64,000 bases of DNA from Cardiobacteriaceae bacterium. GTDB taxonomy: Bacteria; Pseudomonadota; Gammaproteobacteria; Cardiobacteriales; Cardiobacteriaceae. A program made the position numbers and the translations under genes. This document shows, one piece after another, positions 1 through 64,000 of this stretch. The notes beneath the pieces were generated by a model, which was not told the origin of the DNA, ran no database searches, and saw only the letters and a list, made by a program, of their open reading frames with translations. The stretch covers positions 124,001 through 188,000 of the forward strand of contig JAUMXB010000001.1 of the NCBI GenBank assembly GCA_030529365.1, in the 5' to 3' direction. Every line of letters starts with the position of its first letter. Within the stretch, counting starts at the first letter, position 1.

Positions 1-20
1 TAAAATTATAATTTCGATAG

Positions 21-105
21 AAATAGTAATTTTTTATCAATATAAAGCGCTTATAATGATAAAATTTATCACCTAAAGCGCTTATAGTCGGGAAATTTTC
101 TCATC
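21..105. repeat. Interspersed palindromic element copy 1 (two cores)
   Basis: AAGCGCTT cores lie at 45-52 and 76-83, 31 bp apart. The left flank has the ATTTTTTATCA boundary preceded by AAATAGT, the inner spacer is GATAAAATTTATC and the right flank ends in AAATTTTCTC. It lies beyond the 3' end of the SlyD gene, outside its terminator. Family described in the findings. Confidence 0.85.
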
Positions 106-118
106 GCACCCTAAAATG

Positions 119-147
119 CAAAAAAGCCGTCTTGCGACGGCTTTTTC
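119..147 (-). terminator. Rho-independent terminator of slyD
   Basis: Perfect stem AAGCCGTC / GACGGCTT around a short TTGC loop, with A-tract on one side and T-tract on the other, 20 bp past the stop codon of the minus-strand gene. Because both flanks are homopolymeric it could also stop transcripts from the left. Confidence 0.85.
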
Positions 148-167
148 TTTGCACTCCACCAGAGGGA

Positions 168-641
168 TCAGTGCGGCAGGATGATTTTCGGTTCGTGATC
201 ATGATGATGGTCATGGGCATCATGCACCACATCAATATCCACCGAGAAATGCAGGGTTTCGCCGGCAAGCGGATGGTTGCCGTCGATGACCACGCTGTCG
301 TCGGTGATGTCGGCAACGAATACGGTAATCGTGCCTTCCGGCGTCTGCGCCTGTAACGGCATGCCGATCTGCAATTCGGGGATGCCCTCGAACTGCGCCT
401 TGGGCACAGCCTGCACCGCTTCGGCAATACGCTCGCCATAGGCATCTTTCGGCGCGATGGTCACGTCCACGTGATCCCCCTGCGACTTGCCCATCAGCGC
501 GGCCTCGAGGCCAGGAATGATTTCGCCTGCGCCGGCGGTAAAACCGAGTGCGCCGCGGCCTTCGGAGCTGTCGAGCACTTCGCCCGCATCGTTTTTCAGC
601 ACGTAATGGATATGGACGTGTTTGCCCGCTTCTACTTTCAT
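168..641 (-). CDS. slyD: SlyD-type FKBP peptidyl-prolyl cis-trans isomerase
   Basis: 157-residue cytosolic prolyl isomerase and chaperone of the SlyD branch. The FKBP core is split by the insert-in-flap chaperone domain (residues about 70-125), and the SlyD signature DGNHPLAGETLHF follows. The C-terminus is His/Asp rich (DAHDHHHDHE), a short version of the metal-binding tail that delivers nickel in E. coli (196 aa). The start at 641 was chosen because AAGGAAAA sits correctly upstream and the homology starts at MKVEAG; a longer reading frame upstream has no family similarity. It is a single-gene unit followed by its own terminator. Confidence 0.9.
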   Translation of the reverse strand: MKVEAGKHVHIHYVLKNDAGEVLDSSEGRGALGFTAGAGEIIPGLEAALMGKSQGDHVDVTIAPKDAYGERIAEAVQAVPKAQFEGIPELQIGMPLQAQTPEGTITVFVADITDDSVVIDGNHPLAGETLHFSVDIDVVHDAHDHHHDHEPKIILPH

Positions 642-740
642 GGTTTTTCCTTTTGCAATAAAGGGGCGCACCTTATCACACTTGCCGAATCCGCTCGTAC
701 AAATCTTCCCGCAATTTAAAATCGCGTCCTTCGAAAACTC

Positions 741-797
741 ATTCAAACAAGCTCACTTCGACAGGCTCAGTGAGCTTGTTGAACTGGCCTGCCGAAA
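741..797. repeat. Dispersed inverted repeat (GACAGGCTCAGTGAGC type), copy 1
   Basis: The core GCTCAGTGAGC sits within TTCGACAGGCTCAGTGAGC followed by TTGTTGAA. A second, more symmetrical copy lies at 17869-17932. This belongs to a widely seen class of intergenic hairpin repeats in proteobacteria and is located just upstream of slyD, 3' of paaJ. Confidence 0.7.
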
Positions 798-849
798 CGG
801 GTTTATCGCATGTTTTTTTGCCATTTGGCGAAATGCGATCCCTTGAGAT

Positions 850-2040
850 TCACACTGCTTCAATGGCAAGCGCAATGCCCTGCCCCACGCCGATACACAT
901 GGTAATCAGCGCTTTGGCGCCGGGTTTGCCGGCGATGTCGAGCAAGGCGCTGCCGGCGATACGCGTACCGGAGGCGCCGAGCGGATGACCAAGCGCAATC
1001 GCGCCGCCATTGGGGTTCAGGCGCGGATCATCGGGCTTGATGCCGAAATGGCGGATGATGGCAAGGCTTTGGCTAGCGAAGGCTTCGTTGAGCTCGATGA
1101 TGGCGAAATCGTCCATCTTGAGGCCGGTTTTTTTGAGAAGCCTTTCCACGGCGGCAATGGGGCCGATGCCCATGATGCGCGGCTCCACGCCGGCGCTTGC
1201 GCCTGCAATGATGCGCGCTTTCGGGGCAAGGCCGTGTTCGCGGCAGGCTTTTTCGGAGGCAAGCAACAAGGCCGCCGCGCCGTCATTGACGCCGGAAGCG
1301 TTACCCGCGGTGACCGTGCCGTCTTTGAAAAGGGGTTTCAGCTTGGCGAGCGTTTCCAGCGTGGTATCCGGGCGCGGATGTTCGTCGGTATCCACGGTGA
1401 CGCTGCCCTTGCGCCCTTCGATGATCACGGGCACGATTTCCTGCGCGAGACGCGCGCCTGCGCGGGCGGTTTTCTGCTGGGAAAGCAGGGCAAAGGCATC
1501 CTGGTCCTCGCGCGAAATCTTGAAATCTTTGGCAACGTTTTCCGCGGTTTCCGGCATGGTGTCGCTGCTGTACATTGCATGCAGGCGCGGGTTGGTAAAG
1601 CGCCAGCCGATGGTGGTGTCGTAAACGGCATTGCTGCGCGAGTAGGCGCTTTCCGCCTTGGGCATCACGAACGGCGCGCGGCTCATCGATTCGGTGCCGC
1701 CCGCGATCATGAGATCGGCTTCGCCTGCCTTGATGCTGCGCGCGGCAAGGGTGATGGCATCGAGTCCCGAGCCGCACAGGCGGTTCAACGTAGTGCCGGG
1801 CACGTCCACCGGATAACCCGCCAAGAGGAGCGACATGCGCGCCACGTTGCGGTTATCCTCGCCCGCCTGGTTGGCGCAGCCGAAAAGGCAATCGTCAATC
1901 AATGCCGGATCGAAATCATGGCGCTCGCGGATGGCCTTGAGGACGATCGCGCCGAGATCATCCGGGCGCACCGGGGCGAGCGCGCCGCCATAGCGGCCAA
2001 AGGGTGTACGGCAATAGTCGATGATATAGGCGTCGGACAT
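850..2040 (-). CDS. paaJ: 3-oxoadipyl-CoA / acyl-CoA thiolase
   Basis: Thiolase of 396 residues, the usual length. It carries the nucleophilic Cys89 in NRLCGSG, the His352 motif in GGAIALGHPLGASG and the second catalytic Cys382 in CIGVGQG. In the phenylacetate route PaaJ cleaves 3-oxoadipyl-CoA to acetyl-CoA and succinyl-CoA and also acts on the preceding dehydrosuberyl intermediate. It is the last gene of the minus-strand paa group, separated from paaE by 417 bp of repeats, so it may have its own promoter or depend on readthrough. AAGGAGCATCC precedes the ATG. PcaF of beta-ketoadipate degradation is nearly identical in sequence; context favours PaaJ. Confidence 0.9.
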   Translation of the reverse strand: MSDAYIIDYCRTPFGRYGGALAPVRPDDLGAIVLKAIRERHDFDPALIDDCLFGCANQAGEDNRNVARMSLLLAGYPVDVPGTTLNRLCGSGLDAITLAARSIKAGEADLMIAGGTESMSRAPFVMPKAESAYSRSNAVYDTTIGWRFTNPRLHAMYSSDTMPETAENVAKDFKISREDQDAFALLSQQKTARAGARLAQEIVPVIIEGRKGSVTVDTDEHPRPDTTLETLAKLKPLFKDGTVTAGNASGVNDGAAALLLASEKACREHGLAPKARIIAGASAGVEPRIMGIGPIAAVERLLKKTGLKMDDFAIIELNEAFASQSLAIIRHFGIKPDDPRLNPNGGAIALGHPLGASGTRIAGSALLDIAGKPGAKALITMCIGVGQGIALAIEAV

Positions 2041-2050
2041 GGATGCTCCT

Positions 2051-2124
2051 TTTTTCTCACTCTAAGCACTTGATATGGTGATTTTTTACCGCAACAAGCG
2101 CTTCATGATGGTAAAAAATGATGG
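2051..2124. repeat. Interspersed palindromic element copy 2
   Basis: Core AAGCGCTT at 2096-2103 flanked by ATTTTTTACC and GGTAAAAAAT, with a degenerate second core AAGCACTT at 2064-2071 (32 bp away). It abuts the paaJ ribosome-binding site, so it would lie in the 5' leader of any paaJ transcript. Confidence 0.8.
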
Positions 2125-2230
2125 TTTTTTGCAGGTTGGTGGTGAATCGCTTGCGCAGAACCCCGACGGGCAAGTGTATGCGCCATGTTGGGGTTCACGA
2201 TATTCACCCGAACCCGCAGCAGTCAGCTAT

Positions 2231-2285
2231 TCGGTGGGCTTAAGCCCATCCTACGGTTTGCCCGGTGGGTTTACACCCACCCTAC
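2231..2285. repeat. Paired short hairpins of the GGTGGGCTTAAGCCC class
   Basis: Two small stem-loops in tandem: GTGGGCTTAAGCCCAT, then GGTGGGTTTACACCCACC, each followed by CCTAC. Similar TAGG-bounded hairpins recur at 18958-18980 and 63696-63716, so this is a dispersed class. Confidence 0.65.
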
Positions 2286-2291
2286 TTTTTC

Positions 2292-2362
2292 AAAAAAACG
2301 CTTTTCATGGTGATTTTTTACCGTGATAAGCGCTTCGTGATGGTAAAAAATAATGATTTTTT
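2292..2362. repeat. Interspersed palindromic element copy 3
   Basis: Core AAGCGCTT at 2328-2335 with TTTTTTACC on the left and GGTAAAAAAT on the right. A degenerate core AAACGCTT lies at 2296-2303, 32 bp upstream. Its right part closely resembles copy 2. Confidence 0.8.
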
Positions 2363-2363
2363 T

Positions 2364-2449
2364 GTAGGGTGTGTGGACGAAGTCCACGCACGCGGTTGGT
2401 CATGAAGGCTTATCCACGTGCGTAACGGCTTCGCCGTCACACACCCTAC
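2364..2449. repeat. Branched hairpin repeat
   Basis: Outer arms GTAGGGTGTG (2364-2373) and CACACCCTAC (2440-2449) are exact complements and enclose the triloop hairpins GTGGAC-gaa-GTCCAC (2373-2387) and ACGGC-ttc-GCCGT (2425-2437). The whole could fold as a branched structure. Confidence 0.65.
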
Positions 2450-2457
2450 GGTTTTGT

Positions 2458-3516
2458 TTACACGTCGAAATCGACGATAGCGGTGTCGCTTTTCACATGC
2501 GCCTGGCAGGTGAGGATATAGCCGGCGGCGACTTCGTCGTCTTCCAGACCGTAGTTGATGGTCATGTCGGCTTCGCCTTCGATGAGCTTGGCCTTGCAGG
2601 TGGCGCAGACGCCGCCCTTGCAGGCAAACGGTACGTTGGCGCCTGCTTCCAGCGCGGCATCAAGGATGTTCTGCCCTTCGGCAACGGCGATTTTCTGTTC
2701 GCGCCCTTGCGAGATGACGGTGATCTTGCGGTCGTTTTCGCTGTGCACCACAGGTTTCCTGCTTGCCTGGCTGGTCGGCGTGCCGAAGAGTTCGAGATGC
2801 ACCTGTTTGGTGGTCAAACCGCGCGCCAGGAGCGCTTCGCGGAATTGCTCGATCAAGGGCAAGGGGCCGCACAGGTAGGCGTGGTCGAGGCTTTTCGCAT
2901 CAACGAAGGCATCGAGCAACTGGCCGACGCGCTCGCCTTCGGGGCGCGCGGAAAGGAGCGGCAGGTCGCGCGGTTCGCGGGTGAGCACGTGCACAAGCGA
3001 GAAGCGGCTCATATAGACGTTTTTCAGCGCTTCCAGCTCGGCAAAGAACATGATGTCCTTTTGCGAGGCGTTGACGTAGATCAGCGTCATCTGCGCGTCG
3101 GTGTTTTTCAGGAGGTAGTCGATCATCGCGTAGATGGGCGTGATGCCGCTGCCGGCGGCGAGGAAGCAGTAGTTCTTGCCGGCCTGGAGCGCTTCGCCCT
3201 GCGGCAGATGGAAATCGCCCTGCGGTTTCATGACGCCGATGGTGTCGCCCGCCTTGACTTCACCGCAGGCAAAGCCGGAAAAGATGCCGCCGTCCACGCG
3301 CTTGATGCCGACTTGCACGAAATCGTCGCCATAGGCGCAGACGGAGTAGAAGCGCTCGACGTCTTCATCGCCGATGCGGGTTTTCAGCTTGACGTGCTGG
3401 CCGGGAATGACGGCGAAATCGCCGCGCAGATGTTCGGGGATGGCCAGGGTGAGCGTGACCGCCTGCGCGGTTTGCGCGGCTTTGTCCTTGATTGACAGGG
3501 TATGGAATTCACTCAT
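2458..3516 (-). CDS. paaE: Phenylacetyl-CoA epoxidase reductase subunit
   Basis: 352 residues (E. coli PaaE 356). The N-terminal ferredoxin-reductase module has FAD-binding RFYSVCAYG and NAD(P)-binding GSGITPIYAMI segments; the C-terminal plant-type 2Fe-2S ferredoxin has ligands in FACKGGVCATCKAK and a distal cysteine in ILTCQAH. It passes electrons from NADPH to the di-iron PaaA. Here it is preceded by paaD with 125 bp between them and followed by the repeat-filled gap before paaJ. The start has GGAGACAATC upstream. Confidence 0.95.
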   Translation of the reverse strand: MSEFHTLSIKDKAAQTAQAVTLTLAIPEHLRGDFAVIPGQHVKLKTRIGDEDVERFYSVCAYGDDFVQVGIKRVDGGIFSGFACGEVKAGDTIGVMKPQGDFHLPQGEALQAGKNYCFLAAGSGITPIYAMIDYLLKNTDAQMTLIYVNASQKDIMFFAELEALKNVYMSRFSLVHVLTREPRDLPLLSARPEGERVGQLLDAFVDAKSLDHAYLCGPLPLIEQFREALLARGLTTKQVHLELFGTPTSQASRKPVVHSENDRKITVISQGREQKIAVAEGQNILDAALEAGANVPFACKGGVCATCKAKLIEGEADMTINYGLEDDEVAAGYILTCQAHVKSDTAIVDFDV

Positions 3517-3611
3517 GATTGTCTCCTGTATGCTTCAGGGTCATTAATAATTTCGGGGATGGTGTTGCAAGGTTTTTGTCGCTGCGCGACGTGTTTCAAC
3601 CCTCTCCCCAA

Positions 3612-3632
3612 CCCTCCCCCACAGGGGGAGGG
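3612..3632. repeat. C/G-run hairpin between paaD and paaE
   Basis: CCCTCCCCC-aca-GGGGGAGGG makes a 9-bp perfect stem with a 3-nt loop in the 125-bp paaD-paaE gap. There is no T-run after it on the minus strand, so it is more likely a dispersed repeat or an mRNA stability hairpin than a terminator. Confidence 0.6.
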
Positions 3633-3641
3633 AATCGTTGT

Positions 3642-4112
3642 TCAATGGCATTTGAAATATTCAAACGGCTCGCCGCAATCGCCACAGCGGTACAGCGCCT
3701 TGCAGGCGGTGGAGCCGAAGCGGCTGACCAGTTGCGTGTTGGCGCTGCCGCAGAGCGGGCAGTCTTTCGGGCTGTCGCCCGCAGGCGGCGCGATGCCGTA
3801 GGCCCGCAGTCTGGCCTTGGCATCGTCGCTGATCCAGTCGGTCGTCCACGCGGGCGAGAGCTGCTCTTTCAGCACCGGCCTGGGGTAGCCTGCTTCAACC
3901 AGCGCGTCGCTCACCATTTTGCGAATGGCGAAAGTGGCCGGGCAGCCCATGTAGGTGGGCGTGAGCGTGACCACGATGTCGTCGCCATCGATGGCGACAT
4001 CGCGGATGATGCCGAGATCATCAAGCGTCAAAACCGGCACTTCCGGGTCGGGCACGGTGGCGAGCACGGCGCGGATGGCAGCAAGATCCAGCTTGGGGGC
4101 GGGTGCGTTCAT
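3642..4112 (-). CDS. paaD: Phenylacetate degradation protein PaaD (DUF59 plus zinc ribbon)
   Basis: 156 residues (E. coli 165). The first two thirds are a MIP18/DUF59 domain with DPEVPVLTLDDLGIIRDV and TYMGCPAT; the C-terminus has paired cysteines CPLCGS and CGDCGEPF, typical of PaaD. PaaD is needed for epoxidase activity in vivo and is thought to help mature its iron cofactors. The start at 4112 overlaps the paaC stop as TGATG, arguing for translational coupling; upstream in-frame sequence is paaC read out of frame. Confidence 0.93.
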   Translation of the reverse strand: MNAPAPKLDLAAIRAVLATVPDPEVPVLTLDDLGIIRDVAIDGDDIVVTLTPTYMGCPATFAIRKMVSDALVEAGYPRPVLKEQLSPAWTTDWISDDAKARLRAYGIAPPAGDSPKDCPLCGSANTQLVSRFGSTACKALYRCGDCGEPFEYFKCH

Positions 4113-4837
4113 CACCAGCTCGCACCGGGATAGGCGCGGCGCAGGGACTGCATTTCCGCGAGCAGCAGCCCGAGTTTTTCGGTGTGCCGCCCTTCGGTGC
4201 CGCCGCGCTGGAAGTAAACGTTGTCGGGGATGGCGAGTTCGCACTCCTTGGCAAGCGCTTCGATGCCGCTCCGCCACTGCGCGCGAATGGCGGCCATATC
4301 GGGGAGACCTTCCTCAAGCGCTTCAAAGAGTTCTTCGGTATAAGGCCACAGGAATTCCCAGGCGTTTTCCAGTCGCTTGCGGCTTTCGGCGGTGCCGTGG
4401 GCAAGGCGGATGAGCCATTCGCGTTCATGGCGCGCGTGATAGTCCACTTCTTTGAGGGATTTGGCGGCGATGGCGCGAAAGTCTTCATCGGCGGATTCTG
4501 CCAGCGCCTGATAGAGCGCGCTGAAATAAAGGCTGAAGAGATAGCCGCGCAGCGTGGTTTGCGCGAAGTCGCCGTTTTCCAGTTCGGCCAGGAGATAGTT
4601 GGTGTATTCGCGTTCGTCGCGGAAATAGGCGAGATCGTCCGCCGTGCGGCCCTTGCCTTCGCGACGCGCCGCCAGATCCAGCCATGCCGTGCCCTGGCCG
4701 AGATAGTCGAGGCCGATGTTGGCAAGCGCGATTTCTTCTTCGAGCGTGGGCGCCCAGCCAACGAGCTGGCAATAACGCTGGGCAAGGACGAGCGTGGTAT
4801 CGCCGAGGCGCTGGGCGTAGAGAGCGTATTTGTCCAT
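4112..4837 (-). CDS. paaC: Phenylacetyl-CoA 1,2-epoxidase structural subunit
   Basis: 241 residues (E. coli 248), all-helical ferritin-like protein. It forms the heterodimer with PaaA but lacks a full set of di-iron ligands and plays a structural role. The conserved LAQRYCQLVGWAPTLEEEIALANIGLDYLGQ and KEVDYHARHEREWLIRL segments are present. It is 9 bp behind paaB and overlaps paaD by one base. Confidence 0.95.
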   Translation of the reverse strand: MDKYALYAQRLGDTTLVLAQRYCQLVGWAPTLEEEIALANIGLDYLGQGTAWLDLAARREGKGRTADDLAYFRDEREYTNYLLAELENGDFAQTTLRGYLFSLYFSALYQALAESADEDFRAIAAKSLKEVDYHARHEREWLIRLAHGTAESRKRLENAWEFLWPYTEELFEALEEGLPDMAAIRAQWRSGIEALAKECELAIPDNVYFQRGGTEGRHTEKLGLLLAEMQSLRRAYPGASW

Positions 4838-4846
4838 GTCGCCTCC

Positions 4847-5128
4847 TTACATGTGGCCGACTTCGTCGGGGATGTCGTAGAAAGTGGGATGGCGGTAAAT
4901 CTTGTCGCCAGCCGGGTCGATAAAGGCGGACTGGGCATCGGGTTCCATGGCGGTGATGTCTTCGGATTTCACCACCCAGATGGAGACGCCTTCGTTGCGG
5001 CGGGTGTAGAGATCGCGGGCGTTTTGCAGCGCCATGGTGGCATCGGTGGCGTGCAAGGATCCGACATGCTGGTGCGAGAGGCCTGCTCTGGCGCGGATGA
5101 AGACTTCATACAGTTGCGAGGTGCTCAT
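4847..5128 (-). CDS. paaB: Phenylacetyl-CoA 1,2-epoxidase subunit PaaB
   Basis: 93 residues (E. coli 95). Conserved YEVFIRARAGLSHQHVGSLHA start and YRHPTFYDIPDEVGHM end. It holds PaaAC units together in the epoxidase complex. AAGGAGAACATC precedes the ATG. Unusually it is separated from paaA by 277 bp holding a palindromic element and a second hairpin, whereas these genes are normally almost contiguous. Confidence 0.95.
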   Translation of the reverse strand: MSTSQLYEVFIRARAGLSHQHVGSLHATDATMALQNARDLYTRRNEGVSIWVVKSEDITAMEPDAQSAFIDPAGDKIYRHPTFYDIPDEVGHM

Positions 5129-5245
5129 GATGTTCTCCTTGTGTCTGGGTGAACGGTTGGTGATGATTTTTGCCGTTGCGACGGCGATTTTTCGATGTGG
5201 TTGCCCTGCGGGCAGACGGCGGGTTGCCCGTCTTGCGTTGCTTTG

Positions 5246-5329
5246 GTATTTTTTCTCACCATGAAGCGCTTTTTGTGGGAAAATTTCTCACGGTAAGCGC
5301 TTTATCATGGTAAAAAATCACTATTTTTA
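5246..5329. repeat. Interspersed palindromic element copy 4, inside the paa operon
   Basis: Cores at 5264-5271 and 5295-5302, 31 bp apart, inner spacer GGGAAAATTTCTC, right boundary CATGGTAAAAAATCACTATTTTT split as CATGGTAAAAAAT then CACTATTTTT. It lies between paaA and paaB, so it must be transcribed if the epoxidase genes share an mRNA. Confidence 0.88.
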
Positions 5330-5364
5330 ATGATTTTTTGTAATTTATCGATGGGCGCAGGTTT

Positions 5365-5397
5365 CAGGTTGGGGTTCACGCCGTTCCCCCCAACCTG
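5365..5397. repeat. Hairpin just after paaA
   Basis: CAGGTTGGGG (5365-5374) is exactly complementary to CCCCAACCTG (5388-5397). It is 8 bp past the paaA stop with no adjacent T-run on the minus strand, so a processing or stability hairpin is as likely as an attenuator. Confidence 0.6.
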
Positions 5398-5405
5398 CGT
5401 GATGG

Positions 5406-6338
5406 CTACGCTGCCTGTTGCGCTTGCTGTTTTTCCGCGTAGGCGAGCGCCGCTTCCACAACCCATGCGCCTTCTTCCTGGGAACGGCGGCGCTGGTTCA
5501 TGCGATCGCGGTTGCACGGGCCATGGCCGTTGATGACCTGGTTGAATTCCGTCCAGTCGATATCGCCGTGGTCGTAGTGGCCGCGTTCCTCGTTCCACTT
5601 GAGGTCGGGATCGGGAATGGTAATGCCGAGATATTCGGCCTGCGGCACGGTCATGTCGATGAATTTCTGTCTGAGTTCATCGTTGCCGAAGCGCTTGATT
5701 TTCCAAGCGAGCGACTGTTCGCTGTGCGCGGAATCGCTGTCGTGCGGGCCGAACATCATCAGGGCTGGCCACCACCAGCGGTTCATGGCATCCTGCACCA
5801 TTTGCTTCTGCTCCGGCGTGCCGTGCAGTGCCATTTCCATCAGGAGTTCGTAACCCTGGCGCTGGTGGAAGGATTCTTCCTTGCAGATGCGCACCATGGC
5901 GCGGGCATAGGGGCCGTAGCTGGTGCGCTGCAATGCGACCTGGTTGACGATGGCCGCGCCATCAACGAGCCAGCCGATAGTGCCGATGTCCGCCCAGGAG
6001 AGGGTCGGGTAATTGAAGATGGAGGAATATTTCATTTTGCCGTCAAGCATGGCATTGATGGTGGCCTGGCGGTCGGCACCGAGCGTTTCCGCGGCGCAGT
6101 AGAGATAAAGGCCGTGGCCGGCTTCGTCCTGGATTTTCGCCATGAGAATGGCCTTGCGGCGCAGCGAGGGCGCGCGCGTCAGCCAGTTGCCTTCCGGCAG
6201 CATGCCGACGATTTCCGAATGCGCGTGTTGCGCGATCTGGCGGATCAGGGTCTTGCGGTAGGCTTCCGGCATCCAGTCGCGCGGCTCGATTTTGGTTTCC
6301 GCGGCGATTTTTTCTTCAAAACGCTTTTCTTCGCTCAT
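5406..6338 (-). CDS. paaA: Phenylacetyl-CoA 1,2-epoxidase catalytic subunit
   Basis: 310 residues (E. coli 309). Ferritin-like di-iron protein; metal ligands are expected in [14 protein letters not shown] (ExxH) and in [15 protein letters not shown] (ExxH). It epoxidises the aromatic ring of phenylacetyl-CoA. The start at 6338 (GGAGACGCATC upstream) overlaps the stop of the preceding thioesterase as ATGA; the frame runs further upstream but without family similarity. Confidence 0.96.
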
Positions 6339-6823
6339 GATGCGTCTCCTGTTTGTGATGGGTTTTGCGGGCTGACATACACATAGCACACCATGGAGGT
6401 GGCGCAAAGCTTGCCCGCTTCGTCGTGAATATCCACACGGCCGCGTATCGCGGTGCGTCCCAGTTTGAGTACCTGCGCGGTGATGGTGATGTCGCCATCA
6501 TGGATGGGGCGCAGGAACTCGGTGCTCAAATTGAGGGTGGCCATTTCGCGATGCTCGCCGAGCATGGCAAGCGCGGGAAAGACCAGTAGCGTATCGGCCA
6601 GGGCCATGACCACCTGCCCGGAAAGGTGCGAAACCGTGACCGGCGGCGGAAAGCGGCGAAAGAGACCGGGATTGGCGGCAAGGCGAAAGGTCGCGGTGCC
6701 GGGTTCAAGGGTCAGCACTTCCACATGCAGGTGATCGAGTATCCAGCCGGGCAGCACACTTTCGATCAGCGGCTCGAACAGCCCGGGGTATTGGTTGGCA
6801 AGATGCGGGGGAATCACAAACAT
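6335..6823 (-). CDS. Hotdog-fold acyl-CoA thioesterase (PaaI-like), inserted in the paa operon
   Basis: 162 residues with a single hotdog domain (about 30-150). The catalytic-loop region reads [18 protein letters not shown] in place of the usual HGG...LAD. It overlaps paaA by ATGA and follows dctM by 10 bp, so it is translated within the uptake/epoxidase operon. Family knowledge suggests a rescue role, hydrolysing dead-end CoA esters so that CoA is not trapped. A second, canonical PaaI lies at 13782-14219; the two are divergent, so their substrates probably differ. Confidence 0.75.
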
Positions 6824-6833
6824 GCTGTTTCTC

Positions 6834-8159
6834 CTAGTTCATCATCGCAACGGGAACGACCAGCGACAGCCACGGCACGAACACAATCAGCAGAATGCGC
6901 ACGATGTCGGCAATCCAGAACGGCGTCACGCCCTTGAAAATGGTGGCAGTCGCCACATCCGGCAATTGCCCGCGCAGGACGAAGACGTTCAGCCCCACTG
7001 GCGGCGTGAGCAGCGAAATCTCGGTCGCGACCACCACGATGATGCCGAACCAGATAAGGTTCATCTCGGCCGTGCCGCCATCAAAGAAGGTGAGTCCGGC
7101 GACAACAGGCGCAAAGATCGGCACCGTGAGCGTTACCATCGACATGCTCTCGAAGACCATGCCGAGCAGCAAATAGATGCCCACAATGGCAAGCACCACC
7201 ATGTACGGCGAAAAATCGTTCTGCGTCACGAAAGCGAGCAGTTCGTTCGGCAGCCCCGTGCGCACGATGAAGCGCGAGAAAATCGCCGCACCAATCAGGA
7301 TGACGAAGAGCGACGTGGACGTCAGTACCGACTGTTTGGCGGCATCGACAAATCCTGCCCAGGTAAAGCGGCGGAACAGGATGGAAATGATCACCGTACC
7401 CATGGCGCCGACTGCCGCCGCTTCGTCAGCCGCATAAATCTGGAAGTAAAGACCGCCAAAGATCAGAAGAAAGAGCAGCAGGATGGGCATGACCTTGAGG
7501 CTTGCCAGCACGATTTCCCTGAACGGCGTTTTCTCCCCGGCAGGCCCGGCCTTGGGATCGATGATGACAGTCACAATTACGGCGAGCAAATAGAGGAAGA
7601 CGCCCAACAGCCCCGGCAAGATGCCGGCGAGGAACATTTTCGTCACCGATTGCTCGGTCATGAAAGCATAGATGACGAGCAGGACCGATGGCGGAATGAG
7701 AATGCCGAGCGTACCGCCAGCAGCAATGGAAGCGGTCGAGAGCGAATCCTTGTAGCCAAACTGGCGCATAGACGGCATGGCCACTTTCGCCATGGTGGCA
7801 ACCGTTGCCAGAGAAGATCCGCAAATGGCGCTGAAACCGCCCGCGGACAATACGGTAGAAAGCGCAAGCCCGCCACGGAAACGCCCGATCAGCGTATAAC
7901 CGGCGCGGTAGAGATCATTCGCCATGCCGCTCTTGGCAATGAGCATGCCCATGAATACGAAAAGCGGAATGATGGAAAGTTCGGATTTTTGCACCGTTTC
8001 CCAGATGCTGTGCGCAGCCGGCCCCAATGATGACTTGAAATTCCAGCCATTCAGGGCGGCAAAACCGGTGGCGCCAACAATACCCATGGCAAAGCCGATG
8101 GGGATGCGGATGAAGACCAGCAAAATAACAATGGCAAATCCCAGCAAGGCGGCAATCAT
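6834..8159 (-). CDS. dctM: TRAP transporter large permease, paa-linked
   Basis: 441 residues of strongly hydrophobic sequence with the 12-13 segment DctM/SiaM pattern, including GGTLGILIPPSVLLVIYAFMTEQS split as GGTLGILIPPSV then LLVIYAFMTEQS, and LLTPPVGLNVFVL near the end. It couples inward sodium movement to uptake of the substrate delivered by the periplasmic DctP. The start overlaps the dctQ stop as ATGA. Placement between paaG and paaA implies that it imports a substrate of the pathway, plausibly phenylacetate or a related aromatic acid (inference). Confidence 0.92.
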   Translation of the reverse strand: MIAALLGFAIVILLVFIRIPIGFAMGIVGATGFAALNGWNFKSSLGPAAHSIWETVQKSELSIIPLFVFMGMLIAKSGMANDLYRAGYTLIGRFRGGLALSTVLSAGGFSAICGSSLATVATMAKVAMPSMRQFGYKDSLSTASIAAGGTLGILIPPSVLLVIYAFMTEQSVTKMFLAGILPGLLGVFLYLLAVIVTVIIDPKAGPAGEKTPFREIVLASLKVMPILLLFLLIFGGLYFQIYAADEAAAVGAMGTVIISILFRRFTWAGFVDAAKQSVLTSTSLFVILIGAAIFSRFIVRTGLPNELLAFVTQNDFSPYMVVLAIVGIYLLLGMVFESMSMVTLTVPIFAPVVAGLTFFDGGTAEMNLIWFGIIVVVATEISLLTPPVGLNVFVLRGQLPDVATATIFKGVTPFWIADIVRILLIVFVPWLSLVVPVAMMN

Positions 8160-8716
8160 AAATTATCCTTGTGGCTGATTTCGGGAACGATATCGTCGCG
8201 TTTCGCAACCATGGCATAGAGATACCACAAGGCCCACAGCAGCATGACGATACCCACCAGCAACATCATGGCGGCAAAGCCGTAAGCAAAGAGCCCCTGC
8301 TTCACGCCCAGCTCCTCATACATCACTTCGCGCCCGGGACGGGAAATGCGTCCGGCCTTGTCATACATCCAGTAGCTCATGCCGATGCAGGCAACTGCTA
8401 CAGCGAGATCGATCAGGAAAAATTGCAGCTTGCGCCGGAACGGCGTTTTGAAAAGACCATCAAGCAAATCCACGTCGAGATGCTCGCGATTGATGGTGAT
8501 CACCGGAAAGCTGCATACGAATACGACGCCCATCAGAATGTTGAACAACTCTTCACGCTGCACAATGGAGGCAGAAAACATATAGCGGGCAAACACATCG
8601 CCGAAGCCGATCAGCATCAAGAGCACCAGCGCCGTCCCGCCAACCGCGAGCAACAAAGTGGCCGTCGCGTGCCAGGCACGCGACAGTCCGCCGGAGTGTG
8701 TTGCCCCCGTCATCAT
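8156..8716 (-). CDS. dctQ: TRAP transporter small permease, paa-linked
   Basis: 186 residues with four predicted membrane helices (about 14-38, 55-75, 96-115, 140-165) and the conserved region with INREHLDVDLL of DctQ proteins. It overlaps dctP by ATGATGA and dctM by ATGA, so the three components are translationally coupled. Either of two adjacent ATGs (8716, 8713) could start it. Confidence 0.9.
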   Translation of the reverse strand: MMTGATHSGGLSRAWHATATLLLAVGGTALVLLMLIGFGDVFARYMFSASIVQREELFNILMGVVFVCSFPVITINREHLDVDLLDGLFKTPFRRKLQFFLIDLAVAVACIGMSYWMYDKAGRISRPGREVMYEELGVKQGLFAYGFAAMMLLVGIVMLLWALWYLYAMVAKRDDIVPEISHKDNL

Positions 8717-9714
8717 TTGCCCTTCATTTCAGAAGCAAAAGTTTCCACGACCAGCTCGTAGGCGGCCTGACCATCCACGCCTTTATCGTTGATTTCCTTG
8801 ATGACTTTTTCGCGGATTTCCTTGGAAACTTCCGCCATTTTTGCGAGATCGTCAGCGGGCAGCTCGGCAATCGTGCCCTTTTCCTTCTGAAGAACCAGAC
8901 CCTTGTCGTAATCAATATCCCATACCGCACCGGCATCGCGGGAAAGCGCTTCGCCGAAATATTCGCGGATGGCTTTCTGGTCGGCTTCGCTCACCTTGTC
9001 GAGCGCATTTTCATTCATGAAAAGCGCAAACGAGCCGCGATAAAAGCCGCCGGGCAGGGTGTAGGCATGCGGCGCCGCTTCATAGAGGCGGAAAGAGGGA
9101 ATCACGTCTGCCGGCAACATCGTGCCATCGGCCATGCCGCCCGTGATCATTTCATAACTTTTCGAGGCAGGCGCGAGAATGGGAGAAGTCTTGAGCGCTG
9201 CCGCGACATCGTTGGCCACGCCGCCGCCCGCGCGCATCTTGCGCCCTTCCACGGCTTTCAGGCCATCAATTTCGTTCTTCATGAACAGAAACGCCGGGCC
9301 ATGCACCATAAAGCCGATCAGCTCCACACCTTCGTATTCATTGGCATCTTTCAGGTATTTCTCGTGCGCGCGCCAGTGGGCAACGGCAGCAGCACTGGAA
9401 TTGCCCTCATAGCCCGGCAGCTCGATCAGCTTGGTGGTAATGAAGCGTCCGGGGAAATAGCCGTTGTACGTCCAGGAAATGTCCGCACCGCCATATTCCA
9501 CAAGCTCGAGCAGGCCATTGGGTGCGGCGAGATCATATTCAACCTTGGCCGTCACCCGCCCTTCGGTACGCTTTTCCAGCTCTTCCACCAGCTTCGGCAG
9601 CAGTACGCTGTTCACTGAGTGCGACGGCGGCAGCCAGGTGGCAATTTTCAGCTCCACATCAGCAGCCTGCGCCATACCGGCAGCCATGGCGAGCAACAAT
9701 ACGCTTTTCTTCAT
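8713..9714 (-). CDS. dctP: TRAP transporter substrate-binding protein, paa-linked
   Basis: 333 residues with a signal peptide (MKKSVLLLAMAAGMAQA, cleavage before ADVEL). DctP-fold; the Arg in KMRAGGG lines up with the arginine that binds the carboxylate of TRAP ligands. The ATG at 9714 is preferred over an in-frame GTG three bases upstream because AGGAG is 8 nt before it. It is the first gene after a strong promoter that overlaps a PaaR-type operator (9771-9800). The ligand is unknown; an aromatic carboxylate is the natural guess from context. Confidence 0.9.
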   Translation of the reverse strand: MKKSVLLLAMAAGMAQAADVELKIATWLPPSHSVNSVLLPKLVEELEKRTEGRVTAKVEYDLAAPNGLLELVEYGGADISWTYNGYFPGRFITTKLIELPGYEGNSSAAAVAHWRAHEKYLKDANEYEGVELIGFMVHGPAFLFMKNEIDGLKAVEGRKMRAGGGVANDVAAALKTSPILAPASKSYEMITGGMADGTMLPADVIPSFRLYEAAPHAYTLPGGFYRGSFALFMNENALDKVSEADQKAIREYFGEALSRDAGAVWDIDYDKGLVLQKEKGTIAELPADDLAKMAEVSKEIREKVIKEINDKGVDGQAAYELVVETFASEMKGK

Positions 9715-9770
9715 CACATTATCTCCTGATTATGTTTTTGGGAAACGGCCTGTCGGCCATCCACGCTCAA

Positions 9771-9800
9771 AATATAATGGAAACCAACCGAACGGTCAAT
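9771..9800 (-). promoter_or_regulatory. Sigma-70 promoter with overlapping PaaR-type operator, upstream of dctP
   Basis: On the minus strand TTGACC (9794-9799) and TATATT (9771-9776) are separated by exactly 17 bp. The -35 lies inside ATTGACCGTTCGGTTGGTT (9782-9800), an imperfect palindrome centred on CCGTTCGG. The same sequence with two changes occurs at 10610-10628. The operator overlaps the paaG stop codon. Confidence 0.8.
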
Positions 9801-10584
9801 CAATTTCCTGCTGAAAAAATACCGCCTCTCGCTTTTCCAGGAAAGCGGACACGCCTTCGCGATATTCCGCACTGAAACCTGCCTCGCGCTGGCACGCCAC
9901 TTCCAGCAACAACTGCTCTTCCAGCGTGTTGCCTGTCGCGGCATTGAGCGCCCGGATGGAAAGCGCATTGCCAGTGGCGGCGCCATAGGCAAGACGGGTA
10001 GCCAGCGCTTGCGCGCGCTCCTGCAATACGGCGGCTTCGTGAATTTCCCAGACCAGCCCGTAATCGCGCGCCTGTTCCGCACTCCACACGCCCTGCGTCA
10101 GCACAAATGCCTTGGCGCGCGCCAATCCCAGCAGCTGCACCAGACGCCAGGTCAGCCCCGCATCGGGGATAAGGCCAATTTTTCCGAAGGCAATGGCAAA
10201 CTTGGCAGTATCCGCCGCCAGCACGATATCGCAAGCGAGTGCTACGCCGATGCCGGCGCCAGCCGCCGCACCATTGACGACGGCGAGTTTGGGTTTTTCC
10301 AGCGCCTCCATTTGGCGGATCAGGGGGTTGTAGAAGTTGGTAAGCGTTTCGCCGAGATCGCGCGCTTCTGCACCCGGCGCGCGCTCGCTCAAATCCTGAC
10401 CGGCGCAGAATCCCTTGCCCGCACCGGTCAGCAAAATGGCGCGCACTTTCGGGTTATCCCTGGCATCTTCCAGCACACGGCGCAGCTCCAAATGCATTTC
10501 CTCATTGAAAGCATTGAGTTGAGCCGGCCTGTTGAGCGTAATCTGTCCGACGCCGTTTTTGATGTCGTAAAGAATAGTGGACAT
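9796..10584 (-). CDS. paaG: 2-(1,2-epoxy-1,2-dihydrophenyl)acetyl-CoA isomerase
   Basis: 262-residue crotonase. The oxyanion-hole region FCAGQDLSER (from residue 59) and the catalytic aspartate Asp141 in IGLIPDAG are the PaaG signature, replacing the glutamate pair of hydratases. It converts the ring epoxide to oxepin-CoA. AGGAGGCGAC precedes the ATG. It reads first in the minus-strand run and shares its promoter region with divergent paaN. Confidence 0.93.
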   Translation of the reverse strand: MSTILYDIKNGVGQITLNRPAQLNAFNEEMHLELRRVLEDARDNPKVRAILLTGAGKGFCAGQDLSERAPGAEARDLGETLTNFYNPLIRQMEALEKPKLAVVNGAAAGAGIGVALACDIVLAADTAKFAIAFGKIGLIPDAGLTWRLVQLLGLARAKAFVLTQGVWSAEQARDYGLVWEIHEAAVLQERAQALATRLAYGAATGNALSIRALNAATGNTLEEQLLLEVACQREAGFSAEYREGVSAFLEKREAVFFQQEID

Positions 10585-10609
10585 GTCGCCTCCTTTTTGT
10601 GATTCATTT

Positions 10610-10664
10610 ATTGACCGTCTGGTTGGTTTTAAATTAGTATAAGAACAACGCAGCTTATTATCAA
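10610..10664. promoter_or_regulatory. Overlapping divergent paaG/paaN promoters with a shared PaaR-type operator
   Basis: Minus strand (paaG): TTGATA (10659-10664), 17 bp, TATACT (10636-10641). Plus strand (paaN): TTGACC (10611-10616), 18 bp, TAGTAT (10635-10640). The two -10 elements occupy the same bases on opposite strands, so they cannot both be open at once. The operator ATTGACCGTCTGGTTGGTT (10610-10628) covers the paaN -35 and the expected paaG start site, so one bound repressor would silence both. Confidence 0.8.
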
Positions 10665-10720
10665 GCCAGCCTGATTTCCCCGTCCACGGATTGTTCTACA
10701 AAATGACTGAAGGAGCCACC

Positions 10721-12406
10721 ATGACCCTTTTCTCCGATGCCCACAAAACCCGCCTCGACAAGGCGCGCCAAGTCATCAAAAGCCGCGAGAACTGGGCGGC
10801 ATTCGCCGAAGTGCCGAGCGAAAAAATCTACGGCGAAGGCAGCAAGGCGCGTGGCGAAAAAGCCTTCCATGCCCTGCTCGACAAACCTTTCGCCTTTGCC
10901 GTGGCACAGGATGGCGCCGAATACGTCGCGGGCGAACGCATCTCTCCCTATGGCCTTGCCCTGAATCTTTCCTATCCCAAACTCGCTGCCGCCACCTTGC
11001 TTGATCGCGCGGAAAAAGCGCAGAAAAGCTGGCGCAAGACGGATGTGGAAACGCGCCTTGCCATTTGCTCCATCATGCTTGATCGCCTGGCCGAGCAGTC
11101 TTTCCTGATGGCCAATGCGGTGATGCACACCACCGGGCAGCCTTTCGTGATGTCTTTCCAGGCGGGCGCGCCGCATGCGCTTGATCGCGCGCTCGAAGCG
11201 CTTGCCTATGCCGCGGATGCCATGCAGGCGAGCGCTTCTGCCGCCACCTGGCAGAAAGTCACCGGCAAGAACAAGGAAGGCCAGAATGTTACCGTCACCC
11301 TCGACAAAACTTTCCGCACGCGCGGCAAGGGCATTGGCCTCGTCGTCGGCTGCGCCACTTTCCCCACCTGGAACAGCTATCCCGGCCTTTTTGCAAATCT
11401 CGCGACCGGCAACAGCGTCATCGTGAAACCGGCCGAATCCGCCATTCTGCCGCTTGCCATCAGCGTGGACATCATGCGTCAGGTACTTGCCGAAAACGGC
11501 TTTGATCCTGATACCGTGCAGCTCGCCGTCACCGGTGGCGACCGCTCGCAAACGCAAGCGCTTGCCAAAGACGCCCGCGTCAAAATGATCGATTACACCG
11601 GCGGCCCCGGCTTCGGACGCTGGTTGCAGGAAAACTGCCCGGATACCCAGCTGTATCTGGAACAGGCCGGCATCAACAATATCCTCATCGAATCCACCGA
11701 CAATCTGCGCGGCATGACCGCCAATATCGCCTTTTCGCTCTCGCTGTTCGGCGGGCAGATGTGCACCGCGCCGCAGAATATCTATATTCCGCGCACCGGC
11801 ATCCAGACCGAAAACGGCCCGCTGTCTTTCGATGACGCCGCCGCCGCCATTGCCAAGGGCGTGGAAAAACTTCTGGGCGATTCTGACCGCGCCTTTGCCC
11901 TGTTGGGCGCGCTCGGCAGCGAAGCGGTCGCGAAACGCGTCGCCACCATCGCGCAAAGCGGCGCGAATACGGTGCTGGCCACGGAAAAGGCCAATTACGC
12001 TCCCTACCCCGATGCGCGCACGGCCAAGCCGCTCATCATCAAGACGGATGCCAAGGACGAGCTGGCTTGCGAAGAGCAGTTTGGCCCGATCGCTTTCGTG
12101 ATTGCCTGTGAGGACGCCGACGATGCGCTCGCCAAGGTCTGCGCCAATATCGAACAGCACGGCGCGATGACCACCAGTCTCTACAGCGTGAACGACGCTT
12201 TCCGCGAGCAGGCCATTGATGCCATCGCCGATGCCGGTTCGCCACTCTCCGTGAATCTCACCGGCGGCGTCTATGTCAACCAGTCGGCGGCCTATACCGA
12301 TTTCCACGGTTCAGGACTGAATCCTGCGGCGAACACCAGCCTGACCGATTTGGGCTTTGTCAGCCAGCGTTTCGGCTGGGTCACCGTGCGCGAACAAAAG
12401 GACTGA
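10721..12406 (+). CDS. paaN: PaaN-type aldehyde dehydrogenase of phenylacetate ring cleavage
   Basis: 561 residues, matching the stand-alone PaaN family and not the about 680-residue PaaZ fusion. Aldehyde dehydrogenase fold with catalytic Cys348 in GGQMCTAP and general base Glu314 in LYLEQAG. It should oxidise 3-oxo-5,6-dehydrosuberyl-CoA semialdehyde. The MaoC-like hydratase domain that opens oxepin-CoA in PaaZ is absent, and no MaoC protein is encoded in this window. AAGGAGCCACC precedes the ATG; a TTG 30 bases upstream is less likely. Confidence 0.9.
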   Translation: MTLFSDAHKTRLDKARQVIKSRENWAAFAEVPSEKIYGEGSKARGEKAFHALLDKPFAFAVAQDGAEYVAGERISPYGLALNLSYPKLAAATLLDRAEKAQKSWRKTDVETRLAICSIMLDRLAEQSFLMANAVMHTTGQPFVMSFQAGAPHALDRALEALAYAADAMQASASAATWQKVTGKNKEGQNVTVTLDKTFRTRGKGIGLVVGCATFPTWNSYPGLFANLATGNSVIVKPAESAILPLAISVDIMRQVLAENGFDPDTVQLAVTGGDRSQTQALAKDARVKMIDYTGGPGFGRWLQENCPDTQLYLEQAGINNILIESTDNLRGMTANIAFSLSLFGGQMCTAPQNIYIPRTGIQTENGPLSFDDAAAAIAKGVEKLLGDSDRAFALLGALGSEAVAKRVATIAQSGANTVLATEKANYAPYPDARTAKPLIIKTDAKDELACEEQFGPIAFVIACEDADDALAKVCANIEQHGAMTTSLYSVNDAFREQAIDAIADAGSPLSVNLTGGVYVNQSAAYTDFHGSGLNPAANTSLTDLGFVSQRFGWVTVREQKD

Positions 12407-12408
12407 CC

Positions 12409-13785
12409 ATGAAAGCGACCATTGCCGTCATCGGCGCGGGCACCATGGGCGAGGGCATTGCCCAGCTTGCCTTGCAGGCCGATCATCCCGTCATCCTCGT
12501 TGACCCTTCGCAAGCGCAGCGCGAACGCGCCAAAGCCAGCCTCGACAAGCGCTTTGCCGGCTTCGTCGCCAAGGGCAAATGGCAGGCCGACGAACACGAA
12601 AAGCGCCTGGCGGCGCTGACCCTTGCCGACAGCGCCCGGGCTGCCGCGCCCGCGCAGGTGGTCATCGAAGCCATCATCGAAAATATCGACATCAAAAAAG
12701 CGCTTTTTGCCGAGCTGGAAGCCGTGGTTGCGGATGACGCCATCCTCGCCTCGAATACATCTTCTCTTTCCATTACGGCGATGGCCGCCGAGCTTCGCCA
12801 TCCCGAGCGCTTCCTCGGGCTGCATTTCTTCAATCCGCCGGGGCTGATGCCGCTTGTCGAAGTCATTCGTGCCCTGCAAAGCGCGGACAGCGTCGTCAGC
12901 AAAGCCATTGCGCTGATGCGCGACTGGGGCAAGCAGCCGGTGATGTGCAAGGATACGCCGGGCTTTATCGTCAATCGCGTGGCGCGCCCTTTTTATGTGG
13001 AGAGTTTTCGTCTGCTTGAGGAACAGGCGCTGGCTCCTGCCGCGCTTGATGCCGCCCTGCGCAGCGCCGGTTTCAGAATGGGCCCTTGCGAATTGACCGA
13101 TCTCATCGGCCAGGACGTGAATTTCGCGGTCAGCACTTCCTTGTGGACGGCGCTTGGCTATCCGCCGCATTTGCAGCCTTCGTGGGTGCAGGGTGATCTG
13201 GTTGCCGCACGTTATCTCGGGCGCAAAAGCGGCCGCGGCTTTTATCCGGGCGGCGAAGGGCAACTGCCTGCGCAAAACCGCGCAGCGACCATCCCCTATC
13301 AGCATCGCGACGGGCTTTGCGGCGTGCTCGAAAATGGCGTTACCGTGAAATACGGCGACGGCCGCCGCGCCATTGAGCACGAGCACGAAAGCGGCACGCC
13401 CACTATTCTCATCGACTATCACGCCCCCGATGCCAAGCATGTGGCGCTTGCCATGGGCGCGAAAGCCAGGGCCCTGATGGGCGAAGCGCTTCCCGAGGCC
13501 GACGTGCAATGGCTCGTCATGCCCGATCGGCCGGGACTGGTGGCGCTGCGCGTGATTGCGCAAATCATCCACGAAGCGGCAACCTGCGCGCTTGCCGGTA
13601 TTGCCAGCCCCGAGGATATCGACATCGCGCTCAAGGGCGGCGTCAATTATCCGCACGGCGCCTTTGCCTTCCTGGAGCGCATGGGTCTTGATGTCGTCCT
13701 GCAAACCATCCGCAGCCTCAATGCCTACTATGGCGCGCGCTATGCCCCGTCGCCGTGGCTGCTCGACAAAGAGGAAAACGCATGA
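12409..13785 (+). CDS. paaH: 3-hydroxyadipyl-CoA dehydrogenase
   Basis: 458 residues. NAD-binding GAGTMGEGIAQLAL at the N-terminus, the hydroxyacyl-CoA dehydrogenase motif HFFNPPGLMPLVEV, and a second C-terminal helical domain from about residue 365 (DRPGLVALRVIAQIIHEA). It oxidises 3-hydroxyadipyl-CoA to 3-oxoadipyl-CoA with NAD, feeding PaaJ. It starts 2 bp after paaN and ends in an ATGA overlap with paaI. Somewhat shorter than E. coli PaaH (475). Confidence 0.93.
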   Translation: MKATIAVIGAGTMGEGIAQLALQADHPVILVDPSQAQRERAKASLDKRFAGFVAKGKWQADEHEKRLAALTLADSARAAAPAQVVIEAIIENIDIKKALFAELEAVVADDAILASNTSSLSITAMAAELRHPERFLGLHFFNPPGLMPLVEVIRALQSADSVVSKAIALMRDWGKQPVMCKDTPGFIVNRVARPFYVESFRLLEEQALAPAALDAALRSAGFRMGPCELTDLIGQDVNFAVSTSLWTALGYPPHLQPSWVQGDLVAARYLGRKSGRGFYPGGEGQLPAQNRAATIPYQHRDGLCGVLENGVTVKYGDGRRAIEHEHESGTPTILIDYHAPDAKHVALAMGAKARALMGEALPEADVQWLVMPDRPGLVALRVIAQIIHEAATCALAGIASPEDIDIALKGGVNYPHGAFAFLERMGLDVVLQTIRSLNAYYGARYAPSPWLLDKEENA

Positions 13786-14219
13786 ATCCGTCCCTTGCCG
13801 CGCGCGTCGCCGCCAAGATGATCGCCGATGACCGCTTCTCCGCCCATCTTGGCATCGAGATCGTTGCCGCCGAAGCGGATTATTCGGTGTGCAAAATGAC
13901 CATCGACGAACGCCATCTGAACGGCCACGGCACTTGCCATGGCGGCGCGATCTTTGCGCTCGCCGATACCGTCTTCGCCCATATCTGCAATGCCGGCAAC
14001 CGCATCACCGTCGGCCATATCTGCACCATCGCCTATTGGGCGCCGGCCTATCCCGGCGACACCCTCTATGCCGTGGGCACGATCAACGGCGAATATGGCC
14101 GCTCCGGCTCCTATCGCATCATTGTGCGCCGCAACGCGGAAGACGGCGAAACCATTGCCGAATTCCAGGGATTCAGCAGAAGCCTGCCCGGACAAACCCA
14201 TTTCCCCACCTGTGACTGA
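13782..14219 (+). CDS. paaI: Phenylacetate-pathway hotdog thioesterase
   Basis: 145 residues (E. coli 140). Hotdog fold with NGHGTCHGGAIFALAD; Asp62 corresponds to the catalytic aspartate (Asp61) of E. coli PaaI. It hydrolyses ring-hydroxylated phenylacetyl-CoA species to free CoA when the pathway stalls. The start at 13782 overlaps the paaH stop as ATGA. Confidence 0.92.
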   Translation: MNPSLAARVAAKMIADDRFSAHLGIEIVAAEADYSVCKMTIDERHLNGHGTCHGGAIFALADTVFAHICNAGNRITVGHICTIAYWAPAYPGDTLYAVGTINGEYGRSGSYRIIVRRNAEDGETIAEFQGFSRSLPGQTHFPTCD

Positions 14220-14240
14220 TTGAAAAAAGAGGAGAACACC

Positions 14241-15530
14241 ATGAGCAGCAAGGATTTTTTCAACCGCATCGAACAAGCCTCGCGCGACGAAATCGCCAAT
14301 CTGCAACTGAAGCGCATGCAGAAGTCGCTGATTCACGCCTATGTCAACGTCCCCTTCTGGAAGAAGCGCTTCACCGAGCACGGCGTGCATCCCGACGACC
14401 TGAAATCGCTGGAAGACCTCGCCAAATTCCCCTTCATGGTCAAGGATGACTTCAAGGACAACTATCCCTTCGGGCTGCTCGCTGTCGAGCAGAAAGACGT
14501 GGTGCGCATCCACGCTTCCTCGGGCACGACCGGCAAGCCGAAAATCGTCGCCTACACGCAAAACGATATCGACATGTGGGCGGATGCCGTCGCGCGCTCC
14601 ATGTATGCTGCCGGCGTGCGCCCCGAGCATACCGTGCAGATCGCCTACGGCTACGGCATGTTCACCGGCGGCCTTGGCGCGCATTATGGCGCGGAGCGCC
14701 TCGGTTGCGGCGTCATCCCCATTTCTGGTGGCATGACGGCGCGGCAGATCCAGATGATCGAGGAATTGAAGCCCAACGCCATTATGGTAACGCCGTCCTA
14801 CATGCTGAACCTGGCCGAGCAGATGAAAAAAATCGGCCACGATACCCTGAACAACAGCCTGAAAGTCGGTATTTTCGGCGCGGAACCGTGGACCAACGAA
14901 ATGCGCAAGCACATCGAAGAACTCTTTGACATGGATGCCGTCGATATTTACGGCCTTTCCGAAGTCATCGGCCCCGGCGTTGCCCAGGAATGCGTGGAAA
15001 CGAAAGATGGCCTCACTGTCTGGGAAGACTATTTCTACCCGGAAATCATCAACCCGGAAACCGGCGAAGTGCTGCCGGATGGCGAAGCCGGCGAACTCGT
15101 CTTCACCAGCCTCCTGAAAGAAGCGCTGCCCGTCATTCGCTATCGCACCGGCGACATCACCCGCCTTCTCCCCGGCACGGCACGCAGCATGCGCCGCATC
15201 GAGAAAATCACCGCGCGCAGCGACGACATGATCATCCTGCGCGGCGTCAACATCTATCCGTCGCAGCTCGAAGAGCAAATCCTGAAAGTGCCGGGGCTGA
15301 CATCCAACTACATTCTCGAGCGCTACCGCATCGGCGTGATGGACCAGCTGCGCATCCGCGTCGAGCCGCAGCAGAACGGCGTGCACGAAGAGCGTCTCGC
15401 CAAGCAGCTCGCCCACAACATCAAGACCGAAATCGGCTCCAGCGTGGACGTGCAGATCGAACAAGTCGGCACCCTGCCGAGATCCGAAGGCAAGGCCAAA
15501 CGCGTCATTGATCTTCGCGATCCCATGTAA
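14241..15530 (+). CDS. paaK: Phenylacetate-CoA ligase
   Basis: 429 residues (E. coli 437). Adenylate-forming enzyme with the P-loop ASSGTTGKPKIVAYT, the YGLSEVIGPGVAQEC motif, the YRTGD hinge region and the C-terminal RSDDMIILRGVNIYPSQLE. It activates phenylacetate with ATP and CoA, the entry step of the pathway. GAGGAGAACACC precedes the ATG; a strong terminator follows the gene. Confidence 0.96.
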   Translation: MSSKDFFNRIEQASRDEIANLQLKRMQKSLIHAYVNVPFWKKRFTEHGVHPDDLKSLEDLAKFPFMVKDDFKDNYPFGLLAVEQKDVVRIHASSGTTGKPKIVAYTQNDIDMWADAVARSMYAAGVRPEHTVQIAYGYGMFTGGLGAHYGAERLGCGVIPISGGMTARQIQMIEELKPNAIMVTPSYMLNLAEQMKKIGHDTLNNSLKVGIFGAEPWTNEMRKHIEELFDMDAVDIYGLSEVIGPGVAQECVETKDGLTVWEDYFYPEIINPETGEVLPDGEAGELVFTSLLKEALPVIRYRTGDITRLLPGTARSMRRIEKITARSDDMIILRGVNIYPSQLEEQILKVPGLTSNYILERYRIGVMDQLRIRVEPQQNGVHEERLAKQLAHNIKTEIGSSVDVQIEQVGTLPRSEGKAKRVIDLRDPM

Positions 15531-15537
15531 GCGCTCT

Positions 15538-15574
15538 CCTGCCGGGCGCGACATTCCGTGCCCGGCAGGCATTT
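15538..15574 (+). terminator. Terminator after paaK
   Basis: A 10-bp perfect stem CCTGCCGGGC / GCCCGGCAGG (15538-15547 with 15560-15569) followed by CATTTT. It separates the paaN-H-I-K unit from paaR. Confidence 0.8.
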
Positions 15575-15646
15575 TGGCACGCAACCCTATATAATTCCGG
15601 GCGGCATCTTGCATGCCTCCCCTTTTGTACACTCCGCAGGAAAACC

Positions 15647-16246
15647 ATGGCCAGAGCAAAAGCCGTTGATCACGATGAGAAACGCAGCAATATCCTGAAC
15701 AAGGCATCAGAACTTTTCACTGCCGAAGGCTTCAGTCGTGCCTCCATGACGCAGCTTGCGCAAGCCTGTGAAATATCCAAGGCCAACCTTTATCACTACT
15801 ATTCTGATAAAGAAAGTATTCTTTTTCATATCCTTGACGAACACATGGACGAAATCCTTGCCACCCTGCGGCAAAGTTTCGAAAAAAGCCCGCCAGACGA
15901 GCGTCTCTATCGTCTCATCCTCTCTTTGCTCACGCTCTATCAAAATGCCGACCACAAGCACCGCATCCTTCTGAACGACCTGCAAATCCTTCCTGAGGAA
16001 AAGCAGCAGACCATTCGCGGCAAGGAGCGCGAAATCGTGCAGTTTTTCAAAAATGCCATCCTCCTGAAATATCCGCAGCACGGCAGCAACCCGAAACTTC
16101 TCGCGGCCACTGCCATGACCATCCTCGGCGCCATCAACTGGTCCTTTACCTGGTTCAAGCCGGGCAAAGGCTTTTCCGTCGAGCAATACGCCCGTTTTCT
16201 CACCCGCACCTTTGAAGAAGGAATCGGCCATGACATCGCTGATTGA
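15647..16246 (+). CDS. paaR: TetR-family regulator of phenylacetate degradation
   Basis: 199 residues: N-terminal TetR helix-turn-helix (about 11-57, FSRASMTQLAQACEISKANLYHYYSDK split as FSRASMTQLAQACEIS then KANLYHYYSDK) and a ligand-binding helical domain. In other bacteria PaaR of this family represses paa genes and is released by phenylacetyl-CoA. The two operator copies at 9782-9800 and 10610-10628 fit such a repressor; none is visible at its own start. A TATAAT (15590-15595) lies upstream with a poor -35. The gene overlaps paaF by 17 bases. Confidence 0.88.
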   Translation: MARAKAVDHDEKRSNILNKASELFTAEGFSRASMTQLAQACEISKANLYHYYSDKESILFHILDEHMDEILATLRQSFEKSPPDERLYRLILSLLTLYQNADHKHRILLNDLQILPEEKQQTIRGKEREIVQFFKNAILLKYPQHGSNPKLLAATAMTILGAINWSFTWFKPGKGFSVEQYARFLTRTFEEGIGHDIAD

Positions 16247-16994
16247 ACATGAACTTCTCGCCCCGCATCTCCATCGCCTGTGGCTCAATCGCCCCGAGCG
16301 CAAAAACGCCCTGAACACCGCCCTGCTCTGCGAACTTGCCGAACGCGCGGAAGCACTTGCTGCCGAAGGCGCGCGTGCCATCCTCATCCAGGGCAAAGAC
16401 GGCAACTTCGCCGCCGGTGCCGATATCGACGAAATCGCCACCCTCTCGTCGCAGGAAGCGCTTGTCGATGCCCGCGTCACCGCCTGGAAACGCCTGCGCG
16501 AATGCCCGCTGCCGCTCATTGCCGTGGTCGAAGGCTATTGCCTTGGCGGCGGCATGGAACTTTTGCTCAGCTGCGATTTCGCCATTGCCCATCCCGACGC
16601 CAAATTCGGTCTGCCCGAAGTGAAACTCGGCCTCATGCCCGGTGCGGGCGGCACGCAAATTCTCCCTCGCGTGGTCGGCACGCGCCGCGCCGCACGCATG
16701 GTACTGACCGGCGACATGTTCGATGCCGCAACCATGCGCGACTGGGGCATCGTCACCGACCTTGCCGATGATCCGGCGGCGTTGGCTGAAAAAATTGCCG
16801 GCAAAATCGCCGCCAACGCTCCCTTTGCCGTGCGCCAGGCCAAATCCTCGCTCAGGCAGGCGCAGGAAAGCGGCCTCGAAGCCGGCATGAAATACGAACG
16901 CCAGGCCTTCTCGCTGCTCGCTTCCACGGCCGACCGCACGGAAGGCATCGCCGCTTTCCGCGAAAAACGCGCCCCACAATTCCAAGGAAAATAA
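16230..16994 (+). CDS. paaF: 2,3-dehydroadipyl-CoA hydratase
   Basis: 254-residue crotonase with both hydratase glutamates, Glu110 in GGGMELLLS and Glu130 in GLPEVKLG. The C-terminal block LRQAQESGLEAGMKYERQAF with LLASTADRTEGIAAF closely follows E. coli PaaF. The start inside the end of paaR is supported by GAAGGAATCGGCC. It hydrates 2,3-didehydroadipyl-CoA to 3-hydroxyadipyl-CoA. Confidence 0.88.
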   Translation: MTSLIEHELLAPHLHRLWLNRPERKNALNTALLCELAERAEALAAEGARAILIQGKDGNFAAGADIDEIATLSSQEALVDARVTAWKRLRECPLPLIAVVEGYCLGGGMELLLSCDFAIAHPDAKFGLPEVKLGLMPGAGGTQILPRVVGTRRAARMVLTGDMFDAATMRDWGIVTDLADDPAALAEKIAGKIAANAPFAVRQAKSSLRQAQESGLEAGMKYERQAFSLLASTADRTEGIAAFREKRAPQFQGK

Positions 16995-16996
16995 TC

Positions 16997-17782
16997 ATGG
17001 ACATGGATATCGTTGAACGGCACATCCTCGTCACCCCGCACGAGCACGGCGTTTACCAGCTCACCCTGAACCGCCCCAAGGTTTACAACGCGCTTTCCGA
17101 CGAACTCATCCGCGAACTCGGTGACCACATCCGCCATCTCGAAAGCAAAGACGCGCGCGTCTTCGTGCTCACCGGCGGCAACAAGGTTTTCGCCGCAGGC
17201 GGCGACATCGCGGAAATGCAACACAAAACCACCGAAGAAGTCACGCGCGAGCAATACGTCACCGCCGTCTGGCACGTGCTGGAAAGCCGCTCCCTGCCGA
17301 TGATTGCTGCCGTCAACGGGCTTGCCCTCGGCGGCGGCTGCGAACTTGCCATGCTCTGCGACATCATCGTCGCCGGCAAAAGCGCGAGCTTTTCCCTGCC
17401 GGAAACCAGCCTCGGCATCATTCCCGGCGCGGGCGGCACCCAGCGCCTGATTCGCGCCGTCGGCAAAAGCCGCGCCATGGACATGATCCTCTCCGGCAGC
17501 AACATGGGCGCGCTGGAAGCGCAGAAAAGCGGTCTTGTCGCCCGCGTCGTCGATGACCACAATGTTCTCGCCGAAGCCCTGCATGTCGCCACCCGCATCG
17601 CCAAGCGCTCCAAACCCGTCATTGCCGCCGCGCGCCGCGCCATCCTCGCCGCCGAGCACGGCCTGTCCCGTGGCCTTCTCGCCGAGCAGCGCGAGTTTTA
17701 CGCCACCTTCGACCTCGCCGACCAGAAAGAAGGCATGACTGCCTTCCTCGAAAAACGCCCGCCCAAATGGAAAGACTGCTGA
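16997..17782 (+). CDS. Enoyl-CoA hydratase/isomerase, third crotonase of the paa cluster
   Basis: 261 residues with a full crotonase fold, Glu116 (GGGCELAML) and Glu136 (SLPETSLG), i.e. a competent hydratase active site. It lies 2 bp after paaF in the same transcript. PaaF and PaaG are already present, so its step is not obvious: a second dehydroadipyl-CoA hydratase, a general FadB-type hydratase, or a stand-in for the missing oxepin-CoA ring-opening hydratase. MDIVERH six bases on is an alternative start. Confidence 0.8.
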   Translation: MDMDIVERHILVTPHEHGVYQLTLNRPKVYNALSDELIRELGDHIRHLESKDARVFVLTGGNKVFAAGGDIAEMQHKTTEEVTREQYVTAVWHVLESRSLPMIAAVNGLALGGGCELAMLCDIIVAGKSASFSLPETSLGIIPGAGGTQRLIRAVGKSRAMDMILSGSNMGALEAQKSGLVARVVDDHNVLAEALHVATRIAKRSKPVIAAARRAILAAEHGLSRGLLAEQREFYATFDLADQKEGMTAFLEKRPPKWKDC

Positions 17783-18057
17783 AAATCCCAAATAATGGTG
17801 ATTTTTATCAATGAACTACTCCGCAGCAAGCTGTGGGGCATCTAAAATCGTGCTCTTTCGAGAACCGATTTCGACAAGCGCACTTCGACAGGCTCAGTGA
17901 GCTTGTCGAACTGGCCTGTCGAAGTGCTTGCAAGAAGTGATTTCGGTTTTGTATTGATTTCATTAAAGTCCGACACATTACATTCGGCGATGCTTTATCA
18001 GAAAAAGACACATGAGCAATCAAGAAACCATAAAAAACAATATGAAAAACAGGTACT
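17783..18057. other. Intergenic region with hairpin repeats
   Basis: Between converging crotonase and AT-rich membrane-protein genes. It holds the hairpin CCGCAGcaaGCTGTGG (17821-17836), the dispersed repeat at 17869-17932 and AT-rich sequence beyond. A partial trace of the palindromic element (ATGGTGATTTTTATCA, about 17796-17811) lacks the AAGCGCTT core. Confidence 0.6.
17869..17932. repeat. Dispersed inverted repeat (GACAGGCTCAGTGAGC type), copy 2
   Basis: GCACTTCGACAGG near 17879 is mirrored by CCTGTCGAAGTGC at 17915-17927, enclosing GCTCAGTGAGCTTGTCGAAC. This is a better-preserved copy of the repeat at 741-797 and forms a long nested hairpin. Confidence 0.75.
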
Positions 18058-18672
18058 TTAAGTATTTCTCGTCAATTCTTCAGCTCTATTCTCAAGAAAC
18101 TGCGCAATGTCTTCTTCAGAAACATTCAGGAATATCTTGTCCTTGTTTTCTTTACCTTCTTTTTTGACAAAAAGATTGCGCAGAGGATTGTCAGGCTCAA
18201 GCTCATCGAGCATTAATGAAAAACGTTCCATAATGGCAATATTGGAAAGATTTCTCATATAAAACACAAAAAATACAATAAAGCAAAAAACAAATAAAAT
18301 ATCAAATATAACCAAAGAAAAATCCAAAATTGACAAAGGAGATGTGTTTAGGAAAGTTCTTCTGTATAAATCAAATGAAAAAATGGACGTTATGATAAGT
18401 ATGGCAGTCATAACCCCTAACCATCCAATGGTTCCCAAATAGACGTCAACAAAAACTTCTTTAAGCCTAACTGAATATAGAAAAGAAATTTTGTTGCTTT
18501 TTAACAGACTTTCAAATTCATTAAAAATGTAAGCGCTTATTTTTCCTTCCATCAAAAGGTTAGTCAATTTAAAAATAGCCAGATCATTATAAAACTTTCT
18601 CCTTCTATCTATATGTTCAGCCCATCCTTTCGGAGATGACAGATCAATCAATTTCAAAATAATGGCAAACAT
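18058..18672 (-). CDS. AT-rich hypothetical membrane protein
   Basis: 204 residues, no family recognised. Three likely membrane helices (about residues 78-98, 110-130 and 125-145, the last two close together), a charged N-terminal domain and a Lys/Glu-rich cytosolic tail with PLRNLFVKKEGKENKDK. The start at 18672 was chosen for AGGAG six bases upstream. The gene is far richer in A+T than any neighbour, uses codons such as AAA, ATA and TTA freely, and is flanked by repeats, all signs of acquisition from elsewhere. Confidence 0.75.
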   Translation of the reverse strand: MFAIILKLIDLSSPKGWAEHIDRRRKFYNDLAIFKLTNLLMEGKISAYIFNEFESLLKSNKISFLYSVRLKEVFVDVYLGTIGWLGVMTAILIITSIFSFDLYRRTFLNTSPLSILDFSLVIFDILFVFCFIVFFVFYMRNLSNIAIMERFSLMLDELEPDNPLRNLFVKKEGKENKDKIFLNVSEEDIAQFLENRAEELTRNT

Positions 18673-18780
18673 ATTTTTCTCCTGCATAAGGCGTATAACA
18701 GTTACTCAGAAAAGCTGTCGTACAGCATGACATGGCTGAATAATGACTGCTTATCTAAAATGACTGCTTATCTAAAAAGC

Positions 18781-18805
18781 GTCGGCCACAAAGTGGCCGA
18801 CCTAC
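18781..18805. repeat. GTCGGCCAC-aaa-GTGGCCGAC hairpin repeat, copy 1
   Basis: Nine-base perfect stem with an AAA loop followed by CTAC. The same unit, in the other orientation, recurs at 31861-31885 and 63735-63757 with a TTT loop, showing a dispersed family bounded by GTAG. Confidence 0.75.
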
Positions 18806-18850
18806 ACAAATACACAACGGTGGGGTGAAGCCTACCATGCGGTATAGATG

Positions 18851-18930
18851 TTTTTTCTCATCACAAAGCGCTTATCGTGAGAAAATTTCTCATGATAAGC
18901 GCTTATGAATGGTAAAAAGCATCTATTTTT
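18851..18930. repeat. Interspersed palindromic element copy 5
   Basis: Cores at 18866-18873 and 18897-18904, exactly 31 bp apart; inner spacer GAGAAAATTTCTC; right boundary ATGGTAAAAAG followed by CTATTTTT. Located 3' of nrdA. Confidence 0.88.
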
Positions 18931-18998
18931 ACTGTTTTTATGAGATTGGTTTCTTTATAGCGGGTTGACGCCCGCCCTACGCAGAATGTTTTATGCCA

Positions 18999-20666
18999 TC
19001 ACCCTTCGCAGCTGCTGCAATTGAGCAAATTGCGGTTGAAGCGCTGCGCGGCGCTGATGCTGTGCTGGTAGTAGAGCGATTTCAGGCCGAGTCCGGCGGC
19101 GGTGAGGTAAAGCTGGTTGACGTCTTTGGTGGGCGTATCCGGGTGGATCATGACGTTGATGCTTTGCCCCTGGTCGATGTATTGCTGGCGTTGCGCGGCC
19201 TGCTGGATAACGGCCAGTTGGCTGATTTCCGAGAAGGTTTTGAAGACGTCTTTTTCTTCTTCGCTGAGGTCGCCCAAATGCTGCACCGAGCCGTCGTTCA
19301 GGAGGATGCTTTCCCACACGGCTTCCGTATCCAGGCCTTTTTCCTGCAACAGTTCGACCAGATAGGGATTCTTGTAGGTGGTTTTGATTTTGGCGAGGTC
19401 TTTGACGTGGTAGTTGGACTTGAAGGGTTCCACGGAAGGCGAGACGCCGCCGAGGATAAAGCTGCTCGATTTGGTCGGCGCGATGCTCATCAGCGTGGTG
19501 TTGCGGCGGCCATAGCCTTTGAGGATTTCCGGCTCGCCAAATTTGGCGGCGAGCGCTTTCGAGGCGGCAAGGGTTTTGTCGTGCAGCAGCTTGAAGATTT
19601 CGTTGTTTTTCTGCATGGCAGCGAAGCTGTCGAAGGGGATGCGGTGCGCTTGCAGATAGCTGTGCCAGCCGAGGACGCCAAGGCCGAGCGCGCGGTGACG
19701 TTTGGCAAAACGGTGGGCGCGGTCGAGGAAGGGAATGTCGGCGCTTTTTTCGATGAATTCGCTCATCACGGCGTCGAGGAAGCAGGTGAGCGTTTCCACG
19801 GCGTCGGTGTCTTTCCATTCGTCGTAATGGAGGAGGTTCATGGAGGAGAGGCAGCAGACGAAGCTTTCGTCGGGGCTGGCCGGCAGCATGATTTCGGTGC
19901 AGAGGTTGGAAGCGTAAACGGGCATGTCGAGCGCTTTGTACACTTCGGGGCGGCCATCATTGGCGTTGTCTTTGAAGAAAAGATAAGGGATGCCGGTTTC
20001 GGCGCGGCGTTGCAGCACTTTCGCCCAAACGCGGCGTTTGTCGGGGTCGCCAGCTTTCATGTCCTCGAGCCAGGTGTTGCTGATGCAGACGCCGTAATAC
20101 ATGAGCTGGATGGGGTTGCCTTCGGTGTGGATATCGAGCCATTCGTCGATGTCGCCGTGGTCGATGTCGATGTAGCCGGCAAACTGGCCTTTGCGCGAGG
20201 TGCCCTGGGAGATGACGTCGATGATGGTGTCGAAAAGTTTGCTGAAGTTGAAGGAGCCGTCGGATTTGCCGTTGTTGCTGATGGCGCTGCCGCGCGGGCG
20301 GATATGGCCGAAATAGGCGCTGGTGCCGCCGCCGATTTTGCTCATCATGCCGACTTCCGCGGTAGTGGCCATGATGTCGTGGATGGAATCGCCGATGTAG
20401 CTGCCAAAGCAGGAAATGGGCAGGCCGCGGGTGAGGCCGAAGTTGGACCATACCGGCGAGGAGAGCGAGAAATAGCCGCGCGCCATGTAATGATGGAATT
20501 TGTCGGCAAAGGCGGGATCTTGCAGGATTTCTCCGGCATGATCGGCAATGGCGCGGATGCGCGCTTCGGGCGTGGTGCCGTCAAGGAGATAGCCCCGTTG
20601 CAGAAACAGGCGACTGTCGGCATTGAGCCAGGCGAAATCGGGGCGGTTGACGGCTGGGTTCATCAT
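18999..20666 (-). CDS. nrdA: Class I ribonucleoside-diphosphate reductase, large subunit
   Basis: 555 residues, far shorter than E. coli NrdA (761). Catalytic residues are intact: Cys86 in PISCFGSY, the N-x-C-x-E triad in SNLCTEIML, paired Cys in VCCLSS, the radical-relay tyrosines in SLYYQHS and the redox-active tail Cys550/Cys553 in NCSSCEG. The N-terminal ATP-cone that senses dATP is missing: the protein starts almost at the catalytic barrel. It follows nrdB by 39 bp with GGAGATC before the tandem ATGs. It makes dNDPs from NDPs. Confidence 0.93.
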   Translation of the reverse strand: MMNPAVNRPDFAWLNADSRLFLQRGYLLDGTTPEARIRAIADHAGEILQDPAFADKFHHYMARGYFSLSSPVWSNFGLTRGLPISCFGSYIGDSIHDIMATTAEVGMMSKIGGGTSAYFGHIRPRGSAISNNGKSDGSFNFSKLFDTIIDVISQGTSRKGQFAGYIDIDHGDIDEWLDIHTEGNPIQLMYYGVCISNTWLEDMKAGDPDKRRVWAKVLQRRAETGIPYLFFKDNANDGRPEVYKALDMPVYASNLCTEIMLPASPDESFVCCLSSMNLLHYDEWKDTDAVETLTCFLDAVMSEFIEKSADIPFLDRAHRFAKRHRALGLGVLGWHSYLQAHRIPFDSFAAMQKNNEIFKLLHDKTLAASKALAAKFGEPEILKGYGRRNTTLMSIAPTKSSSFILGGVSPSVEPFKSNYHVKDLAKIKTTYKNPYLVELLQEKGLDTEAVWESILLNDGSVQHLGDLSEEEKDVFKTFSEISQLAVIQQAAQRQQYIDQGQSINVMIHPDTPTKDVNQLYLTAAGLGLKSLYYQHSISAAQRFNRNLLNCSSCEG

Positions 20667-20705
20667 GATCTCCTTGGGGGCGGTAGTTGTTACTGCTGAA
20701 GCAGG

Positions 20706-21683
20706 TTAGAAAAGGTCATCAGCAGTGATCTGCTTGGTTTTTTTGCTGTAATCGGTGCTGCGCTTGTAGAAGAAATCGTTCTCCTTGCCGGAGAGGATTT
20801 CGATATCGAACCACTCGGTTTGCTGCAAGAGCTGGCCGGCAACGAGATAGGGCGCGTTGATGCCGAGGATTTCCAGCGAGCGGTTGTAGCGGTTGACGAT
20901 ATAGTTTTCCACGGTGTCGCGGTCGATGAAATCGAGATCGCCGTGTTCGAAGATCCAGTTGAGAATGCCACGTTCGGCTTCGAGCGCCTGGTCGGCAAGA
21001 AGCTGGAGCTCGTCGTAAAAATCGGCGCTGAACAGGCGCGGGTGCTCTTCCTTGATGATGTTGTACAGCGCGATGCCGAAGCGGCCGTGAATTTCTTCTT
21101 CCTTGGAGGTCGCCTCCACGGCGTTGGAAATGCCTTTGAACAAATTCTTGTGCTTGTTGAAAGACATGATGATGAGGAACTGGCCAAAGAGCGAGATATG
21201 CTCGACGAACAGGGAAAAGAGCACGAGCGACAGCACAAAGCGCTCGCGGCCGATATCCTTGTCGCGCATGAAGTCTTCGATGTACTGGATGCGGCCCATC
21301 AGGGCGGGAATCTCGGTGATATGGGCGAACATGTCGTTCATGCCGAGCTTTTCCAGCAGGAAGGAATAGGCGTCCTTGTGGCGGATTTCACTCTCGGCAA
21401 AGGTGCCGCCGACGTCGTCGATTTCCGGCTTGGGGAAATAGCGGTAGAGATCGCCCCAGAAGCGCTTGACGCTCACTTCCACCTGGGAAATGGCCAGCAT
21501 GGTGCGGGTCAGCACATGGCGCTCGCGATCGTTGATCACGGTTTTGTAGTCCTGAATGTCGCTGGTGAAGTTGAATTCGGTGTGCAGCCAGTAGGAATGG
21601 CGGATGGCATCTTTGAACTCAAGCAGCTCGGGATATTCGTAAGGCTTGATTTGAATGCGTTTTTCAAAAAGATTACGAGGCAT
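20706..21683 (-). CDS. nrdB: Class I ribonucleoside-diphosphate reductase, small (radical) subunit
   Basis: 325 residues. Di-iron/tyrosyl-radical signature Glu69, Glu99-x-x-His102-x-x-x-Tyr106 (SEIRHKDAY), matching E115, H118, Y122 of E. coli, and further ligands in FVEHISLF and EEEIHGRFG. The C-terminus (KKTKQITADDLF) is the peptide that docks NrdA. No ATP-cone is fused at its N-terminus. Start at 21683 taken from family alignment; its ribosome-binding site is poor. Two NrdR-like boxes lie 100-150 bp upstream. Confidence 0.93.
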   Translation of the reverse strand: MPRNLFEKRIQIKPYEYPELLEFKDAIRHSYWLHTEFNFTSDIQDYKTVINDRERHVLTRTMLAISQVEVSVKRFWGDLYRYFPKPEIDDVGGTFAESEIRHKDAYSFLLEKLGMNDMFAHITEIPALMGRIQYIEDFMRDKDIGRERFVLSLVLFSLFVEHISLFGQFLIIMSFNKHKNLFKGISNAVEATSKEEEIHGRFGIALYNIIKEEHPRLFSADFYDELQLLADQALEAERGILNWIFEHGDLDFIDRDTVENYIVNRYNRSLEILGINAPYLVAGQLLQQTEWFDIEILSGKENDFFYKRSTDYSKKTKQITADDLF

Positions 21684-21787
21684 GGCGACAAAATCTGGAC
21701 ATTGGGGGACAGGCCATTTTAGGCAGATTTGCCAGCCAGGCAAGCACAAATTTCTGTCAAAAACGTTTGTGATTGATTACCCAGCAA

Positions 21788-21834
21788 ATACTATATCTTG
21801 ACTGAAAATTCATGAGAGACACCAGATATAGTGG
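21788..21834 (-). promoter_or_regulatory. Pair of NrdR-like boxes upstream of nrdBA
   Basis: ATACTATATCTTGACT (21788-21803) and ACACCAGATATAGTGG (21819-21834) each match 12 of 16 positions of the NrdR consensus ACACTATATATTGTGT. Their starts are 31 bp apart, the spacing at which NrdR boxes occur in pairs. The first box contains TATAGT on the minus strand, a plausible -10. Confidence 0.75.
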
Positions 21835-21902
21835 CAAAGCGCTTGCCCTTCCCCGTTGTTTGTGCTTCCCTCGCGGGCGGGCGAAGTTGGAAAACCAGAT
21901 TG

Positions 21903-23219
21903 CTATTTGCCGATGCAGAAGCTCGAAAAAATGCCGCCCAGCAGGTCGTCGGCGCTGACTTTGCCGGTGATCTCGCCCAGAGCCTGATGCACTTGCCACA
22001 AGTCTTCTGCCAGCAGGTCGCCGGCGCGCAAACCGCGGATTTGTGCCAGGGCATGGCGATAATATTCCTGCGCTTTCTCCAGCGCGTGCACATGGCGGGC
22101 ACGGGCGATGAACGGCGCTTCTTCATGGCTTTCCTGTCCGGCAAGACGGGCAATGGCCGCTTTGAGACCGTCCATGCCTGCGCCCGTTTTGGCAGAAATC
22201 CACAGGCGGGAATCGCCATCTTCGATGGTGACCTGGTCAGCCTTGTTCCAGACTTCCAGTACGGGCTTGCCCGCAGGTGCGGCAAGGTTTTCCCCATCAT
22301 CGGCAACTGTGCCATCGCGCAACCACAGCACGATATCGGCATCCTGCATGGCCTGGCGCGCACGACGGATACCTTCCTGCTCCACCACATCGTGGCTGTC
22401 GCGCAAGCCGGCCGTATCGAGCACATGCACGGGAATGCCGGCGATCACCAAATGCTCGCGCACGATATCGCGCGTGGTGCCGGCCTGGTCGGTGACGATG
22501 GCGCGTTCCTCGCCGAGAAGCGCATTGAGCAGGCTGGATTTTCCGGCATTGGGCTTGCCGATAATGGCGAGCTCGATGCCATCATTGAGCAGGCGGCCTT
22601 GCGCGGTGCGCGCAAGCAGGCGCTCGAGGCGCTCTCCCCAGGCGACAAGGCGCGCTTCTATCGCGCCTTCGCTCAGGAAATCGATTTCTTCTTCAGGGAA
22701 ATCCAGCGCCGCTTCCACATACAGCCGTATCTGGTAGATGTCATCAGTGAGCGCATTGACTTCGCGCGAGAACTCGCCCTGCAAGGAGCGGTTTGCCGCC
22801 TGTACGGCTGCCTGCGAACGCGCAGCGATGAGATCGGCCACCGCCTCTGCCTGGGCAAGATCCATCTTGCCGTTCAGGAACGCGCGCCGTGAAAACTCGC
22901 CCGGTTCTGCCGGACGCGCGCCAGCGGCCAGACAGGCTTGCAGCAGGTTTTGCATGACGGCCACGCCACCATGCCCCTGCAATTCGACGACATCTTCGCC
23001 GGTGAACGAATTTGGCGCGGGGAAATAGAGCACAAGCCCCTGATCGAGCACCAAACCTTGCTGGTCGCGGAAACGGGCAAGCGCTGCCTGACGCGGGGCG
23101 GGCAATTTGCCTGCCAGTGCATGGGCAATATCCGCAGCCTTGCCGCCGCTGACGCGAATAACGCCAACGCCACCCATTCCGGGGGGCGTGGCAATGGCGG
23201 CGATGGTGTCGCTACTCAT
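21903..23219 (-). CDS. mnmE: tRNA uridine-34 modification GTPase MnmE
   Basis: 438 residues (E. coli 454). N-terminal formyl-THF-binding domain (starting [20 protein letters not shown] split as [12 protein letters not shown] then GMGGVGVI), inserted G domain with GKPNAGKSSLLN and DTAGLRD, and the obligatory C-terminal CIGK whose cysteine is catalytic. With MnmG it builds the cmnm5 group on wobble U34. It overlaps the yidC stop by ATGA, ending the rpmH operon. Confidence 0.96.
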   Translation of the reverse strand: MSSDTIAAIATPPGMGGVGVIRVSGGKAADIAHALAGKLPAPRQAALARFRDQQGLVLDQGLVLYFPAPNSFTGEDVVELQGHGGVAVMQNLLQACLAAGARPAEPGEFSRRAFLNGKMDLAQAEAVADLIAARSQAAVQAANRSLQGEFSREVNALTDDIYQIRLYVEAALDFPEEEIDFLSEGAIEARLVAWGERLERLLARTAQGRLLNDGIELAIIGKPNAGKSSLLNALLGEERAIVTDQAGTTRDIVREHLVIAGIPVHVLDTAGLRDSHDVVEQEGIRRARQAMQDADIVLWLRDGTVADDGENLAAPAGKPVLEVWNKADQVTIEDGDSRLWISAKTGAGMDGLKAAIARLAGQESHEEAPFIARARHVHALEKAQEYYRHALAQIRGLRAGDLLAEDLWQVHQALGEITGKVSADDLLGGIFSSFCIGK

Positions 23220-24919
23220 GTTCCGACAGGTTTGGCGGGCTTGATCCGCGGTTCACCATAGCGCTTGTTCATGACGTATTGCTGCACGATGCCGAAGGCG
23301 TTGCTCACTGTCCAGTAAAGCACCAGTCCCGACGGGAACCACATGAACATGAAGCCGAAGATGAGCGGCAGCATCATCATGACCTTGGCCTGCACCGGAT
23401 CCGGCGGCGGCGGGTTGAGCTTTTGCTGGAGGAACATCAGCGCGGCGTTGATGATGGGCAGGATGAAATAGGGATCCATCACGGACAAATCCTGGATCCA
23501 GCCGAACCACGGCGACTGGCGCAGTTCCACGGATTCCACCAGCACCCAGTAGAAAGCGATGAAGAACGGAATCTGCAACAGCATGGGCAGGCAGCCGCTG
23601 GCCGGATTGACCTTTTCTTCGCGATACATGCGCATCATGGCCTGGCTCATCGCCTGGCGGTCATCGCCATAGCGCTCTTTCAGGCGCTGCATTTCCGGCG
23701 CCAGCTTGCGCATTTTCGCCATGGACTTGTACGCCCATGCTGACGGCACGAAGAAGATGAGCTTGATCAGGATGGTCATGGCGATGATCGCCCAGCCCCA
23801 GTTGCCGATCAGGCTGTGGATGAAGACCAGCGCCTTGAACATCGGCTGGGCAATCATGAACAGGAAGCCGTAATCGACAGTCTTGTCCAGATAAGGCGCC
23901 GCTTCACGCAGTCTGTCCTGCTGTTTCGGGCCGACGTAGGCATCCATCACGAAGCGCTGCTCGCTGCCGGCAGCCACGGTCTGCTCGGCAGAAGAAGCGC
24001 CGACAATGTGGTCACCAGCGTTGTAAATGGTATAGAACTTTTGCGACTCCCCCTGCGGCGGAATCAGGGCGCCCAGGAAGTAATGCTGGATCATCGCCAC
24101 CCAGCCTTCCTGGGTGAGCAGGTTCAGCGAGTTGCGGTTTTCCTGCATCTTGCGGATGTCGGCAAGATCGATTTTGTGATAACGGTCATCCGGGGTAGAG
24201 GTCACCGCTCCGGTAAACGTATAAAGCTGGCCGATGCCACCCTTGTTGGCCGCCTGGCCGAAGACCAGCTGGTTGTAGGCAAAGCCGCGCCACGGTGTGC
24301 TGCCCTGGTTGTTGACGGTCTGCTCGAGGCGGAAATCGTATTCGCTGCGCTTGAAGGTATAGACCTTGCGCACGCTGACGCCGTTGTCGCCCTGCCATTC
24401 CAGCGGCACGCTCAGGGTTTCGGCGCCCTCCGCCAGACGGTATTCATGCTGCGCACTGGCAAAGAGCGCGGCATGCGTCGGCGCCTGCATGCCTTCGCCA
24501 CCGGCAACCAGTCCGCTTTGCATCAGGAAGCGGCGCGGATTGTCCGTGCGCATCAGGGCAAGCGGCGACGCATCATCCTTGCTCACGGAATAGTTGAGCA
24601 GCTCGGCGCGCACGATGGTGCCGCCCTGCGGATCGATCTGGAGATGCAGGACATCCGTATGCACATCAATCAGCTGACGTGACGCCTCGCCCTGCGCAGC
24701 CGGTGCGGGCACGCCATTGGCGGACTGCACGGGCACGCCGTTTGCCGCCGCATTGGCAGCCGGTGCGGAAGTGGGCACACCCTGCCCGCCTTCCTGCATG
24801 GTTGCGGCAACAGGATTGTCAGCTTGCAGCGGCTGCTGCGCCAGTTGCCAGCGTTGCCACAAAATCAGCGCCAGCCCGCAGGCCAGCACGTACAAAATCA
24901 TTCGGATGTTAGTTTTCAT
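23216..24919 (-). CDS. yidC: Membrane protein insertase YidC
   Basis: 567 residues: an N-terminal membrane anchor (about 5-20), a Pro/Ala-rich linker and the periplasmic beta-supersandwich domain of Gram-negative YidC, then the conserved core of five helices from about residue 345 with [20 protein letters not shown] and the terminal [15 protein letters not shown]. It inserts and folds inner-membrane proteins with or without Sec. The start at 24919 (GGAGAAAC upstream) overlaps yidD by 11 bases. Confidence 0.96.
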
Positions 24920-25145
24920 GTTTCTCCACGGAATTGTCGGGGACGGGATCATACCCCCCCGGATGCCAGGGGCCGCATTTTAATATACGCTTGAGGGTTA
25001 ACCAACCGCCGCGCCATGCGCCGAAGCGCTCTATCGCCTCTTCACCGTAGCGCGAACAAGTCGGCTCGAAACGGCATTGCTGCCCTATCCACGGACTCAA
25101 CGTCAGGCGGTAAAGACGGATCAGACGAATCAGCAACCATTTCAT
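24909..25145 (-). CDS. yidD: Membrane protein insertion efficiency factor
   Basis: 78 residues. Conserved [37 protein letters not shown] and [13 protein letters not shown] blocks, with the three family cysteines. Small membrane-associated protein encoded between rnpA and yidC in most bacteria and helping YidC-dependent insertion. It overlaps both neighbours. Confidence 0.95.
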
Positions 25146-25486
25146 GGCATCATTCTCTGCCAGTGGCGCGCGAGCGCGCGGAACAGCTCGTCATTGCCGG
25201 CATGTTGCGCGGCGTGGCGGACGATCACCACCATATCCTGCGCCAGCACGTGCGGATAGAGGCGGAAACTTTCGCGAATCAGCCGCTTGACCCGGTTGCG
25301 CTCATGGGCGCGGGCAATCTGGCGCTTGGCAACGACCAGCCCGAGACGCGGGCAGTCAATGCCGGAAACGCAACGCCCCAGAACAGTGAAGTAGCGGTCG
25401 CTACTTTTCCGTTCCGGGGCGTTGAATACGGCGTTGAATTCGCCGGACTGCGTCAGCCGGGACGCTTTGGAAAAAAGCGCAGCCAC
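25142..25486 (-). CDS. rnpA: Ribonuclease P protein component
   Basis: 114 residues. Signature [13 protein letters not shown] near the middle and the basic N-terminal region typical of RnpA. Binds the catalytic RNA and helps process pre-tRNA 5' ends. It overlaps yidD by ATGA and follows rpmH by 13 bp. Confidence 0.95.
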
Positions 25487-25499
25487 GCAGTCAGCCGCA

Positions 25500-25637
25500 T
25501 TACACGGTCAGACGGTGACGGCCCTTGGCGCGGCGACGCTTCAAAACCAGACGGCCATTCTTGGTGGCCATGCGGGCGCGGAAACCGTGGGTACGCTTGC
25601 GCTTGAGGTTGCTGGGCTGGAAAGTTCTTTTTGACAT
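25500..25637 (-). CDS. rpmH: Ribosomal protein L34
   Basis: 45 residues, highly basic: starts [20 protein letters not shown] and ends AKGRHRLTV. First gene of the rpmH-rnpA-yidD-yidC-mnmE transcription unit. In many gammaproteobacteria dnaA lies divergently next to rpmH; here that side is occupied by tadA, so the origin region has been rearranged or lies elsewhere. Confidence 0.97.
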
Positions 25638-25669
25638 GGTGGAATTCCCGAATTCGCTAAAAGCGCGCG

Positions 25670-25698
25670 ATTTTACGGAAAGCCCCTGGCAAAGTCAA
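25670..25698 (-). promoter_or_regulatory. Sigma-70 promoter of the rpmH operon
   Basis: Minus-strand TTGACT (25693-25698), 17 bp, TAAAAT (25670-25675), 33 bp before the rpmH start. It has near-consensus hexamers and ideal spacing. Confidence 0.85.
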
Positions 25699-25778
25699 CG
25701 CGAATTTCCTGCCCCGGACGGCAAATGCGGTAATTTTTTGCATCCGCCGGCAAGGAAAGTGGATAGCAGCACCAGAAT

Positions 25779-25858
25779 GGTAATTTTTCTCACCATTAAG
25801 CGCTTATTGTGAAAAATTTTCTCACAATAAGCGCTTTATATTGAGAAAAATATACTAT
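25779..25858. repeat. Interspersed palindromic element copy 6
   Basis: Cores at 25798-25805 and 25829-25836, 31 bp apart, spacer GAAAAATTTTCTC; left boundary TTTTTCTCACCAT, right boundary TTGAGAAAAATATACTATTT. It fills the space between the tadA stop and the rpmH promoter. Confidence 0.88.
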
Positions 25859-26308
25859 TTATCTTCTTCTTTTGAAAAAGTCCTGCAAAAGGGTACGGCA
25901 GGTTGCTTCTTCCACACCGCCTTTCACTTCGCGCAGCGTATGGTTGAGGCGCGTTTCGCGGATGAAATCATAGACGCTGCCGCAAGCGCCGGCGCGCAGG
26001 TCGTAGGCGCCAAACACCAGCTTGTCGAGCCGCGCGTGCAACAGCGCGCCCGCGCACATCACGCAAGGTTCCAGTGTGACATACAGCGCGCAGCCGTTCA
26101 GGCGATGGTTGCCAAGAATTTGCCCAGCGTCGCGCAGGCAGTTGATTTCCGCATGGCCGCAGGGGTCTTGTGCGGCGATGGTGGTATTCCTGCCGCGGCA
26201 CAGCAACTCGCCATCTTTGACCAATACCGCGCCGATCGGCACTTCGCCCTGTGCTTCCGCTTCGCGCGCCGCCTGCAGGGCAAGCGCCATCCAGTCGCGA
26301 TCGTTCAT
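25859..26308 (-). CDS. tadA: tRNA-specific adenosine-34 deaminase
   Basis: 149 residues. Zinc deaminase motifs His52-Ala-Glu54 (CGHAEINCL) and Cys82/Cys85 (LEPCVMCAGAL). It converts A34 to inosine in tRNA-Arg(ACG). The start overlaps the pmbA stop by ATGA, closing a tldD-pmbA-tadA unit. Confidence 0.95.
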   Translation of the reverse strand: MNDRDWMALALQAAREAEAQGEVPIGAVLVKDGELLCRGRNTTIAAQDPCGHAEINCLRDAGQILGNHRLNGCALYVTLEPCVMCAGALLHARLDKLVFGAYDLRAGACGSVYDFIRETRLNHTLREVKGGVEEATCRTLLQDFFKRRR

Positions 26309-27651
26309 TGCGCGACCGTCAGCGGCGAGAGCAGTACGGAAGGCGCATGAATGCCGCCGCGCCAGTCGATGTCGTCGCCGATGGCCTGGATACCCGCGAG
26401 CATGTCGGGCAAGCGTCCGGCCAGTGTAATGCCTTCAACCGCATGGACAATCTCGCCATTTTCCACCCAAAAGCCGGAAGCGCCGCGCGAATAATCGCCA
26501 GTCAGCAGGTTGACGCCCTGCCCCATCACGCTGGTGATGACGAGGCCGCGATCCATGTGGCGCAAAAGCGCGGCGCGGTCATAAATATGGCTATCGTCCG
26601 CCAGCACGGCAAGGTTGCGCACGCCGCCAGCGTTGCCGGTCGGGCGCATCCCTAGGCGTTTCGCGCTGTAATGGCCGAGGAGATAGCGGGCAATGCGGCC
26701 GTTCGCCACAATATCGCTCTCTTGCGTGGCAATGCCGTCGCTGTCGCAGAGCGCCGACGCCGCAAATCCGGGGAGATGCGGGCGCTCGCGCAGCGTGAGC
26801 CACGCGGGCAGCGCCTGTTCGTTCAGGGCGCCGGTCAAAAAGCTCAGTTTGCGGTATTGCGCGCGGCCATTGAGCGCTTGCAGGAGATGGCCGAAGAATC
26901 CGGCCGCCACTTGCGGATGCAGCAACACGGGATAGCTGCCGGAGGCAATCGCCTGCGGATGCAAGGCTGCCACGGCGCGCGCCGCCGCTTCGCGCCCTAT
27001 GCTTTCCGGCGCGCGCAAATGGCGCCAGCCGGTGCCGTGGTCGTAATCGTAATCGCGCTGCTGGCTGTCGCCGTCTTTCGCCAGCACGGAGAGCGACAGT
27101 CCGGCGCGCGTGCCGCGCCAGCCGTGGGCAAAGCCGTTGGAGGTGGCGTAATGGTGCTGGTAAACATCGACGGAAGCGCTCGCGCCATCGCTGTTCACGA
27201 TGCGCGCGTCCGCGCCATAGGCCGCCGCTTCGCAGGCGCGCGCCGCCGCAATCAGGCTTTCCGTGTCGGGAATATGGTCGTCATAAAGCGCCAATGCGTT
27301 TTGCGCGTCGGCATCCACACGCGCATAAAGGGAAGGATTGGGCAGGCCGAAATCGGGATCGGCCTCGGTGAAACGCGCGGCAGCCAGCGCCGCATCCACG
27401 GCTTCATCCAGTGCCGTCTGCGACCATTCGCTCACGCTGGCGCTGCCGCTGCGCTTGCCGCAATACACGGTCAGCGCCAGACTCTGTTCGCGCGCGCGGG
27501 TGAGTTCCTCGATGGCATCGCCACGGCATTGCACGCTGTGCGCATTGTTCTCGCCAATATAGACTGCCGCCTCGTCCGCGCCGCCCGCGCGCGCGCGGGA
27601 AAGGCAATATTCGGCATGTTCGGCCAGCAAAGCAAGCGGATTCAGACTCAT
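26305..27651 (-). CDS. pmbA: Metalloprotease subunit PmbA/TldE
   Basis: 448 residues (E. coli 450). TldE-type fold without the HExxxH motif; the C-terminus has GDYSRGASGFWVENGEI and ITLAGRLPDMLAGI, typical of the non-catalytic partner. It forms a heterodimer with TldD that degrades unfolded peptides and matures some peptide toxins and modified peptides. ATGA overlaps with both neighbours. Confidence 0.95.
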   Translation of the reverse strand: MSLNPLALLAEHAEYCLSRARAGGADEAAVYIGENNAHSVQCRGDAIEELTRAREQSLALTVYCGKRSGSASVSEWSQTALDEAVDAALAAARFTEADPDFGLPNPSLYARVDADAQNALALYDDHIPDTESLIAAARACEAAAYGADARIVNSDGASASVDVYQHHYATSNGFAHGWRGTRAGLSLSVLAKDGDSQQRDYDYDHGTGWRHLRAPESIGREAAARAVAALHPQAIASGSYPVLLHPQVAAGFFGHLLQALNGRAQYRKLSFLTGALNEQALPAWLTLRERPHLPGFAASALCDSDGIATQESDIVANGRIARYLLGHYSAKRLGMRPTGNAGGVRNLAVLADDSHIYDRAALLRHMDRGLVITSVMGQGVNLLTGDYSRGASGFWVENGEIVHAVEGITLAGRLPDMLAGIQAIGDDIDWRGGIHAPSVLLSPLTVAQ

Positions 27652-29069
27652 AGCGCCGTTCCTCCTACGGTAATCTCGTCAATCTTCACACTGGGCTGGC
27701 CAACGCCTACCGGCACGCCCTGCCCCTGTTTGCCGCAGACGCCGATGCCCGGATCGAGGGCGAAATCGTGGCCGACCATGCTGACGCGCTGCATGACGTC
27801 GGGGCCGTTGCCTATCAGGGTCACGCCCTTGAGCGGACGCGTGATCTTGCCGTCCTCGATCATGAAGGCCTGGGTCGCGGCAAACACGAACTGGCCGTTG
27901 GCAATATCCACCTGGCCGCCGCCGAATTGCTGCGCGTAAATGCCCTTCTTCACGCTTTTCACCATGTCCTCCGGCGCGTCTTCGCCCGGGGCGAGATAGG
28001 TGTTGGTCATGCGCGGCATCGGCAGATGGGCGTAGCTTTCGCGCCGACCGTTGCCCGTCGGCGCCATGCCCATGAGCCGCGCATTGAGCCTGTCCTGCAT
28101 ATAGCCGCGCAGAATGCCATTCTCGATCAGCACATTCTTCGCCGTCGGCGTGCCTTCGTCATCAACCGACAGCGAGCCGCGCCGGCCTGCCAGCGTGCCA
28201 TCATCTACCACCGTGCACAGCGGCGAACACACGCGCTCACCGATGCGCCCGCTGAAGACCGACGTTCCCTTGCGGTTGAAATCGCCCTCAAGACCGTGCC
28301 CCACCGCCTCGTGCAGCAGAATGCCGGGCCAGCCCGCGCCGAGCACCACCGGCATCATCCCGGCCGGCGCTGCTTCCGCCTGCAAATTGATGCGCGCCTG
28401 TTCAAGGGCGTCGTCCACATACGCTTTCAGCGCCTCCAGCGGAAAAATCGCATAGGTATCGCGCGCGCCGCCGCCGGCATAGCCGCTCTCGCGCCGCCCG
28501 TTTTCCTCAAGCACCACGGATACGTTGAAACGCAACAGCGGCCGCACATCGCAGGCAAACGTGCCATCAAGGCGCAGCACGAACACTTCCTCGAAACTCG
28601 CAGAAAAGGAAGCGCTCACATCCACCACGCGGCTGTCGCTCGTGCGCGCATAGGCATCCACGGCAGAGAGCAGCGCCACCTTTTCCTGCGCCGATAGCGT
28701 CGCCAGCGGATCCTTGTCGCCATACAGCGCGGGCACCAGCAACTCGCGCGCAGCCACCTGGTATTCCTGCACGGATTCACTGCTGCGGCCAATGGCGCGG
28801 ACGCTACGGCAGGCTTCGAACAAGCTTTCCGGCGCAAAGCCGTCGGCATGGGCAAAGCCCGTCTGCTCGCCAATGATGGCGCGCACGCCCACGCCGCCGG
28901 AAGCGGAATAATCGGCGGTTTTCACCTTGCCCTCGCTCATGCCCCAGCTTTCGCTGCGCAGGCGCTGCACATAAATATCGCCATCATCCATCCCGCGAAA
29001 ATGCAGGTGCGCCAGCCCCTGCTGCAACACGTCGAGCGACAGCGGCGTCTCGTCAATCCAGAATTTCAT
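27648..29069 (-). CDS. tldD: Metalloprotease catalytic subunit TldD
   Basis: 473 residues (E. coli 481). Metal-binding HExxxH at His253-Glu254-His258 (LLHEAVGHGLEGD) and the downstream GVGQPSVKIDEITVGG end. The start at 29069 was chosen from the family N-terminus (MKFWIDETPLSLD) with AAGCCCTT weakly resembling a ribosome-binding site; upstream in-frame residues have no similarity. First gene of tldD-pmbA-tadA. Confidence 0.94.
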   Translation of the reverse strand: MKFWIDETPLSLDVLQQGLAHLHFRGMDDGDIYVQRLRSESWGMSEGKVKTADYSASGGVGVRAIIGEQTGFAHADGFAPESLFEACRSVRAIGRSSESVQEYQVAARELLVPALYGDKDPLATLSAQEKVALLSAVDAYARTSDSRVVDVSASFSASFEEVFVLRLDGTFACDVRPLLRFNVSVVLEENGRRESGYAGGGARDTYAIFPLEALKAYVDDALEQARINLQAEAAPAGMMPVVLGAGWPGILLHEAVGHGLEGDFNRKGTSVFSGRIGERVCSPLCTVVDDGTLAGRRGSLSVDDEGTPTAKNVLIENGILRGYMQDRLNARLMGMAPTGNGRRESYAHLPMPRMTNTYLAPGEDAPEDMVKSVKKGIYAQQFGGGQVDIANGQFVFAATQAFMIEDGKITRPLKGVTLIGNGPDVMQRVSMVGHDFALDPGIGVCGKQGQGVPVGVGQPSVKIDEITVGGTAL

Positions 29070-29514
29070 AAGGGCTTCCCCAAAAAACAGGCGGCGATTA
29101 TACCCGCTCCCCCCAACAATCGGGCAGCGCCGATGTTGTATGGCGCCAGAGATTGCACCGCCCGCCTTTTGCAGCATCCCGTCCATGGCGTCATCTTTTT
29201 CCGCATCACAGAATTATAATGAGAAATTTTCTCATCATTAAGCGCTTATCATGCAAAAATTTCTCACCATAAGCGCCTCATCATGGAAAAAAATAACTAT
29301 TTTAATCCTTTATATGAAAATACTCATCTTGCCAGCATATCGCCACCTTTTTGCATCGTTTGCCGATAGCCACCTGTCTTTTTTCGCCTTTGCCGTGCGC
29401 TGCGCAAAAATCACAAGCAACTGAAGGGAAAGAACAATACCCGCCAGCATCGCATGGCATTCGCCGCCCTGCTGCACTATAATCCGGCCATTTCCGCCCC
29501 GCCCTGCCACGCCC
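29070..29514. other. Divergent intergenic region, 445 bp
   Basis: Between tldD and the radical-SAM gene. It contains one palindromic element (29218-29304) and a TATAAT (29478-29483) suitably placed for the plus-strand pair. No clear LexA box (CTGT-N8-ACAG) and no gene is seen. Confidence 0.6.
29218..29304. repeat. Interspersed palindromic element copy 7
   Basis: Cores AAGCGCTT (29240-29247) and AAGCGCCT (29271-29278), 31 bp apart; left spacer GAGAAATTTTCTC, inner spacer GCAAAAATTTCTC, right boundary CATGGAAAAAAATAACTATTTT in two parts, CATGGAAAAAAA and TAACTATTTT. Lies in a divergent promoter region. Confidence 0.85.
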
Positions 29515-30771
29515 ATGAACGCCGACAAAATCCGCCGCAAACTGGAAATCTTGGCCGATGCCGCCAAATACGACGTCTCCTGTTCATCGAGCGGCGGCAA
29601 GCGCCAGAATCCGGGCAGCGGCCTCGGCAACGCCTCGAAAAGCGGCATCTGCCACAGCTACACCGAAGACGGACGCTGCGTCTCGCTCCTGAAAATACTC
29701 CTCACCAACCATTGCATCTACGATTGCAGCTATTGCGTATCGCGGCGCAGCAACGACGTACCCCGCGCCGCCTTCACCGTGGAAGAAGTCGTCGATCTCA
29801 CCCTGAACTTCTACCGCCGCAACTACATCGAAGGGCTTTTCTTAAGCTCCGGCATCTTCAAAAATCCCGACCACACCATGGAACGCCTGGTGCTGATTGC
29901 GAAAAAGCTGCGCGAAGAACACCACTTCCACGGCTACATCCACCTGAAAACCATCCCCAAGGCCTCGCCGGACATCCTGCGCGAAGCCGGGCTTTATGCC
30001 GACCGCCTGAGCGTCAACATGGAAATCCCCACCATCTCCGGCCTGAAGCTCCTAGCCCCCGAGAAAAAGCACAGCGACATGACCGAACCCATGGGCATCG
30101 TGCGCGACGAAATCATCACCCTCGCCGACACGCGCAAACGCCTGCGCAGCACGCCGCGCTTCGCCCCTGCCGGACAAAGCACCCAGTTCATCATCGGCGC
30201 CGCCGGCGAAAACGACCGGCAAATCATCCAGGCCGCCAGCGGCTTTTACCGCAATTACGGCCTGAAACGCGTCTATTACTCCGGCTATGTGCCCGTGCTA
30301 TCGGATAAAAACCTGCCGCCGCTCAGCGCGCAAGTCCCCGTGCAACGCGAACACCGCCTCTATCAGGCCGACTGGCTCATGCGCTTTTACGGCTTTGCCG
30401 CCACCGAAATCGTGGACGCCGCCGACCCCTTTCTCGATCTCGAACTCGATCCCAAACTCGCCTGGGCCTTGCGCCATCGCGAATGGTTCCCCGTTCCCCT
30501 GCAACACGCGCCGCTCGAAGCCATCCTGCGCGTGCCCGGCATCGGCGTCAAATCGGCGCGCCGCATTATTCAGGCGCGCCGCCACCGCGCCCTTTCCATG
30601 GCGCAATTGAAACAAATGGGCGTTGCCACCAACCGCGCGCGCTACTTCATCACCCTGCCGGAAAAAAACCGCGACGCCCAGCTTATCGACAGCGCCGGGC
30701 TGCGCACCCTGCTCCTCAACAACAGCCAATCGAAATTTCGCGGCAACGGCGTGCAAGGCGAACTCTTTTGA
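29515..30771 (+). CDS. Putative DNA modification/repair radical SAM protein (TIGR03916 family)
   Basis: 418 residues. Radical SAM cluster Cys67-x3-Cys71-x2-Cys74 (NHCIYDCSYC) followed by VSRRSNDVPR; additional cysteines at 23, 46 and 55 may hold a second cluster. A helix-hairpin-helix near residue 340 (VPGIGVKSARRIIQARR) indicates DNA binding. The family always travels with the gene next to it and is assumed to modify or repair DNA; the reaction is not known. Start at ATG 29515, promoter-like TATAAT about 32 bp upstream. Confidence 0.88.
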   Translation: MNADKIRRKLEILADAAKYDVSCSSSGGKRQNPGSGLGNASKSGICHSYTEDGRCVSLLKILLTNHCIYDCSYCVSRRSNDVPRAAFTVEEVVDLTLNFYRRNYIEGLFLSSGIFKNPDHTMERLVLIAKKLREEHHFHGYIHLKTIPKASPDILREAGLYADRLSVNMEIPTISGLKLLAPEKKHSDMTEPMGIVRDEIITLADTRKRLRSTPRFAPAGQSTQFIIGAAGENDRQIIQAASGFYRNYGLKRVYYSGYVPVLSDKNLPPLSAQVPVQREHRLYQADWLMRFYGFAATEIVDAADPFLDLELDPKLAWALRHREWFPVPLQHAPLEAILRVPGIGVKSARRIIQARRHRALSMAQLKQMGVATNRARYFITLPEKNRDAQLIDSAGLRTLLLNNSQSKFRGNGVQGELF

Positions 30772-31523
30772 ACCGCCTCACCCTCCTCTACGACGGCAGC
30801 TTCGACGGGCTCCTGAGCGCCATCTTCCGCGCCTACCAGAGCAAACATCCGCTCGATGCCGTGCACCTTTGCGCCGACGCGCACAGCCCCGAACTCTTCA
30901 CCGCACACGAAAGCGTTGCCACTGATCCCGAACACGCGAACCGCGTCTTCACCCGTCTCGAACAGCAGCTTGGCCGCCGCGGCATGATGCAACTGCTCTA
31001 CGGCTTTCTCGCCGCCGACCCGGCCATGCCCGACACTTTCCTGCGCATCGTCATCCTTGCCCTTGCCCGCCCCACGCGGCGCGACATCCTCGCCGACTAC
31101 GGCCACCCCGACATCATGCAATGGGCAAAATGGGTAAAAAGCGTCGCCCGCGAAAAGCACCGCATGGAAGCCTTCGTGCGCTTCGAAGCGCTTGCCGATG
31201 GGCGCTACCTCGCGCGCATCGCCCCCGATTTCGACGTGCTCCCCCTGATCGCGCGCCACTTTCAAAAACGCTACCCCGACATGCACTGGGGCATCTACGA
31301 CGAAACGCGCCACTACGGCATCTGCCACGACCACGGCGCCCTCCATCTCCTCGCCGCCATCGCCCCCGATGCCACCTTGAGCGCCGACGAACGCCACTAC
31401 CAGACCCTCTGGCAAAGCTACTTCCAGAGCGCTACCATCGCCGCGCGCAAGAACCCGCGCCTGCACCGCCAGCACATGCCCAAACGCTACTGGCGCTATC
31501 TCACCGAGAAACAGCGAACGTAA
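30768..31523 (+). CDS. TIGR03915/DUF4130 partner of the radical SAM DNA protein
   Basis: 251 residues starting at a TTG that overlaps the previous stop as TTGA; no ATG lies near the conserved beginning LTLLYDGSFDGLLSAIFRAY. The C-terminal half carries IYDETRHYGICHD and the ending PKRYWRYLTEK seen in DUF4130 proteins, which in some genomes are fused to UdgX-type uracil-DNA glycosylases. Strict pairing with the radical SAM gene implies one functional unit. Activity unknown. Confidence 0.82.
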   Translation: MNRLTLLYDGSFDGLLSAIFRAYQSKHPLDAVHLCADAHSPELFTAHESVATDPEHANRVFTRLEQQLGRRGMMQLLYGFLAADPAMPDTFLRIVILALARPTRRDILADYGHPDIMQWAKWVKSVAREKHRMEAFVRFEALADGRYLARIAPDFDVLPLIARHFQKRYPDMHWGIYDETRHYGICHDHGALHLLAAIAPDATLSADERHYQTLWQSYFQSATIAARKNPRLHRQHMPKRYWRYLTEKQRT

Positions 31524-31860
31524 GAGGAGTGCCGTCCGGGCTCCCATATAAACGCGAACGCATTCTCCTGGGAATCGCACTTGCCATTTCTGCCCCGAAA
31601 TGCCTGATGCCGGTCACGAAGTGCCCGACTTACGGTTGCCTCCCCGCCATATTCAGCAAAATGGCCGCATAAACCACATGGGTGGATGTCCACTTGCCAT
31701 CAATGACAGTTGGGCACTTTGTGTTCGACATGTTTTGCCGTCGGCCATCAATGGCCGACCTCCGCTTCCTCGATCCCAATCGCGCAGAGCGCAGCCTGTT
31801 GTGCTCAAAATCTCTCTGCGCGGATGTTGCAGGCAACACCCACGAGATAGATGCGTTTCG

Positions 31861-31885
31861 TAGGTCGGCCACTTTGTGGCCGACA
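31861..31885. repeat. GTCGGCCAC hairpin repeat, copy 2
   Basis: GTAGGTCGGCCACTTTGTGG followed by CCGAC: the same 9-bp stem as at 18781-18801 with TTT in the loop. Confidence 0.75.
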
Positions 31886-31944
31886 AATAGAGCGGGTTCA
31901 CTTGAAAATCGTGCAAAGCACAGCTCAAGATGAGGTTGGCAGGC

Positions 31945-32014
31945 TGGGTTAGCGATAGCGTAACCCAGCAAAAGATTCAAATGTCACGCTGGGTTACGTT
32001 GCTGCGCAACTAAC
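31945..32014. repeat. Tandem GCTGGGTTA hairpins
   Basis: GCTGGGTTA-gcgatagcg-TAACCCAGC, then after about 17 bases GCTGGGTTACGTTGCTGCGC followed by AACTAACC, a similar but less perfect hairpin. Both carry inner stems. Confidence 0.65.
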
Positions 32015-32042
32015 CCGGTCTACGTTTCCCCCGCCCTGTTCG

Positions 32043-32128
32043 TGAGAAATTTTCTCAATAATAAGCGCTTATAGTGCAAAAATTTCTCGCCTCAAGCGCT
32101 TATTGATGATAAAAAATGACTATTTTTG
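32043..32128. repeat. Interspersed palindromic element copy 8
   Basis: Cores at 32063-32070 and 32094-32101, 31 bp apart; left spacer GAGAAATTTTCTC, inner GCAAAAATTTCTC, right boundary GATGATAAAAAATGAC then TATTTTT. It ends two bases from the stop codon of the minus-strand GTPase. Confidence 0.88.
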
Positions 32129-32129
32129 G

Positions 32130-33464
32130 CTATTTCTTGCTGAAATACTCGGAAATAGTGCTTTTCGCTTCCTGCACCAGGCGGTCGCGGTCAAGATCGG
32201 CAAGAATCTCTTCAATGACCCGCTTGGCGCCGCGTTCGCCCCAGCTCGCCCCTTGCGCGAAATAGCGCTCCGCCGCCTTGCCGATGACGTAGCTGCCATA
32301 GAAGGCAACGCCGCCCTGCGCGCCGGCAGTGAGGATGGTAGAAAAGCCGGCGGTCAGCCCTTTCAGCACCGAGGAAAGCGCCTGCACGCCATAGACGGTG
32401 CCCATGAGGATGCCGGTTTGCAGGGCGATGGTGCGGATGAGCTCTCCGGCCTGATGGCGCGTCATGGCGATGCCATAGACTTTGGAGAGATGCACCACCA
32501 TGCTGCCGTCGGCGGCAAGCGCGAGCAGATCCACCACGGGCAGGGGATTGATGGCCACGCCCACGGCCTTCAGCAGCGCATAGTGGCGGATGATTTTTTC
32601 GGCGATGTCGCGGCGCGCGGCGACGATTTCCTCGCCTACTTTTTCCGAGAGCTGGCTCGCGAACACGCCCGCGTTGAGCGCGGCATAGCTTTTGCCGCTT
32701 TTTTCCAGCAGCTGCCACAGGCGCTCGCGCACTTCTTCCACATCGGCGGGCGGCGTGATCCAGTGTTCGCTCTCGCGGCCTTGCGCGTCCTCGCGGATTT
32801 CCAGTATGGCTTCCGGCGCGGCACTGGCTGCCACGACATGCTCCGGCGGCAGCAAATCAGCAACGCGGCGGCGCAAATGGGCCAGCAGCGTGGCCAGTTC
32901 TTCGCCGCCCAGGCGGTCAACCTTGTTCAGCACCAGCAGCATAGGCTGTGTGGGGCGGTACAGCTCGAAAAGTGCGTTGTATTCGATGTCGGTCATGTCG
33001 CCATCAACAACAAATAGGATCACGTCGGCCTGACGCGCCACGTTTTCCGCAATTTGCGCGCGCTCCTGGCCATTCACTTCATCGATGCCCGGGGTGTCGA
33101 GCAGATAGACGCCGCCGCTGTCATAGCGCTGCCAGAGGGTTTGCGCGCTGTGTTTGGTTTCGCCGTGCAGGACGCTGGTGGCAAACACGTCTTCGCCCAC
33201 CAGCGCGTTCAGGAGCGCCGATTTGCCGACGCTGACGCGCCCGAAGGCCGCTACGTGCACATGGCCGCGTTCGAGTTTGTCGAGCAGGCGCTGCAACTGG
33301 CGGTAATCCTCGCCGAGACGGGCACGCGCCTGGTCGTTCAGGCGCTTGTCGCCAAGAAGCGCTTCCACGCTCTCGCGCGCTTTTTCCACATGCTCGCGGC
33401 TTTTGTCGCTATCCGCGGTCGAGGACGGTTTTGACGAGGTTTTTGGCTCTTTTTTCCAGATCAT
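32130..33464 (-). CDS. Membrane-associated Era/dynamin-like GTPase (DUF697-like C-terminus), second of a tandem pair
   Basis: 444 residues. G domain with G1 GRVSVGKS (75-82), G3 DTPG and G4 NKVD, then a coiled helical stretch and a hydrophobic C-terminal third (LQTGILMGTVYGVQALSSVL, TILTAGAQGGVAFYGSYVIG) resembling the DUF697/YcjF membrane domain. It overlaps the upstream GTPase by 56 bases. The start at 33464 is a judgement (GGATGAG seven bases upstream); an in-frame ATG at 33476 is possible. Likely acts at the inner membrane together with its neighbour. Confidence 0.75.
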   Translation of the reverse strand: MIWKKEPKTSSKPSSTADSDKSREHVEKARESVEALLGDKRLNDQARARLGEDYRQLQRLLDKLERGHVHVAAFGRVSVGKSALLNALVGEDVFATSVLHGETKHSAQTLWQRYDSGGVYLLDTPGIDEVNGQERAQIAENVARQADVILFVVDGDMTDIEYNALFELYRPTQPMLLVLNKVDRLGGEELATLLAHLRRRVADLLPPEHVVAASAAPEAILEIREDAQGRESEHWITPPADVEEVRERLWQLLEKSGKSYAALNAGVFASQLSEKVGEEIVAARRDIAEKIIRHYALLKAVGVAINPLPVVDLLALAADGSMVVHLSKVYGIAMTRHQAGELIRTIALQTGILMGTVYGVQALSSVLKGLTAGFSTILTAGAQGGVAFYGSYVIGKAAERYFAQGASWGERGAKRVIEEILADLDRDRLVQEAKSTISEYFSKK

Positions 33465-34881
33465 GCTGTAGCTCATCCTCAAAATAATTCATGATGCTTT
33501 GCGTGGTGAGTTGTCCGTCGGAGCGCTCCAGCGCCGCGAGCGCCGCGCGCCCCAGACTTTCGAAAATGAGGCCGTAGGCCACGGCGTGGGAAGCCCCGCC
33601 GAGCACGGTGCCAAGGCCGGGAAAGGCTTTGCAGATGTTGCCGGTGAGCGCCAGAATCAGGGTGAGCTGCGATTTCACCTTGCCGCTCGCTTCCTCGATG
33701 AGATGCTGCACGTCCACATCGCGCACCGGCACGTCATAGAGCTTGGTGAGCGCTTTTACCATATCCATGCCGAGATAGCCCTGGATGAGAATGTCGGTGC
33801 CCGGCCCCACTGCCGCCACGCCGCCGAGCATGGCCTTGCGCGCATAGGCTTTCACCATGGCTTCGCCGCGTTCGCGCCGGTAATCGCGCAGGGCCAGCGA
33901 GAGATTGTCGTTCGCAAGCGCAAGCAGCGCCTGTTGCTGCGCGCGGGTCAGATCGGCACGGCGTGCGCCAAGCTCGGCAAAGGCAGCGAGCAGCTCGCCC
34001 ACTTCGCCGCGATAGAGGCGGGTTTCGCGCAGCGTGCTGCCATCGGCCTGCACGCGCTGCACCTCGTGCGGATGCGCACTGGCAGTGACCACCAGACGGG
34101 TATCGGGCGGCAGGCGCGACTGGATGCGCGCCTTGAGCGCTGCCAGATCGGCCTCGCGGTAGCGGTTCGCCTTGTTCAGCGCCACGATCAGCGGCTTGCC
34201 GAAGCCGTGCAGGCTATCGATGGCGCGCACGTCCGATTCCGTCATGTCCTGGTCGAGCACATAGACCACCAGATGCACGCGACGCACGATCTGCACCAGG
34301 CTTTCTTCCTGGCTTGCGAGTTGCTGCGCCTGGTGCGTGCCGGGCATGTCGAGCAGGGTCAGGGTGAGATTGCCGGTGTCGTAGCTGTAGCGCTGCGTGC
34401 TGGCAGTGGAGCCGCCGATGACGGAGGTTTCCACATGCGCATTGGGCAGCAGGGTGCGGATCAGCGAGCTTTTGCCGGTGCTGATCTTGCCGAAAAAGGC
34501 GACTTCCAGCGTGGCGGCGGCATCGGGCGCGGCAAGCGCTTCGAGATCGGCATCGATGGCGCTGGTATCCACGCCCTGGGCGCGTGCCGCGTCAGCACGC
34601 TCGCGTACGCTGTCGAGCGACAGCGGCACCGGCGGGCGCTTTTCTGTCTTTTTGCCGCGTCCTACCGTCCAGATACGGAAAATCAGTCCCGCTCCCGCTG
34701 CGGCAATCAGCGCCACGCCGCCGATATATGCGGCAAGAAAGGCGCCCGGTGTTTGTTGCAGGCGATCCCAGACGCGGAAGGCCACATCAGTGAACTGGAA
34801 GATGATGAGCAGCACCACGAGAATGATCAGCGTGGTCAGCAATATGACGAGCTTGCGCAACATGCCGCTTGCGTTATTCAT
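33409..34881 (-). CDS. Membrane-anchored GTPase, first of a tandem pair
   Basis: 490 residues. Two N-terminal membrane helices (about 8-29, 46-72), a basic linker, a G domain with G1 GKISTGKS (131-138), G3 DMPG and G4 NKAN, and a C-terminal hydrophobic domain (LTLILALTGNICKAFPGLGT, HAVAYGLIFESLGRAALAAL). Same architecture as the following gene but with its own membrane anchor. NKAN in place of NKxD weakens guanine specificity. Overlaps the thioesterase by 8 bases. Function unknown. Confidence 0.75.
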   Translation of the reverse strand: MNNASGMLRKLVILLTTLIILVVLLIIFQFTDVAFRVWDRLQQTPGAFLAAYIGGVALIAAAGAGLIFRIWTVGRGKKTEKRPPVPLSLDSVRERADAARAQGVDTSAIDADLEALAAPDAAATLEVAFFGKISTGKSSLIRTLLPNAHVETSVIGGSTASTQRYSYDTGNLTLTLLDMPGTHQAQQLASQEESLVQIVRRVHLVVYVLDQDMTESDVRAIDSLHGFGKPLIVALNKANRYREADLAALKARIQSRLPPDTRLVVTASAHPHEVQRVQADGSTLRETRLYRGEVGELLAAFAELGARRADLTRAQQQALLALANDNLSLALRDYRRERGEAMVKAYARKAMLGGVAAVGPGTDILIQGYLGMDMVKALTKLYDVPVRDVDVQHLIEEASGKVKSQLTLILALTGNICKAFPGLGTVLGGASHAVAYGLIFESLGRAALAALERSDGQLTTQSIMNYFEDELQHDLEKRAKNLVKTVLDRG

Positions 34882-35293
34882 GGCGGTAATTTTCCCTGAA
34901 CATGTCCGGCACCGCCGTGCTGCGCTGCCGTTGGTAATCAAAACAAACCATTACCGTCTGCGCTTCGGCTATCAGCGTTTCCCTGTCGCTATCCCTGCGG
35001 CTCACGCGGTAATGCAGGACAAAGCGCGAGGCGCGCATCTCTCCCAGCCACACGGCAATATCGAGGGTATCGTGCAGAAAAGCCTGGGCACGGTAATCGG
35101 TTTCCAGACGGGCCAATATGAGGGCAGTGCCGAAAAAATCCAGTTCGGACGCGCCAATGGCGGCAAGCGCTTCCACGCGCGCCTGGTGCAGAAGGCTGAT
35201 CAGGCGGTCATGGCCGAGATGGTTGCCGTAATTGATGTCGGCAATGCGCACGGCAAGATGGCTGACGAAGGGCTGTTCGAGAGTGAGCATCAT
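34874..35293 (-). CDS. 4-hydroxybenzoyl-CoA-type hotdog thioesterase
   Basis: 139 residues with a single hotdog domain; the catalytic aspartate is in RIADINYGNHLGHDRLISLL, the 4HBT/YbgC pattern. It cleaves short or aromatic acyl-CoAs in related proteins; the substrate here is not predictable. It overlaps the tsaB stop as ATGATGA and the next GTPase start, so translation is coupled along the operon. Confidence 0.82.
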   Translation of the reverse strand: MMLTLEQPFVSHLAVRIADINYGNHLGHDRLISLLHQARVEALAAIGASELDFFGTALILARLETDYRAQAFLHDTLDIAVWLGEMRASRFVLHYRVSRRDSDRETLIAEAQTVMVCFDYQRQRSTAVPDMFRENYRHE

Positions 35294-35937
35294 GGCTGGG
35301 TAATGTCGTTGCGCAAATAGAAAAGATCCAGCGGCTCGGCGGCGCTTTGCCACTTCGCATCCAGCATGGGGCGGAACGCCTGGTCCGCTTCGGGCAGGCA
35401 ATCCGGCAAGGCGCGCGCCACCCGCGCAAATGCCTTTTCGCCGTACGCCAGCCCCGGCCCCGCGATGATATCGGCTTGTGCATACCAGTCCGCCTCAATC
35501 GCATCCGGCGCGCACAGGCGATCCGGCGCAAGCGCGGCAACGCCGTTGCCGTCCACGCGGTACAACCCGGCATACACCGCCTGCATGCGCGCATCGAGCA
35601 GCGCCAGCACCGTCGCTGTTGCACCACGGGCAGCAGTTGCCGCCAGCAATGCCAGGCTGGAAACGGGCAGGATGGGCGCGTTCCAGGCGGTTGCCAGTCC
35701 CAAGGCCATGGAAGCGCCCACGCGCAGGCCGGTGAAGGCGCCGGGACCTGCGGAGAGAATGATGCCGTCCGCACGTCCGCCCGCGCGGGTCAGCAGGCGG
35801 TCGCACATCGGCAACAGCACTTCGGTATGCTTGCGCGCTTCGAACGTGATGTCGCAGGTGATGACGCCATCATGTTGCAGGGCAACGGAGCAGGCCGGCG
35901 TTGACGTATCAATGGCCAGCAGGGTGGAAAAAGTCAT
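35290..35937 (-). CDS. tsaB: tRNA t6A37 biosynthesis protein TsaB
   Basis: 215 residues (E. coli 231). ASKHA fold with LLAIDTSTPACSVAL, the metal-like HTEVLLPM motif and GPGAFTGLRVGASMALGLA. It bridges TsaD and TsaE in threonylcarbamoyl transfer to A37. ATGA overlap with yoaA upstream. Confidence 0.93.
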   Translation of the reverse strand: MTFSTLLAIDTSTPACSVALQHDGVITCDITFEARKHTEVLLPMCDRLLTRAGGRADGIILSAGPGAFTGLRVGASMALGLATAWNAPILPVSSLALLAATAARGATATVLALLDARMQAVYAGLYRVDGNGVAALAPDRLCAPDAIEADWYAQADIIAGPGLAYGEKAFARVARALPDCLPEADQAFRPMLDAKWQSAAEPLDLFYLRNDITQP

Positions 35938-37847
35938 GGGTTGGTATCCGTTTCATGATAGGCAAAAAAGCGCTTGACCACGGCAAGATCGGTGGTGCGC
36001 GTCATACGCGGCAGGCTGTCGAGGAAGATCTTGCCGTATCCCTTCTGCGTAAGGCGCGGATCGCCGATCACCAGCACGCCGTAATCACTAACATCGCGGA
36101 TAAGCCGCCCGACGCCCTGTTTCAGGGTAATCACGGCCTGCGGCAAGGTATCGTGCAAAAAAGGCGAAAGCCCCTTTTCCTGCAAATGGCGATGGCGCAC
36201 CTTGCTGACCGGGTCGTTGGGCGCGGCAAAAGGCAGTTTGTCGATCACCACGCAAACCAGGCGATCCCCGCGCACGTCCACGCCTTCCCAGAAACTCGCG
36301 GTCGCGAGAAGAATGCCGCGCCTGGCGGCAATGAAATCGGCCAGCAGGCGCTCCTTGGGCGCCTGTCCCTGCACGAAAAAGGTATAGGGCGCGTCGCGCA
36401 GGGCGCGCTCGGCCTGATACATGGCGCGATAACTGGTAAAGAGCAGAAAGGCACGGCCGCCGCTGCATTCCAGCACCGGCAAGACGGCATCCATCAGCGC
36501 GTCGGTATAGTCACTGTCATTGGGCTGCGGTAGCCCCTGCGGATGATAGAGAAGGGACTGGCGGCGATAGTCAAACGGGCTGTCCAGCTGGATGCTCTCG
36601 TATTCGCGCAGGCCAAGTTCGCGGGCAAAATGCCCGAAATCATGATCGACGGTCAAAGTGGCGGACAAAAACGTCCAGCTGGCTTCGCTTTGCCGTATCC
36701 ATGCCGCAAAACGCCCGGCGGCATTGACAGGCACCAGATTGAGGGAAAAGCCACGTGCGCTGGCATCCAGCCATCGCGCCTGCCGGTCTTTTTCCTTGTC
36801 TTCCGCTTCGGATTCCGCCGTGGCCTTTTCCGCATCGTCGAGAAAGAGCGGCAGCAATGCGCGCAACTTTTCGCCTCGCTCGGCAAGATTGGCGAGCAGC
36901 TTGCCGCGCGCCGCAGCCTTGCCGAGCAGTTCCCCGGCTGTTTGCAAGGCTTTTGCCCAATCACGGAGCGCTGCAAAAAACGCTTGCAGCTCGGGCAAGG
37001 CGAAATCATCCACCCGGTATTCCTCGGCGCGCGCCACGCTCTTCAAGGCGCGCTGCAAGGGTTCCGCCAGCGCATCCACGGCGCGTTGCAGGGCAACGTC
37101 ATCCGGCGCTTCCTCAAGCTGGGCAGTGCGCGCTTCCTGCATGAAGAGCTGCATCTGCCGCGAAGAGAGACGTTCGCCAAGAAAATTGATGGCGGTTTGC
37201 GGCAGGTGATGCGCTTCGTCGATGATGAAGGCGTCAATGTCGGGCAGGATTTCGGCAAAACCGTCGCTTTTCAGCGCAAAGTCGGCCAGCAGCAGATGAT
37301 GGTTGACGATCACCACATCCGCTTCCTTGGCTTTTTGCCGCGCTTTTTGCACAAAGCACTCTTCAAAGAATTCGCAGTCGCGGCCAAGGCAATTGTCGGC
37401 CGTCGAGGTAATCGCCTGGCGGATGGGCGCATCTTCGGCAATGCCGTCAAGGCCGACCAGATCGCCGTCGCGGGTGCGCGTGGCAAAGTCGGCAACCAGC
37501 GCCAGCTCGCGTCGCCCTTTCGCATCGAGTTCGCCATGCTGTTGCAGCTGATGCAAATGATGCGGGCAGAGATAATTGCGCCGCCCTTTCAGCAAGGCAA
37601 CCCGCGCCGTACTGTTCAGCACTTTGCGCACCAACGGCAAATCTCGGGTAAAAATCTGTTCCTGAAGATTTTTCGTGGCCGTGGACACCAACACCTTTTC
37701 GCCGCTCAGCAAGGCGGGCAGCAGATAGGCGAAAGTCTTGCCGGTGCCGGTGCCGGCTTCCGCCAGCAATATGCCGCCCTCTTCCAGATTTTCCGCCACC
37801 TTGGCCGCGAGCGCGCGCTGGCTCTCGCGCACCTGATAGGCAGACAC
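35934..37847 (-). CDS. yoaA: DinG/XPD-family ATP-dependent DNA helicase
   Basis: 637 residues from GTG 37847. Walker A in EAGTGTGKTFAYLLPALL, DEAH box in FIIDEAHHL, iron-sulfur ligands in YLCPHHL and CLGRDCEFFEEC, and C-terminal helicase motifs (ATASFWEGVDVRGD, GVGRLIRD). YoaA unwinds DNA ends with the clamp-loader chi subunit. Similarity to YoaA (LAPDGALSRAV) continues in frame for about 15 residues before this GTG, yet no ATG, GTG or TTG lies between it and the upstream stop; a rare start codon (for instance CTG at LAPDG) is possible. Confidence 0.9.
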   Translation of the reverse strand: MSAYQVRESQRALAAKVAENLEEGGILLAEAGTGTGKTFAYLLPALLSGEKVLVSTATKNLQEQIFTRDLPLVRKVLNSTARVALLKGRRNYLCPHHLHQLQQHGELDAKGRRELALVADFATRTRDGDLVGLDGIAEDAPIRQAITSTADNCLGRDCEFFEECFVQKARQKAKEADVVIVNHHLLLADFALKSDGFAEILPDIDAFIIDEAHHLPQTAINFLGERLSSRQMQLFMQEARTAQLEEAPDDVALQRAVDALAEPLQRALKSVARAEEYRVDDFALPELQAFFAALRDWAKALQTAGELLGKAAARGKLLANLAERGEKLRALLPLFLDDAEKATAESEAEDKEKDRQARWLDASARGFSLNLVPVNAAGRFAAWIRQSEASWTFLSATLTVDHDFGHFARELGLREYESIQLDSPFDYRRQSLLYHPQGLPQPNDSDYTDALMDAVLPVLECSGGRAFLLFTSYRAMYQAERALRDAPYTFFVQGQAPKERLLADFIAARRGILLATASFWEGVDVRGDRLVCVVIDKLPFAAPNDPVSKVRHRHLQEKGLSPFLHDTLPQAVITLKQGVGRLIRDVSDYGVLVIGDPRLTQKGYGKIFLDSLPRMTRTTDLAVVKRFFAYHETDTNP

Positions 37848-37906
37848 GGCACGAGAAAGCGCCCCGTCGGGCGCCAGATAATGAAGGATGCTGGAGGCGA
37901 GCGTGC

Positions 37907-38926
37907 TTATAGACCGGCCGCTTTGTTCGCTGCGTTAAGCGCGCCCTGGCGGTCTCCCAGCTCGTTGCGGGCCTTGGAAACCAGCGACCAGGCTTTTTTC
38001 TCCATGGCTTTGTCGCCCGAAGACTGCGCAGTTTGCACGGCGCGGCTTGCCATGGCATCCGCTTCGCGATGGCGTCCCTGATGAAAACGGATATTGGCGA
38101 TGTCGTAAAGAATCTTGGGATTTTTGGATTCGATACGCTGTGCGTTTTCCAGATAGCCTACCGCACCGTCCATATCACCTTTACCCAGGGAATCAGAAGC
38201 CTTGCGCAAGAGAGAAGATACCGCACTGCCACCGGTATTGCTGCCACTGGCAGCCGGACGTTTGTTGCTGGCCACTTCCTGCGATTCTGCCGGAGGGTTC
38301 TGCTGTGGCGCTGCATCAGCATCACGACGCACTGGCTGTACTGGTGGTGGCGGCTCGGCAGAATCTGCGGGGCGCGCGGCTTGTGCCGTATCCGTGGCAG
38401 GGGTGCGCTCCAGCGGACGCAATGGTGCCGGACGATTGTTAACATTGGGATTGGGGTTGACAGTCACGCTATCCGGTGTTGTTCCCGCAGTATTGCTTGC
38501 TGCGCTGTTGTTGCCAGACAACTTGGGCTCATCATAGACGCGCGGTGAAGCATTGCCCGCAGTCTGGGGCTGTGCATCCCAGCCCGTATTTGCTTGCTGC
38601 GGTAGCTGTGGTGTACGTTGTGCAGGAGGTCTAACCACAGGTTGGGTATAAGGCGAAGGCTGCTGCATCTGGGTATTTTGCGGCGGATAATGAGGCTGCG
38701 GGGCTTGCGGCGTCTGGTACCGGGGCTGCTGCGGTGGCGGTGCTTGCCGTGTCGCCTGGGCGAATGCCCCGTTTTGCGAGGGGATCTGCGCATTTTGCAG
38801 CGGCACCCGTGGCCCGAGGAAGCTGTTTTGCTGTACTACCGGCGCCGGAGTAGGCCCATACATCATATTGCCGCAGCCCGTGAGCATTGTGGCTGCCAAA
38901 GAAAGCGTCAACCAGGAGCGTTTCAT
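37907..38926 (-). CDS. TPR lipoprotein, probable PBP1b activator (LpoP-like)
   Basis: 339 residues. Lipoprotein signal with lipobox LTGC (mature from Cys18), a long Pro/Gln/Asn-rich disordered linker (about 20-235) and a C-terminal TPR-like domain (GDMDGAVGYLENAQRIESKN, ILYDIANIRFHQGRHREADA). It starts 58 bp after mrcB. In Pseudomonas an outer-membrane TPR lipoprotein (LpoP) encoded beside the PBP1b gene activates it; the same architecture and neighbour are seen here. Start at 38926 is set by the signal peptide. Confidence 0.75.
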   Translation of the reverse strand: MKRSWLTLSLAATMLTGCGNMMYGPTPAPVVQQNSFLGPRVPLQNAQIPSQNGAFAQATRQAPPPQQPRYQTPQAPQPHYPPQNTQMQQPSPYTQPVVRPPAQRTPQLPQQANTGWDAQPQTAGNASPRVYDEPKLSGNNSAASNTAGTTPDSVTVNPNPNVNNRPAPLRPLERTPATDTAQAARPADSAEPPPPVQPVRRDADAAPQQNPPAESQEVASNKRPAASGSNTGGSAVSSLLRKASDSLGKGDMDGAVGYLENAQRIESKNPKILYDIANIRFHQGRHREADAMASRAVQTAQSSGDKAMEKKAWSLVSKARNELGDRQGALNAANKAAGL

Positions 38927-38984
38927 GCCATCACCTTTTCTCATGTTCATCTTTAAAAATCTTGGTTATTTTAGTGGAATCGCT

Positions 38985-41375
38985 TCAATTGCGAAACCAT
39001 GCCGAAGGATCGCCCGTATCCGTGGCAGGAACCGATACCGGCTGCGGCGCGGACAAGAGCTCAAATCCGTAACCATCATCTGCCTCGGAGCCACTGTCGT
39101 CATAATCGTCGTACACCGGTTTTCTGACACAGGCATTGTAATAAGACGGTTCTGAACCGGCGATAAAGGGCACATCCACTGCGCGTCCACCGCCACATCC
39201 GCGACCGGCAAGTGCACCGGTTTGCGGATCGATGGTGCGCACCACGATGCCTTCCGGTTCGTTGAGCTGCAGGGGCGTCAGCGGCAAATCTTTCATGATG
39301 TCCATCCAGATGCGCAGCGCACCTTTGCCGCCGGAAAGTGATGTGGATTTGTTTTGGTCGTTGCCCACCCAGACCACAGTAGTGAGATTGCCGGAAAATC
39401 CTGCAAACCAGCTGTCGCGGTAGCTGTCAGTCGTGCCGGTTTTGCCCGCAATGTTGAGATCGGGAGAAATTTTTTCTTTCATTGCTGTTGCCGTGCCACG
39501 GCGCGGAATCTGCTGCATGGTCCGCACCACCAGATAATGCGGCGCAGGTTCAATCGCCTTGATGCTCGACATGGAAAAGCGCTCTATGACCTTGCCGTCC
39601 TGCGTGGTGATTTCGCGAATGGAGCGCAGCGGTGTGAAATAGCCGCCATTGGCAAAAGTCTCGTAAATCTGCGCCACTTCCAATGCCGACATTTCCACGG
39701 CGCCCAGGGATACGGAAGGATATTGCGGCAAATTCTCCCGCGCGCCAACCCTGCGCATGGTGGAAAGCACATCGGGGATGCCGAGATCAAGGGCAATGCG
39801 CGCGGTAGGAATATTGTAAGACTTGATCAGGGATTCTTCGAGCGTCACGCTGCCCTGGTATTTCTTGCTGTAGTTCTGCGGCGACCACGTTTCCGTACCG
39901 CGCTTGTAGTGCAGGGGCGAATCGCTGATCTTGCTCGCGAGATTGTAAAGTTGCGGATATTCCAGGGCGGCAAGATAGACCACCGGCTTGATCAGCGAGC
40001 CGATCTGGCGCTTGGCTGAAATGGCGCGGTTGAACCCTTGTTCGCCGGCCACGCGGGAACCGATGACCGACATCACTTCTCCATTGCCGCTGTTGACGAT
40101 CACCGCCGCGCTTTGCAGGAAATTCGGCTTGAATCCGTTGCGTTTTTCCAGCGCTTTCAGGCCGTCGGAAAGCGCTTGTTGCGCGTCGTCCTGCACCTGC
40201 GGATCCAAAGTCGTGAAGATGTTCAGGCCTTCGCGGGTCAGGTCTTCCTTGTTGTAAATCTGGTAAAGCTGCTGGTAAACCAGATCGAGGAAGGCGGGAT
40301 AGCGCATGCGATCCGTCGTAGTTTCCTTGGGCACGACATCAAGCGGCAGGTTTTGCGCAAGCGCCGCGTCTTCGGCCGTAATCAGGCCGCGCTCGTGCAT
40401 GATGCGCAGCATGAGGTTGCGGCGCTTGATGGCGTATTCGCTGTTGCGGCGCGGATCGGCAAGGCCGGGCTCGCGCACCAGCGCCAGCAGCATGGCAATT
40501 TCATGCAATCCAAGCTCTTTCAAATCCTTGTTGAAGAAATATTCGCTGGCAAGACCGAAGCCATGGATGGCGCGATCGCCGTCCTGGCCGAGGTTGATTT
40601 CGTTGATATAGCCTTCGAGAATTTCTTCCTTGGTGGAATGGCGCTCCAGCACAATGGCCATGAGCATTTCCTTGACTTTGCGCGTCAGGGTGCGCTCGTT
40701 GCTCAAGTAATGGTTCTTGATGAATTGCTGGGTGAGCGTACTTGCGCCCTGCCGCCCCGATTTGTCGATAAACGTCACGTACACCGAACGGGCAAGGCCC
40801 TTGATATCCACGCCCGGGTGTTTCCAGAAGCTCTGGTCCTCGATGGCGATAAGGCTGTCCACCAGCACTTCCGGCACATCTTCGAGATTGACCAGTATCC
40901 GGTCCTGACGATGCTGCGGATAGATGCTCGCGATGCGCAACGGCTCGATGCGCTCAAGCACCACGTCTTCGAGCGAGGTTTCATCAAAGAGGGAAGCAAT
41001 TTTGCCGTCGGCAAAGCCCACTTTCAGCTTGCGCGCCGGCTTGGCGCCATCCCAGTAGGTAAACGGCGGCAAATAGACGGTAACACTCTGTTCATCTACG
41101 CTGTACTGCATGGGTTCGACGGGATTGGCGACCTTGCGGTATTCGAGCAACTCCAGCTCGCGCAGCACATGCTTGCTGCCGATGTTCGCGCCAACATACA
41201 GCTCCAGCGGGCGGGCATACACGCGCGCCGGCATTGACCACAGCGCACCGCCAAGATTGGCGTCATCCAGGCGGTATTCCTTTTCCAGCTTCAGGGCATA
41301 AAGCACGGCAATGACAATGCCGAGAATGCCGAAGCACAAGCAAAGATAGAAAAGATTGCGAATGAGTCGGATCAA
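38985..41375 (-). CDS. mrcB: Bifunctional penicillin-binding protein 1b
   Basis: 796 residues. Inner-membrane anchor (about 8-27), a UB2H-like region (about 60-150), a GT51 glycosyltransferase domain with catalytic Glu179 in IAIEDQSFWKHPGVD, and a transpeptidase domain with Ser460-x-x-Lys463, SYN (519-521) and KTGT (645-648). It polymerises and crosslinks peptidoglycan. It follows thyA by 18 bp and precedes the TPR lipoprotein that is its likely activator. Confidence 0.96.
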   Translation of the reverse strand: MIRLIRNLFYLCLCFGILGIVIAVLYALKLEKEYRLDDANLGGALWSMPARVYARPLELYVGANIGSKHVLRELELLEYRKVANPVEPMQYSVDEQSVTVYLPPFTYWDGAKPARKLKVGFADGKIASLFDETSLEDVVLERIEPLRIASIYPQHRQDRILVNLEDVPEVLVDSLIAIEDQSFWKHPGVDIKGLARSVYVTFIDKSGRQGASTLTQQFIKNHYLSNERTLTRKVKEMLMAIVLERHSTKEEILEGYINEINLGQDGDRAIHGFGLASEYFFNKDLKELGLHEIAMLLALVREPGLADPRRNSEYAIKRRNLMLRIMHERGLITAEDAALAQNLPLDVVPKETTTDRMRYPAFLDLVYQQLYQIYNKEDLTREGLNIFTTLDPQVQDDAQQALSDGLKALEKRNGFKPNFLQSAAVIVNSGNGEVMSVIGSRVAGEQGFNRAISAKRQIGSLIKPVVYLAALEYPQLYNLASKISDSPLHYKRGTETWSPQNYSKKYQGSVTLEESLIKSYNIPTARIALDLGIPDVLSTMRRVGARENLPQYPSVSLGAVEMSALEVAQIYETFANGGYFTPLRSIREITTQDGKVIERFSMSSIKAIEPAPHYLVVRTMQQIPRRGTATAMKEKISPDLNIAGKTGTTDSYRDSWFAGFSGNLTTVVWVGNDQNKSTSLSGGKGALRIWMDIMKDLPLTPLQLNEPEGIVVRTIDPQTGALAGRGCGGGRAVDVPFIAGSEPSYYNACVRKPVYDDYDDSGSEADDGYGFELLSAPQPVSVPATDTGDPSAWFRN

Positions 41376-41393
41376 GGGCAGTCTCCGGTAGCG

Positions 41394-42170
41394 TCAAACG
41401 GCGACCGGCGCGGGAATGGCCGGATCATGCTGGTAATTTTCAAGGTGAATGTGCGCGGCGCCATAATCCCACAGGCTGGCAGCCGGCTCAAGGCGGAGAC
41501 GCGGCAGCGGTTTGGGCGTGCGGGCAAGCTGGGTATTCGCCTGTTCCACATGGTTGTTGTAAAGATGGACATCGCCGCCTGTCCAGATGAACTCCCCGAC
41601 GTCAAGCGACGTTTGCGCGGCGATCATGTGAGTCAGGAGTGCATAGCTTGCGATATTGAAGGGCACGCCGAGAAAAATATCGGCCGAGCGCTGGTACAGC
41701 TGGCAGGAAAGGCGTCCGTTGGCGACATAAAACTGGAAAAGCGCATGACAGGGCATCAGCGCCATGTGCGGAAGCTCTGCCACGTTCCAGGCAGAAACGA
41801 TCATGCGCCGCGAATCGGGATCGCTTTTCAGCGTGTCAAGCACGGTCTGGATCTGGTCGTGCCCTTGCCAGTCGCGCCATTGCTTGCCGTACACCGGGCC
41901 GAGGTCGCCCTTGTCGTCCGCCCATTCGTCCCAGATGGTCACGCCGTTGTCATGCAGATAGGCAATATTGGTGTCGCCGCGCAAGAACCACAGCAATTCA
42001 TGCACTACGGACTTGAAATGCACTTTTTTCGTGGTCAACAGCGGAAAGCCCTGGTTCAGGTCAAAGCGCAGCTGCGCGCCGAAAAGAGAACGCGTGCCGG
42101 TACCGGTACGGTCTTCCTTGGCAGCGCCTTCCTTCAACACGCGCTCCAGCAATTCCAGATACTGCTTCAT
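41394..42170 (-). CDS. thyA: Thymidylate synthase
   Basis: 258 residues (E. coli 264). Catalytic Cys141 in [10 protein letters not shown], folate/dUMP motifs [45 protein letters not shown] split as [11 protein letters not shown] and [10 protein letters not shown]. It methylates dUMP to dTMP. The start at 42170 (AGGAAAGGAA upstream) overlaps the lgt stop by ATGA, the common lgt-thyA arrangement. Confidence 0.97.
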
Positions 42171-42955
42171 TTCCTTTCCTCCCCAACTGCCTGCGGACGC
42201 AGCATCAGCCAAAGCCCGAAAGCAATCATCGGCAACGACAGCACCATTCCCATGGTCAGCCAGTCAAAGGCGAGATAGCGCAAATGGCTGTCCGGCTCGC
42301 GCACAAATTCCACGGCGCTGCGGAAAACGCCATAGCCGACCAGGAACAGTCCGCTCACCCGCCCGAGCGCGCGCGGTTTGGCGCTGTACACCCACAACAT
42401 GACAAACAGCACCAGCCCCTCCAGCAGCGCTTCATAGAGCTGCGACGGATGGCGTGGCACCGGCCCGCCGGTGGGGAACACCATGCCCCAGGGCAAGTCG
42501 GTCGCCCGCCCCCACAGTTCGCCGTTGATGAAATTGCCGATCCGCCCGAAGAAAAGGCCGATGGGAATCAGCGGCGCGATGAAATCCGTCACTTCAAAAT
42601 AGCGCTTGCCCTGTTTGCGGGCGAAGAAAAACATCGCCACCAGCACGCCCAGCAATCCGCCATGGAAAGACATCCCGCCTTCCCAGATTTTCAGGGGATA
42701 CAGCCAGTCCTTTGCCCAGTTGCCCATGCCGTAGAACAGCACATAGCCCACGCGTCCGCCGAGGATGACGCCGAGCATGAGATAGGTGAGCAGATCGCTG
42801 ATTTGCGCCACCGGCCAGCGCGGATCGTGGCGCGCGCGATAACGCGCCACCCAGTAACCGAGACCGAAGCCGACGACATACATCATGCCGTACCACGTGG
42901 GTTTTACCGGGCCGAGTTCGAAAATATAGGGACTGATTTGCGGGAATTGCAGCAT
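42167..42955 (-). CDS. lgt: Prolipoprotein diacylglyceryl transferase
   Basis: 262 residues with seven membrane helices. Lgt signature [14 protein letters not shown], active-site region [10 protein letters not shown] and [13 protein letters not shown]. It adds diacylglycerol to lipobox cysteines; its product would be needed for the lipoprotein encoded downstream. The start at 42955 was chosen from the family N-terminus ([12 protein letters not shown]). Confidence 0.96.
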
Positions 42956-43431
42956 GGATAATGGGCGGCTCTGAAACGCGCGTATTATAAGGAGTTCACT
43001 TTGCCCTTTCCCGCTTTTGTGGCCTTTTCGCCTTTTACAAAAAATTAAGATAAGCAAGGCAGACTGATCATTTTTATATTTCGTGTGCATTTATTCTTTA
43101 GCGAACCGCATCTCTATTCGCCACGCACTACAAAAATAAAAAAAATGATAAATTTTCTCACCAATAAGCGCTTATGATGATAAATATAATATAAAAATTG
43201 CTTAATTATGATTAAAACAATATATTTTTGTTGAAATTATAAATCATTAACCATGCTGCACACGTGCCAGCCATATCTTCGCACCATTCCTGGCAGCTGC
43301 ATGATGAGTGACCATCGTCACAATAGTCGAGCGCGAGCTTTTGTTCCGTTACGATTTCCGCTAGTCTGCATTCCGGTTTGATATACAAGTCGGCGACAGC
43401 GTGGAACATGCCGACAAGGGAGATTGCCGCA
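42956..43431. other. AT-rich divergent intergenic region, 476 bp
   Basis: Between lgt and alkB. Strongly AT-rich from about 43030 to 43250, with one single-core palindromic element. A minus-strand frame (43212-43409) would encode a 65-residue Cys-rich peptide but has no ribosome-binding site and is not called. Confidence 0.6.
43144..43187. repeat. Interspersed palindromic element copy 9 (single core)
   Basis: Core at 43166-43173 with left spacer GATAAATTTTCTCACC and a reduced right arm GATGATAAATATAAT. Confidence 0.75.
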
Positions 43432-44064
43432 ATGCACACGCCTGACCTCTTTGCCGCCAACCCGGATCCTGCCGCCAATCTGCTGCCTTTTGATGGCATC
43501 GTCAATGATTACGGCACGCTGTTTTCCGCTGACGAAGCCGATGCTCTGCTTGCCGGCTTGCTGGCCAATATTCCCTGGCGGCACGATGAAGCGCTGATCT
43601 ACGGCAAGCGCATCATCACCGCACGGCAAGTGGCATGGTATGGCGATGCCACCTTCGATTACACCTATTCGGGCGTCACCCGCCGCGCCCTGCCATGGAA
43701 CGATATTCTCCTCGCCATCAGGGAAAAAGTGGAAAACGCTATCGCCGCCATCAGCCCGACCCGCTTCAACTCCTGCCTGCTCAATCTCTACCGAGACGGT
43801 AGCCAGGGCATGGCCTGGCACAGCGATGATGAAAAAGAACTGGGCGAAAATACCATCATCGCCTCGGTGAGCTTCGGCGCCACGCGCAAATTTGCCTTCC
43901 GCCACAGGCAAAGCGGTGAAAAACGCGAACTCATGCTCGCCCACGGCCAGCTCATCGTGATGCGCGGCGCAACGCAAAGCCACTGGCAGCACGCCATCAT
44001 GAAATCCGCGCGCATCCATGCGCCGCGCGTCAGCCTGACCTTTCGCACCATAAAAAAATCATAA
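43432..44064 (+). CDS. alkB: AlkB-family 2-oxoglutarate/Fe(II) DNA dealkylase
   Basis: 210 residues. Iron ligands His130 and Asp132 (AWHSDDEKELG) and His187 (HWQHAI), 2-oxoglutarate-binding Arg199 and Arg205 (APRVSLTFR). The sequence between (NSCLLNLYRDGSQGMAWHSD) is closer to the ALKBH2/3-like type than to E. coli AlkB. Removes alkyl groups from N1-A/N3-C. Start at 43432 with GGGAG nine bases upstream. No Ada or LexA site is visible. Confidence 0.9.
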   Translation: MHTPDLFAANPDPAANLLPFDGIVNDYGTLFSADEADALLAGLLANIPWRHDEALIYGKRIITARQVAWYGDATFDYTYSGVTRRALPWNDILLAIREKVENAIAAISPTRFNSCLLNLYRDGSQGMAWHSDDEKELGENTIIASVSFGATRKFAFRHRQSGEKRELMLAHGQLIVMRGATQSHWQHAIMKSARIHAPRVSLTFRTIKKS

Positions 44065-44070
44065 AATAAC

Positions 44071-44120
44071 GAAAAATAATTATTTTTTACCATCAAGAAG
44101 CGCTTGCTGCGGTAAAAAAC
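44071..44120. repeat. Interspersed palindromic element copy 10 (single core)
   Basis: Core at 44098-44105 with ATTTTTTACCATC and GCGGTAAAAAACC arms, seven bases after the alkB stop. Confidence 0.8.
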
Positions 44121-44126
44121 CACCAT

Positions 44127-44160
44127 AAAAAAAACGCCTGATGCAAAAAACATCAGGCGC
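44127..44160 (-). terminator. Terminator of the tRNA-Ile gene
   Basis: On the minus strand CGCCTGATG-loop-CATCAGGCG is followed by a run of eight T. A perfect 9-bp stem directly 3' of the tRNA. Confidence 0.9.
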
Positions 44161-44166
44161 TTGCAT

Positions 44167-44243
44167 TGGTAGGCCCGGAGGGACTTGAACCCCCGACCAA
44201 GCGATTATGAGTCGCCTGCTCTAACCGACTGAGCTACAGGCCC
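44167..44243 (-). tRNA. tRNA-Ile (CAU anticodon, lysidine type)
   Basis: 77 nt including an encoded CCA. D-arm AGCTCAGTCGGTTAGAGC, anticodon loop CTCATAA with stem GGCGA/TCGCT, T-arm GGGGGTTCAAGTCCCTC. The anticodon-arm sequence AGGCGACTCATAATCGCTTG matches E. coli ileX and not elongator tRNA-Met, so C34 should be converted to lysidine by TilS to read AUA. Position 1 pairs with 72 as G-U. Confidence 0.9.
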
Positions 44244-44282
44244 GGAAAAGAGGCGCAATCATACGCGATTTGCCCCGGTTTG

Positions 44283-44828
44283 TTAAGTTGTACGCAACGG
44301 CGCCGGTGAGGCCGCGGAAGATGCCTGCCAAAGCGGCTGCATGGCGGCATTTTCCTCGCGGATGCGCTGCCAGAGTATCGCGCCATACAGCGGCAAACCT
44401 GCCATCAGCACGCCCCAGGCATGGCAAAGCAGCGCCACGCCGACCAGTTCGGGAATGATGTTCAGGAAATAGTTGGGATGGCGCACATGGCGGAAAAGCC
44501 AGGAGCGGTTCAGGCGGTGTTCGGGCAGGATATAGACCTTCACCGTCCAAATCTCGCCGAGCTCGCGGATCACGTAAAACAGCATGGCAAGGGCAAAAAA
44601 GAGGATGACGGTTCCGGCCAGCGAGATACCGTCGAAAACCACGCCGCGCCAGTAGCTTTCCGCGAGCGCCGCAAAATAGTAAAGCACATGGGTGATGGCG
44701 AGAATTTTCGAGGTGCGCTCGCCCACTTCACGCGCGCCGAGGGCGATCAGGCGTTTTTCATGACGGATAGAAATGGCAAGCGAGATGAGGCGCACGGCAA
44801 AAACGAGCACAAAAATGCCAAGGATCAC
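44283..44828 (-). CDS. Isoprenylcysteine carboxyl methyltransferase-like membrane protein
   Basis: 181 residues with four or five membrane helices and the ICMT/PEMT motif RHVRHPNYFLNIIPELVGVAL in which RHPNY binds S-adenosylmethionine (shown as RHVRHPNYFLN then IIPELVGVAL). Starts with GTG at 44828, AGGAG six bases upstream. Bacterial members methylate unknown small or lipid substrates. A second gene starting like this family begins at 63899. Confidence 0.75.
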   Translation of the reverse strand: MILGIFVLVFAVRLISLAISIRHEKRLIALGAREVGERTSKILAITHVLYYFAALAESYWRGVVFDGISLAGTVILFFALAMLFYVIRELGEIWTVKVYILPEHRLNRSWLFRHVRHPNYFLNIIPELVGVALLCHAWGVLMAGLPLYGAILWQRIREENAAMQPLWQASSAASPAPLRTT

Positions 44829-45210
44829 AGATAACTCCTTTATATTGATGAATAAAAAAGCATCTGCACTTGCGCCTGCACAGATTACGGGGCGTGCATG
44901 ATAAAGGAGTCGCTGCTATTTGCCAAAGGCGGTTGAGCGAATCTGTCCCGCTTTGCGGATAACAAAATGACTTGCCACGAAAAAATCAGGGGATGACGCG
45001 CTTTTTTGCCAGCGCTTTTCAACTGTTTCGGTATCTTGCAAAGATATTTGCCTTGATGATTTCCATTTTTACTGAAAATAGTCATATTTTTCAATATTAA
45101 ACGCTTATTATGAGAATTTTTCTCACAACAAGCGCTTAATGATGGTAAAAAATAACTATTTTAGATAAAAAAATGGGTGGTCATTGGCCACCCATGCGTT
45201 TTGTCTGCCT
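44829..45210. other. Intergenic region, 382 bp
   Basis: Between the methyltransferase start and the dctM2 stop. Apart from the palindromic element (45077-45163) nothing recognisable; dctM2 has no obvious terminator apart from that element. Confidence 0.55.
45077..45163. repeat. Interspersed palindromic element copy 11
   Basis: Cores AAACGCTT (45099-45106) and AAGCGCTT (45130-45137), 31 bp apart; inner spacer GAGAATTTTTCTC, right boundary GATGGTAAAAAATAACTATTTT in two parts, GATGGTAAAAAAT and AACTATTTT; left end ATAGTCATATTTTTCA. Confidence 0.85.
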
Positions 45211-46611
45211 TTATCCGGCAAGGCGCGATGCCTTGAGCATTTCCGGGAACCACAGGGAAATCTGCGGCACATAGGTAATGAGCGCGAGGAACAGCAGCAA
45301 AAACAGGAACCACGGCACCACGGAGCGGATCACCCATGACAAGTCGCGTCCGGTAATCGAGGAGGCGACGAAAAGGTTGAGGCCAACCGGCGGCGACAGC
45401 AGCCCCAGCTCCATGTTGACGACCATGATGATGCCGAGGTGAATCGGGTCAATACCGAGGCGCAGGGCAATGGGCAAAAAGATCGGCGCCATGATGAGCA
45501 TGATGGCCGACGGCTCCATGAAAGCGCCGGCCACCAGCAGCACGATGTTGACGATCACAAGGAACATCCACGGCGAGAGGTTCATCTGCACGATGGTTTC
45601 GGCGATCTGGTGCGGGATGCGCTCGCTGGTGAGCACATGGGCAAAGAGCATGGCGTTGCCGATGATGAAAAGGAGCATGAGGCTGGTTTTCGCTGCATCG
45701 AGCACGCTGTGGCGCACTTCGGCGTTGGTAAACGAACGCGGCAGCGCAAGCAGCGACAGGCCGATATTGCGCGCGATCGCCTTGCCCATGCTCTCGCCCG
45801 GCTCACGCCAGGCCACGCCTTTCATCGGGCCGATGTCACGATAGCCCCACACCGCCACCAGGAAGGCATAAACCGCGGAAATGGCCGCCGCTTCCGTGGG
45901 GCTGGCGATGCCGCCGTAAATCGCGCCAAGCACGATGATAATCAGCATCAGACCACCAAGTGCCTTGAGAAAGCTCGTGAAAAGCGGGCCGAAACCGGGG
46001 AACGGCATGGATGGCAGTTTCTTGATATGGGCGACGACATAGATGGTGATCATCAGGAAAAAGCCCATCAACAGGCCAGGGATAAGCCCTGCGGCAAAGA
46101 GGTCGCTCGCCGATTGCTCGGTGGCCGCGGCATAGACGAGCATGACGATGGAAGGCGGAATCAGGATGCCGAGCGTGCCGGACGTGGCAATCACGCCGGT
46201 CGCCAGCGATTGCGGATACCCCGCCTTCACCATGCCGGCGATCACGATGGAACCGATGGCGGCAACCGTGGCCGGAGAAGAACCCGAAACCGCCGCAAAG
46301 ATCATGCAGGCGAGGATGGATGCCATGGCAAGGCCGCCGCGAATATGGCCAACGCAGTTGTTGGCAAAAAGAATGATGCGGTTGGCCACGCCGCCGGTGG
46401 TCAGAAACGCCGAGGAGAGAATGAAGAAGGGAATGGCGAGCAGGGTGTAATGCGTGCTGATCGCGCTGTAGAACTGCTGCGCGAGGCTTGCCAGCGAATC
46501 GTTGGTGAAAATCAGGATAGTGGTCACGGCGGAAAAGCCTAGGGCAACCGCAACCGGCATGCCCATCAGCATGCACACGAAAAGAACGGTGAAAAGAAAA
46601 GCGGTGGTCAT
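45211..46611 (-). CDS. dctM: TRAP transporter large permease (second system)
   Basis: 466 residues, DctM family: GTLGILIPPSIVMLVYAAATEQS (GTLGILIPPSIV then MLVYAAATEQS), GLLSPPVGLNLFVASSITGR in the last helix pair, many hydrophobic segments. It starts within the dctQ stop as ATGA. Together with the next two genes it forms a complete C4-dicarboxylate-type TRAP system. Confidence 0.93.
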   Translation of the reverse strand: MTTAFLFTVLFVCMLMGMPVAVALGFSAVTTILIFTNDSLASLAQQFYSAISTHYTLLAIPFFILSSAFLTTGGVANRIILFANNCVGHIRGGLAMASILACMIFAAVSGSSPATVAAIGSIVIAGMVKAGYPQSLATGVIATSGTLGILIPPSIVMLVYAAATEQSASDLFAAGLIPGLLMGFFLMITIYVVAHIKKLPSMPFPGFGPLFTSFLKALGGLMLIIIVLGAIYGGIASPTEAAAISAVYAFLVAVWGYRDIGPMKGVAWREPGESMGKAIARNIGLSLLALPRSFTNAEVRHSVLDAAKTSLMLLFIIGNAMLFAHVLTSERIPHQIAETIVQMNLSPWMFLVIVNIVLLVAGAFMEPSAIMLIMAPIFLPIALRLGIDPIHLGIIMVVNMELGLLSPPVGLNLFVASSITGRDLSWVIRSVVPWFLFLLLFLALITYVPQISLWFPEMLKASRLAG

Positions 46612-47219
46612 GCCTGTGCTCCTTCGCGGCGATCATGGTTGTCGTCCATGCGGACTTCCTGGGCGTGCATTTCCACGCTTTCCTGGGCTTCGTCGATGAA
46701 ATGGAAGCCGTCGTCCTTGCCGCGCAGCACTTTCACCAGCAGCACGGCAAAGCGCACCAGCAGCAAGGAGAAACCGATGAGCAAACCGCAATACGGCACC
46801 CACTGCTTCACGGCAATATCTTCCTGCGGCCAGCTGCCAAACGCACCGGCGCTGATTTGCAGGTCGTTCATTTCAAAACCGATCATCATCTGCGTCCGCA
46901 CGTATTCCCATGAGCTGTAAAGGAAAATGGCGCAATAGGCAAAGCACACCATCAATGCCACCAGGGCAACGCCGCGCTTGACCAGCGGATTTTTCAGCGA
47001 ACCGGTCAGCAGGGTCAGGCCGATGTGCGCACCGGTACGCACGCCATATGACGCGCCAAACAGCACGAACCAGCCGACGTTCCACTGTATCGCCTCTTCC
47101 AGCCACAGGGCGCTGGTGCCGGAGAAGCGCAGCAAGGTTTCGGCAAACACGAGTAAAGTCAGGGAAGTCAGCAGCAGGCAAAGCAGCGCTTCTTCAAAAC
47201 GGTGCAGGATACGGATCAT
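46608..47219 (-). CDS. dctQ: TRAP transporter small permease (second system)
   Basis: 203 residues with four membrane helices (about 12-30, 45-65, 84-105, 135-160) and a hydrophilic C-terminal tail rich in Asp/Glu (FHFIDEAQESVEMHAQEVRM). Start at 47219, from the family N-terminus. Preceded by an attenuator-like hairpin that separates it from dctP. Confidence 0.9.
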   Translation of the reverse strand: MIRILHRFEEALLCLLLTSLTLLVFAETLLRFSGTSALWLEEAIQWNVGWFVLFGASYGVRTGAHIGLTLLTGSLKNPLVKRGVALVALMVCFAYCAIFLYSSWEYVRTQMMIGFEMNDLQISAGAFGSWPQEDIAVKQWVPYCGLLIGFSLLLVRFAVLLVKVLRGKDDGFHFIDEAQESVEMHAQEVRMDDNHDRREGAQA

Positions 47220-47240
47220 GTCGGAATTCCCGGGAAAATA

Positions 47241-47275
47241 AGAAAAAAGCGCCGGAGGCTCCGTTCCGGCGCTTG
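47241..47275 (-). terminator. Attenuator hairpin between dctP2 and dctQ2
   Basis: On the minus strand AAGCGCCGGA-acggagcc-TCCGGCGCTT followed by TTTT. A 10-bp perfect stem in the 88-bp gap. Such a partial terminator would give more binding protein than permease, the ratio periplasmic transporters need. Confidence 0.85.
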
Positions 47276-47307
47276 CCCGCAACGGGCTTTTTGGCAGGGC
47301 GGACAGC

Positions 47308-48276
47308 TTACTGGTTGCTGGCTTCCGCCGCTTCGATCAGCTCCTTGCCGATCTCTTTCTCAAACTTGCCCCAGACCGGACGCATCACTTCCACCCATTG
47401 CGCGCGCTCTTCCGGCGTGAGTTCCACGATCTTGGTCATGCCGCTCTCGGCGATGCGCTTGCGGTCGCGCACGTCAATTTCGGCAGCGAGACCGTTGCCG
47501 TGGGCAATGGCTTCATCCATCGCTTTTTTCAGCATGTCGCGATCGGCATCAGACAGGCCGTCCCAGAATTTCTTCGAGGTGATGACCATGTAGTCAAGGA
47601 GGCCGTGGTTGGATTCGGTGATGTGCGACTGCACTTCATAGAATTTTTGCGAGAACGTGTTGGACCACGGGCTTTCCTGGCCGTCGATGGCCTTGGTCTG
47701 CAACAGGGTGAACACTTCGGAGAACGGCTTTTTCACCGGCAATGCGCCGACCTGATCCATCTGCGCGGCGAGCACGTCGGACGCCATCACGCGCATTTTC
47801 TTGCCTTTCAGGTCTTCCGGCTTCTGAATCGGGCTGTTGGCGGAGAACTGCTTCAAGCCCTGGTGGATGTAACCCATGCCGACCAGGCCCTTGGCTTCCA
47901 CGGATTTCAGCAATTCCTGGCCGGCCGCGCTTTGCTGGAAGCGCTCGACTGCCGCCATGTCCTTGAACAGGAAGGGCAGATCGAAAACCTGCAATTTCTT
48001 GGTGATGCGGTCAAATTTCGACAATGCCGGAGCGGCGAAATGCACATCGCCGAGGAGAAGGCCTTCCAGCACCTTGTCGTCATTGTAAAGCTGCGAGTTG
48101 GGGAAAACTTCCACCTTGTAGGCGCCATTGGAGCGGCTTTCCACCAGTTCCTTGAATTTCAGGGCTGCCTGGCCTTTCGGCGTATCATCGGCGACCACGT
48201 GGGAAAATTTGAGAACCGTTTCTGCCATTGCCGAACTGGCCAGCATAACCGCTGCACTCAACAACCATTTTTTCAT
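47308..48276 (-). CDS. dctP: TRAP transporter substrate-binding protein (DctP type, second system)
   Basis: 322 residues with signal peptide (MKKWLLSAAVMLASSAMA before ETVLKF). The ligand-binding stretch GKKMRVMASDVLAAQMDQVG and PFSEVFTLLQTKAIDGQESP is the DctP pattern for dicarboxylates such as malate, succinate or fumarate; the Arg in KMRVM is the carboxylate anchor. GGAG lies ten bases before the ATG. No two-component DctBD pair is nearby. Confidence 0.9.
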   Translation of the reverse strand: MKKWLLSAAVMLASSAMAETVLKFSHVVADDTPKGQAALKFKELVESRSNGAYKVEVFPNSQLYNDDKVLEGLLLGDVHFAAPALSKFDRITKKLQVFDLPFLFKDMAAVERFQQSAAGQELLKSVEAKGLVGMGYIHQGLKQFSANSPIQKPEDLKGKKMRVMASDVLAAQMDQVGALPVKKPFSEVFTLLQTKAIDGQESPWSNTFSQKFYEVQSHITESNHGLLDYMVITSKKFWDGLSDADRDMLKKAMDEAIAHGNGLAAEIDVRDRKRIAESGMTKIVELTPEERAQWVEVMRPVWGKFEKEIGKELIEAAEASNQ

Positions 48277-48635
48277 ACGCTGTTATCTCCGTCACAATTA
48301 CATAAAAAAGAAGCCATGCTTCTGCCACGAAACTTTAATCCTTTGCAGGCAAACGGTCAAGCAACGTGCCGCAAGCGCCAACGCTTTGCTGCGCAAAGTC
48401 TTCTCACGATCTGACAAATACATATTTTCGTGCTTTATAGTATATTTTTACCATCACAAAGCGCTTATCGTGAGAAAATTTCTCATCATAAGCGCTTAAT
48501 ATTGAGAAAATTTACCATTTCATTCATGGCATCCGGAATTTTCACCGCATGTCGCGCCTTGCCCGTGCGCGTTTTATGGTTTTTCGCAAGGCCGCGCTAT
48601 ACACTGCCCCTTCCAGGAAACAACCGGAGATAGCC
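48277..48635. other. Divergent intergenic region, 359 bp
   Basis: Separates dctP2 and the plus-strand SUFU-like gene. Contains one palindromic element (48437-48521); no other feature is seen. Confidence 0.55.
48437..48521. repeat. Interspersed palindromic element copy 12
   Basis: Cores at 48459-48466 and 48490-48497, 31 bp apart; inner spacer GAGAAAATTTCTC; left boundary ATTTTTACCATC, right boundary TTGAGAAAATTTACCATTT. Confidence 0.88.
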
Positions 48636-49409
48636 ATGTCCCTGTGGAAGAAAATCATGCAGGCTCTTGGGGTTGCTGCTGCCGACAACAGCACAGTGAA
48701 CGAAAATCTGGCGGATGACGTTATCCGCGCGCGCGAAGCCGCCTATGCGCAACATTTCGGCGCCCTGCCCGCCGATATCCTGAAAATGGCGAATCTCGTC
48801 GGACGCTGGCCGGGCGGCGGCATCTACAAAATCGCTTCCACGGGAAATGACGGCCGCCCGCGCTGGGTGTATGTCTCGTCCGGCCTCGCCAATCCCGGCA
48901 TTCCCGCGCTCGCCGGCGAAAACAGCGTCACGCATGATGGCGAGGGCCGCGTTGCCGGCATTCATGCCCATTTGCAAGGAGACGGCAGCTTTTTGCCCGC
49001 GAACGGATTCGGCTATGAAATTCTGGTGATTGCCGAAGAAGATGCCGAGTGGCCGCTGATGCTGCTGCAATGGGCAATCAACGCCGAATTTTCCCATCGC
49101 CTCAGTCTGCTGGAACAGGTGGAGCAATATCAGGGCGTGAGCGTTGGCGATGTGGCAACGGGAGACGGCGGCGATGCCGATCTGCTCATTCACAAGGCGC
49201 AGGCGCCGCTGCCTGCCAGCCTGCATTTGCCCAACGGCGAGATTCCCCTGCTGGTGATCACCACCATCACCAAGCCGGAACTGGACTGGTCGCTGCAACA
49301 TGGCCGCGATGCCCTGCTGCAACAGTTACTGGCTTCACCCGTGGGGCAAACGAGCTTTCTTTCCCGCGAGAGCGTGCTCGAGGGCGACGGCGAGATCCGG
49401 CCGGAGTAG
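48636..49409 (+). CDS. Hypothetical protein, possibly suppressor-of-fused (SUFU) domain
   Basis: 257 residues, soluble, no signal peptide. The region GFGYEILVIAEEDAEWPLMLLQWAINAEF resembles the middle of bacterial SUFU-domain proteins (shown as GFGYEILVIAEED, AEWPLMLLQWAINAEF), and GIYKIASTGNDGRPRWVYVS the part before it. Bacterial SUFU proteins often act as immunity or toxin-linked proteins, but no toxin gene is adjacent. Start at 48636 chosen with CCGGAGATAGCC upstream. Assignment is tentative. Confidence 0.6.
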   Translation: MSLWKKIMQALGVAAADNSTVNENLADDVIRAREAAYAQHFGALPADILKMANLVGRWPGGGIYKIASTGNDGRPRWVYVSSGLANPGIPALAGENSVTHDGEGRVAGIHAHLQGDGSFLPANGFGYEILVIAEEDAEWPLMLLQWAINAEFSHRLSLLEQVEQYQGVSVGDVATGDGGDADLLIHKAQAPLPASLHLPNGEIPLLVITTITKPELDWSLQHGRDALLQQLLASPVGQTSFLSRESVLEGDGEIRPE

Positions 49410-49837
49410 GGGTTATTGACAATTCGCGACCAGAGTTTACGAGGTCTCAAAAAAATATTTGAAATATCTATTGGTTATTCGCTGCGCGATTTTCTCTATA
49501 CCCCTCTCTGCTCCACAGCTCTTCGAGTCCCCAACCCCCAATCTCGCTTCGCAAGCTCTGACGAGTCTCTCGAGGGAGAGGGGCTTTAGTTCCTTGCTTT
49601 ATTTGGAATTCATTGTGTTAAAACATGAATTGTCAACAGCTCCTAGAGCAAATTGGATTTATCCGTTTACACATGTAGTTGCTACGAAGTGCCTCAAAGC
49701 CCCTGGGCGCAGCCGCAGACACGGGGCCTTTTTGGCGGAAATACGGGCTTGGGTGTTTGAGCGCGGCGAGTTTGCAAGCCCGCCGCCAAAAGCCTTGGCG
49801 ACTGCGGGAAAACTGCGCCCCTGGGTCGCCTTTCTTT

Positions 49838-49899
49838 GGCTCCAAAAACAGGAACACGTCCTTTGGCGAAGCAAAGAACGTGTTCCTGTTTTTGGAACC
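49838..49899. repeat. Long perfect hairpin
   Basis: TCCAAAAACAGGAACACGT (49841-49859) is an exact complement of ACGTGTTCCTGTTTTTGGA (49878-49896). After one C-A mismatch the stem continues with CTTTG/CAAAG around a GCGAAG loop. A 56-nt structure without neighbouring T-run. Confidence 0.85.
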
Positions 49900-50082
49900 G
49901 GCCGCGCGACCATGAAGCGCAATCTCAAAAAGAGAGAATCGTGCAGAAAATCGCCGCGGAATTTGTTGACGCCAATATTGTGGAAAACTTTGTTTCCCCC
50001 TCGTCCCAATGCCATGCCAATCGGGCAATTGGTCTTTGCTTTAAGTTTCGTCAATACTTAAGCCAAAAGCACCTCAAAGCTG

Positions 50083-50167
50083 AAATGAGAAAATTTCCCA
50101 CCAGTAAGCGCTTATTATGAGAAAATTTATCGCGATAAGCGCTTATTGGTGGTAAAAATACACTATC
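50083..50167. repeat. Interspersed palindromic element copy 13
   Basis: Cores at 50106-50113 and 50137-50144, 31 bp apart; left spacer GAGAAAATTTCCC, inner GAGAAAATTTATC, right boundary GTGGTAAAAATACACTATC. It ends 11 bases before the lacI-type stop. Confidence 0.88.
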
Positions 50168-50177
50168 TTCATGCTAT

Positions 50178-51215
50178 TTATGCAGATTCACGAATTACCA
50201 GCGTGGCCGGTACCAGAATGCGGTTCTCGCCTTCACCATCGTCTGCCAGTTCGCCACAGGCGCGGCGGATGCTGGTAACCGCATGGCGGGCGATGAGATC
50301 CGTGTTTTGCACCATGGTGGTCAGTGGCGGGCTGGTATAGCGCGAGAAGGGATGATCGTCATGGCCGGCAATGCGCAGGTTGCAGCCCACTGTCTTGCCC
50401 ACGCGCCGTCTGGCATGCCAGGCAGCAAGCTGCGCGCCGATGGCGATGCGGTCGTTGGCGCAGAGAATGGTATCGGTGGGCAGGCCGACGCGCAGATGCG
50501 AGGCGGCGTTGCGGTAGCCGTAGGATTCGAAGTCCCAGCTGATTTTGCCGCGCAGGGAGAGCACGTGCGGCGTTTCACCATGTGCACGCATGGCTTGCAG
50601 ATAGGCTTCGCGGCGGCTGTCGGCATTGTGGTTGATCGAGGGCATGCCGAGGTAGCATGGCGGGCTGCCGCTCTGAAGGAGATAGGTGACGATCTGGCCG
50701 ATGCTTTGCTGGTTGTCGGTGCCGACGAAGGGAGTTTTTTCATCCACCGGGCTGTCGATATAGACCACCGGCAACGACGCACGCACGCGATGGGCATGGT
50801 TGCCGCTCGGCGCCATGAGAACGCCGGCGGCATTGATGGCACGCAGGCGGCTCATGGCTTCGTTTTCCTGCTCGCGCCTGCCGCCGGAGCTTAGCGCAAT
50901 GACGAAAAATCCGGCATTGTTGGCATGGTGCTCGATGCGCTCGACCAGTTCCATGTAAAACGGATCGACCGCGCTCGGGATGATGATGCCAAGCACCTTG
51001 CTGTTGCGGCGCTTCAGGTTGGCGGCAAAGAAATTGGGGCGGAAGCCGGAAAATTCGATGCCTTCGGCAATGCGCGCGCGGCTTGCGGCATTGACGCTTT
51101 GCGGATCACGGAAATATTTGGAGAGCGTTTGCCGCGTCAGCCCCACATAGGCGGCAAGATCCTGCATGGTGCGGATGGGCTTTTCCGGCGGAGTCAGGGG
51201 AGGTTTCTTGGGCAT
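50178..51215 (-). CDS. LacI-family transcriptional regulator of the sugar operon
   Basis: 345 residues. N-terminal helix-turn-helix (about 16-40, MQDLAAYVGLTRQTLSKYF) with hinge, then a periplasmic-binding-protein-like sugar domain (LGIIIPSAVDPFYMELVERI; DTILCANDRIAIGA). An extra 15-residue Pro/Lys-rich N-terminus precedes the DNA-binding domain. It is last in a minus-strand unit of ABC transporter and kinase genes and probably controls it; a symmetric TTTACACGAGTAAA at 55837-55850 is a candidate operator. Confidence 0.9.
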   Translation of the reverse strand: MPKKPPLTPPEKPIRTMQDLAAYVGLTRQTLSKYFRDPQSVNAASRARIAEGIEFSGFRPNFFAANLKRRNSKVLGIIIPSAVDPFYMELVERIEHHANNAGFFVIALSSGGRREQENEAMSRLRAINAAGVLMAPSGNHAHRVRASLPVVYIDSPVDEKTPFVGTDNQQSIGQIVTYLLQSGSPPCYLGMPSINHNADSRREAYLQAMRAHGETPHVLSLRGKISWDFESYGYRNAASHLRVGLPTDTILCANDRIAIGAQLAAWHARRRVGKTVGCNLRIAGHDDHPFSRYTSPPLTTMVQNTDLIARHAVTSIRRACGELADDGEGENRILVPATLVIRESA

Positions 51216-51251
51216 ATCAGCAGTACTCCTTGCATGATGATGTGGTTCATT

Positions 51252-52187
51252 TTACCGCGCCTGCGCAAGCAGGGCGTCCAGTTCTGCACGGGTGGACGTG
51301 CCTTCCATCGGGCCAACGACGGTCACGGCGCACGCACCGGCGGCATTGGCATAGCGCAGCGCTTCTCCGGCATCGTGCCCGGCGAGGCGCAGGGCAATGA
51401 AGGCGCCGCCGAAGCTGTCGCCAGCGCCGGTGGGGTCTTTTTCCTCCACGGCAATGGGCGGCGCGTCGATGCGGCCTTGTGCGCTGAAATGCGTGGCGCC
51501 GCGCTCGCCGCGCTTCAGCACGATTTCGCCAATGCCGCGCGCCAGCAATTCGGCAATGGCGGCGTCTTCTTCCTGCGCGCGGGTGAAAAGATAGAGCTCA
51601 TCCCCCGAAGGCAGGAAAATATCCGTTTGCGCCAGGGTTTGCGTCAGCGCGTCACGCATGCCCGGCATATCAAGCAGCTCGGCGCGCAGATTGGGATCGA
51701 AAGACAGCGTGCCGCCGCGCGCCTTGATGCGCTGCATGGCATCGAGCGCCACGTCGCGCATGCCGGGCGCGGACAGCGCACTGCCCATCAGGTGCAAATG
51801 GCTGCATTCTTCCATGAGGCGCGCGGCTTCCGCCGTTTTTTCCAGACGGCCACAGGCGCTGTGCGCAATGTTGAACACGAAGCGGCGGCTGCCGTCCTCA
51901 CGATAGCGCACGAAGGCGCTGCCCGTGGCTTCGCCCCTGGCCACGGCCACGCCGGAAATATCCACGCCATCCCTGCGCAGGCGTTCGAGATTCAAACGGC
52001 CGAAATCATCATCGCCCACGCGCGAGATGATGGCGCAGGGCGCACCGAGCTTGCCCGCCTGGTCGATGAAAATGGCTGGCGCGCCCGAGGGAAACGGGCC
52101 GAGCAGCGGCTGCACGTCGAGAAAGCCGTCGCCTTTGCTGGTGGCGACGATTTCCGCAAGGATTTCGCCAATGGTGAGTATTTTCAT
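51252..52187 (-). CDS. PfkB-family sugar kinase
   Basis: 311 residues. Ribokinase fold with the C-terminal anion-hole signature DPTGAGDSFGGAFIALRLAG and the N-terminal ILTIGEILAEIVA. The first part (GPFPSGAPAIFIDQAGKLGA) is of the fructokinase/ketodeoxygluconate-kinase type and not typical RbsK. It should phosphorylate the sugar brought in by the adjacent ABC transporter; the sugar is not identified. Confidence 0.88.
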   Translation of the reverse strand: MKILTIGEILAEIVATSKGDGFLDVQPLLGPFPSGAPAIFIDQAGKLGAPCAIISRVGDDDFGRLNLERLRRDGVDISGVAVARGEATGSAFVRYREDGSRRFVFNIAHSACGRLEKTAEAARLMEECSHLHLMGSALSAPGMRDVALDAMQRIKARGGTLSFDPNLRAELLDMPGMRDALTQTLAQTDIFLPSGDELYLFTRAQEEDAAIAELLARGIGEIVLKRGERGATHFSAQGRIDAPPIAVEEKDPTGAGDSFGGAFIALRLAGHDAGEALRYANAAGACAVTVVGPMEGTSTRAELDALLAQAR

Positions 52188-52208
52188 GATGTCGTCCTTT
52201 TCATGGGA

Positions 52209-53201
52209 TCAGTCCTTTTTTTGCTTGGCGCGCACGTCGAGCCAGACGGCCAACAGTATCACCAGCCCCTTGACGATGAGCTGATAAAAATACGGCACGG
52301 ACAGCATGTTCATGCCGTTGTTGAGCACGCCGATGATAAGCGCACCGATCAGCGTGCCGATCATGGTGCCGACGCCGCCGGCCAGGCTGGTGCCGCCGAG
52401 TACGGCAGCGGCGATGGCATCGAGTTCGTAGCTTAATCCCGCATTGGTCTGCGCCGAGTAGAGGCGCGACGAGAGCAAGATGCCGGCAATGGCGGCCATC
52501 ACGCCGGAAATCATGAAGATGACGACCTTGACGCGCGCCACGCGGATGCCGGAATAAAGCGCCGCCTCGCGGTTGCCGCCGGTGAGGTAGGTCTGGCGTC
52601 CGAATACCGTGGCAGAGAGCAGAATATGGTTGATGACAAAGAGCGCCAGCAGAATCCACACGATCAGCGGCACGCCAAGCCAGCGCCCTGCTCCGATGGC
52701 CAGCCAGCCCGGATCGCTGATCATGGCGGGCGCGCCGTTGGTGGGCAGGCTGACCAGACCGCGGTAAATGCCCATGGTCGCCACCGTGACGATAAACGAC
52801 GGCAGCAACAATCTGGCACTCAGCAGGCCGTTGACCGCGCCCATCAGCGCGCCGGCCATCAGCGTGATCAACAGGGCGAGCAAGGTCAGCAGCGGCGGCG
52901 ACAGCGCACCGGAAAAACCCAGCCATTCCAGCCCCTTGGGCAGCCATATGAATACCTGCGCACCGACCATGCCGGCCACCGCCAGCATGGAACCGACGGA
53001 AAGATCGATGTCGCCGAGCAGAATCACCCAGGTCATGCCGAAAGCGAGAATGGCAACCACGGCCACCTGCTGGAGAATGTTCATGACATTGGCGAGCGAG
53101 AGAAAGCGCCCGCTGGCAAAGGCAAAGAAGGTGCAAAGCAGCACGAGCGCGATAACGATGCCGCCGTACTGGCGGAAAGTGGCGTTAAGCTGGGTGGGCA
53201 T
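52209..53201 (-). CDS. Ribose-type ABC sugar transporter permease
   Basis: 330 residues, RbsC/BPD_transp_2 family with eight to ten membrane helices; the conserved EAA-like segment LDAIAAAVLGGTSLAGGVGT and the N-terminal MTWVILLGDIDLSVGSMLAV identify the family. It overlaps the ATPase gene by 17 bases. Confidence 0.93.
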   Translation of the reverse strand: MPTQLNATFRQYGGIVIALVLLCTFFAFASGRFLSLANVMNILQQVAVVAILAFGMTWVILLGDIDLSVGSMLAVAGMVGAQVFIWLPKGLEWLGFSGALSPPLLTLLALLITLMAGALMGAVNGLLSARLLLPSFIVTVATMGIYRGLVSLPTNGAPAMISDPGWLAIGAGRWLGVPLIVWILLALFVINHILLSATVFGRQTYLTGGNREAALYSGIRVARVKVVIFMISGVMAAIAGILLSSRLYSAQTNAGLSYELDAIAAAVLGGTSLAGGVGTMIGTLIGALIIGVLNNGMNMLSVPYFYQLIVKGLVILLAVWLDVRAKQKKD

Positions 53202-54705
53202 ATTGGTGTTGTCCTGTGGCGAAGGCCATGATGGTTTGCGGGTGGAAATCGGCGGGTTCGAGCGTGGCGTTCACCTGCCCTTCGTGCATCACCACCACGC
53301 GGTCAGAAAGGCCGAGCAGCTCGGGCAGTTCGGACGACACCAGCAAAATCGCGGTGCCTTCCGCGGCAAGTTCGCGGATGATGCGGTAAATCTCGAATTT
53401 GGCGCCCACGTCCACGCCGCGCGTCGGTTCATCAAGAATCAGCACGTGCGGATAAGTGCCGAGCCATTTGGCCAGCACCACTTTCTGCTGGTTGCCGCCA
53501 GAGAGCGTGTCGGCGCGCGATTCTATGGAGGCCGTGCGCACGCCAAGGCGTTTGATTTCCCCGTGTACACTGTCGCGCTCCGGCGCCTTGCGCAAAAAAC
53601 CCCAGCGCGTGGCGAAACGCTTCAGCGCTGCCATGCTCATATTCCTGCGCACGGCATGGGGAAGCACCAGCCCCTGTTCCTTGCGGTTTTCAGTCACAAA
53701 ACCGATGCCATAGCGGATGGCTTCGGCAGGGGCATCGATATGGATGGATTCACCATCAAGGAACATCTCGCCTTCCGCCGGCAGCATGCCGAACAGCGCA
53801 TTCATCACTTCGCTCCTGCCCGCGCCGACCAGGCCGAAAAAGCCCAGTATCTCGCCTGGCCACACCGCGAAATTCACGCCGGCAAATGCGCCCGAATGGG
53901 CAAAACCGCGCACTTCCAGCGCGGGCGGCGTGCCGGAAGGTTCCGGCGTTTCCGGCAGGCGTGGCGGATACATCTGCGTCATCTCCCGCCCCACCATCAG
54001 CGCGATCAGCCCGCCTATCGTCGCCTGCTCGCGGGCAAGTGTGGTTACATACTGGCCGTCGCGCAGCACGGTAATGTCATCGGAAAGCTGCATGATTTCG
54101 TCCATGCGGTGGGAAATGTAGATCACCGCTTTCCCGGCCGCTTTCAAGCGGGCAATGATGGCATGGAGGATGTCCACTTCGGAATCGGAAAGCGATGAGG
54201 TCGGTTCATCGAGAATCACCACATCGGCATCGTGCGACAGCCCCTTGGCAATCTCCACCAGCTGGCGCTGGGCAATCGAGAGATCGGCCACGCGCGCATG
54301 CACGTCCACCGGCAACCCCAAATCGTCCACCAGCGCCTGCGCCCTGCGATAGAGCGCCTTGCGGTCAATGAAACCAAAGCGCGACGGCTCGCGCGTGGCG
54401 AGCATGTTCTCCGCCACGGACAGGTTGTTGCAAAGGCTCAATTCCTGAAACACCACGGCAATGCCGCTTTTCGCCGCCTCGCGCGGATTTTGCGGCGCGT
54501 AGGGTTTGCCGCGCAGCATCATCGTGCCTTCGCCCGGCTGATGCACACCGGCAAGAATCTTGATCAGGGTTGACTTGCCCGCACCGTTCTCGCCGAGCAG
54601 GGTATGCACGCGCCCGCGCCGCAACGCAAGATCGATGCCTTGCAACGCGGGAATACCGGCAAAGCGCTTGCCGATACCGTGCAGGGAAAGCAGAACGTCG
54701 TTCAT
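53185..54705 (-). CDS. Ribose-type ABC sugar transporter ATP-binding protein
   Basis: 506 residues with two fused ABC domains, as in RbsA/MglA. The first has GENGAGKSTLIK, signature LSIAQRQLVEIAKGL and VVILDEPTSSLS; the second has degenerate Walker A (GLVGAGRSEVMN), LSGGNQQKVVLAKWL and VLILDEPTRGVDVGA. It powers import. Separated from the binding-protein gene by 177 bp containing a palindromic element. Confidence 0.94.
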   Translation of the reverse strand: MNDVLLSLHGIGKRFAGIPALQGIDLALRRGRVHTLLGENGAGKSTLIKILAGVHQPGEGTMMLRGKPYAPQNPREAAKSGIAVVFQELSLCNNLSVAENMLATREPSRFGFIDRKALYRRAQALVDDLGLPVDVHARVADLSIAQRQLVEIAKGLSHDADVVILDEPTSSLSDSEVDILHAIIARLKAAGKAVIYISHRMDEIMQLSDDITVLRDGQYVTTLAREQATIGGLIALMVGREMTQMYPPRLPETPEPSGTPPALEVRGFAHSGAFAGVNFAVWPGEILGFFGLVGAGRSEVMNALFGMLPAEGEMFLDGESIHIDAPAEAIRYGIGFVTENRKEQGLVLPHAVRRNMSMAALKRFATRWGFLRKAPERDSVHGEIKRLGVRTASIESRADTLSGGNQQKVVLAKWLGTYPHVLILDEPTRGVDVGAKFEIYRIIRELAAEGTAILLVSSELPELLGLSDRVVVMHEGQVNATLEPADFHPQTIMAFATGQHQYAHPA

Positions 54706-54731
54706 GGTAAGAGTAAATTTATAAAACGGCT

Positions 54732-54819
54732 AAAAATAATAATTTTTTACCATCAATAAGCGCTTATTATGAGAAATTTTTGCGTTACAAGCGCTGGGTA
54801 GTGAGAAAATATACCATTT
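54732..54819. repeat. Interspersed palindromic element copy 14, inside the sugar operon
   Basis: Cores AAGCGCTT (54758-54765) and AAGCGCTG (54789-54796), 31 bp apart; left boundary ATTTTTTACCATC, inner spacer GAGAAATTTTTGC, right boundary GTGAGAAAATATACCATTT. It lies between the binding-protein and ATPase genes. Confidence 0.87.
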
Positions 54820-54882
54820 ACAGGCGTAACCAATCCGATAGCCCGACAGGCTCGCCTTCGGGCCTGACCATACCTGCGCGGC

Positions 54883-55767
54883 TCATTTGCCGGTATAAAC
54901 ACCCGGCTCGATCGGCTGCTGCGCCGGCACGCTTTCGCCCTTCATCACCGCGATCGCGCTCGCCACCGCCTGCTTGCCCATCTGGTCGGGATACTGGCGA
55001 ATCACGCCCACCATCACCGGATCGTTGTCCACCGCATCGCGCGCTTCCTGCATGCCGTCAAAGCCGATCACCTTCACCTTGTCCTGAAGACCCGCGGATT
55101 TCACGGCCACTGCCGCCGCGAGCGCCGCGTCGTCACCAAAGCCGAAAATGCCGTCGATCTCGGGATTGGCCTGCAACATATTCTGCGCGGCCGCCAGCGC
55201 TTCCGCACGGGTAATGCCGGTTTGCGTGGCAACAATCTTCACCCCGGGATGCGCTTCCAGCGCCTTTTTGAAACCTTCGATACGCGAAACCACCGACTGC
55301 ACCGTGGGATAATCGATAATCGCCACTTCGCCCCTGCCATCCAGCACCTTGGCCATCAGCTCACCGGCCTTCTCGCCGCCCTTGTAGTTGTCGGTGCCCA
55401 CATACGACAGCACTTCCACGCCCTCGGCCGGTATATCCACGGTAATCACCTTGATGCCCGCATCCTGTGCCTTTTTGATCGCGGGCAGCACGCCCTTGCT
55501 GTCCACCGGCGAAATCACCAGTACTTTCACACCCTTGACGATCAAATCTTCCACATCGGCCAGCTGCTTGTTCAAATCCTGGTTGGCGATGGAAACTTCC
55601 AGCGCCACATTCTGCGCCTTGGCCTCCGCCTTCATCGCATCCGCGAGTTCAATATAGAAAGGATGCTGCTGGGTGAGCAGGGAAGCGCCGATGCCTTCCG
55701 CCCATGCCGCGCCGGACAACATTGCACCGGCCAGCAACACACTTTTGACAATCTTTGATTTCTTCAT
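54883..55767 (-). CDS. Ribose-type ABC sugar-binding protein
   Basis: 294 residues with signal peptide (MKKSKIVKSVLLAGAMLSGAAWA). Periplasmic binding protein type I fold: GASLLTQQHPFYIELADAMK, VLVISPVDSKGV, GIFGFGDDAALAAAVA. RbsB-like, yet the ligand contacts are too diverged to name a sugar. Start at 55767 is set by the signal peptide with GGAGAGGGTT upstream. First gene of the operon. Confidence 0.92.
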   Translation of the reverse strand: MKKSKIVKSVLLAGAMLSGAAWAEGIGASLLTQQHPFYIELADAMKAEAKAQNVALEVSIANQDLNKQLADVEDLIVKGVKVLVISPVDSKGVLPAIKKAQDAGIKVITVDIPAEGVEVLSYVGTDNYKGGEKAGELMAKVLDGRGEVAIIDYPTVQSVVSRIEGFKKALEAHPGVKIVATQTGITRAEALAAAQNMLQANPEIDGIFGFGDDAALAAAVAVKSAGLQDKVKVIGFDGMQEARDAVDNDPVMVGVIRQYPDQMGKQAVASAIAVMKGESVPAQQPIEPGVYTGK

Positions 55768-55836
55768 AACCCTCTCCTGGAATATTGGCAAACAGACGGC
55801 GCAGAACCACCGTCTGCACGCAATTTACCAACAACT

Positions 55837-55850
55837 TTTACACGAGTAAA
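55837..55850. promoter_or_regulatory. Candidate LacI-family operator
   Basis: TTTACACGAGTAAA is symmetric in six of seven base pairs around a central CG, the form of LacI/GalR-family operators. It is 70 bp upstream of the sugar-binding protein start. The regulator at 50178-51215 is the obvious candidate. Confidence 0.55.
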
Positions 55851-55923
55851 GTAAAAATTTCCCTTTCATGACGGAAAAGCTGTGTTTTCCCGCCGTATGC
55901 ATCATTCCGAAAACAAGGTAAAA

Positions 55924-55967
55924 ACAGATATTTTTTATCATCATAAGCGCTTATTAATGGTAAATTA
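55924..55967. repeat. Interspersed palindromic element copy 15 (single core)
   Basis: Core at 55945-55952 with TTTTTTATCATC on the left and AATGGTAAATTATAAC on the right, in the divergent region between the sugar-binding protein and the BASS gene. Confidence 0.8.
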
Positions 55968-56043
55968 TAACGATAAATAGCATAAAAATGATAAATAACA
56001 ACATCATCGCCAAGCATGGCTTTTCCGCCGCCGCTGCTATACC

Positions 56044-57018
56044 ATGCGCTTTTTTCCTTCCGGTCATCCCCTTCCCGTCATGCGCGCCCTGCACCATTTT
56101 TCCAGCTTCATCGGCAAAACCTTTGCCCTGTGGACCATCGTCTTCGCCCTTCTCGGCTACTTTTTCCCCGCCCTCTTTGCCCCGCTGAAGGGCTGGATCA
56201 CGCCGGCGCTTGCCGTCATCATGTTCGGCATGGGCCTCACCCTCCAGCCGCGCGACTTTGCCGAAATCGTGCGCCGCCCGCTGCAAGTGCTGGTCGGCCT
56301 CGTCGCCCAGTTTACCCTCATGCCGCTGATTGCCCTTCTGCTCACCAGAACCTTCCAGCTCGATCCGGCCATCGCGCTCGGCGTCATCCTCGTCGGCTGC
56401 TGCCCCGGCGGCACCGCGAGCAACGTCATCACCTTTCTCGCGCGCGGCGACGTGGCGCTAAGCGTCACCATCACCAGCATTTCCACCCTGCTCGCGCCGC
56501 TGCTCACGCCCCTGCTCCTGCAACTCTACGCCGGTGAACTCATCACCCTCAACCTCGCCGCCATGATGCTCACCATCGGCAAAATCGTCATCCTCCCCAT
56601 CGTCGCCGGCGTCATCGTCCACCATCTGCTCGGCGAGCGCATCCGCCCGGCCATTGCCGCACTGCCGCTCGTCTCCATCGGCGGCATTGTCCTCATCATC
56701 GCCATCATCTTCGCGCTCAACCACGACAAAATCGCAAGCCACGGCCTCCTCATCTTCGCCGTCGTCATCCTCCACAACCTTCTCGGCAACTTCCTCGGCT
56801 ACCTCGCCGCGCGCGCCTGCGGCTTCTCCGCCGCGCAACGCCGCGCCATCATGATAGAAGTCGGCATGCAAAACAGTGGCCTCGGCGCCGCCCTTGCCAA
56901 CAGCTTCTTCAGTCCGGCTGCCGCCGTGCCTTCCGCGCTCTTCAGCGTGTGGCACAACATCAGCGGCGCGCTACTGGCCAACCTCTTCGTGCGCAGCGAC
57001 AACCGGCGCGGAGCCTGA
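56044..57018 (+). CDS. Bile acid:sodium symporter (BASS) family transporter
   Basis: 324 residues, nine to ten membrane helices. Family motifs AVIMFGMGLTLQPRDF, GVILVGCCPGGTASNVITFLARGD (GVILVGCCPGG then TASNVITFLARGD) and EVGMQNSGLGAALA. Bacterial members carry pantoate, pyruvate or other organic anions with sodium. No ribosome-binding site is clear; the ATG at 56080 is an alternative start. tatD follows 3 bp later. Confidence 0.88.
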   Translation: MRFFPSGHPLPVMRALHHFSSFIGKTFALWTIVFALLGYFFPALFAPLKGWITPALAVIMFGMGLTLQPRDFAEIVRRPLQVLVGLVAQFTLMPLIALLLTRTFQLDPAIALGVILVGCCPGGTASNVITFLARGDVALSVTITSISTLLAPLLTPLLLQLYAGELITLNLAAMMLTIGKIVILPIVAGVIVHHLLGERIRPAIAALPLVSIGGIVLIIAIIFALNHDKIASHGLLIFAVVILHNLLGNFLGYLAARACGFSAAQRRAIMIEVGMQNSGLGAALANSFFSPAAAVPSALFSVWHNISGALLANLFVRSDNRRGA

Positions 57019-57021
57019 ACC

Positions 57022-57822
57022 ATGTCCAGCCATCCCCTCATCGACATCGGCTGCAATCTCGCCAGCCCCCGCCTGCTGCCCCATCTTGACCGCATCCTGC
57101 ATGACGCGCGCGAGGCTGGCGTCATCGCCCAGATCATCACCGGCAGCTCGCCGGAAAGCAGCGAAAAATCGCTCGAACTCGCGCGCGCGCACCAGGACCT
57201 CTTCGCCACTGCCGGCAGCCATCCGCACCATGCCGACGACTGGCATCCCGGCAACCACCGCGTCGCCTTTCTCGCCCTCGCCCGCGAAGCGCAAACCGTC
57301 GCCGTCGGCGAAACCGGCCTCGACTACTGGCGCGGCTTCGCCAAAGCTGCCAACCAGTGCAAAAGCTTCACCGACCAGCTGGAAATCGCGAAAATCGTGC
57401 AAAAACCGCTCTTTCTCCACGAGCGCGACGCCTTTGCCGATTTCCGCAGCATCCTCGACGCAGCGCTCCGCGAACTCGCGGGCGGCGTGTGGCACTGCTT
57501 TACCGCCGACGGCAACGCGCTCGACTGGGCGCTGGCCGAAGGGTTGCACATCGGCATCACCGGCTGGATCTGCGACCCGGAACGCGGCACGCGCCTGCGC
57601 GACATCGTGCGCCACATCCCGGACGACCGCCTGCTCCTCGAAACCGACGCGCCCTACCTCACCCCGAAAACCCTGCAACCCACACCGCGCACCAACGAAC
57701 CGCAATACCTGCCGGAAGTGCTGCGCGTCGTCGCCGCATGCCGCGGACAAAGCGCCGCCCACGTCGCGCAAACGAGCACGCAAAACGCTATCCGCCTTTT
57801 CCACCTGCCGGTTGCGATATAG
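57022..57822 (+). CDS. tatD: TatD-family metal-dependent deoxyribonuclease
   Basis: 266 residues. TIM-barrel hydrolase, but the usual N-terminal DxHxH is replaced by DIGCNLA (residues 8-14) as in TatD proper; other metal ligands are in GSHPHHAD, VGETGLDYWR, FLHERDAF, WHCFTADG and LETDAPYLTPK. A 3'-5' exonuclease in E. coli, linked to oxidative DNA damage. Co-directional with the BASS gene, 3 bp apart. Confidence 0.92.
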   Translation: MSSHPLIDIGCNLASPRLLPHLDRILHDAREAGVIAQIITGSSPESSEKSLELARAHQDLFATAGSHPHHADDWHPGNHRVAFLALAREAQTVAVGETGLDYWRGFAKAANQCKSFTDQLEIAKIVQKPLFLHERDAFADFRSILDAALRELAGGVWHCFTADGNALDWALAEGLHIGITGWICDPERGTRLRDIVRHIPDDRLLLETDAPYLTPKTLQPTPRTNEPQYLPEVLRVVAACRGQSAAHVAQTSTQNAIRLFHLPVAI

Positions 57823-57870
57823 GGCTGACTTGCAGGGACGTAGCCTGCCACGTCCCTGCTCATAAAAAGC

Positions 57871-57950
57871 CCATGAGAAAATTTCCCATCAATAAGCGCT
57901 TTTCATGAGAAAATTTCTCACCATAAGCGCTTATTAATGATAAAAAACAA
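57871..57950. repeat. Interspersed palindromic element copy 16
   Basis: Cores at 57894-57901 and 57925-57932, 31 bp apart; left spacer GAGAAAATTTCCC, inner GAGAAAATTTCTC, right boundary TAATGATAAAAAAC. It ends 18 bases before the racemase start codon. Confidence 0.88.
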
Positions 57951-57967
57951 CCAAAAAAGAGAAAAAT

Positions 57968-58657
57968 ATGAAAACCATCGGCATTATCGGCGGCATGAGT
58001 GCGGAAAGCACCACCGTTTACTACCAGCTCATCAACCGCGCCATCAATGCCCGCCTCGGCGGCAACCACAGCGCAGACATCGTCATGCACAGCGTCGATT
58101 TTGCGCGCATCGTTGCCCTGCAACAGGCGGGCGACTGGGCGCAGGCCGGGCATATCCTCGCAGCCAGCGCACACAAACTGGAAAGCATCGGCGCCGATTT
58201 CCTGCTCATCGCCACCAACACCATGCACAAGGTCGCGCCAGCCGTTGCCGCCGCCGTGCAGATTCCGCTCCTGCATCTGGTCGATGCCACGGCCGCTGCC
58301 ATCAAGGCGCAAGGGCTTTCCCGCGTCGGCCTGCTCGGCACCGCCTTCACCATGCAGGACGGCTTCTACAGCGAACGCATGGCCGGGCACGGCATCCACA
58401 CACTATTGCCAGCGCCTGAACAGCAAGCCGACATCCACCGCATCATCTTCGAGGAACTCTGCACAGGGCGCATCGAAGCCGCCTCGAAAAGCCTCTATCT
58501 GGATGCCATCCGCAGCCTGCAAGCGCAAGGCGCACAGGGCATCATCCTCGGCTGCACGGAAATCGGCCTGCTCATCCACCCGGAAGACAGCCCCCTGCCC
58601 GTCTTCGACAGCGCCGCGCTGCACGCGCTGGCCGCCGTGGAACTCGCCCTCGCCTGA
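57968..58657 (+). CDS. Aspartate/glutamate racemase, YgeA type
   Basis: 229 residues. GGMSAEST phosphate/carboxylate motif, Thr83 in ATNTMHK and Cys196 in GCTEIG. E. coli YgeA is known to use exactly this Thr/Cys pair instead of two cysteines and acts on L-aspartate and L-glutamate, so the same L-specific chemistry is expected. The AAAAAGAGAAAAAT leader directly follows a palindromic element. Single-gene unit. Confidence 0.9.
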   Translation: MKTIGIIGGMSAESTTVYYQLINRAINARLGGNHSADIVMHSVDFARIVALQQAGDWAQAGHILAASAHKLESIGADFLLIATNTMHKVAPAVAAAVQIPLLHLVDATAAAIKAQGLSRVGLLGTAFTMQDGFYSERMAGHGIHTLLPAPEQQADIHRIIFEELCTGRIEAASKSLYLDAIRSLQAQGAQGIILGCTEIGLLIHPEDSPLPVFDSAALHALAAVELALA

Positions 58658-58745
58658 CGCCGCTCTCGCCAAACCGCGCAAAACCATTCCTGAAAAATGG
58701 TAATATATTCTTCATCTTTACCACCCCACAACATGAGGAGCCGTA

Positions 58746-59966
58746 ATGGCAGCACCCAGAAAGAACGCACCCCGTAAAAACACCGCCGCATCCGCAGCAG
58801 GAAAAAGCGCCGCTACCAGAAAGACCGCCGTTGCCGACAAAGGCAGCGCCGAACAGGTCGTCGATATCGAGCCGATCAGCAAACCCGGCGCCGCCGACGT
58901 CGAAGCCCACGAAATCGCCACCAAGGTGCAGCGTGCGGAAGACCGCGAGGCCGAAGGCATTCTCGACGTGTTGCGGGAAGACATCAAGAACAACCAGCTC
59001 GGCGAACCCGGCGCCTATCTCGACAGCATGCTCGCAAGCCTTTCCGCCGATGATCTCGCCAAGCTGCAAGGGCTCTTCACCCGCCATATCCGCGCCAGCA
59101 TTCCGGTAAGCGGCGTACGCCCCGATGACGAACTTGTTGACAACTGGCGCGAAGGCAATTACCCCTACAAGAACCGCATGAGCCGCAAGGCCTACGAAAA
59201 GCAGAAATACCACCTGCAAGTGGAGCTGCTCAAATTGCAAAAATGGGTGAAAGAAACCGGCCAGCGCATCATCATCCTCTTCGAAGGCCGCGATGCCGCC
59301 GGCAAGGGCGGCACCATCAAGCGCTTCATGGAGCACATGAACCCGCGCGGCGCGCGTGTCGTCGCCCTGGAAAAGCCCACCCTGGAAGAACAGGGCCAGT
59401 GGTACTTCCAGCGCTACATCAAGCATTTGCCCACGCGTGGCGAAATCGTCCTTTTTGACCGCTCGTGGTACAACCGTGCCGGTGTCGAACGCGTCATGGG
59501 CTTCTGCACGCCAGAAGAATACGAGGAATTCATGCGCCAGGTGCCGGAATTCGAGAAAAACCTGATCCGAAGCGGCATCATCGTCATCAAATTCTGGTTC
59601 TCCGTCGGCCAGGAAGAGCAGCGCCGCCGCTTCAAGGAACGCGAAGCGCACCCCCTGAAGCAGTGGAAACTGAGCCCGATGGACAAAGCCTCGGTGGACA
59701 AGTGGGACGACTACACCGCCGCCAAGGAAGCCATGTTCTTCCATACCGATACCGCGGAAAGCCCGTGGATCGTGGTGAAATCGAACTGCAAGAAACGCGC
59801 GCGCCTGAACGCCATGCGCTACGTGCTGCACCGCGTGCCCTATGCGGAGAAAGACAACGCGCAAATCGGCGCCGTCGATCCCCTGCTGGTTGGCCGCGCT
59901 GGCGCGCTCTATGAAACGGAAGAGATGAACCTCAATTCTCCCCTGCACAGCAGCAAGGCGAAATAA
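58746..59966 (+). CDS. ppk2: Polyphosphate kinase 2
   Basis: 406 residues. A 130-residue N-terminal extension begins with a Lys/Ala-rich tail (AAPRKNAPRKNTAAS), then the PPK2 core with Walker A GRDAAGKGGT (181-190), FDRSWYNRAGVERVMGF (Walker B and lid) and SPWIVVKSNCKKRARLNAMR. It phosphorylates GDP or ADP from polyphosphate. GAGGAGCCGTA precedes the ATG. The basic tail may bind polyphosphate. Confidence 0.93.
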   Translation: MAAPRKNAPRKNTAASAAGKSAATRKTAVADKGSAEQVVDIEPISKPGAADVEAHEIATKVQRAEDREAEGILDVLREDIKNNQLGEPGAYLDSMLASLSADDLAKLQGLFTRHIRASIPVSGVRPDDELVDNWREGNYPYKNRMSRKAYEKQKYHLQVELLKLQKWVKETGQRIIILFEGRDAAGKGGTIKRFMEHMNPRGARVVALEKPTLEEQGQWYFQRYIKHLPTRGEIVLFDRSWYNRAGVERVMGFCTPEEYEEFMRQVPEFEKNLIRSGIIVIKFWFSVGQEEQRRRFKEREAHPLKQWKLSPMDKASVDKWDDYTAAKEAMFFHTDTAESPWIVVKSNCKKRARLNAMRYVLHRVPYAEKDNAQIGAVDPLLVGRAGALYETEEMNLNSPLHSSKAK

Positions 59967-60008
59967 CTGCTATCCGTGCCGCCTGCGGCACGGCATCTCT
60001 CCGCCATC

Positions 60009-60560
60009 ATGGCAAAACGACGCACCCGCGCATCGCTCTGGCTGACCGGCCAGGGCATGGTCTGGCTGCTGAGCGGACTGCTCCTCTGGGGCATTCCGCA
60101 TCTCTTTCGCACCCTGCCGGAAACCGCGCCGGCAGCTATCCCCGCCAATGGCGAAGCCACCTGCCGCGACGGCAAAGTGCTTGATGGCGACAGCGTGGAA
60201 GCCGTTTGCGCAAATCAACGCCTCACCCTGCGCCTGCTCGGCATCGATGCGCCGGAAATGGGTCAGGCACCCTATGGCGCGGAAGCGCGCGACGCCCTGG
60301 CGCGCCGCCTGCCTTCCCGTTTTCGTGCCGATATTCGCGGCACCGACATCTATGGCCGCAGCCTCGCCGTCCTGCATGACAGCAAGGGCGATATCAACGA
60401 ATGGCTGTTGCGACAGGGAGTTGCCAGCGTCTATCGCGGCGCGGAAGCGCCCGCCCCCTATCATGAGGCAGAACTGGCGGCAAAGCGCGACAAGCGCGGC
60501 ATCTGGCGAAAAAGCGGCGACCAGCAGAACCCGCAAAACTGGCGGCGTTACCACTTGTAG
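60009..60560 (+). CDS. Membrane-anchored thermonuclease (SNase-fold) protein
   Basis: 183 residues. One N-terminal membrane helix (about 14-34), then a staphylococcal-nuclease fold: DGDSVEAVC, LLGIDAPEMGQAPYG, DIYGRSLAVLH, LLRQGVASVYR. Arg and Asp of the catalytic loop (RLLGIDAPE; DGDS) are present. Probably faces the periplasm. Start at 60009 chosen to begin just before the helix; an ATG at 59976 is possible and neither has a good ribosome-binding site. Confidence 0.82.
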   Translation: MAKRRTRASLWLTGQGMVWLLSGLLLWGIPHLFRTLPETAPAAIPANGEATCRDGKVLDGDSVEAVCANQRLTLRLLGIDAPEMGQAPYGAEARDALARRLPSRFRADIRGTDIYGRSLAVLHDSKGDINEWLLRQGVASVYRGAEAPAPYHEAELAAKRDKRGIWRKSGDQQNPQNWRRYHL

Positions 60561-60640
60561 AACGAATTGTGAAAAAATGCCGCTTGCTGCCGTGCCTGCG
60601 TTCAGCCATCATCAGAGTAAAAAAATCCATAAAAACGCAA

Positions 60641-60725
60641 AATATAATGATTTTTTACCATCATTAAGCGCTTATTATGATAAATTTTCTCACCATAAGC
60701 GCTTATCCGTGAGAAAAATTACCAT
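60641..60725. repeat. Interspersed palindromic element copy 17
   Basis: Cores at 60666-60673 and 60697-60704, 31 bp apart; left boundary ATTTTTTACCATC, inner spacer GATAAATTTTCTC, right boundary GTGAGAAAAATTACCATC. It abuts the leader of the diflavin reductase gene, whose start is at 60735. Confidence 0.88.
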
Positions 60726-60734
60726 CAGGAACCT

Positions 60735-62252
60735 ATGTCCAGGGATTTGACCATTCTCTATGCCACGCAAACCGGCAACGCCGCCATGGTTGGCGCATGG
60801 GCGCAAGCCGCCGCACAAGCCTACGTCGCGGACGTACGCCTCGCCGCACTGGATGAAACGGATGCCGACACTTTGCATGGCGACGCGCTCCTCATCATCT
60901 CCACCACCGGCGAAGGCGCCATGCCCGACATGGCGCAACCCCTCTGGCAAAGCCTTCTGGAGAATCCGCCCGATTTGCGGGCACTGCGTTTTGCCGTGCT
61001 GGCGCTGGGCGACTCGCTGTACGACCACTATTGCCAGGCGGGCAAGGACTGGGATGCCAAGCTCGCAGCCCTTGGCGCCACCCGCCTTGCCGAACGGGTT
61101 GATTGCGACGTGGAATTCGAAGCCGCCGCCCGCGCCTGGATAGCCACGCGCCTGCAAGCGCTTGCCGCCGAACATGGCTGGGCAGCGCACGAAGTGGCGG
61201 CAACGCCGGTTGCGCCCGGCCATTCGCGCGAACATCCGCTGCCCGTCACCCTGCGCGCGCGGCAAACCCTCACCGGCGCAGGCGCGCTGCGCGAAGTCGT
61301 GCATTGCGAGCTGGCCACGCCGCCCGGCACCACCTGGCAGGCAGGCGGCCTGCTCCACATCCTTCCCGAAAATCCGCCCGAACTGGTGGAAGCCGCCCTG
61401 CAAGTGCTCGGCGCGCGCGCCGCAGACCGCGTGTACTGGCAAGGCCGCAACCATGCGCTGGGCGATCTCTTGCGCCACGACGTGGAGCTGCGCCTGCCCG
61501 GCCAGGATTTCCTGCGCGCCCTCGGCATGGAATGCCCGCGCGGCGACGTGCTCGACTGCCTGCGCGCCGGCATCGTGCTCGACGTGCAGGATGCCGTCGA
61601 TGCCCTCGAACCCATGCGCGCCCGCGTCTATTCCATCGCCTCCATCCCCGACACCCTGGCGCTCACCGTCGGCCGCGTGCATTTCCGGCAAAACGGCAAA
61701 GATTACGCCGGTATCGCCTCCAACTGGCTGGCAAGCATTGTCCCTGGCACGCCCATCCGCGCCTGGCTGCACGACAACCCGCTTTTCACCATCCCCGACG
61801 ACGACGATACCGCCATGCTCATGATCGCCACCGGCACCGGCATTGCGCCCTTCCGCGGCTTCATGCAGGAACGCGCGCGCCGCAACGCCCGTGGCAAACA
61901 TTGGCTTGTGTTCGGCGACCGCCATCGTCAGACCGATTTTCTCTATGAAGCAGAATGGCTGCACTGGCAGCAGACCGGACTCCTACACGAGCTGTCGCTC
62001 GCCTTCTCGCGCGATCAAAGCGAAAAAATCTATGTGCAGGATGTGCTGCGCGCCCGTGGCGCGGAAGTGTTTGCCTGGCTGGAAGCAGGCGCCTGCCTTT
62101 ACGTCTGCGGCGACGCCAGACGCATGGCCGTCGGCGTGGATGCGGCATTGCATGAAATCGTGAGCAAACATGGTAATATGTGCGCCGCAAACGCCGCAGC
62201 CTATCTAGCCAAACTGAGAAATGATAAACGCTATCGCCGCGACGTTTACTGA
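60735..62252 (+). CDS. Diflavin NADPH reductase (CysJ-like)
   Basis: 505 residues. N-terminal flavodoxin domain (LTILYATQTGNAAMV; ISTTGEGAMPDM; LALGDSLYDHYCQAG), then the FAD-binding domain of the P450-reductase/CysJ family (RVYSIASIP) and an NADPH domain (MIATGTGIAPFRGFMQERAR; YLCGDARRM-like YVCGDARRMA; terminal KRYRRDVY). Shorter than CysJ (599) in the connecting domain. No cysI or other partner is adjacent, so its electron acceptor is unknown. Confidence 0.85.
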   Translation: MSRDLTILYATQTGNAAMVGAWAQAAAQAYVADVRLAALDETDADTLHGDALLIISTTGEGAMPDMAQPLWQSLLENPPDLRALRFAVLALGDSLYDHYCQAGKDWDAKLAALGATRLAERVDCDVEFEAAARAWIATRLQALAAEHGWAAHEVAATPVAPGHSREHPLPVTLRARQTLTGAGALREVVHCELATPPGTTWQAGGLLHILPENPPELVEAALQVLGARAADRVYWQGRNHALGDLLRHDVELRLPGQDFLRALGMECPRGDVLDCLRAGIVLDVQDAVDALEPMRARVYSIASIPDTLALTVGRVHFRQNGKDYAGIASNWLASIVPGTPIRAWLHDNPLFTIPDDDDTAMLMIATGTGIAPFRGFMQERARRNARGKHWLVFGDRHRQTDFLYEAEWLHWQQTGLLHELSLAFSRDQSEKIYVQDVLRARGAEVFAWLEAGACLYVCGDARRMAVGVDAALHEIVSKHGNMCAANAAAYLAKLRNDKRYRRDVY

Positions 62253-62254
62253 TA

Positions 62255-62305
62255 CCTGCGGTCATGCCGGACGCGATGTCCGGCGCTGCCCGCAGGATTT
62301 TTCTT
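62255..62305 (+). terminator. Terminator after the diflavin reductase
   Basis: Nested stem: CCTGCGG (62255-62261) with CCGCAGG (62290-62296) enclosing GCCGGAC-gcgat-GTCCGGC, followed by ATTTTTCTTT. Confidence 0.85.
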
Positions 62306-62334
62306 TCAACCCAAGCTTATAAAGAAGGGGACGG

Positions 62335-63633
62335 ATGACCCAAGTTCCAAGCCAAGCCGTATATTTCGATTACGGCGTCCATGCCATATCTGAAGCCCAG
62401 CTTGATCGCAACGCACTGAAAATACTCAACCAACTCACCAGCGCCGGATACGAGGCCTACCTCGTCGGCGGATGTATCCGCGACCTCCTCCTCGGCCAGA
62501 CGCCGAAGGATTTCGACATCGCCACCAACGCCCGGCCGGAAGAAGTGGCAGGCCTTTTCCGCAACTGCCGCCTGATCGGCCGCCGTTTCCGCCTCGCCCA
62601 CATCCATTTCGGCCGCGACATCATCGAAGTCGCCACCTTCCGTGGCGCGCCCGAGCGCGAGCGGCGCACCGATGCCGCCGGCCAGGTGCTGGAAGACAAC
62701 TACTACGGCACCATGGCCGAAGACGCCGAGCGCCGCGATTTCACCATCAACGCCCTTTATTATGACGCGCGCAACGCCATGATCATCGACCACATCGGCG
62801 CCATGGAAGACATCGAGCGCCGCGTCATCCGCATCATTGGCGACCCGGCCGCCCGCTACGCCGAAGACCCGGTGCGCATGCTGCGCGCCGCGCGCCTTGC
62901 CGCCAAGCTCGACCTGCCGCTTGATGCCGATACAGAAGCCGCCATCGCCCCGATGCGCGAGCATTTGCGCGGCGTGCCTGCCGCCCGTCTTTTCGATGAA
63001 ACGCAGAAACTCTTCATGAGCGGGCACGGCGTGAAAAGCTTCGAAGCCATGCGCCGCTACGGCCTCTTTGCCGAGCTTTTCCCCGATGTCGCGCGCGTAC
63101 TCGAGCATCCCAACCGCGCCTTTGCCGCCTACGCCGAAAACATGATCCGCGTGGCGCTTGCCAATACCGACGCCCGCGTCGCCGAAGGCAAGCCGGTCAC
63201 CATTGCCTTCCTGTTCGCCGCCTTCCTCTGGCCGGTGTACCAGCTGCAATACCAGGGCCTGCTCAAGGAGCGCGACAACTGGCACAGCGCCATGCACGAA
63301 GCAGTGGATACCGTGCACATCGCCGCCGCTGAACGCGTCTCCATTCCCGTGCGCCTGCGCGGCATGATCCGCGAAATCTGGACGCTGCAAGCACGTTTCG
63401 AACTCGCCGGCAGCTCGGCACGCAAAGTGCGCGCCCTGCTTTCCCACCCGCGTTTCCGCGCCGCCTACGATTTCCTGCTCATTCGCGAAGCCTCGGGCGA
63501 ACCGCTCGCCGACATGACGCAATGGTGGACGCGCACCCAGGAAGAAACGGACATCGTGCCGCGCGCCAGCCATGACGCACCGCGCTCGCGCACCCCGATG
63601 CGCCGCCGCCGCTCGCGCAACCGTTCGCGTTAA
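62335..63633 (+). CDS. pcnB: Poly(A) polymerase I
   Basis: 432 residues. Class II nucleotidyltransferase with GGCIRDLLLGQTPKDFDIATNA (shown as GGCIRDLLLG then QTPKDFDIATNA), RRFRLAHIHFG and the RRDFTINALYYD block; poly(A)-polymerase-type neck and body rather than CCA-adding enzyme features, and an Arg-rich tail (RTPMRRRRSRNRSR) as in PcnB. It adds 3' poly(A) that targets RNAs for decay. GAAGGGGACGG precedes the ATG. Confidence 0.93.
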   Translation: MTQVPSQAVYFDYGVHAISEAQLDRNALKILNQLTSAGYEAYLVGGCIRDLLLGQTPKDFDIATNARPEEVAGLFRNCRLIGRRFRLAHIHFGRDIIEVATFRGAPERERRTDAAGQVLEDNYYGTMAEDAERRDFTINALYYDARNAMIIDHIGAMEDIERRVIRIIGDPAARYAEDPVRMLRAARLAAKLDLPLDADTEAAIAPMREHLRGVPAARLFDETQKLFMSGHGVKSFEAMRRYGLFAELFPDVARVLEHPNRAFAAYAENMIRVALANTDARVAEGKPVTIAFLFAAFLWPVYQLQYQGLLKERDNWHSAMHEAVDTVHIAAAERVSIPVRLRGMIREIWTLQARFELAGSSARKVRALLSHPRFRAAYDFLLIREASGEPLADMTQWWTRTQEETDIVPRASHDAPRSRTPMRRRRSRNRSR

Positions 63634-63734
63634 CCTCAAACAGCCGTGGGCGGACTTCCCCGCCCGCTATCGCAAAACCAAGCGCGGCACCTCGCAGGGT
63701 GGGCTTCAGCCCGCCATTCAGCACACAAATCCGT

Positions 63735-63757
63735 AGGTCGGCCACTTTGTGGCCGAC
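63735..63757. repeat. GTCGGCCAC hairpin repeat, copy 3
   Basis: GTAGGTCGGCCACTTTGTGG followed by CCGAC, identical in the stem to the copy at 31861-31885. A GGTGGGCTTCAGCCCGCC hairpin (about 63698-63715) stands just before it. Confidence 0.75.
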
Positions 63758-63805
63758 GCTTTCAATATCGGCAAAAGTCGAAAAACCCACAATAAACCTT
63801 GCTTT

Positions 63806-63860
63806 ATAGTATTTTTTTACCGCAACAAGCGCTTCATAATGGTAAAAAATCATCATTTTT
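63806..63860. repeat. Interspersed palindromic element copy 18 (single core)
   Basis: Core at 63827-63834 with ATTTTTTTACCGC and ATAATGGTAAAAAAT arms and outer TATAGT / CATCATTTTT. It is 39 bases before the last start codon of the window. Confidence 0.82.
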
Positions 63861-63898
63861 GATAGTTTCTTGAAAAATCACCAAACAACTTCCCCCTG

Positions 63899-64000
63899 AT
63901 GACACCCAAACTCCTCCCGCCCGTCTGGTTCGCCCTCTCTGCCTTCGTCATGTGGCTGCTGGCCAAAATTCCATTTGTCGCCCTGCCGCACGCACCGTGG
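63899..64000 (+). CDS. Partial membrane protein, probably isoprenylcysteine carboxyl methyltransferase family
   Basis: The first 34 residues only; the window ends here. MTPKLLPPVWFALSAFVMWL then LAKIPFVALPHAPW is one membrane helix with the Leu-Pro-Pro beginning common in short bacterial ICMT-family proteins. Too little remains to be sure. Ribosome-binding site is weak. Confidence 0.45.
   Translation, partial: MTPKLLPPVWFALSAFVMWLLAKIPFVALPHAPW

Follow-up and report, generated by a model that had tools for sequence, protein, structure and literature searches.

The window, by which we mean the whole 64,000-nucleotide stretch of Cardiobacteriaceae DNA analysed here, carries a paa gene cluster at 850-17782 in which a minus-strand group including paaG diverges from a plus-strand group headed by paaN (Table 1). 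Within the paa operon, DctP, DctQ and DctM make up a complete TRAP set, and their genes follow a putative operator-promoter of their own, whose sequence overlaps the stop codon of paaG. The gene for the TetR-family repressor PaaR is also inside the cluster, and its product matches both TetR_N (PF00440) and TetR_C_24 (PF17932) above cut-off. Several families of repeats accompany these genes. Intergenic repeats of ~70-110 bp, 66-81% alike and in both orientations, lie at 18-104, 5233-5344, 18835-18946, 25767-25878 and 29209-29320; they are present in the contig of a sister species too and have the look of small palindromic interspersed elements of one family. A 67-bp sequence is directly repeated (2064-2130 and 2296-2362, 84% alike) between paaJ and paaE, and a 70-bp repeat (727-796 and 17854-17923, 86% alike) occurs once close to either end of the paa cluster, where the two copies may mark the limits of an acquired segment.

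Table 1. Genes and predicted regulatory features of the paa cluster, with positions in the window.
Feature	Position	Strand	Basis or remark
paaA, paaB region, paaC, paaD, paaE, paaJ	850..6386	-	Matches to relatives and position
Hotdog thioesterase, other than paaI	6335..6823	-	PF03061; between dctM and paaA
dctM, TRAP large permease	6834..8159	-	PF06808
dctQ, TRAP small permease	8156..8716	-	PF04290
dctP, TRAP solute-binding protein	8713..9714	-	PF03480; PDB 4p56, E 4e-55
Putative dctP promoter, TTGACC-17-TATATT	9771..9799	-	Consensus scan; -10/operator block kept in sister
PaaR operator (predicted) before dctPQM	9782..9800	-	Overlaps paaG stop codon and putative dctP -35
paaG	9796..10584	-	Best model TIGR02280 PaaG, 307 bits, below cut-off 345
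PaaR operator (predicted) common to divergent paaG and paaN promoters	10610..10628	+	
Putative paaN promoter, TTGACC-18-TAGTAT	10611..10640	+	Consensus scan
Putative paaG promoter, TTGATA-17-TATACT	10636..10664	-	Consensus scan; operator just downstream
paaN, first of the plus-strand group	10721..12406	+	TIGR02288 PaaN, above cut-off
paaH, paaI, paaK	12409..15530	+	
paaR, TetR-family repressor	15647..16246	+	TetR_N and TetR_C_24
paaF and second enoyl-CoA hydratase	16230..17782	+	

Two matched 19-mers lie in promoter regions of the paa genes, ATTGACCGTTCGGTTGGTT on the minus strand between paaG and dctP and ATTGACCGTCTGGTTGGTT on the plus strand between the divergent paaG and paaN. A preliminary description of this DNA had paired them as copies unlike at two central bases, and the mismatch is indeed limited to positions 10 and 11. 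Allowing up to three mismatches to the 19-mer, the window holds three matches against 0.51 expected, the third with three mismatches. The genome search for the 19-mer proposed in that description covered 2.3 Mb in 32 contigs and found zero mismatches at these two sites only, both in paa promoter regions, with all other matches at two or three. On these counts we discarded chance as their origin. A scatter of sites over the genome was discarded as well, since a search with the stricter form ACCRACCRNNCGGTCAAT, a near-palindromic core of the ACCRACC/GGTYGGT type to which both sites have zero mismatches, gives exactly two sites; with up to one mismatch allowed, there are exactly two in this genome and exactly two in the sister species.

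We also scored the 64 kb with a weight matrix built from other genomes, leaving the window out and including sites from a Variovorax plasmid (L096). The two sites rank first, at 22.6 and 18.5: the dctP site has the highest score of the whole window and is the closer to the PaaR consensus, whereas the paaG/paaN site has CCAGA in place of the usual CCGNN. In the gap before paaR the best score is -12, in keeping with the earlier remark that no operator copy lies near that gene. The consensus scan returned no promoter in this gap; a TATAAT is present there both in the window and in the sister, so paaR could be driven by a promoter of its own that is not subject to PaaR. The paaK-paaR gap further contains a strong G+C-rich hairpin at 15538-15570 (-32.5 kcal/mol, z -5) that is missing in the sister.

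Over the stretch, the consensus promoter scan gave five sites against 0.9 expected. Among them were both promoters in which the preliminary description had seen the sites overlap a -35 TTGACC, at spacings of 17 and 18 bp. The elements and spacings were thus recovered; TTGACC, however, belongs to the operator consensus, as the outer portion of the operator, so its role as a -35 is one that we infer. Orthologous sites mostly carry TTGACC without a -10 at a fitting distance (5 of 29 have one; 1.3 expected), and we dropped the notion that a TTGACC match alone proves a -35. At the two sites here, TTGACC likely acts as a -35; the putative dctP promoter matches the consensus at 10 of 12 positions. 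The -10 hexamers of paaN (10635-10640) and paaG (10636-10641) have five bases in common, in agreement with the earlier statement that they occupy the same bases, and it is from the overlap of these -10 elements only that we infer competition between the two promoters.

In the comparison with the sister species, each site falls within a promoter block that is sharply conserved. From ATTCATTTATTGACC to AAGAACAAC the two species are identical, as they are over GCTTATTATCAAGCC, which contains the paaG -35; the block CAAAATATAATGGAAACC.ACCGAACGGTCAATC before dctP has a single changed base beside a scrambled adjoining leader, and the dctP site reads ACCGACCGAACGGTC in the sister. Conserved blocks beside a diverged leader are the pattern expected of a conserved promoter and operator. 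In nine further genomes of the family, ACCRACCRNNCGGTCAAT has no zero-mismatch sites and four one-mismatch sites, against four for the reversed control; these nine genomes lack paaA too. The paa cluster is present in both genomes of the genus and paaA is absent from the ten other family genomes searched, which suggests that the cluster was gained from outside.

The position of the dctP site within a co-directional row of genes bears on how it would act. PaaR bound there could serve as a road-block to transcripts arriving from paaG, with no separate dctP promoter, and the overlap of -35 and operator by sequence does make the promoter reading ambiguous. The 10/12 promoter match argues against a pure road-block, as does a -10 kept in the sister although the downstream leader has diverged, and we regard this alternative as unlikely. 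The same DNA could instead act chiefly as a hairpin that ends the paaG message, as terminator or attenuator, its operator likeness being secondary. On the minus strand, GGAAATTGATTGACCGTTCGGTTGGTTTCC would form 13 pairs (-12.2 kcal/mol, z -3.1) followed by ATTATATTTT, and the single base that differs in the sister makes a pair stronger (-15.0). Against this, G-U pairs make up 5 of the 13, the run of T is interrupted, 1.4 terminator-like sites are expected by chance in the scan, the paaG stop codon lies inside the hairpin, so ribosomes would disturb its folding, and no site in the window scores higher on the operator matrix; such a chief role is therefore quite improbable. The hairpin as such (9779-9808) spans the paaG stop codon and is retained in the sister; it may have a part in ending the paaG message.

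Several lines of evidence point to the regulator, and on them the core ACCRACCRNNCGGT is the predicted operator of PaaR, a TetR repressor. In Burkholderia cenocepacia, the tested operators of PaaR read ACCGACCGGTCGGTT and ACCAACCGGTCGGTT (PMC9493321), and the paaA promoter of that species needs the repeat to be negatively controlled (PMC2770484). Read on the opposite strand, the window sites are ACCAACCGAACGGTC and ACCAACCAGACGGTC, each identical to the closer B. cenocepacia operator at 12 of 15 positions. The recognition helix of the window PaaR, SKANLYHYY, agrees with the Burkholderia type SKARLYHYY (SKAxLYHYY; L152, L163, L170).

The motif also follows PaaR across genomes. An even sample of 398 Pseudomonadota genomes contained PaaR relatives (counted at E up to 1e-20) in 39 and paaA in 68, and we examined the surroundings of 60 paaA and 20 paaR genes. 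Among paa genomes, 22 of the 35 that have PaaR carry ACCRACCRNNCGGT no more than 350 bp upstream of a paa gene; none of the 29 that lack PaaR does. Nearly all sites (27 of 29) fell within that distance of a paa gene, compared with none of the two sites found with a reversed-word control. When only the paaA stretches were compared, so that sampling was equal, a site was present in 15/31 PaaR-positive and 1/29 PaaR-negative genomes (p 8e-5), the lone PaaR-negative site lying ~5 kb from the nearest paa gene. By the strict pattern, 13 of the 35 sampled PaaR-positive genomes had no site in the stretches read. A site between divergent paaN and paaG is also present in G314, G071, G161, G393 and a Paracoccus plasmid, and G374, which is PaaR-positive, has the gene order paaABCDE-DUF1835-paaR of B. 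cenocepacia together with the exact B. cenocepacia operator word. Nearly the same word stands before a TetR gene at 9835-9862 of the Variovorax plasmid L096; no paa genes adjoin it, and we did not count it as a paa site. Related TetR proteins that serve other functions may thus recognize almost the same word.

That the sites belong to some other regulator, PaaR being tied to them by position only, is very improbable: another weak TetR match does exist in this genome, but the motif accompanies PaaR from genome to genome and is the same as the PaaR operator tested elsewhere. The preliminary description had proposed that the two sites define a PaaR regulon including the TRAP transporter, and this is upheld by the operator match, the cross-genome tie to PaaR, conservation in the sister, uniqueness in the genome and the recognition helix. 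The locus is thus a new instance of the already known PaaR regulon, with the TRAP transporter as its less usual member.

We hold it highly probable that both sites are PaaR operators and that release by phenylacetyl-CoA turns on the enzymes and the TRAP importer. Without inducer, PaaR would be bound at each site. At the paaG/paaN site it would cover the paaG start region and the upstream part of the paaN promoter, so that one site would shut both divergent groups; at the dctP site it would shut the dctPQM promoter, located within the paaG gene row, and might in addition impede transcription running through from paaG. Binding of the phenylacetyl-CoA formed by PaaK would release PaaR from the DNA, allowing the enzymes and the importer to be made. 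Release by phenylacetyl-CoA is known for the PaaR of Thermus and of Burkholderia (PMC9493321); repression and release are taken here from those other species, and binding of PaaR at the window sites is predicted. Given that one of the sites would place the TRAP transporter under PaaR, it is very likely that uptake and breakdown of phenylacetate are turned on together.

The cargo of the transporter can be approached from its relatives and its neighbours. Among solved structures, the closest to DctP is 4p56, a TRAP protein solved with mandelate. Mandelate is a hydroxy-phenylacetate. The predicted structure of DctP itself is poor (mean pLDDT 43), and a DctP search of the genome contigs matched the sister contig only. 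Within the 398-genome sample, the same TRAP type lies directly behind paaABCDE-paaZ and in the same direction in a gammaproteobacterium (G195), and beside paaZ, converging on it, in G104. These two neighbourhoods compare with 0.08 expected by chance, a rough count based on 16 copies in ten other genomes with both genes, taking 20 kb out of about 4 Mb in each. The arrangement in G195 speaks for phenylacetate or a closely related compound as the probable cargo of DctPQM. A literature search that covered few subscription papers returned no paper tying a TRAP transporter to phenylacetate. More tentatively, and leaning somewhat against it, we entertain a fuller picture in which a phenylacetate TRAP importer belongs to the PaaR regulon, its operator-promoter doubles as the end of paaG and as an RNA hairpin, and the same repressor can set uptake apart from breakdown.

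Among known systems, PaaR of B. cenocepacia (BCAL0210; PMC2770484, PMC9493321) is likewise a TetR repressor with a near-palindromic ACCRACCGGTCGGT operator in paa promoters and a regulon of few sites confined to paa genes. There, however, the repeat lies between the -35 and -10 of paaA, paaH and paaZ, whereas the window sites lie at the common paaG/paaN promoter region and before the TRAP transporter, and they have a less perfect right half. From Burkholderia to Cardiobacteriaceae the form of the PaaR operator is preserved, so a search with the same short pattern can locate PaaR regulons in many genomes. Plasmid p1 of Paracoccus sp. TOH (L095) shares the divergent paaN/paaG, the operator in the gap and paaK followed by tetR, but has branched-chain-amino-acid-type ABC transporter genes after paaN in place of a TRAP system. 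MbdR of Azoarcus sp. CIB (PMC4424350) is also a TetR repressor of an aromatic-CoA pathway that controls a second, internal operon promoter, but it recognizes the operator ATACN10GTAT, responds to 3-methylbenzoyl-CoA and serves an anaerobic pathway. TarPQM of Rhodopseudomonas palustris (PMC3610893) is an aromatic-acid TRAP system encoded, like DctPQM, in a breakdown cluster for its cargo; it binds coumarate and other cinnamates, and we liken it to DctPQM by description rather than by kinship of TarP and DctP. In the window, the shared repressor allows the cargo to be read, which makes DctPQM a candidate phenylacetate TRAP importer that can be put to the test.
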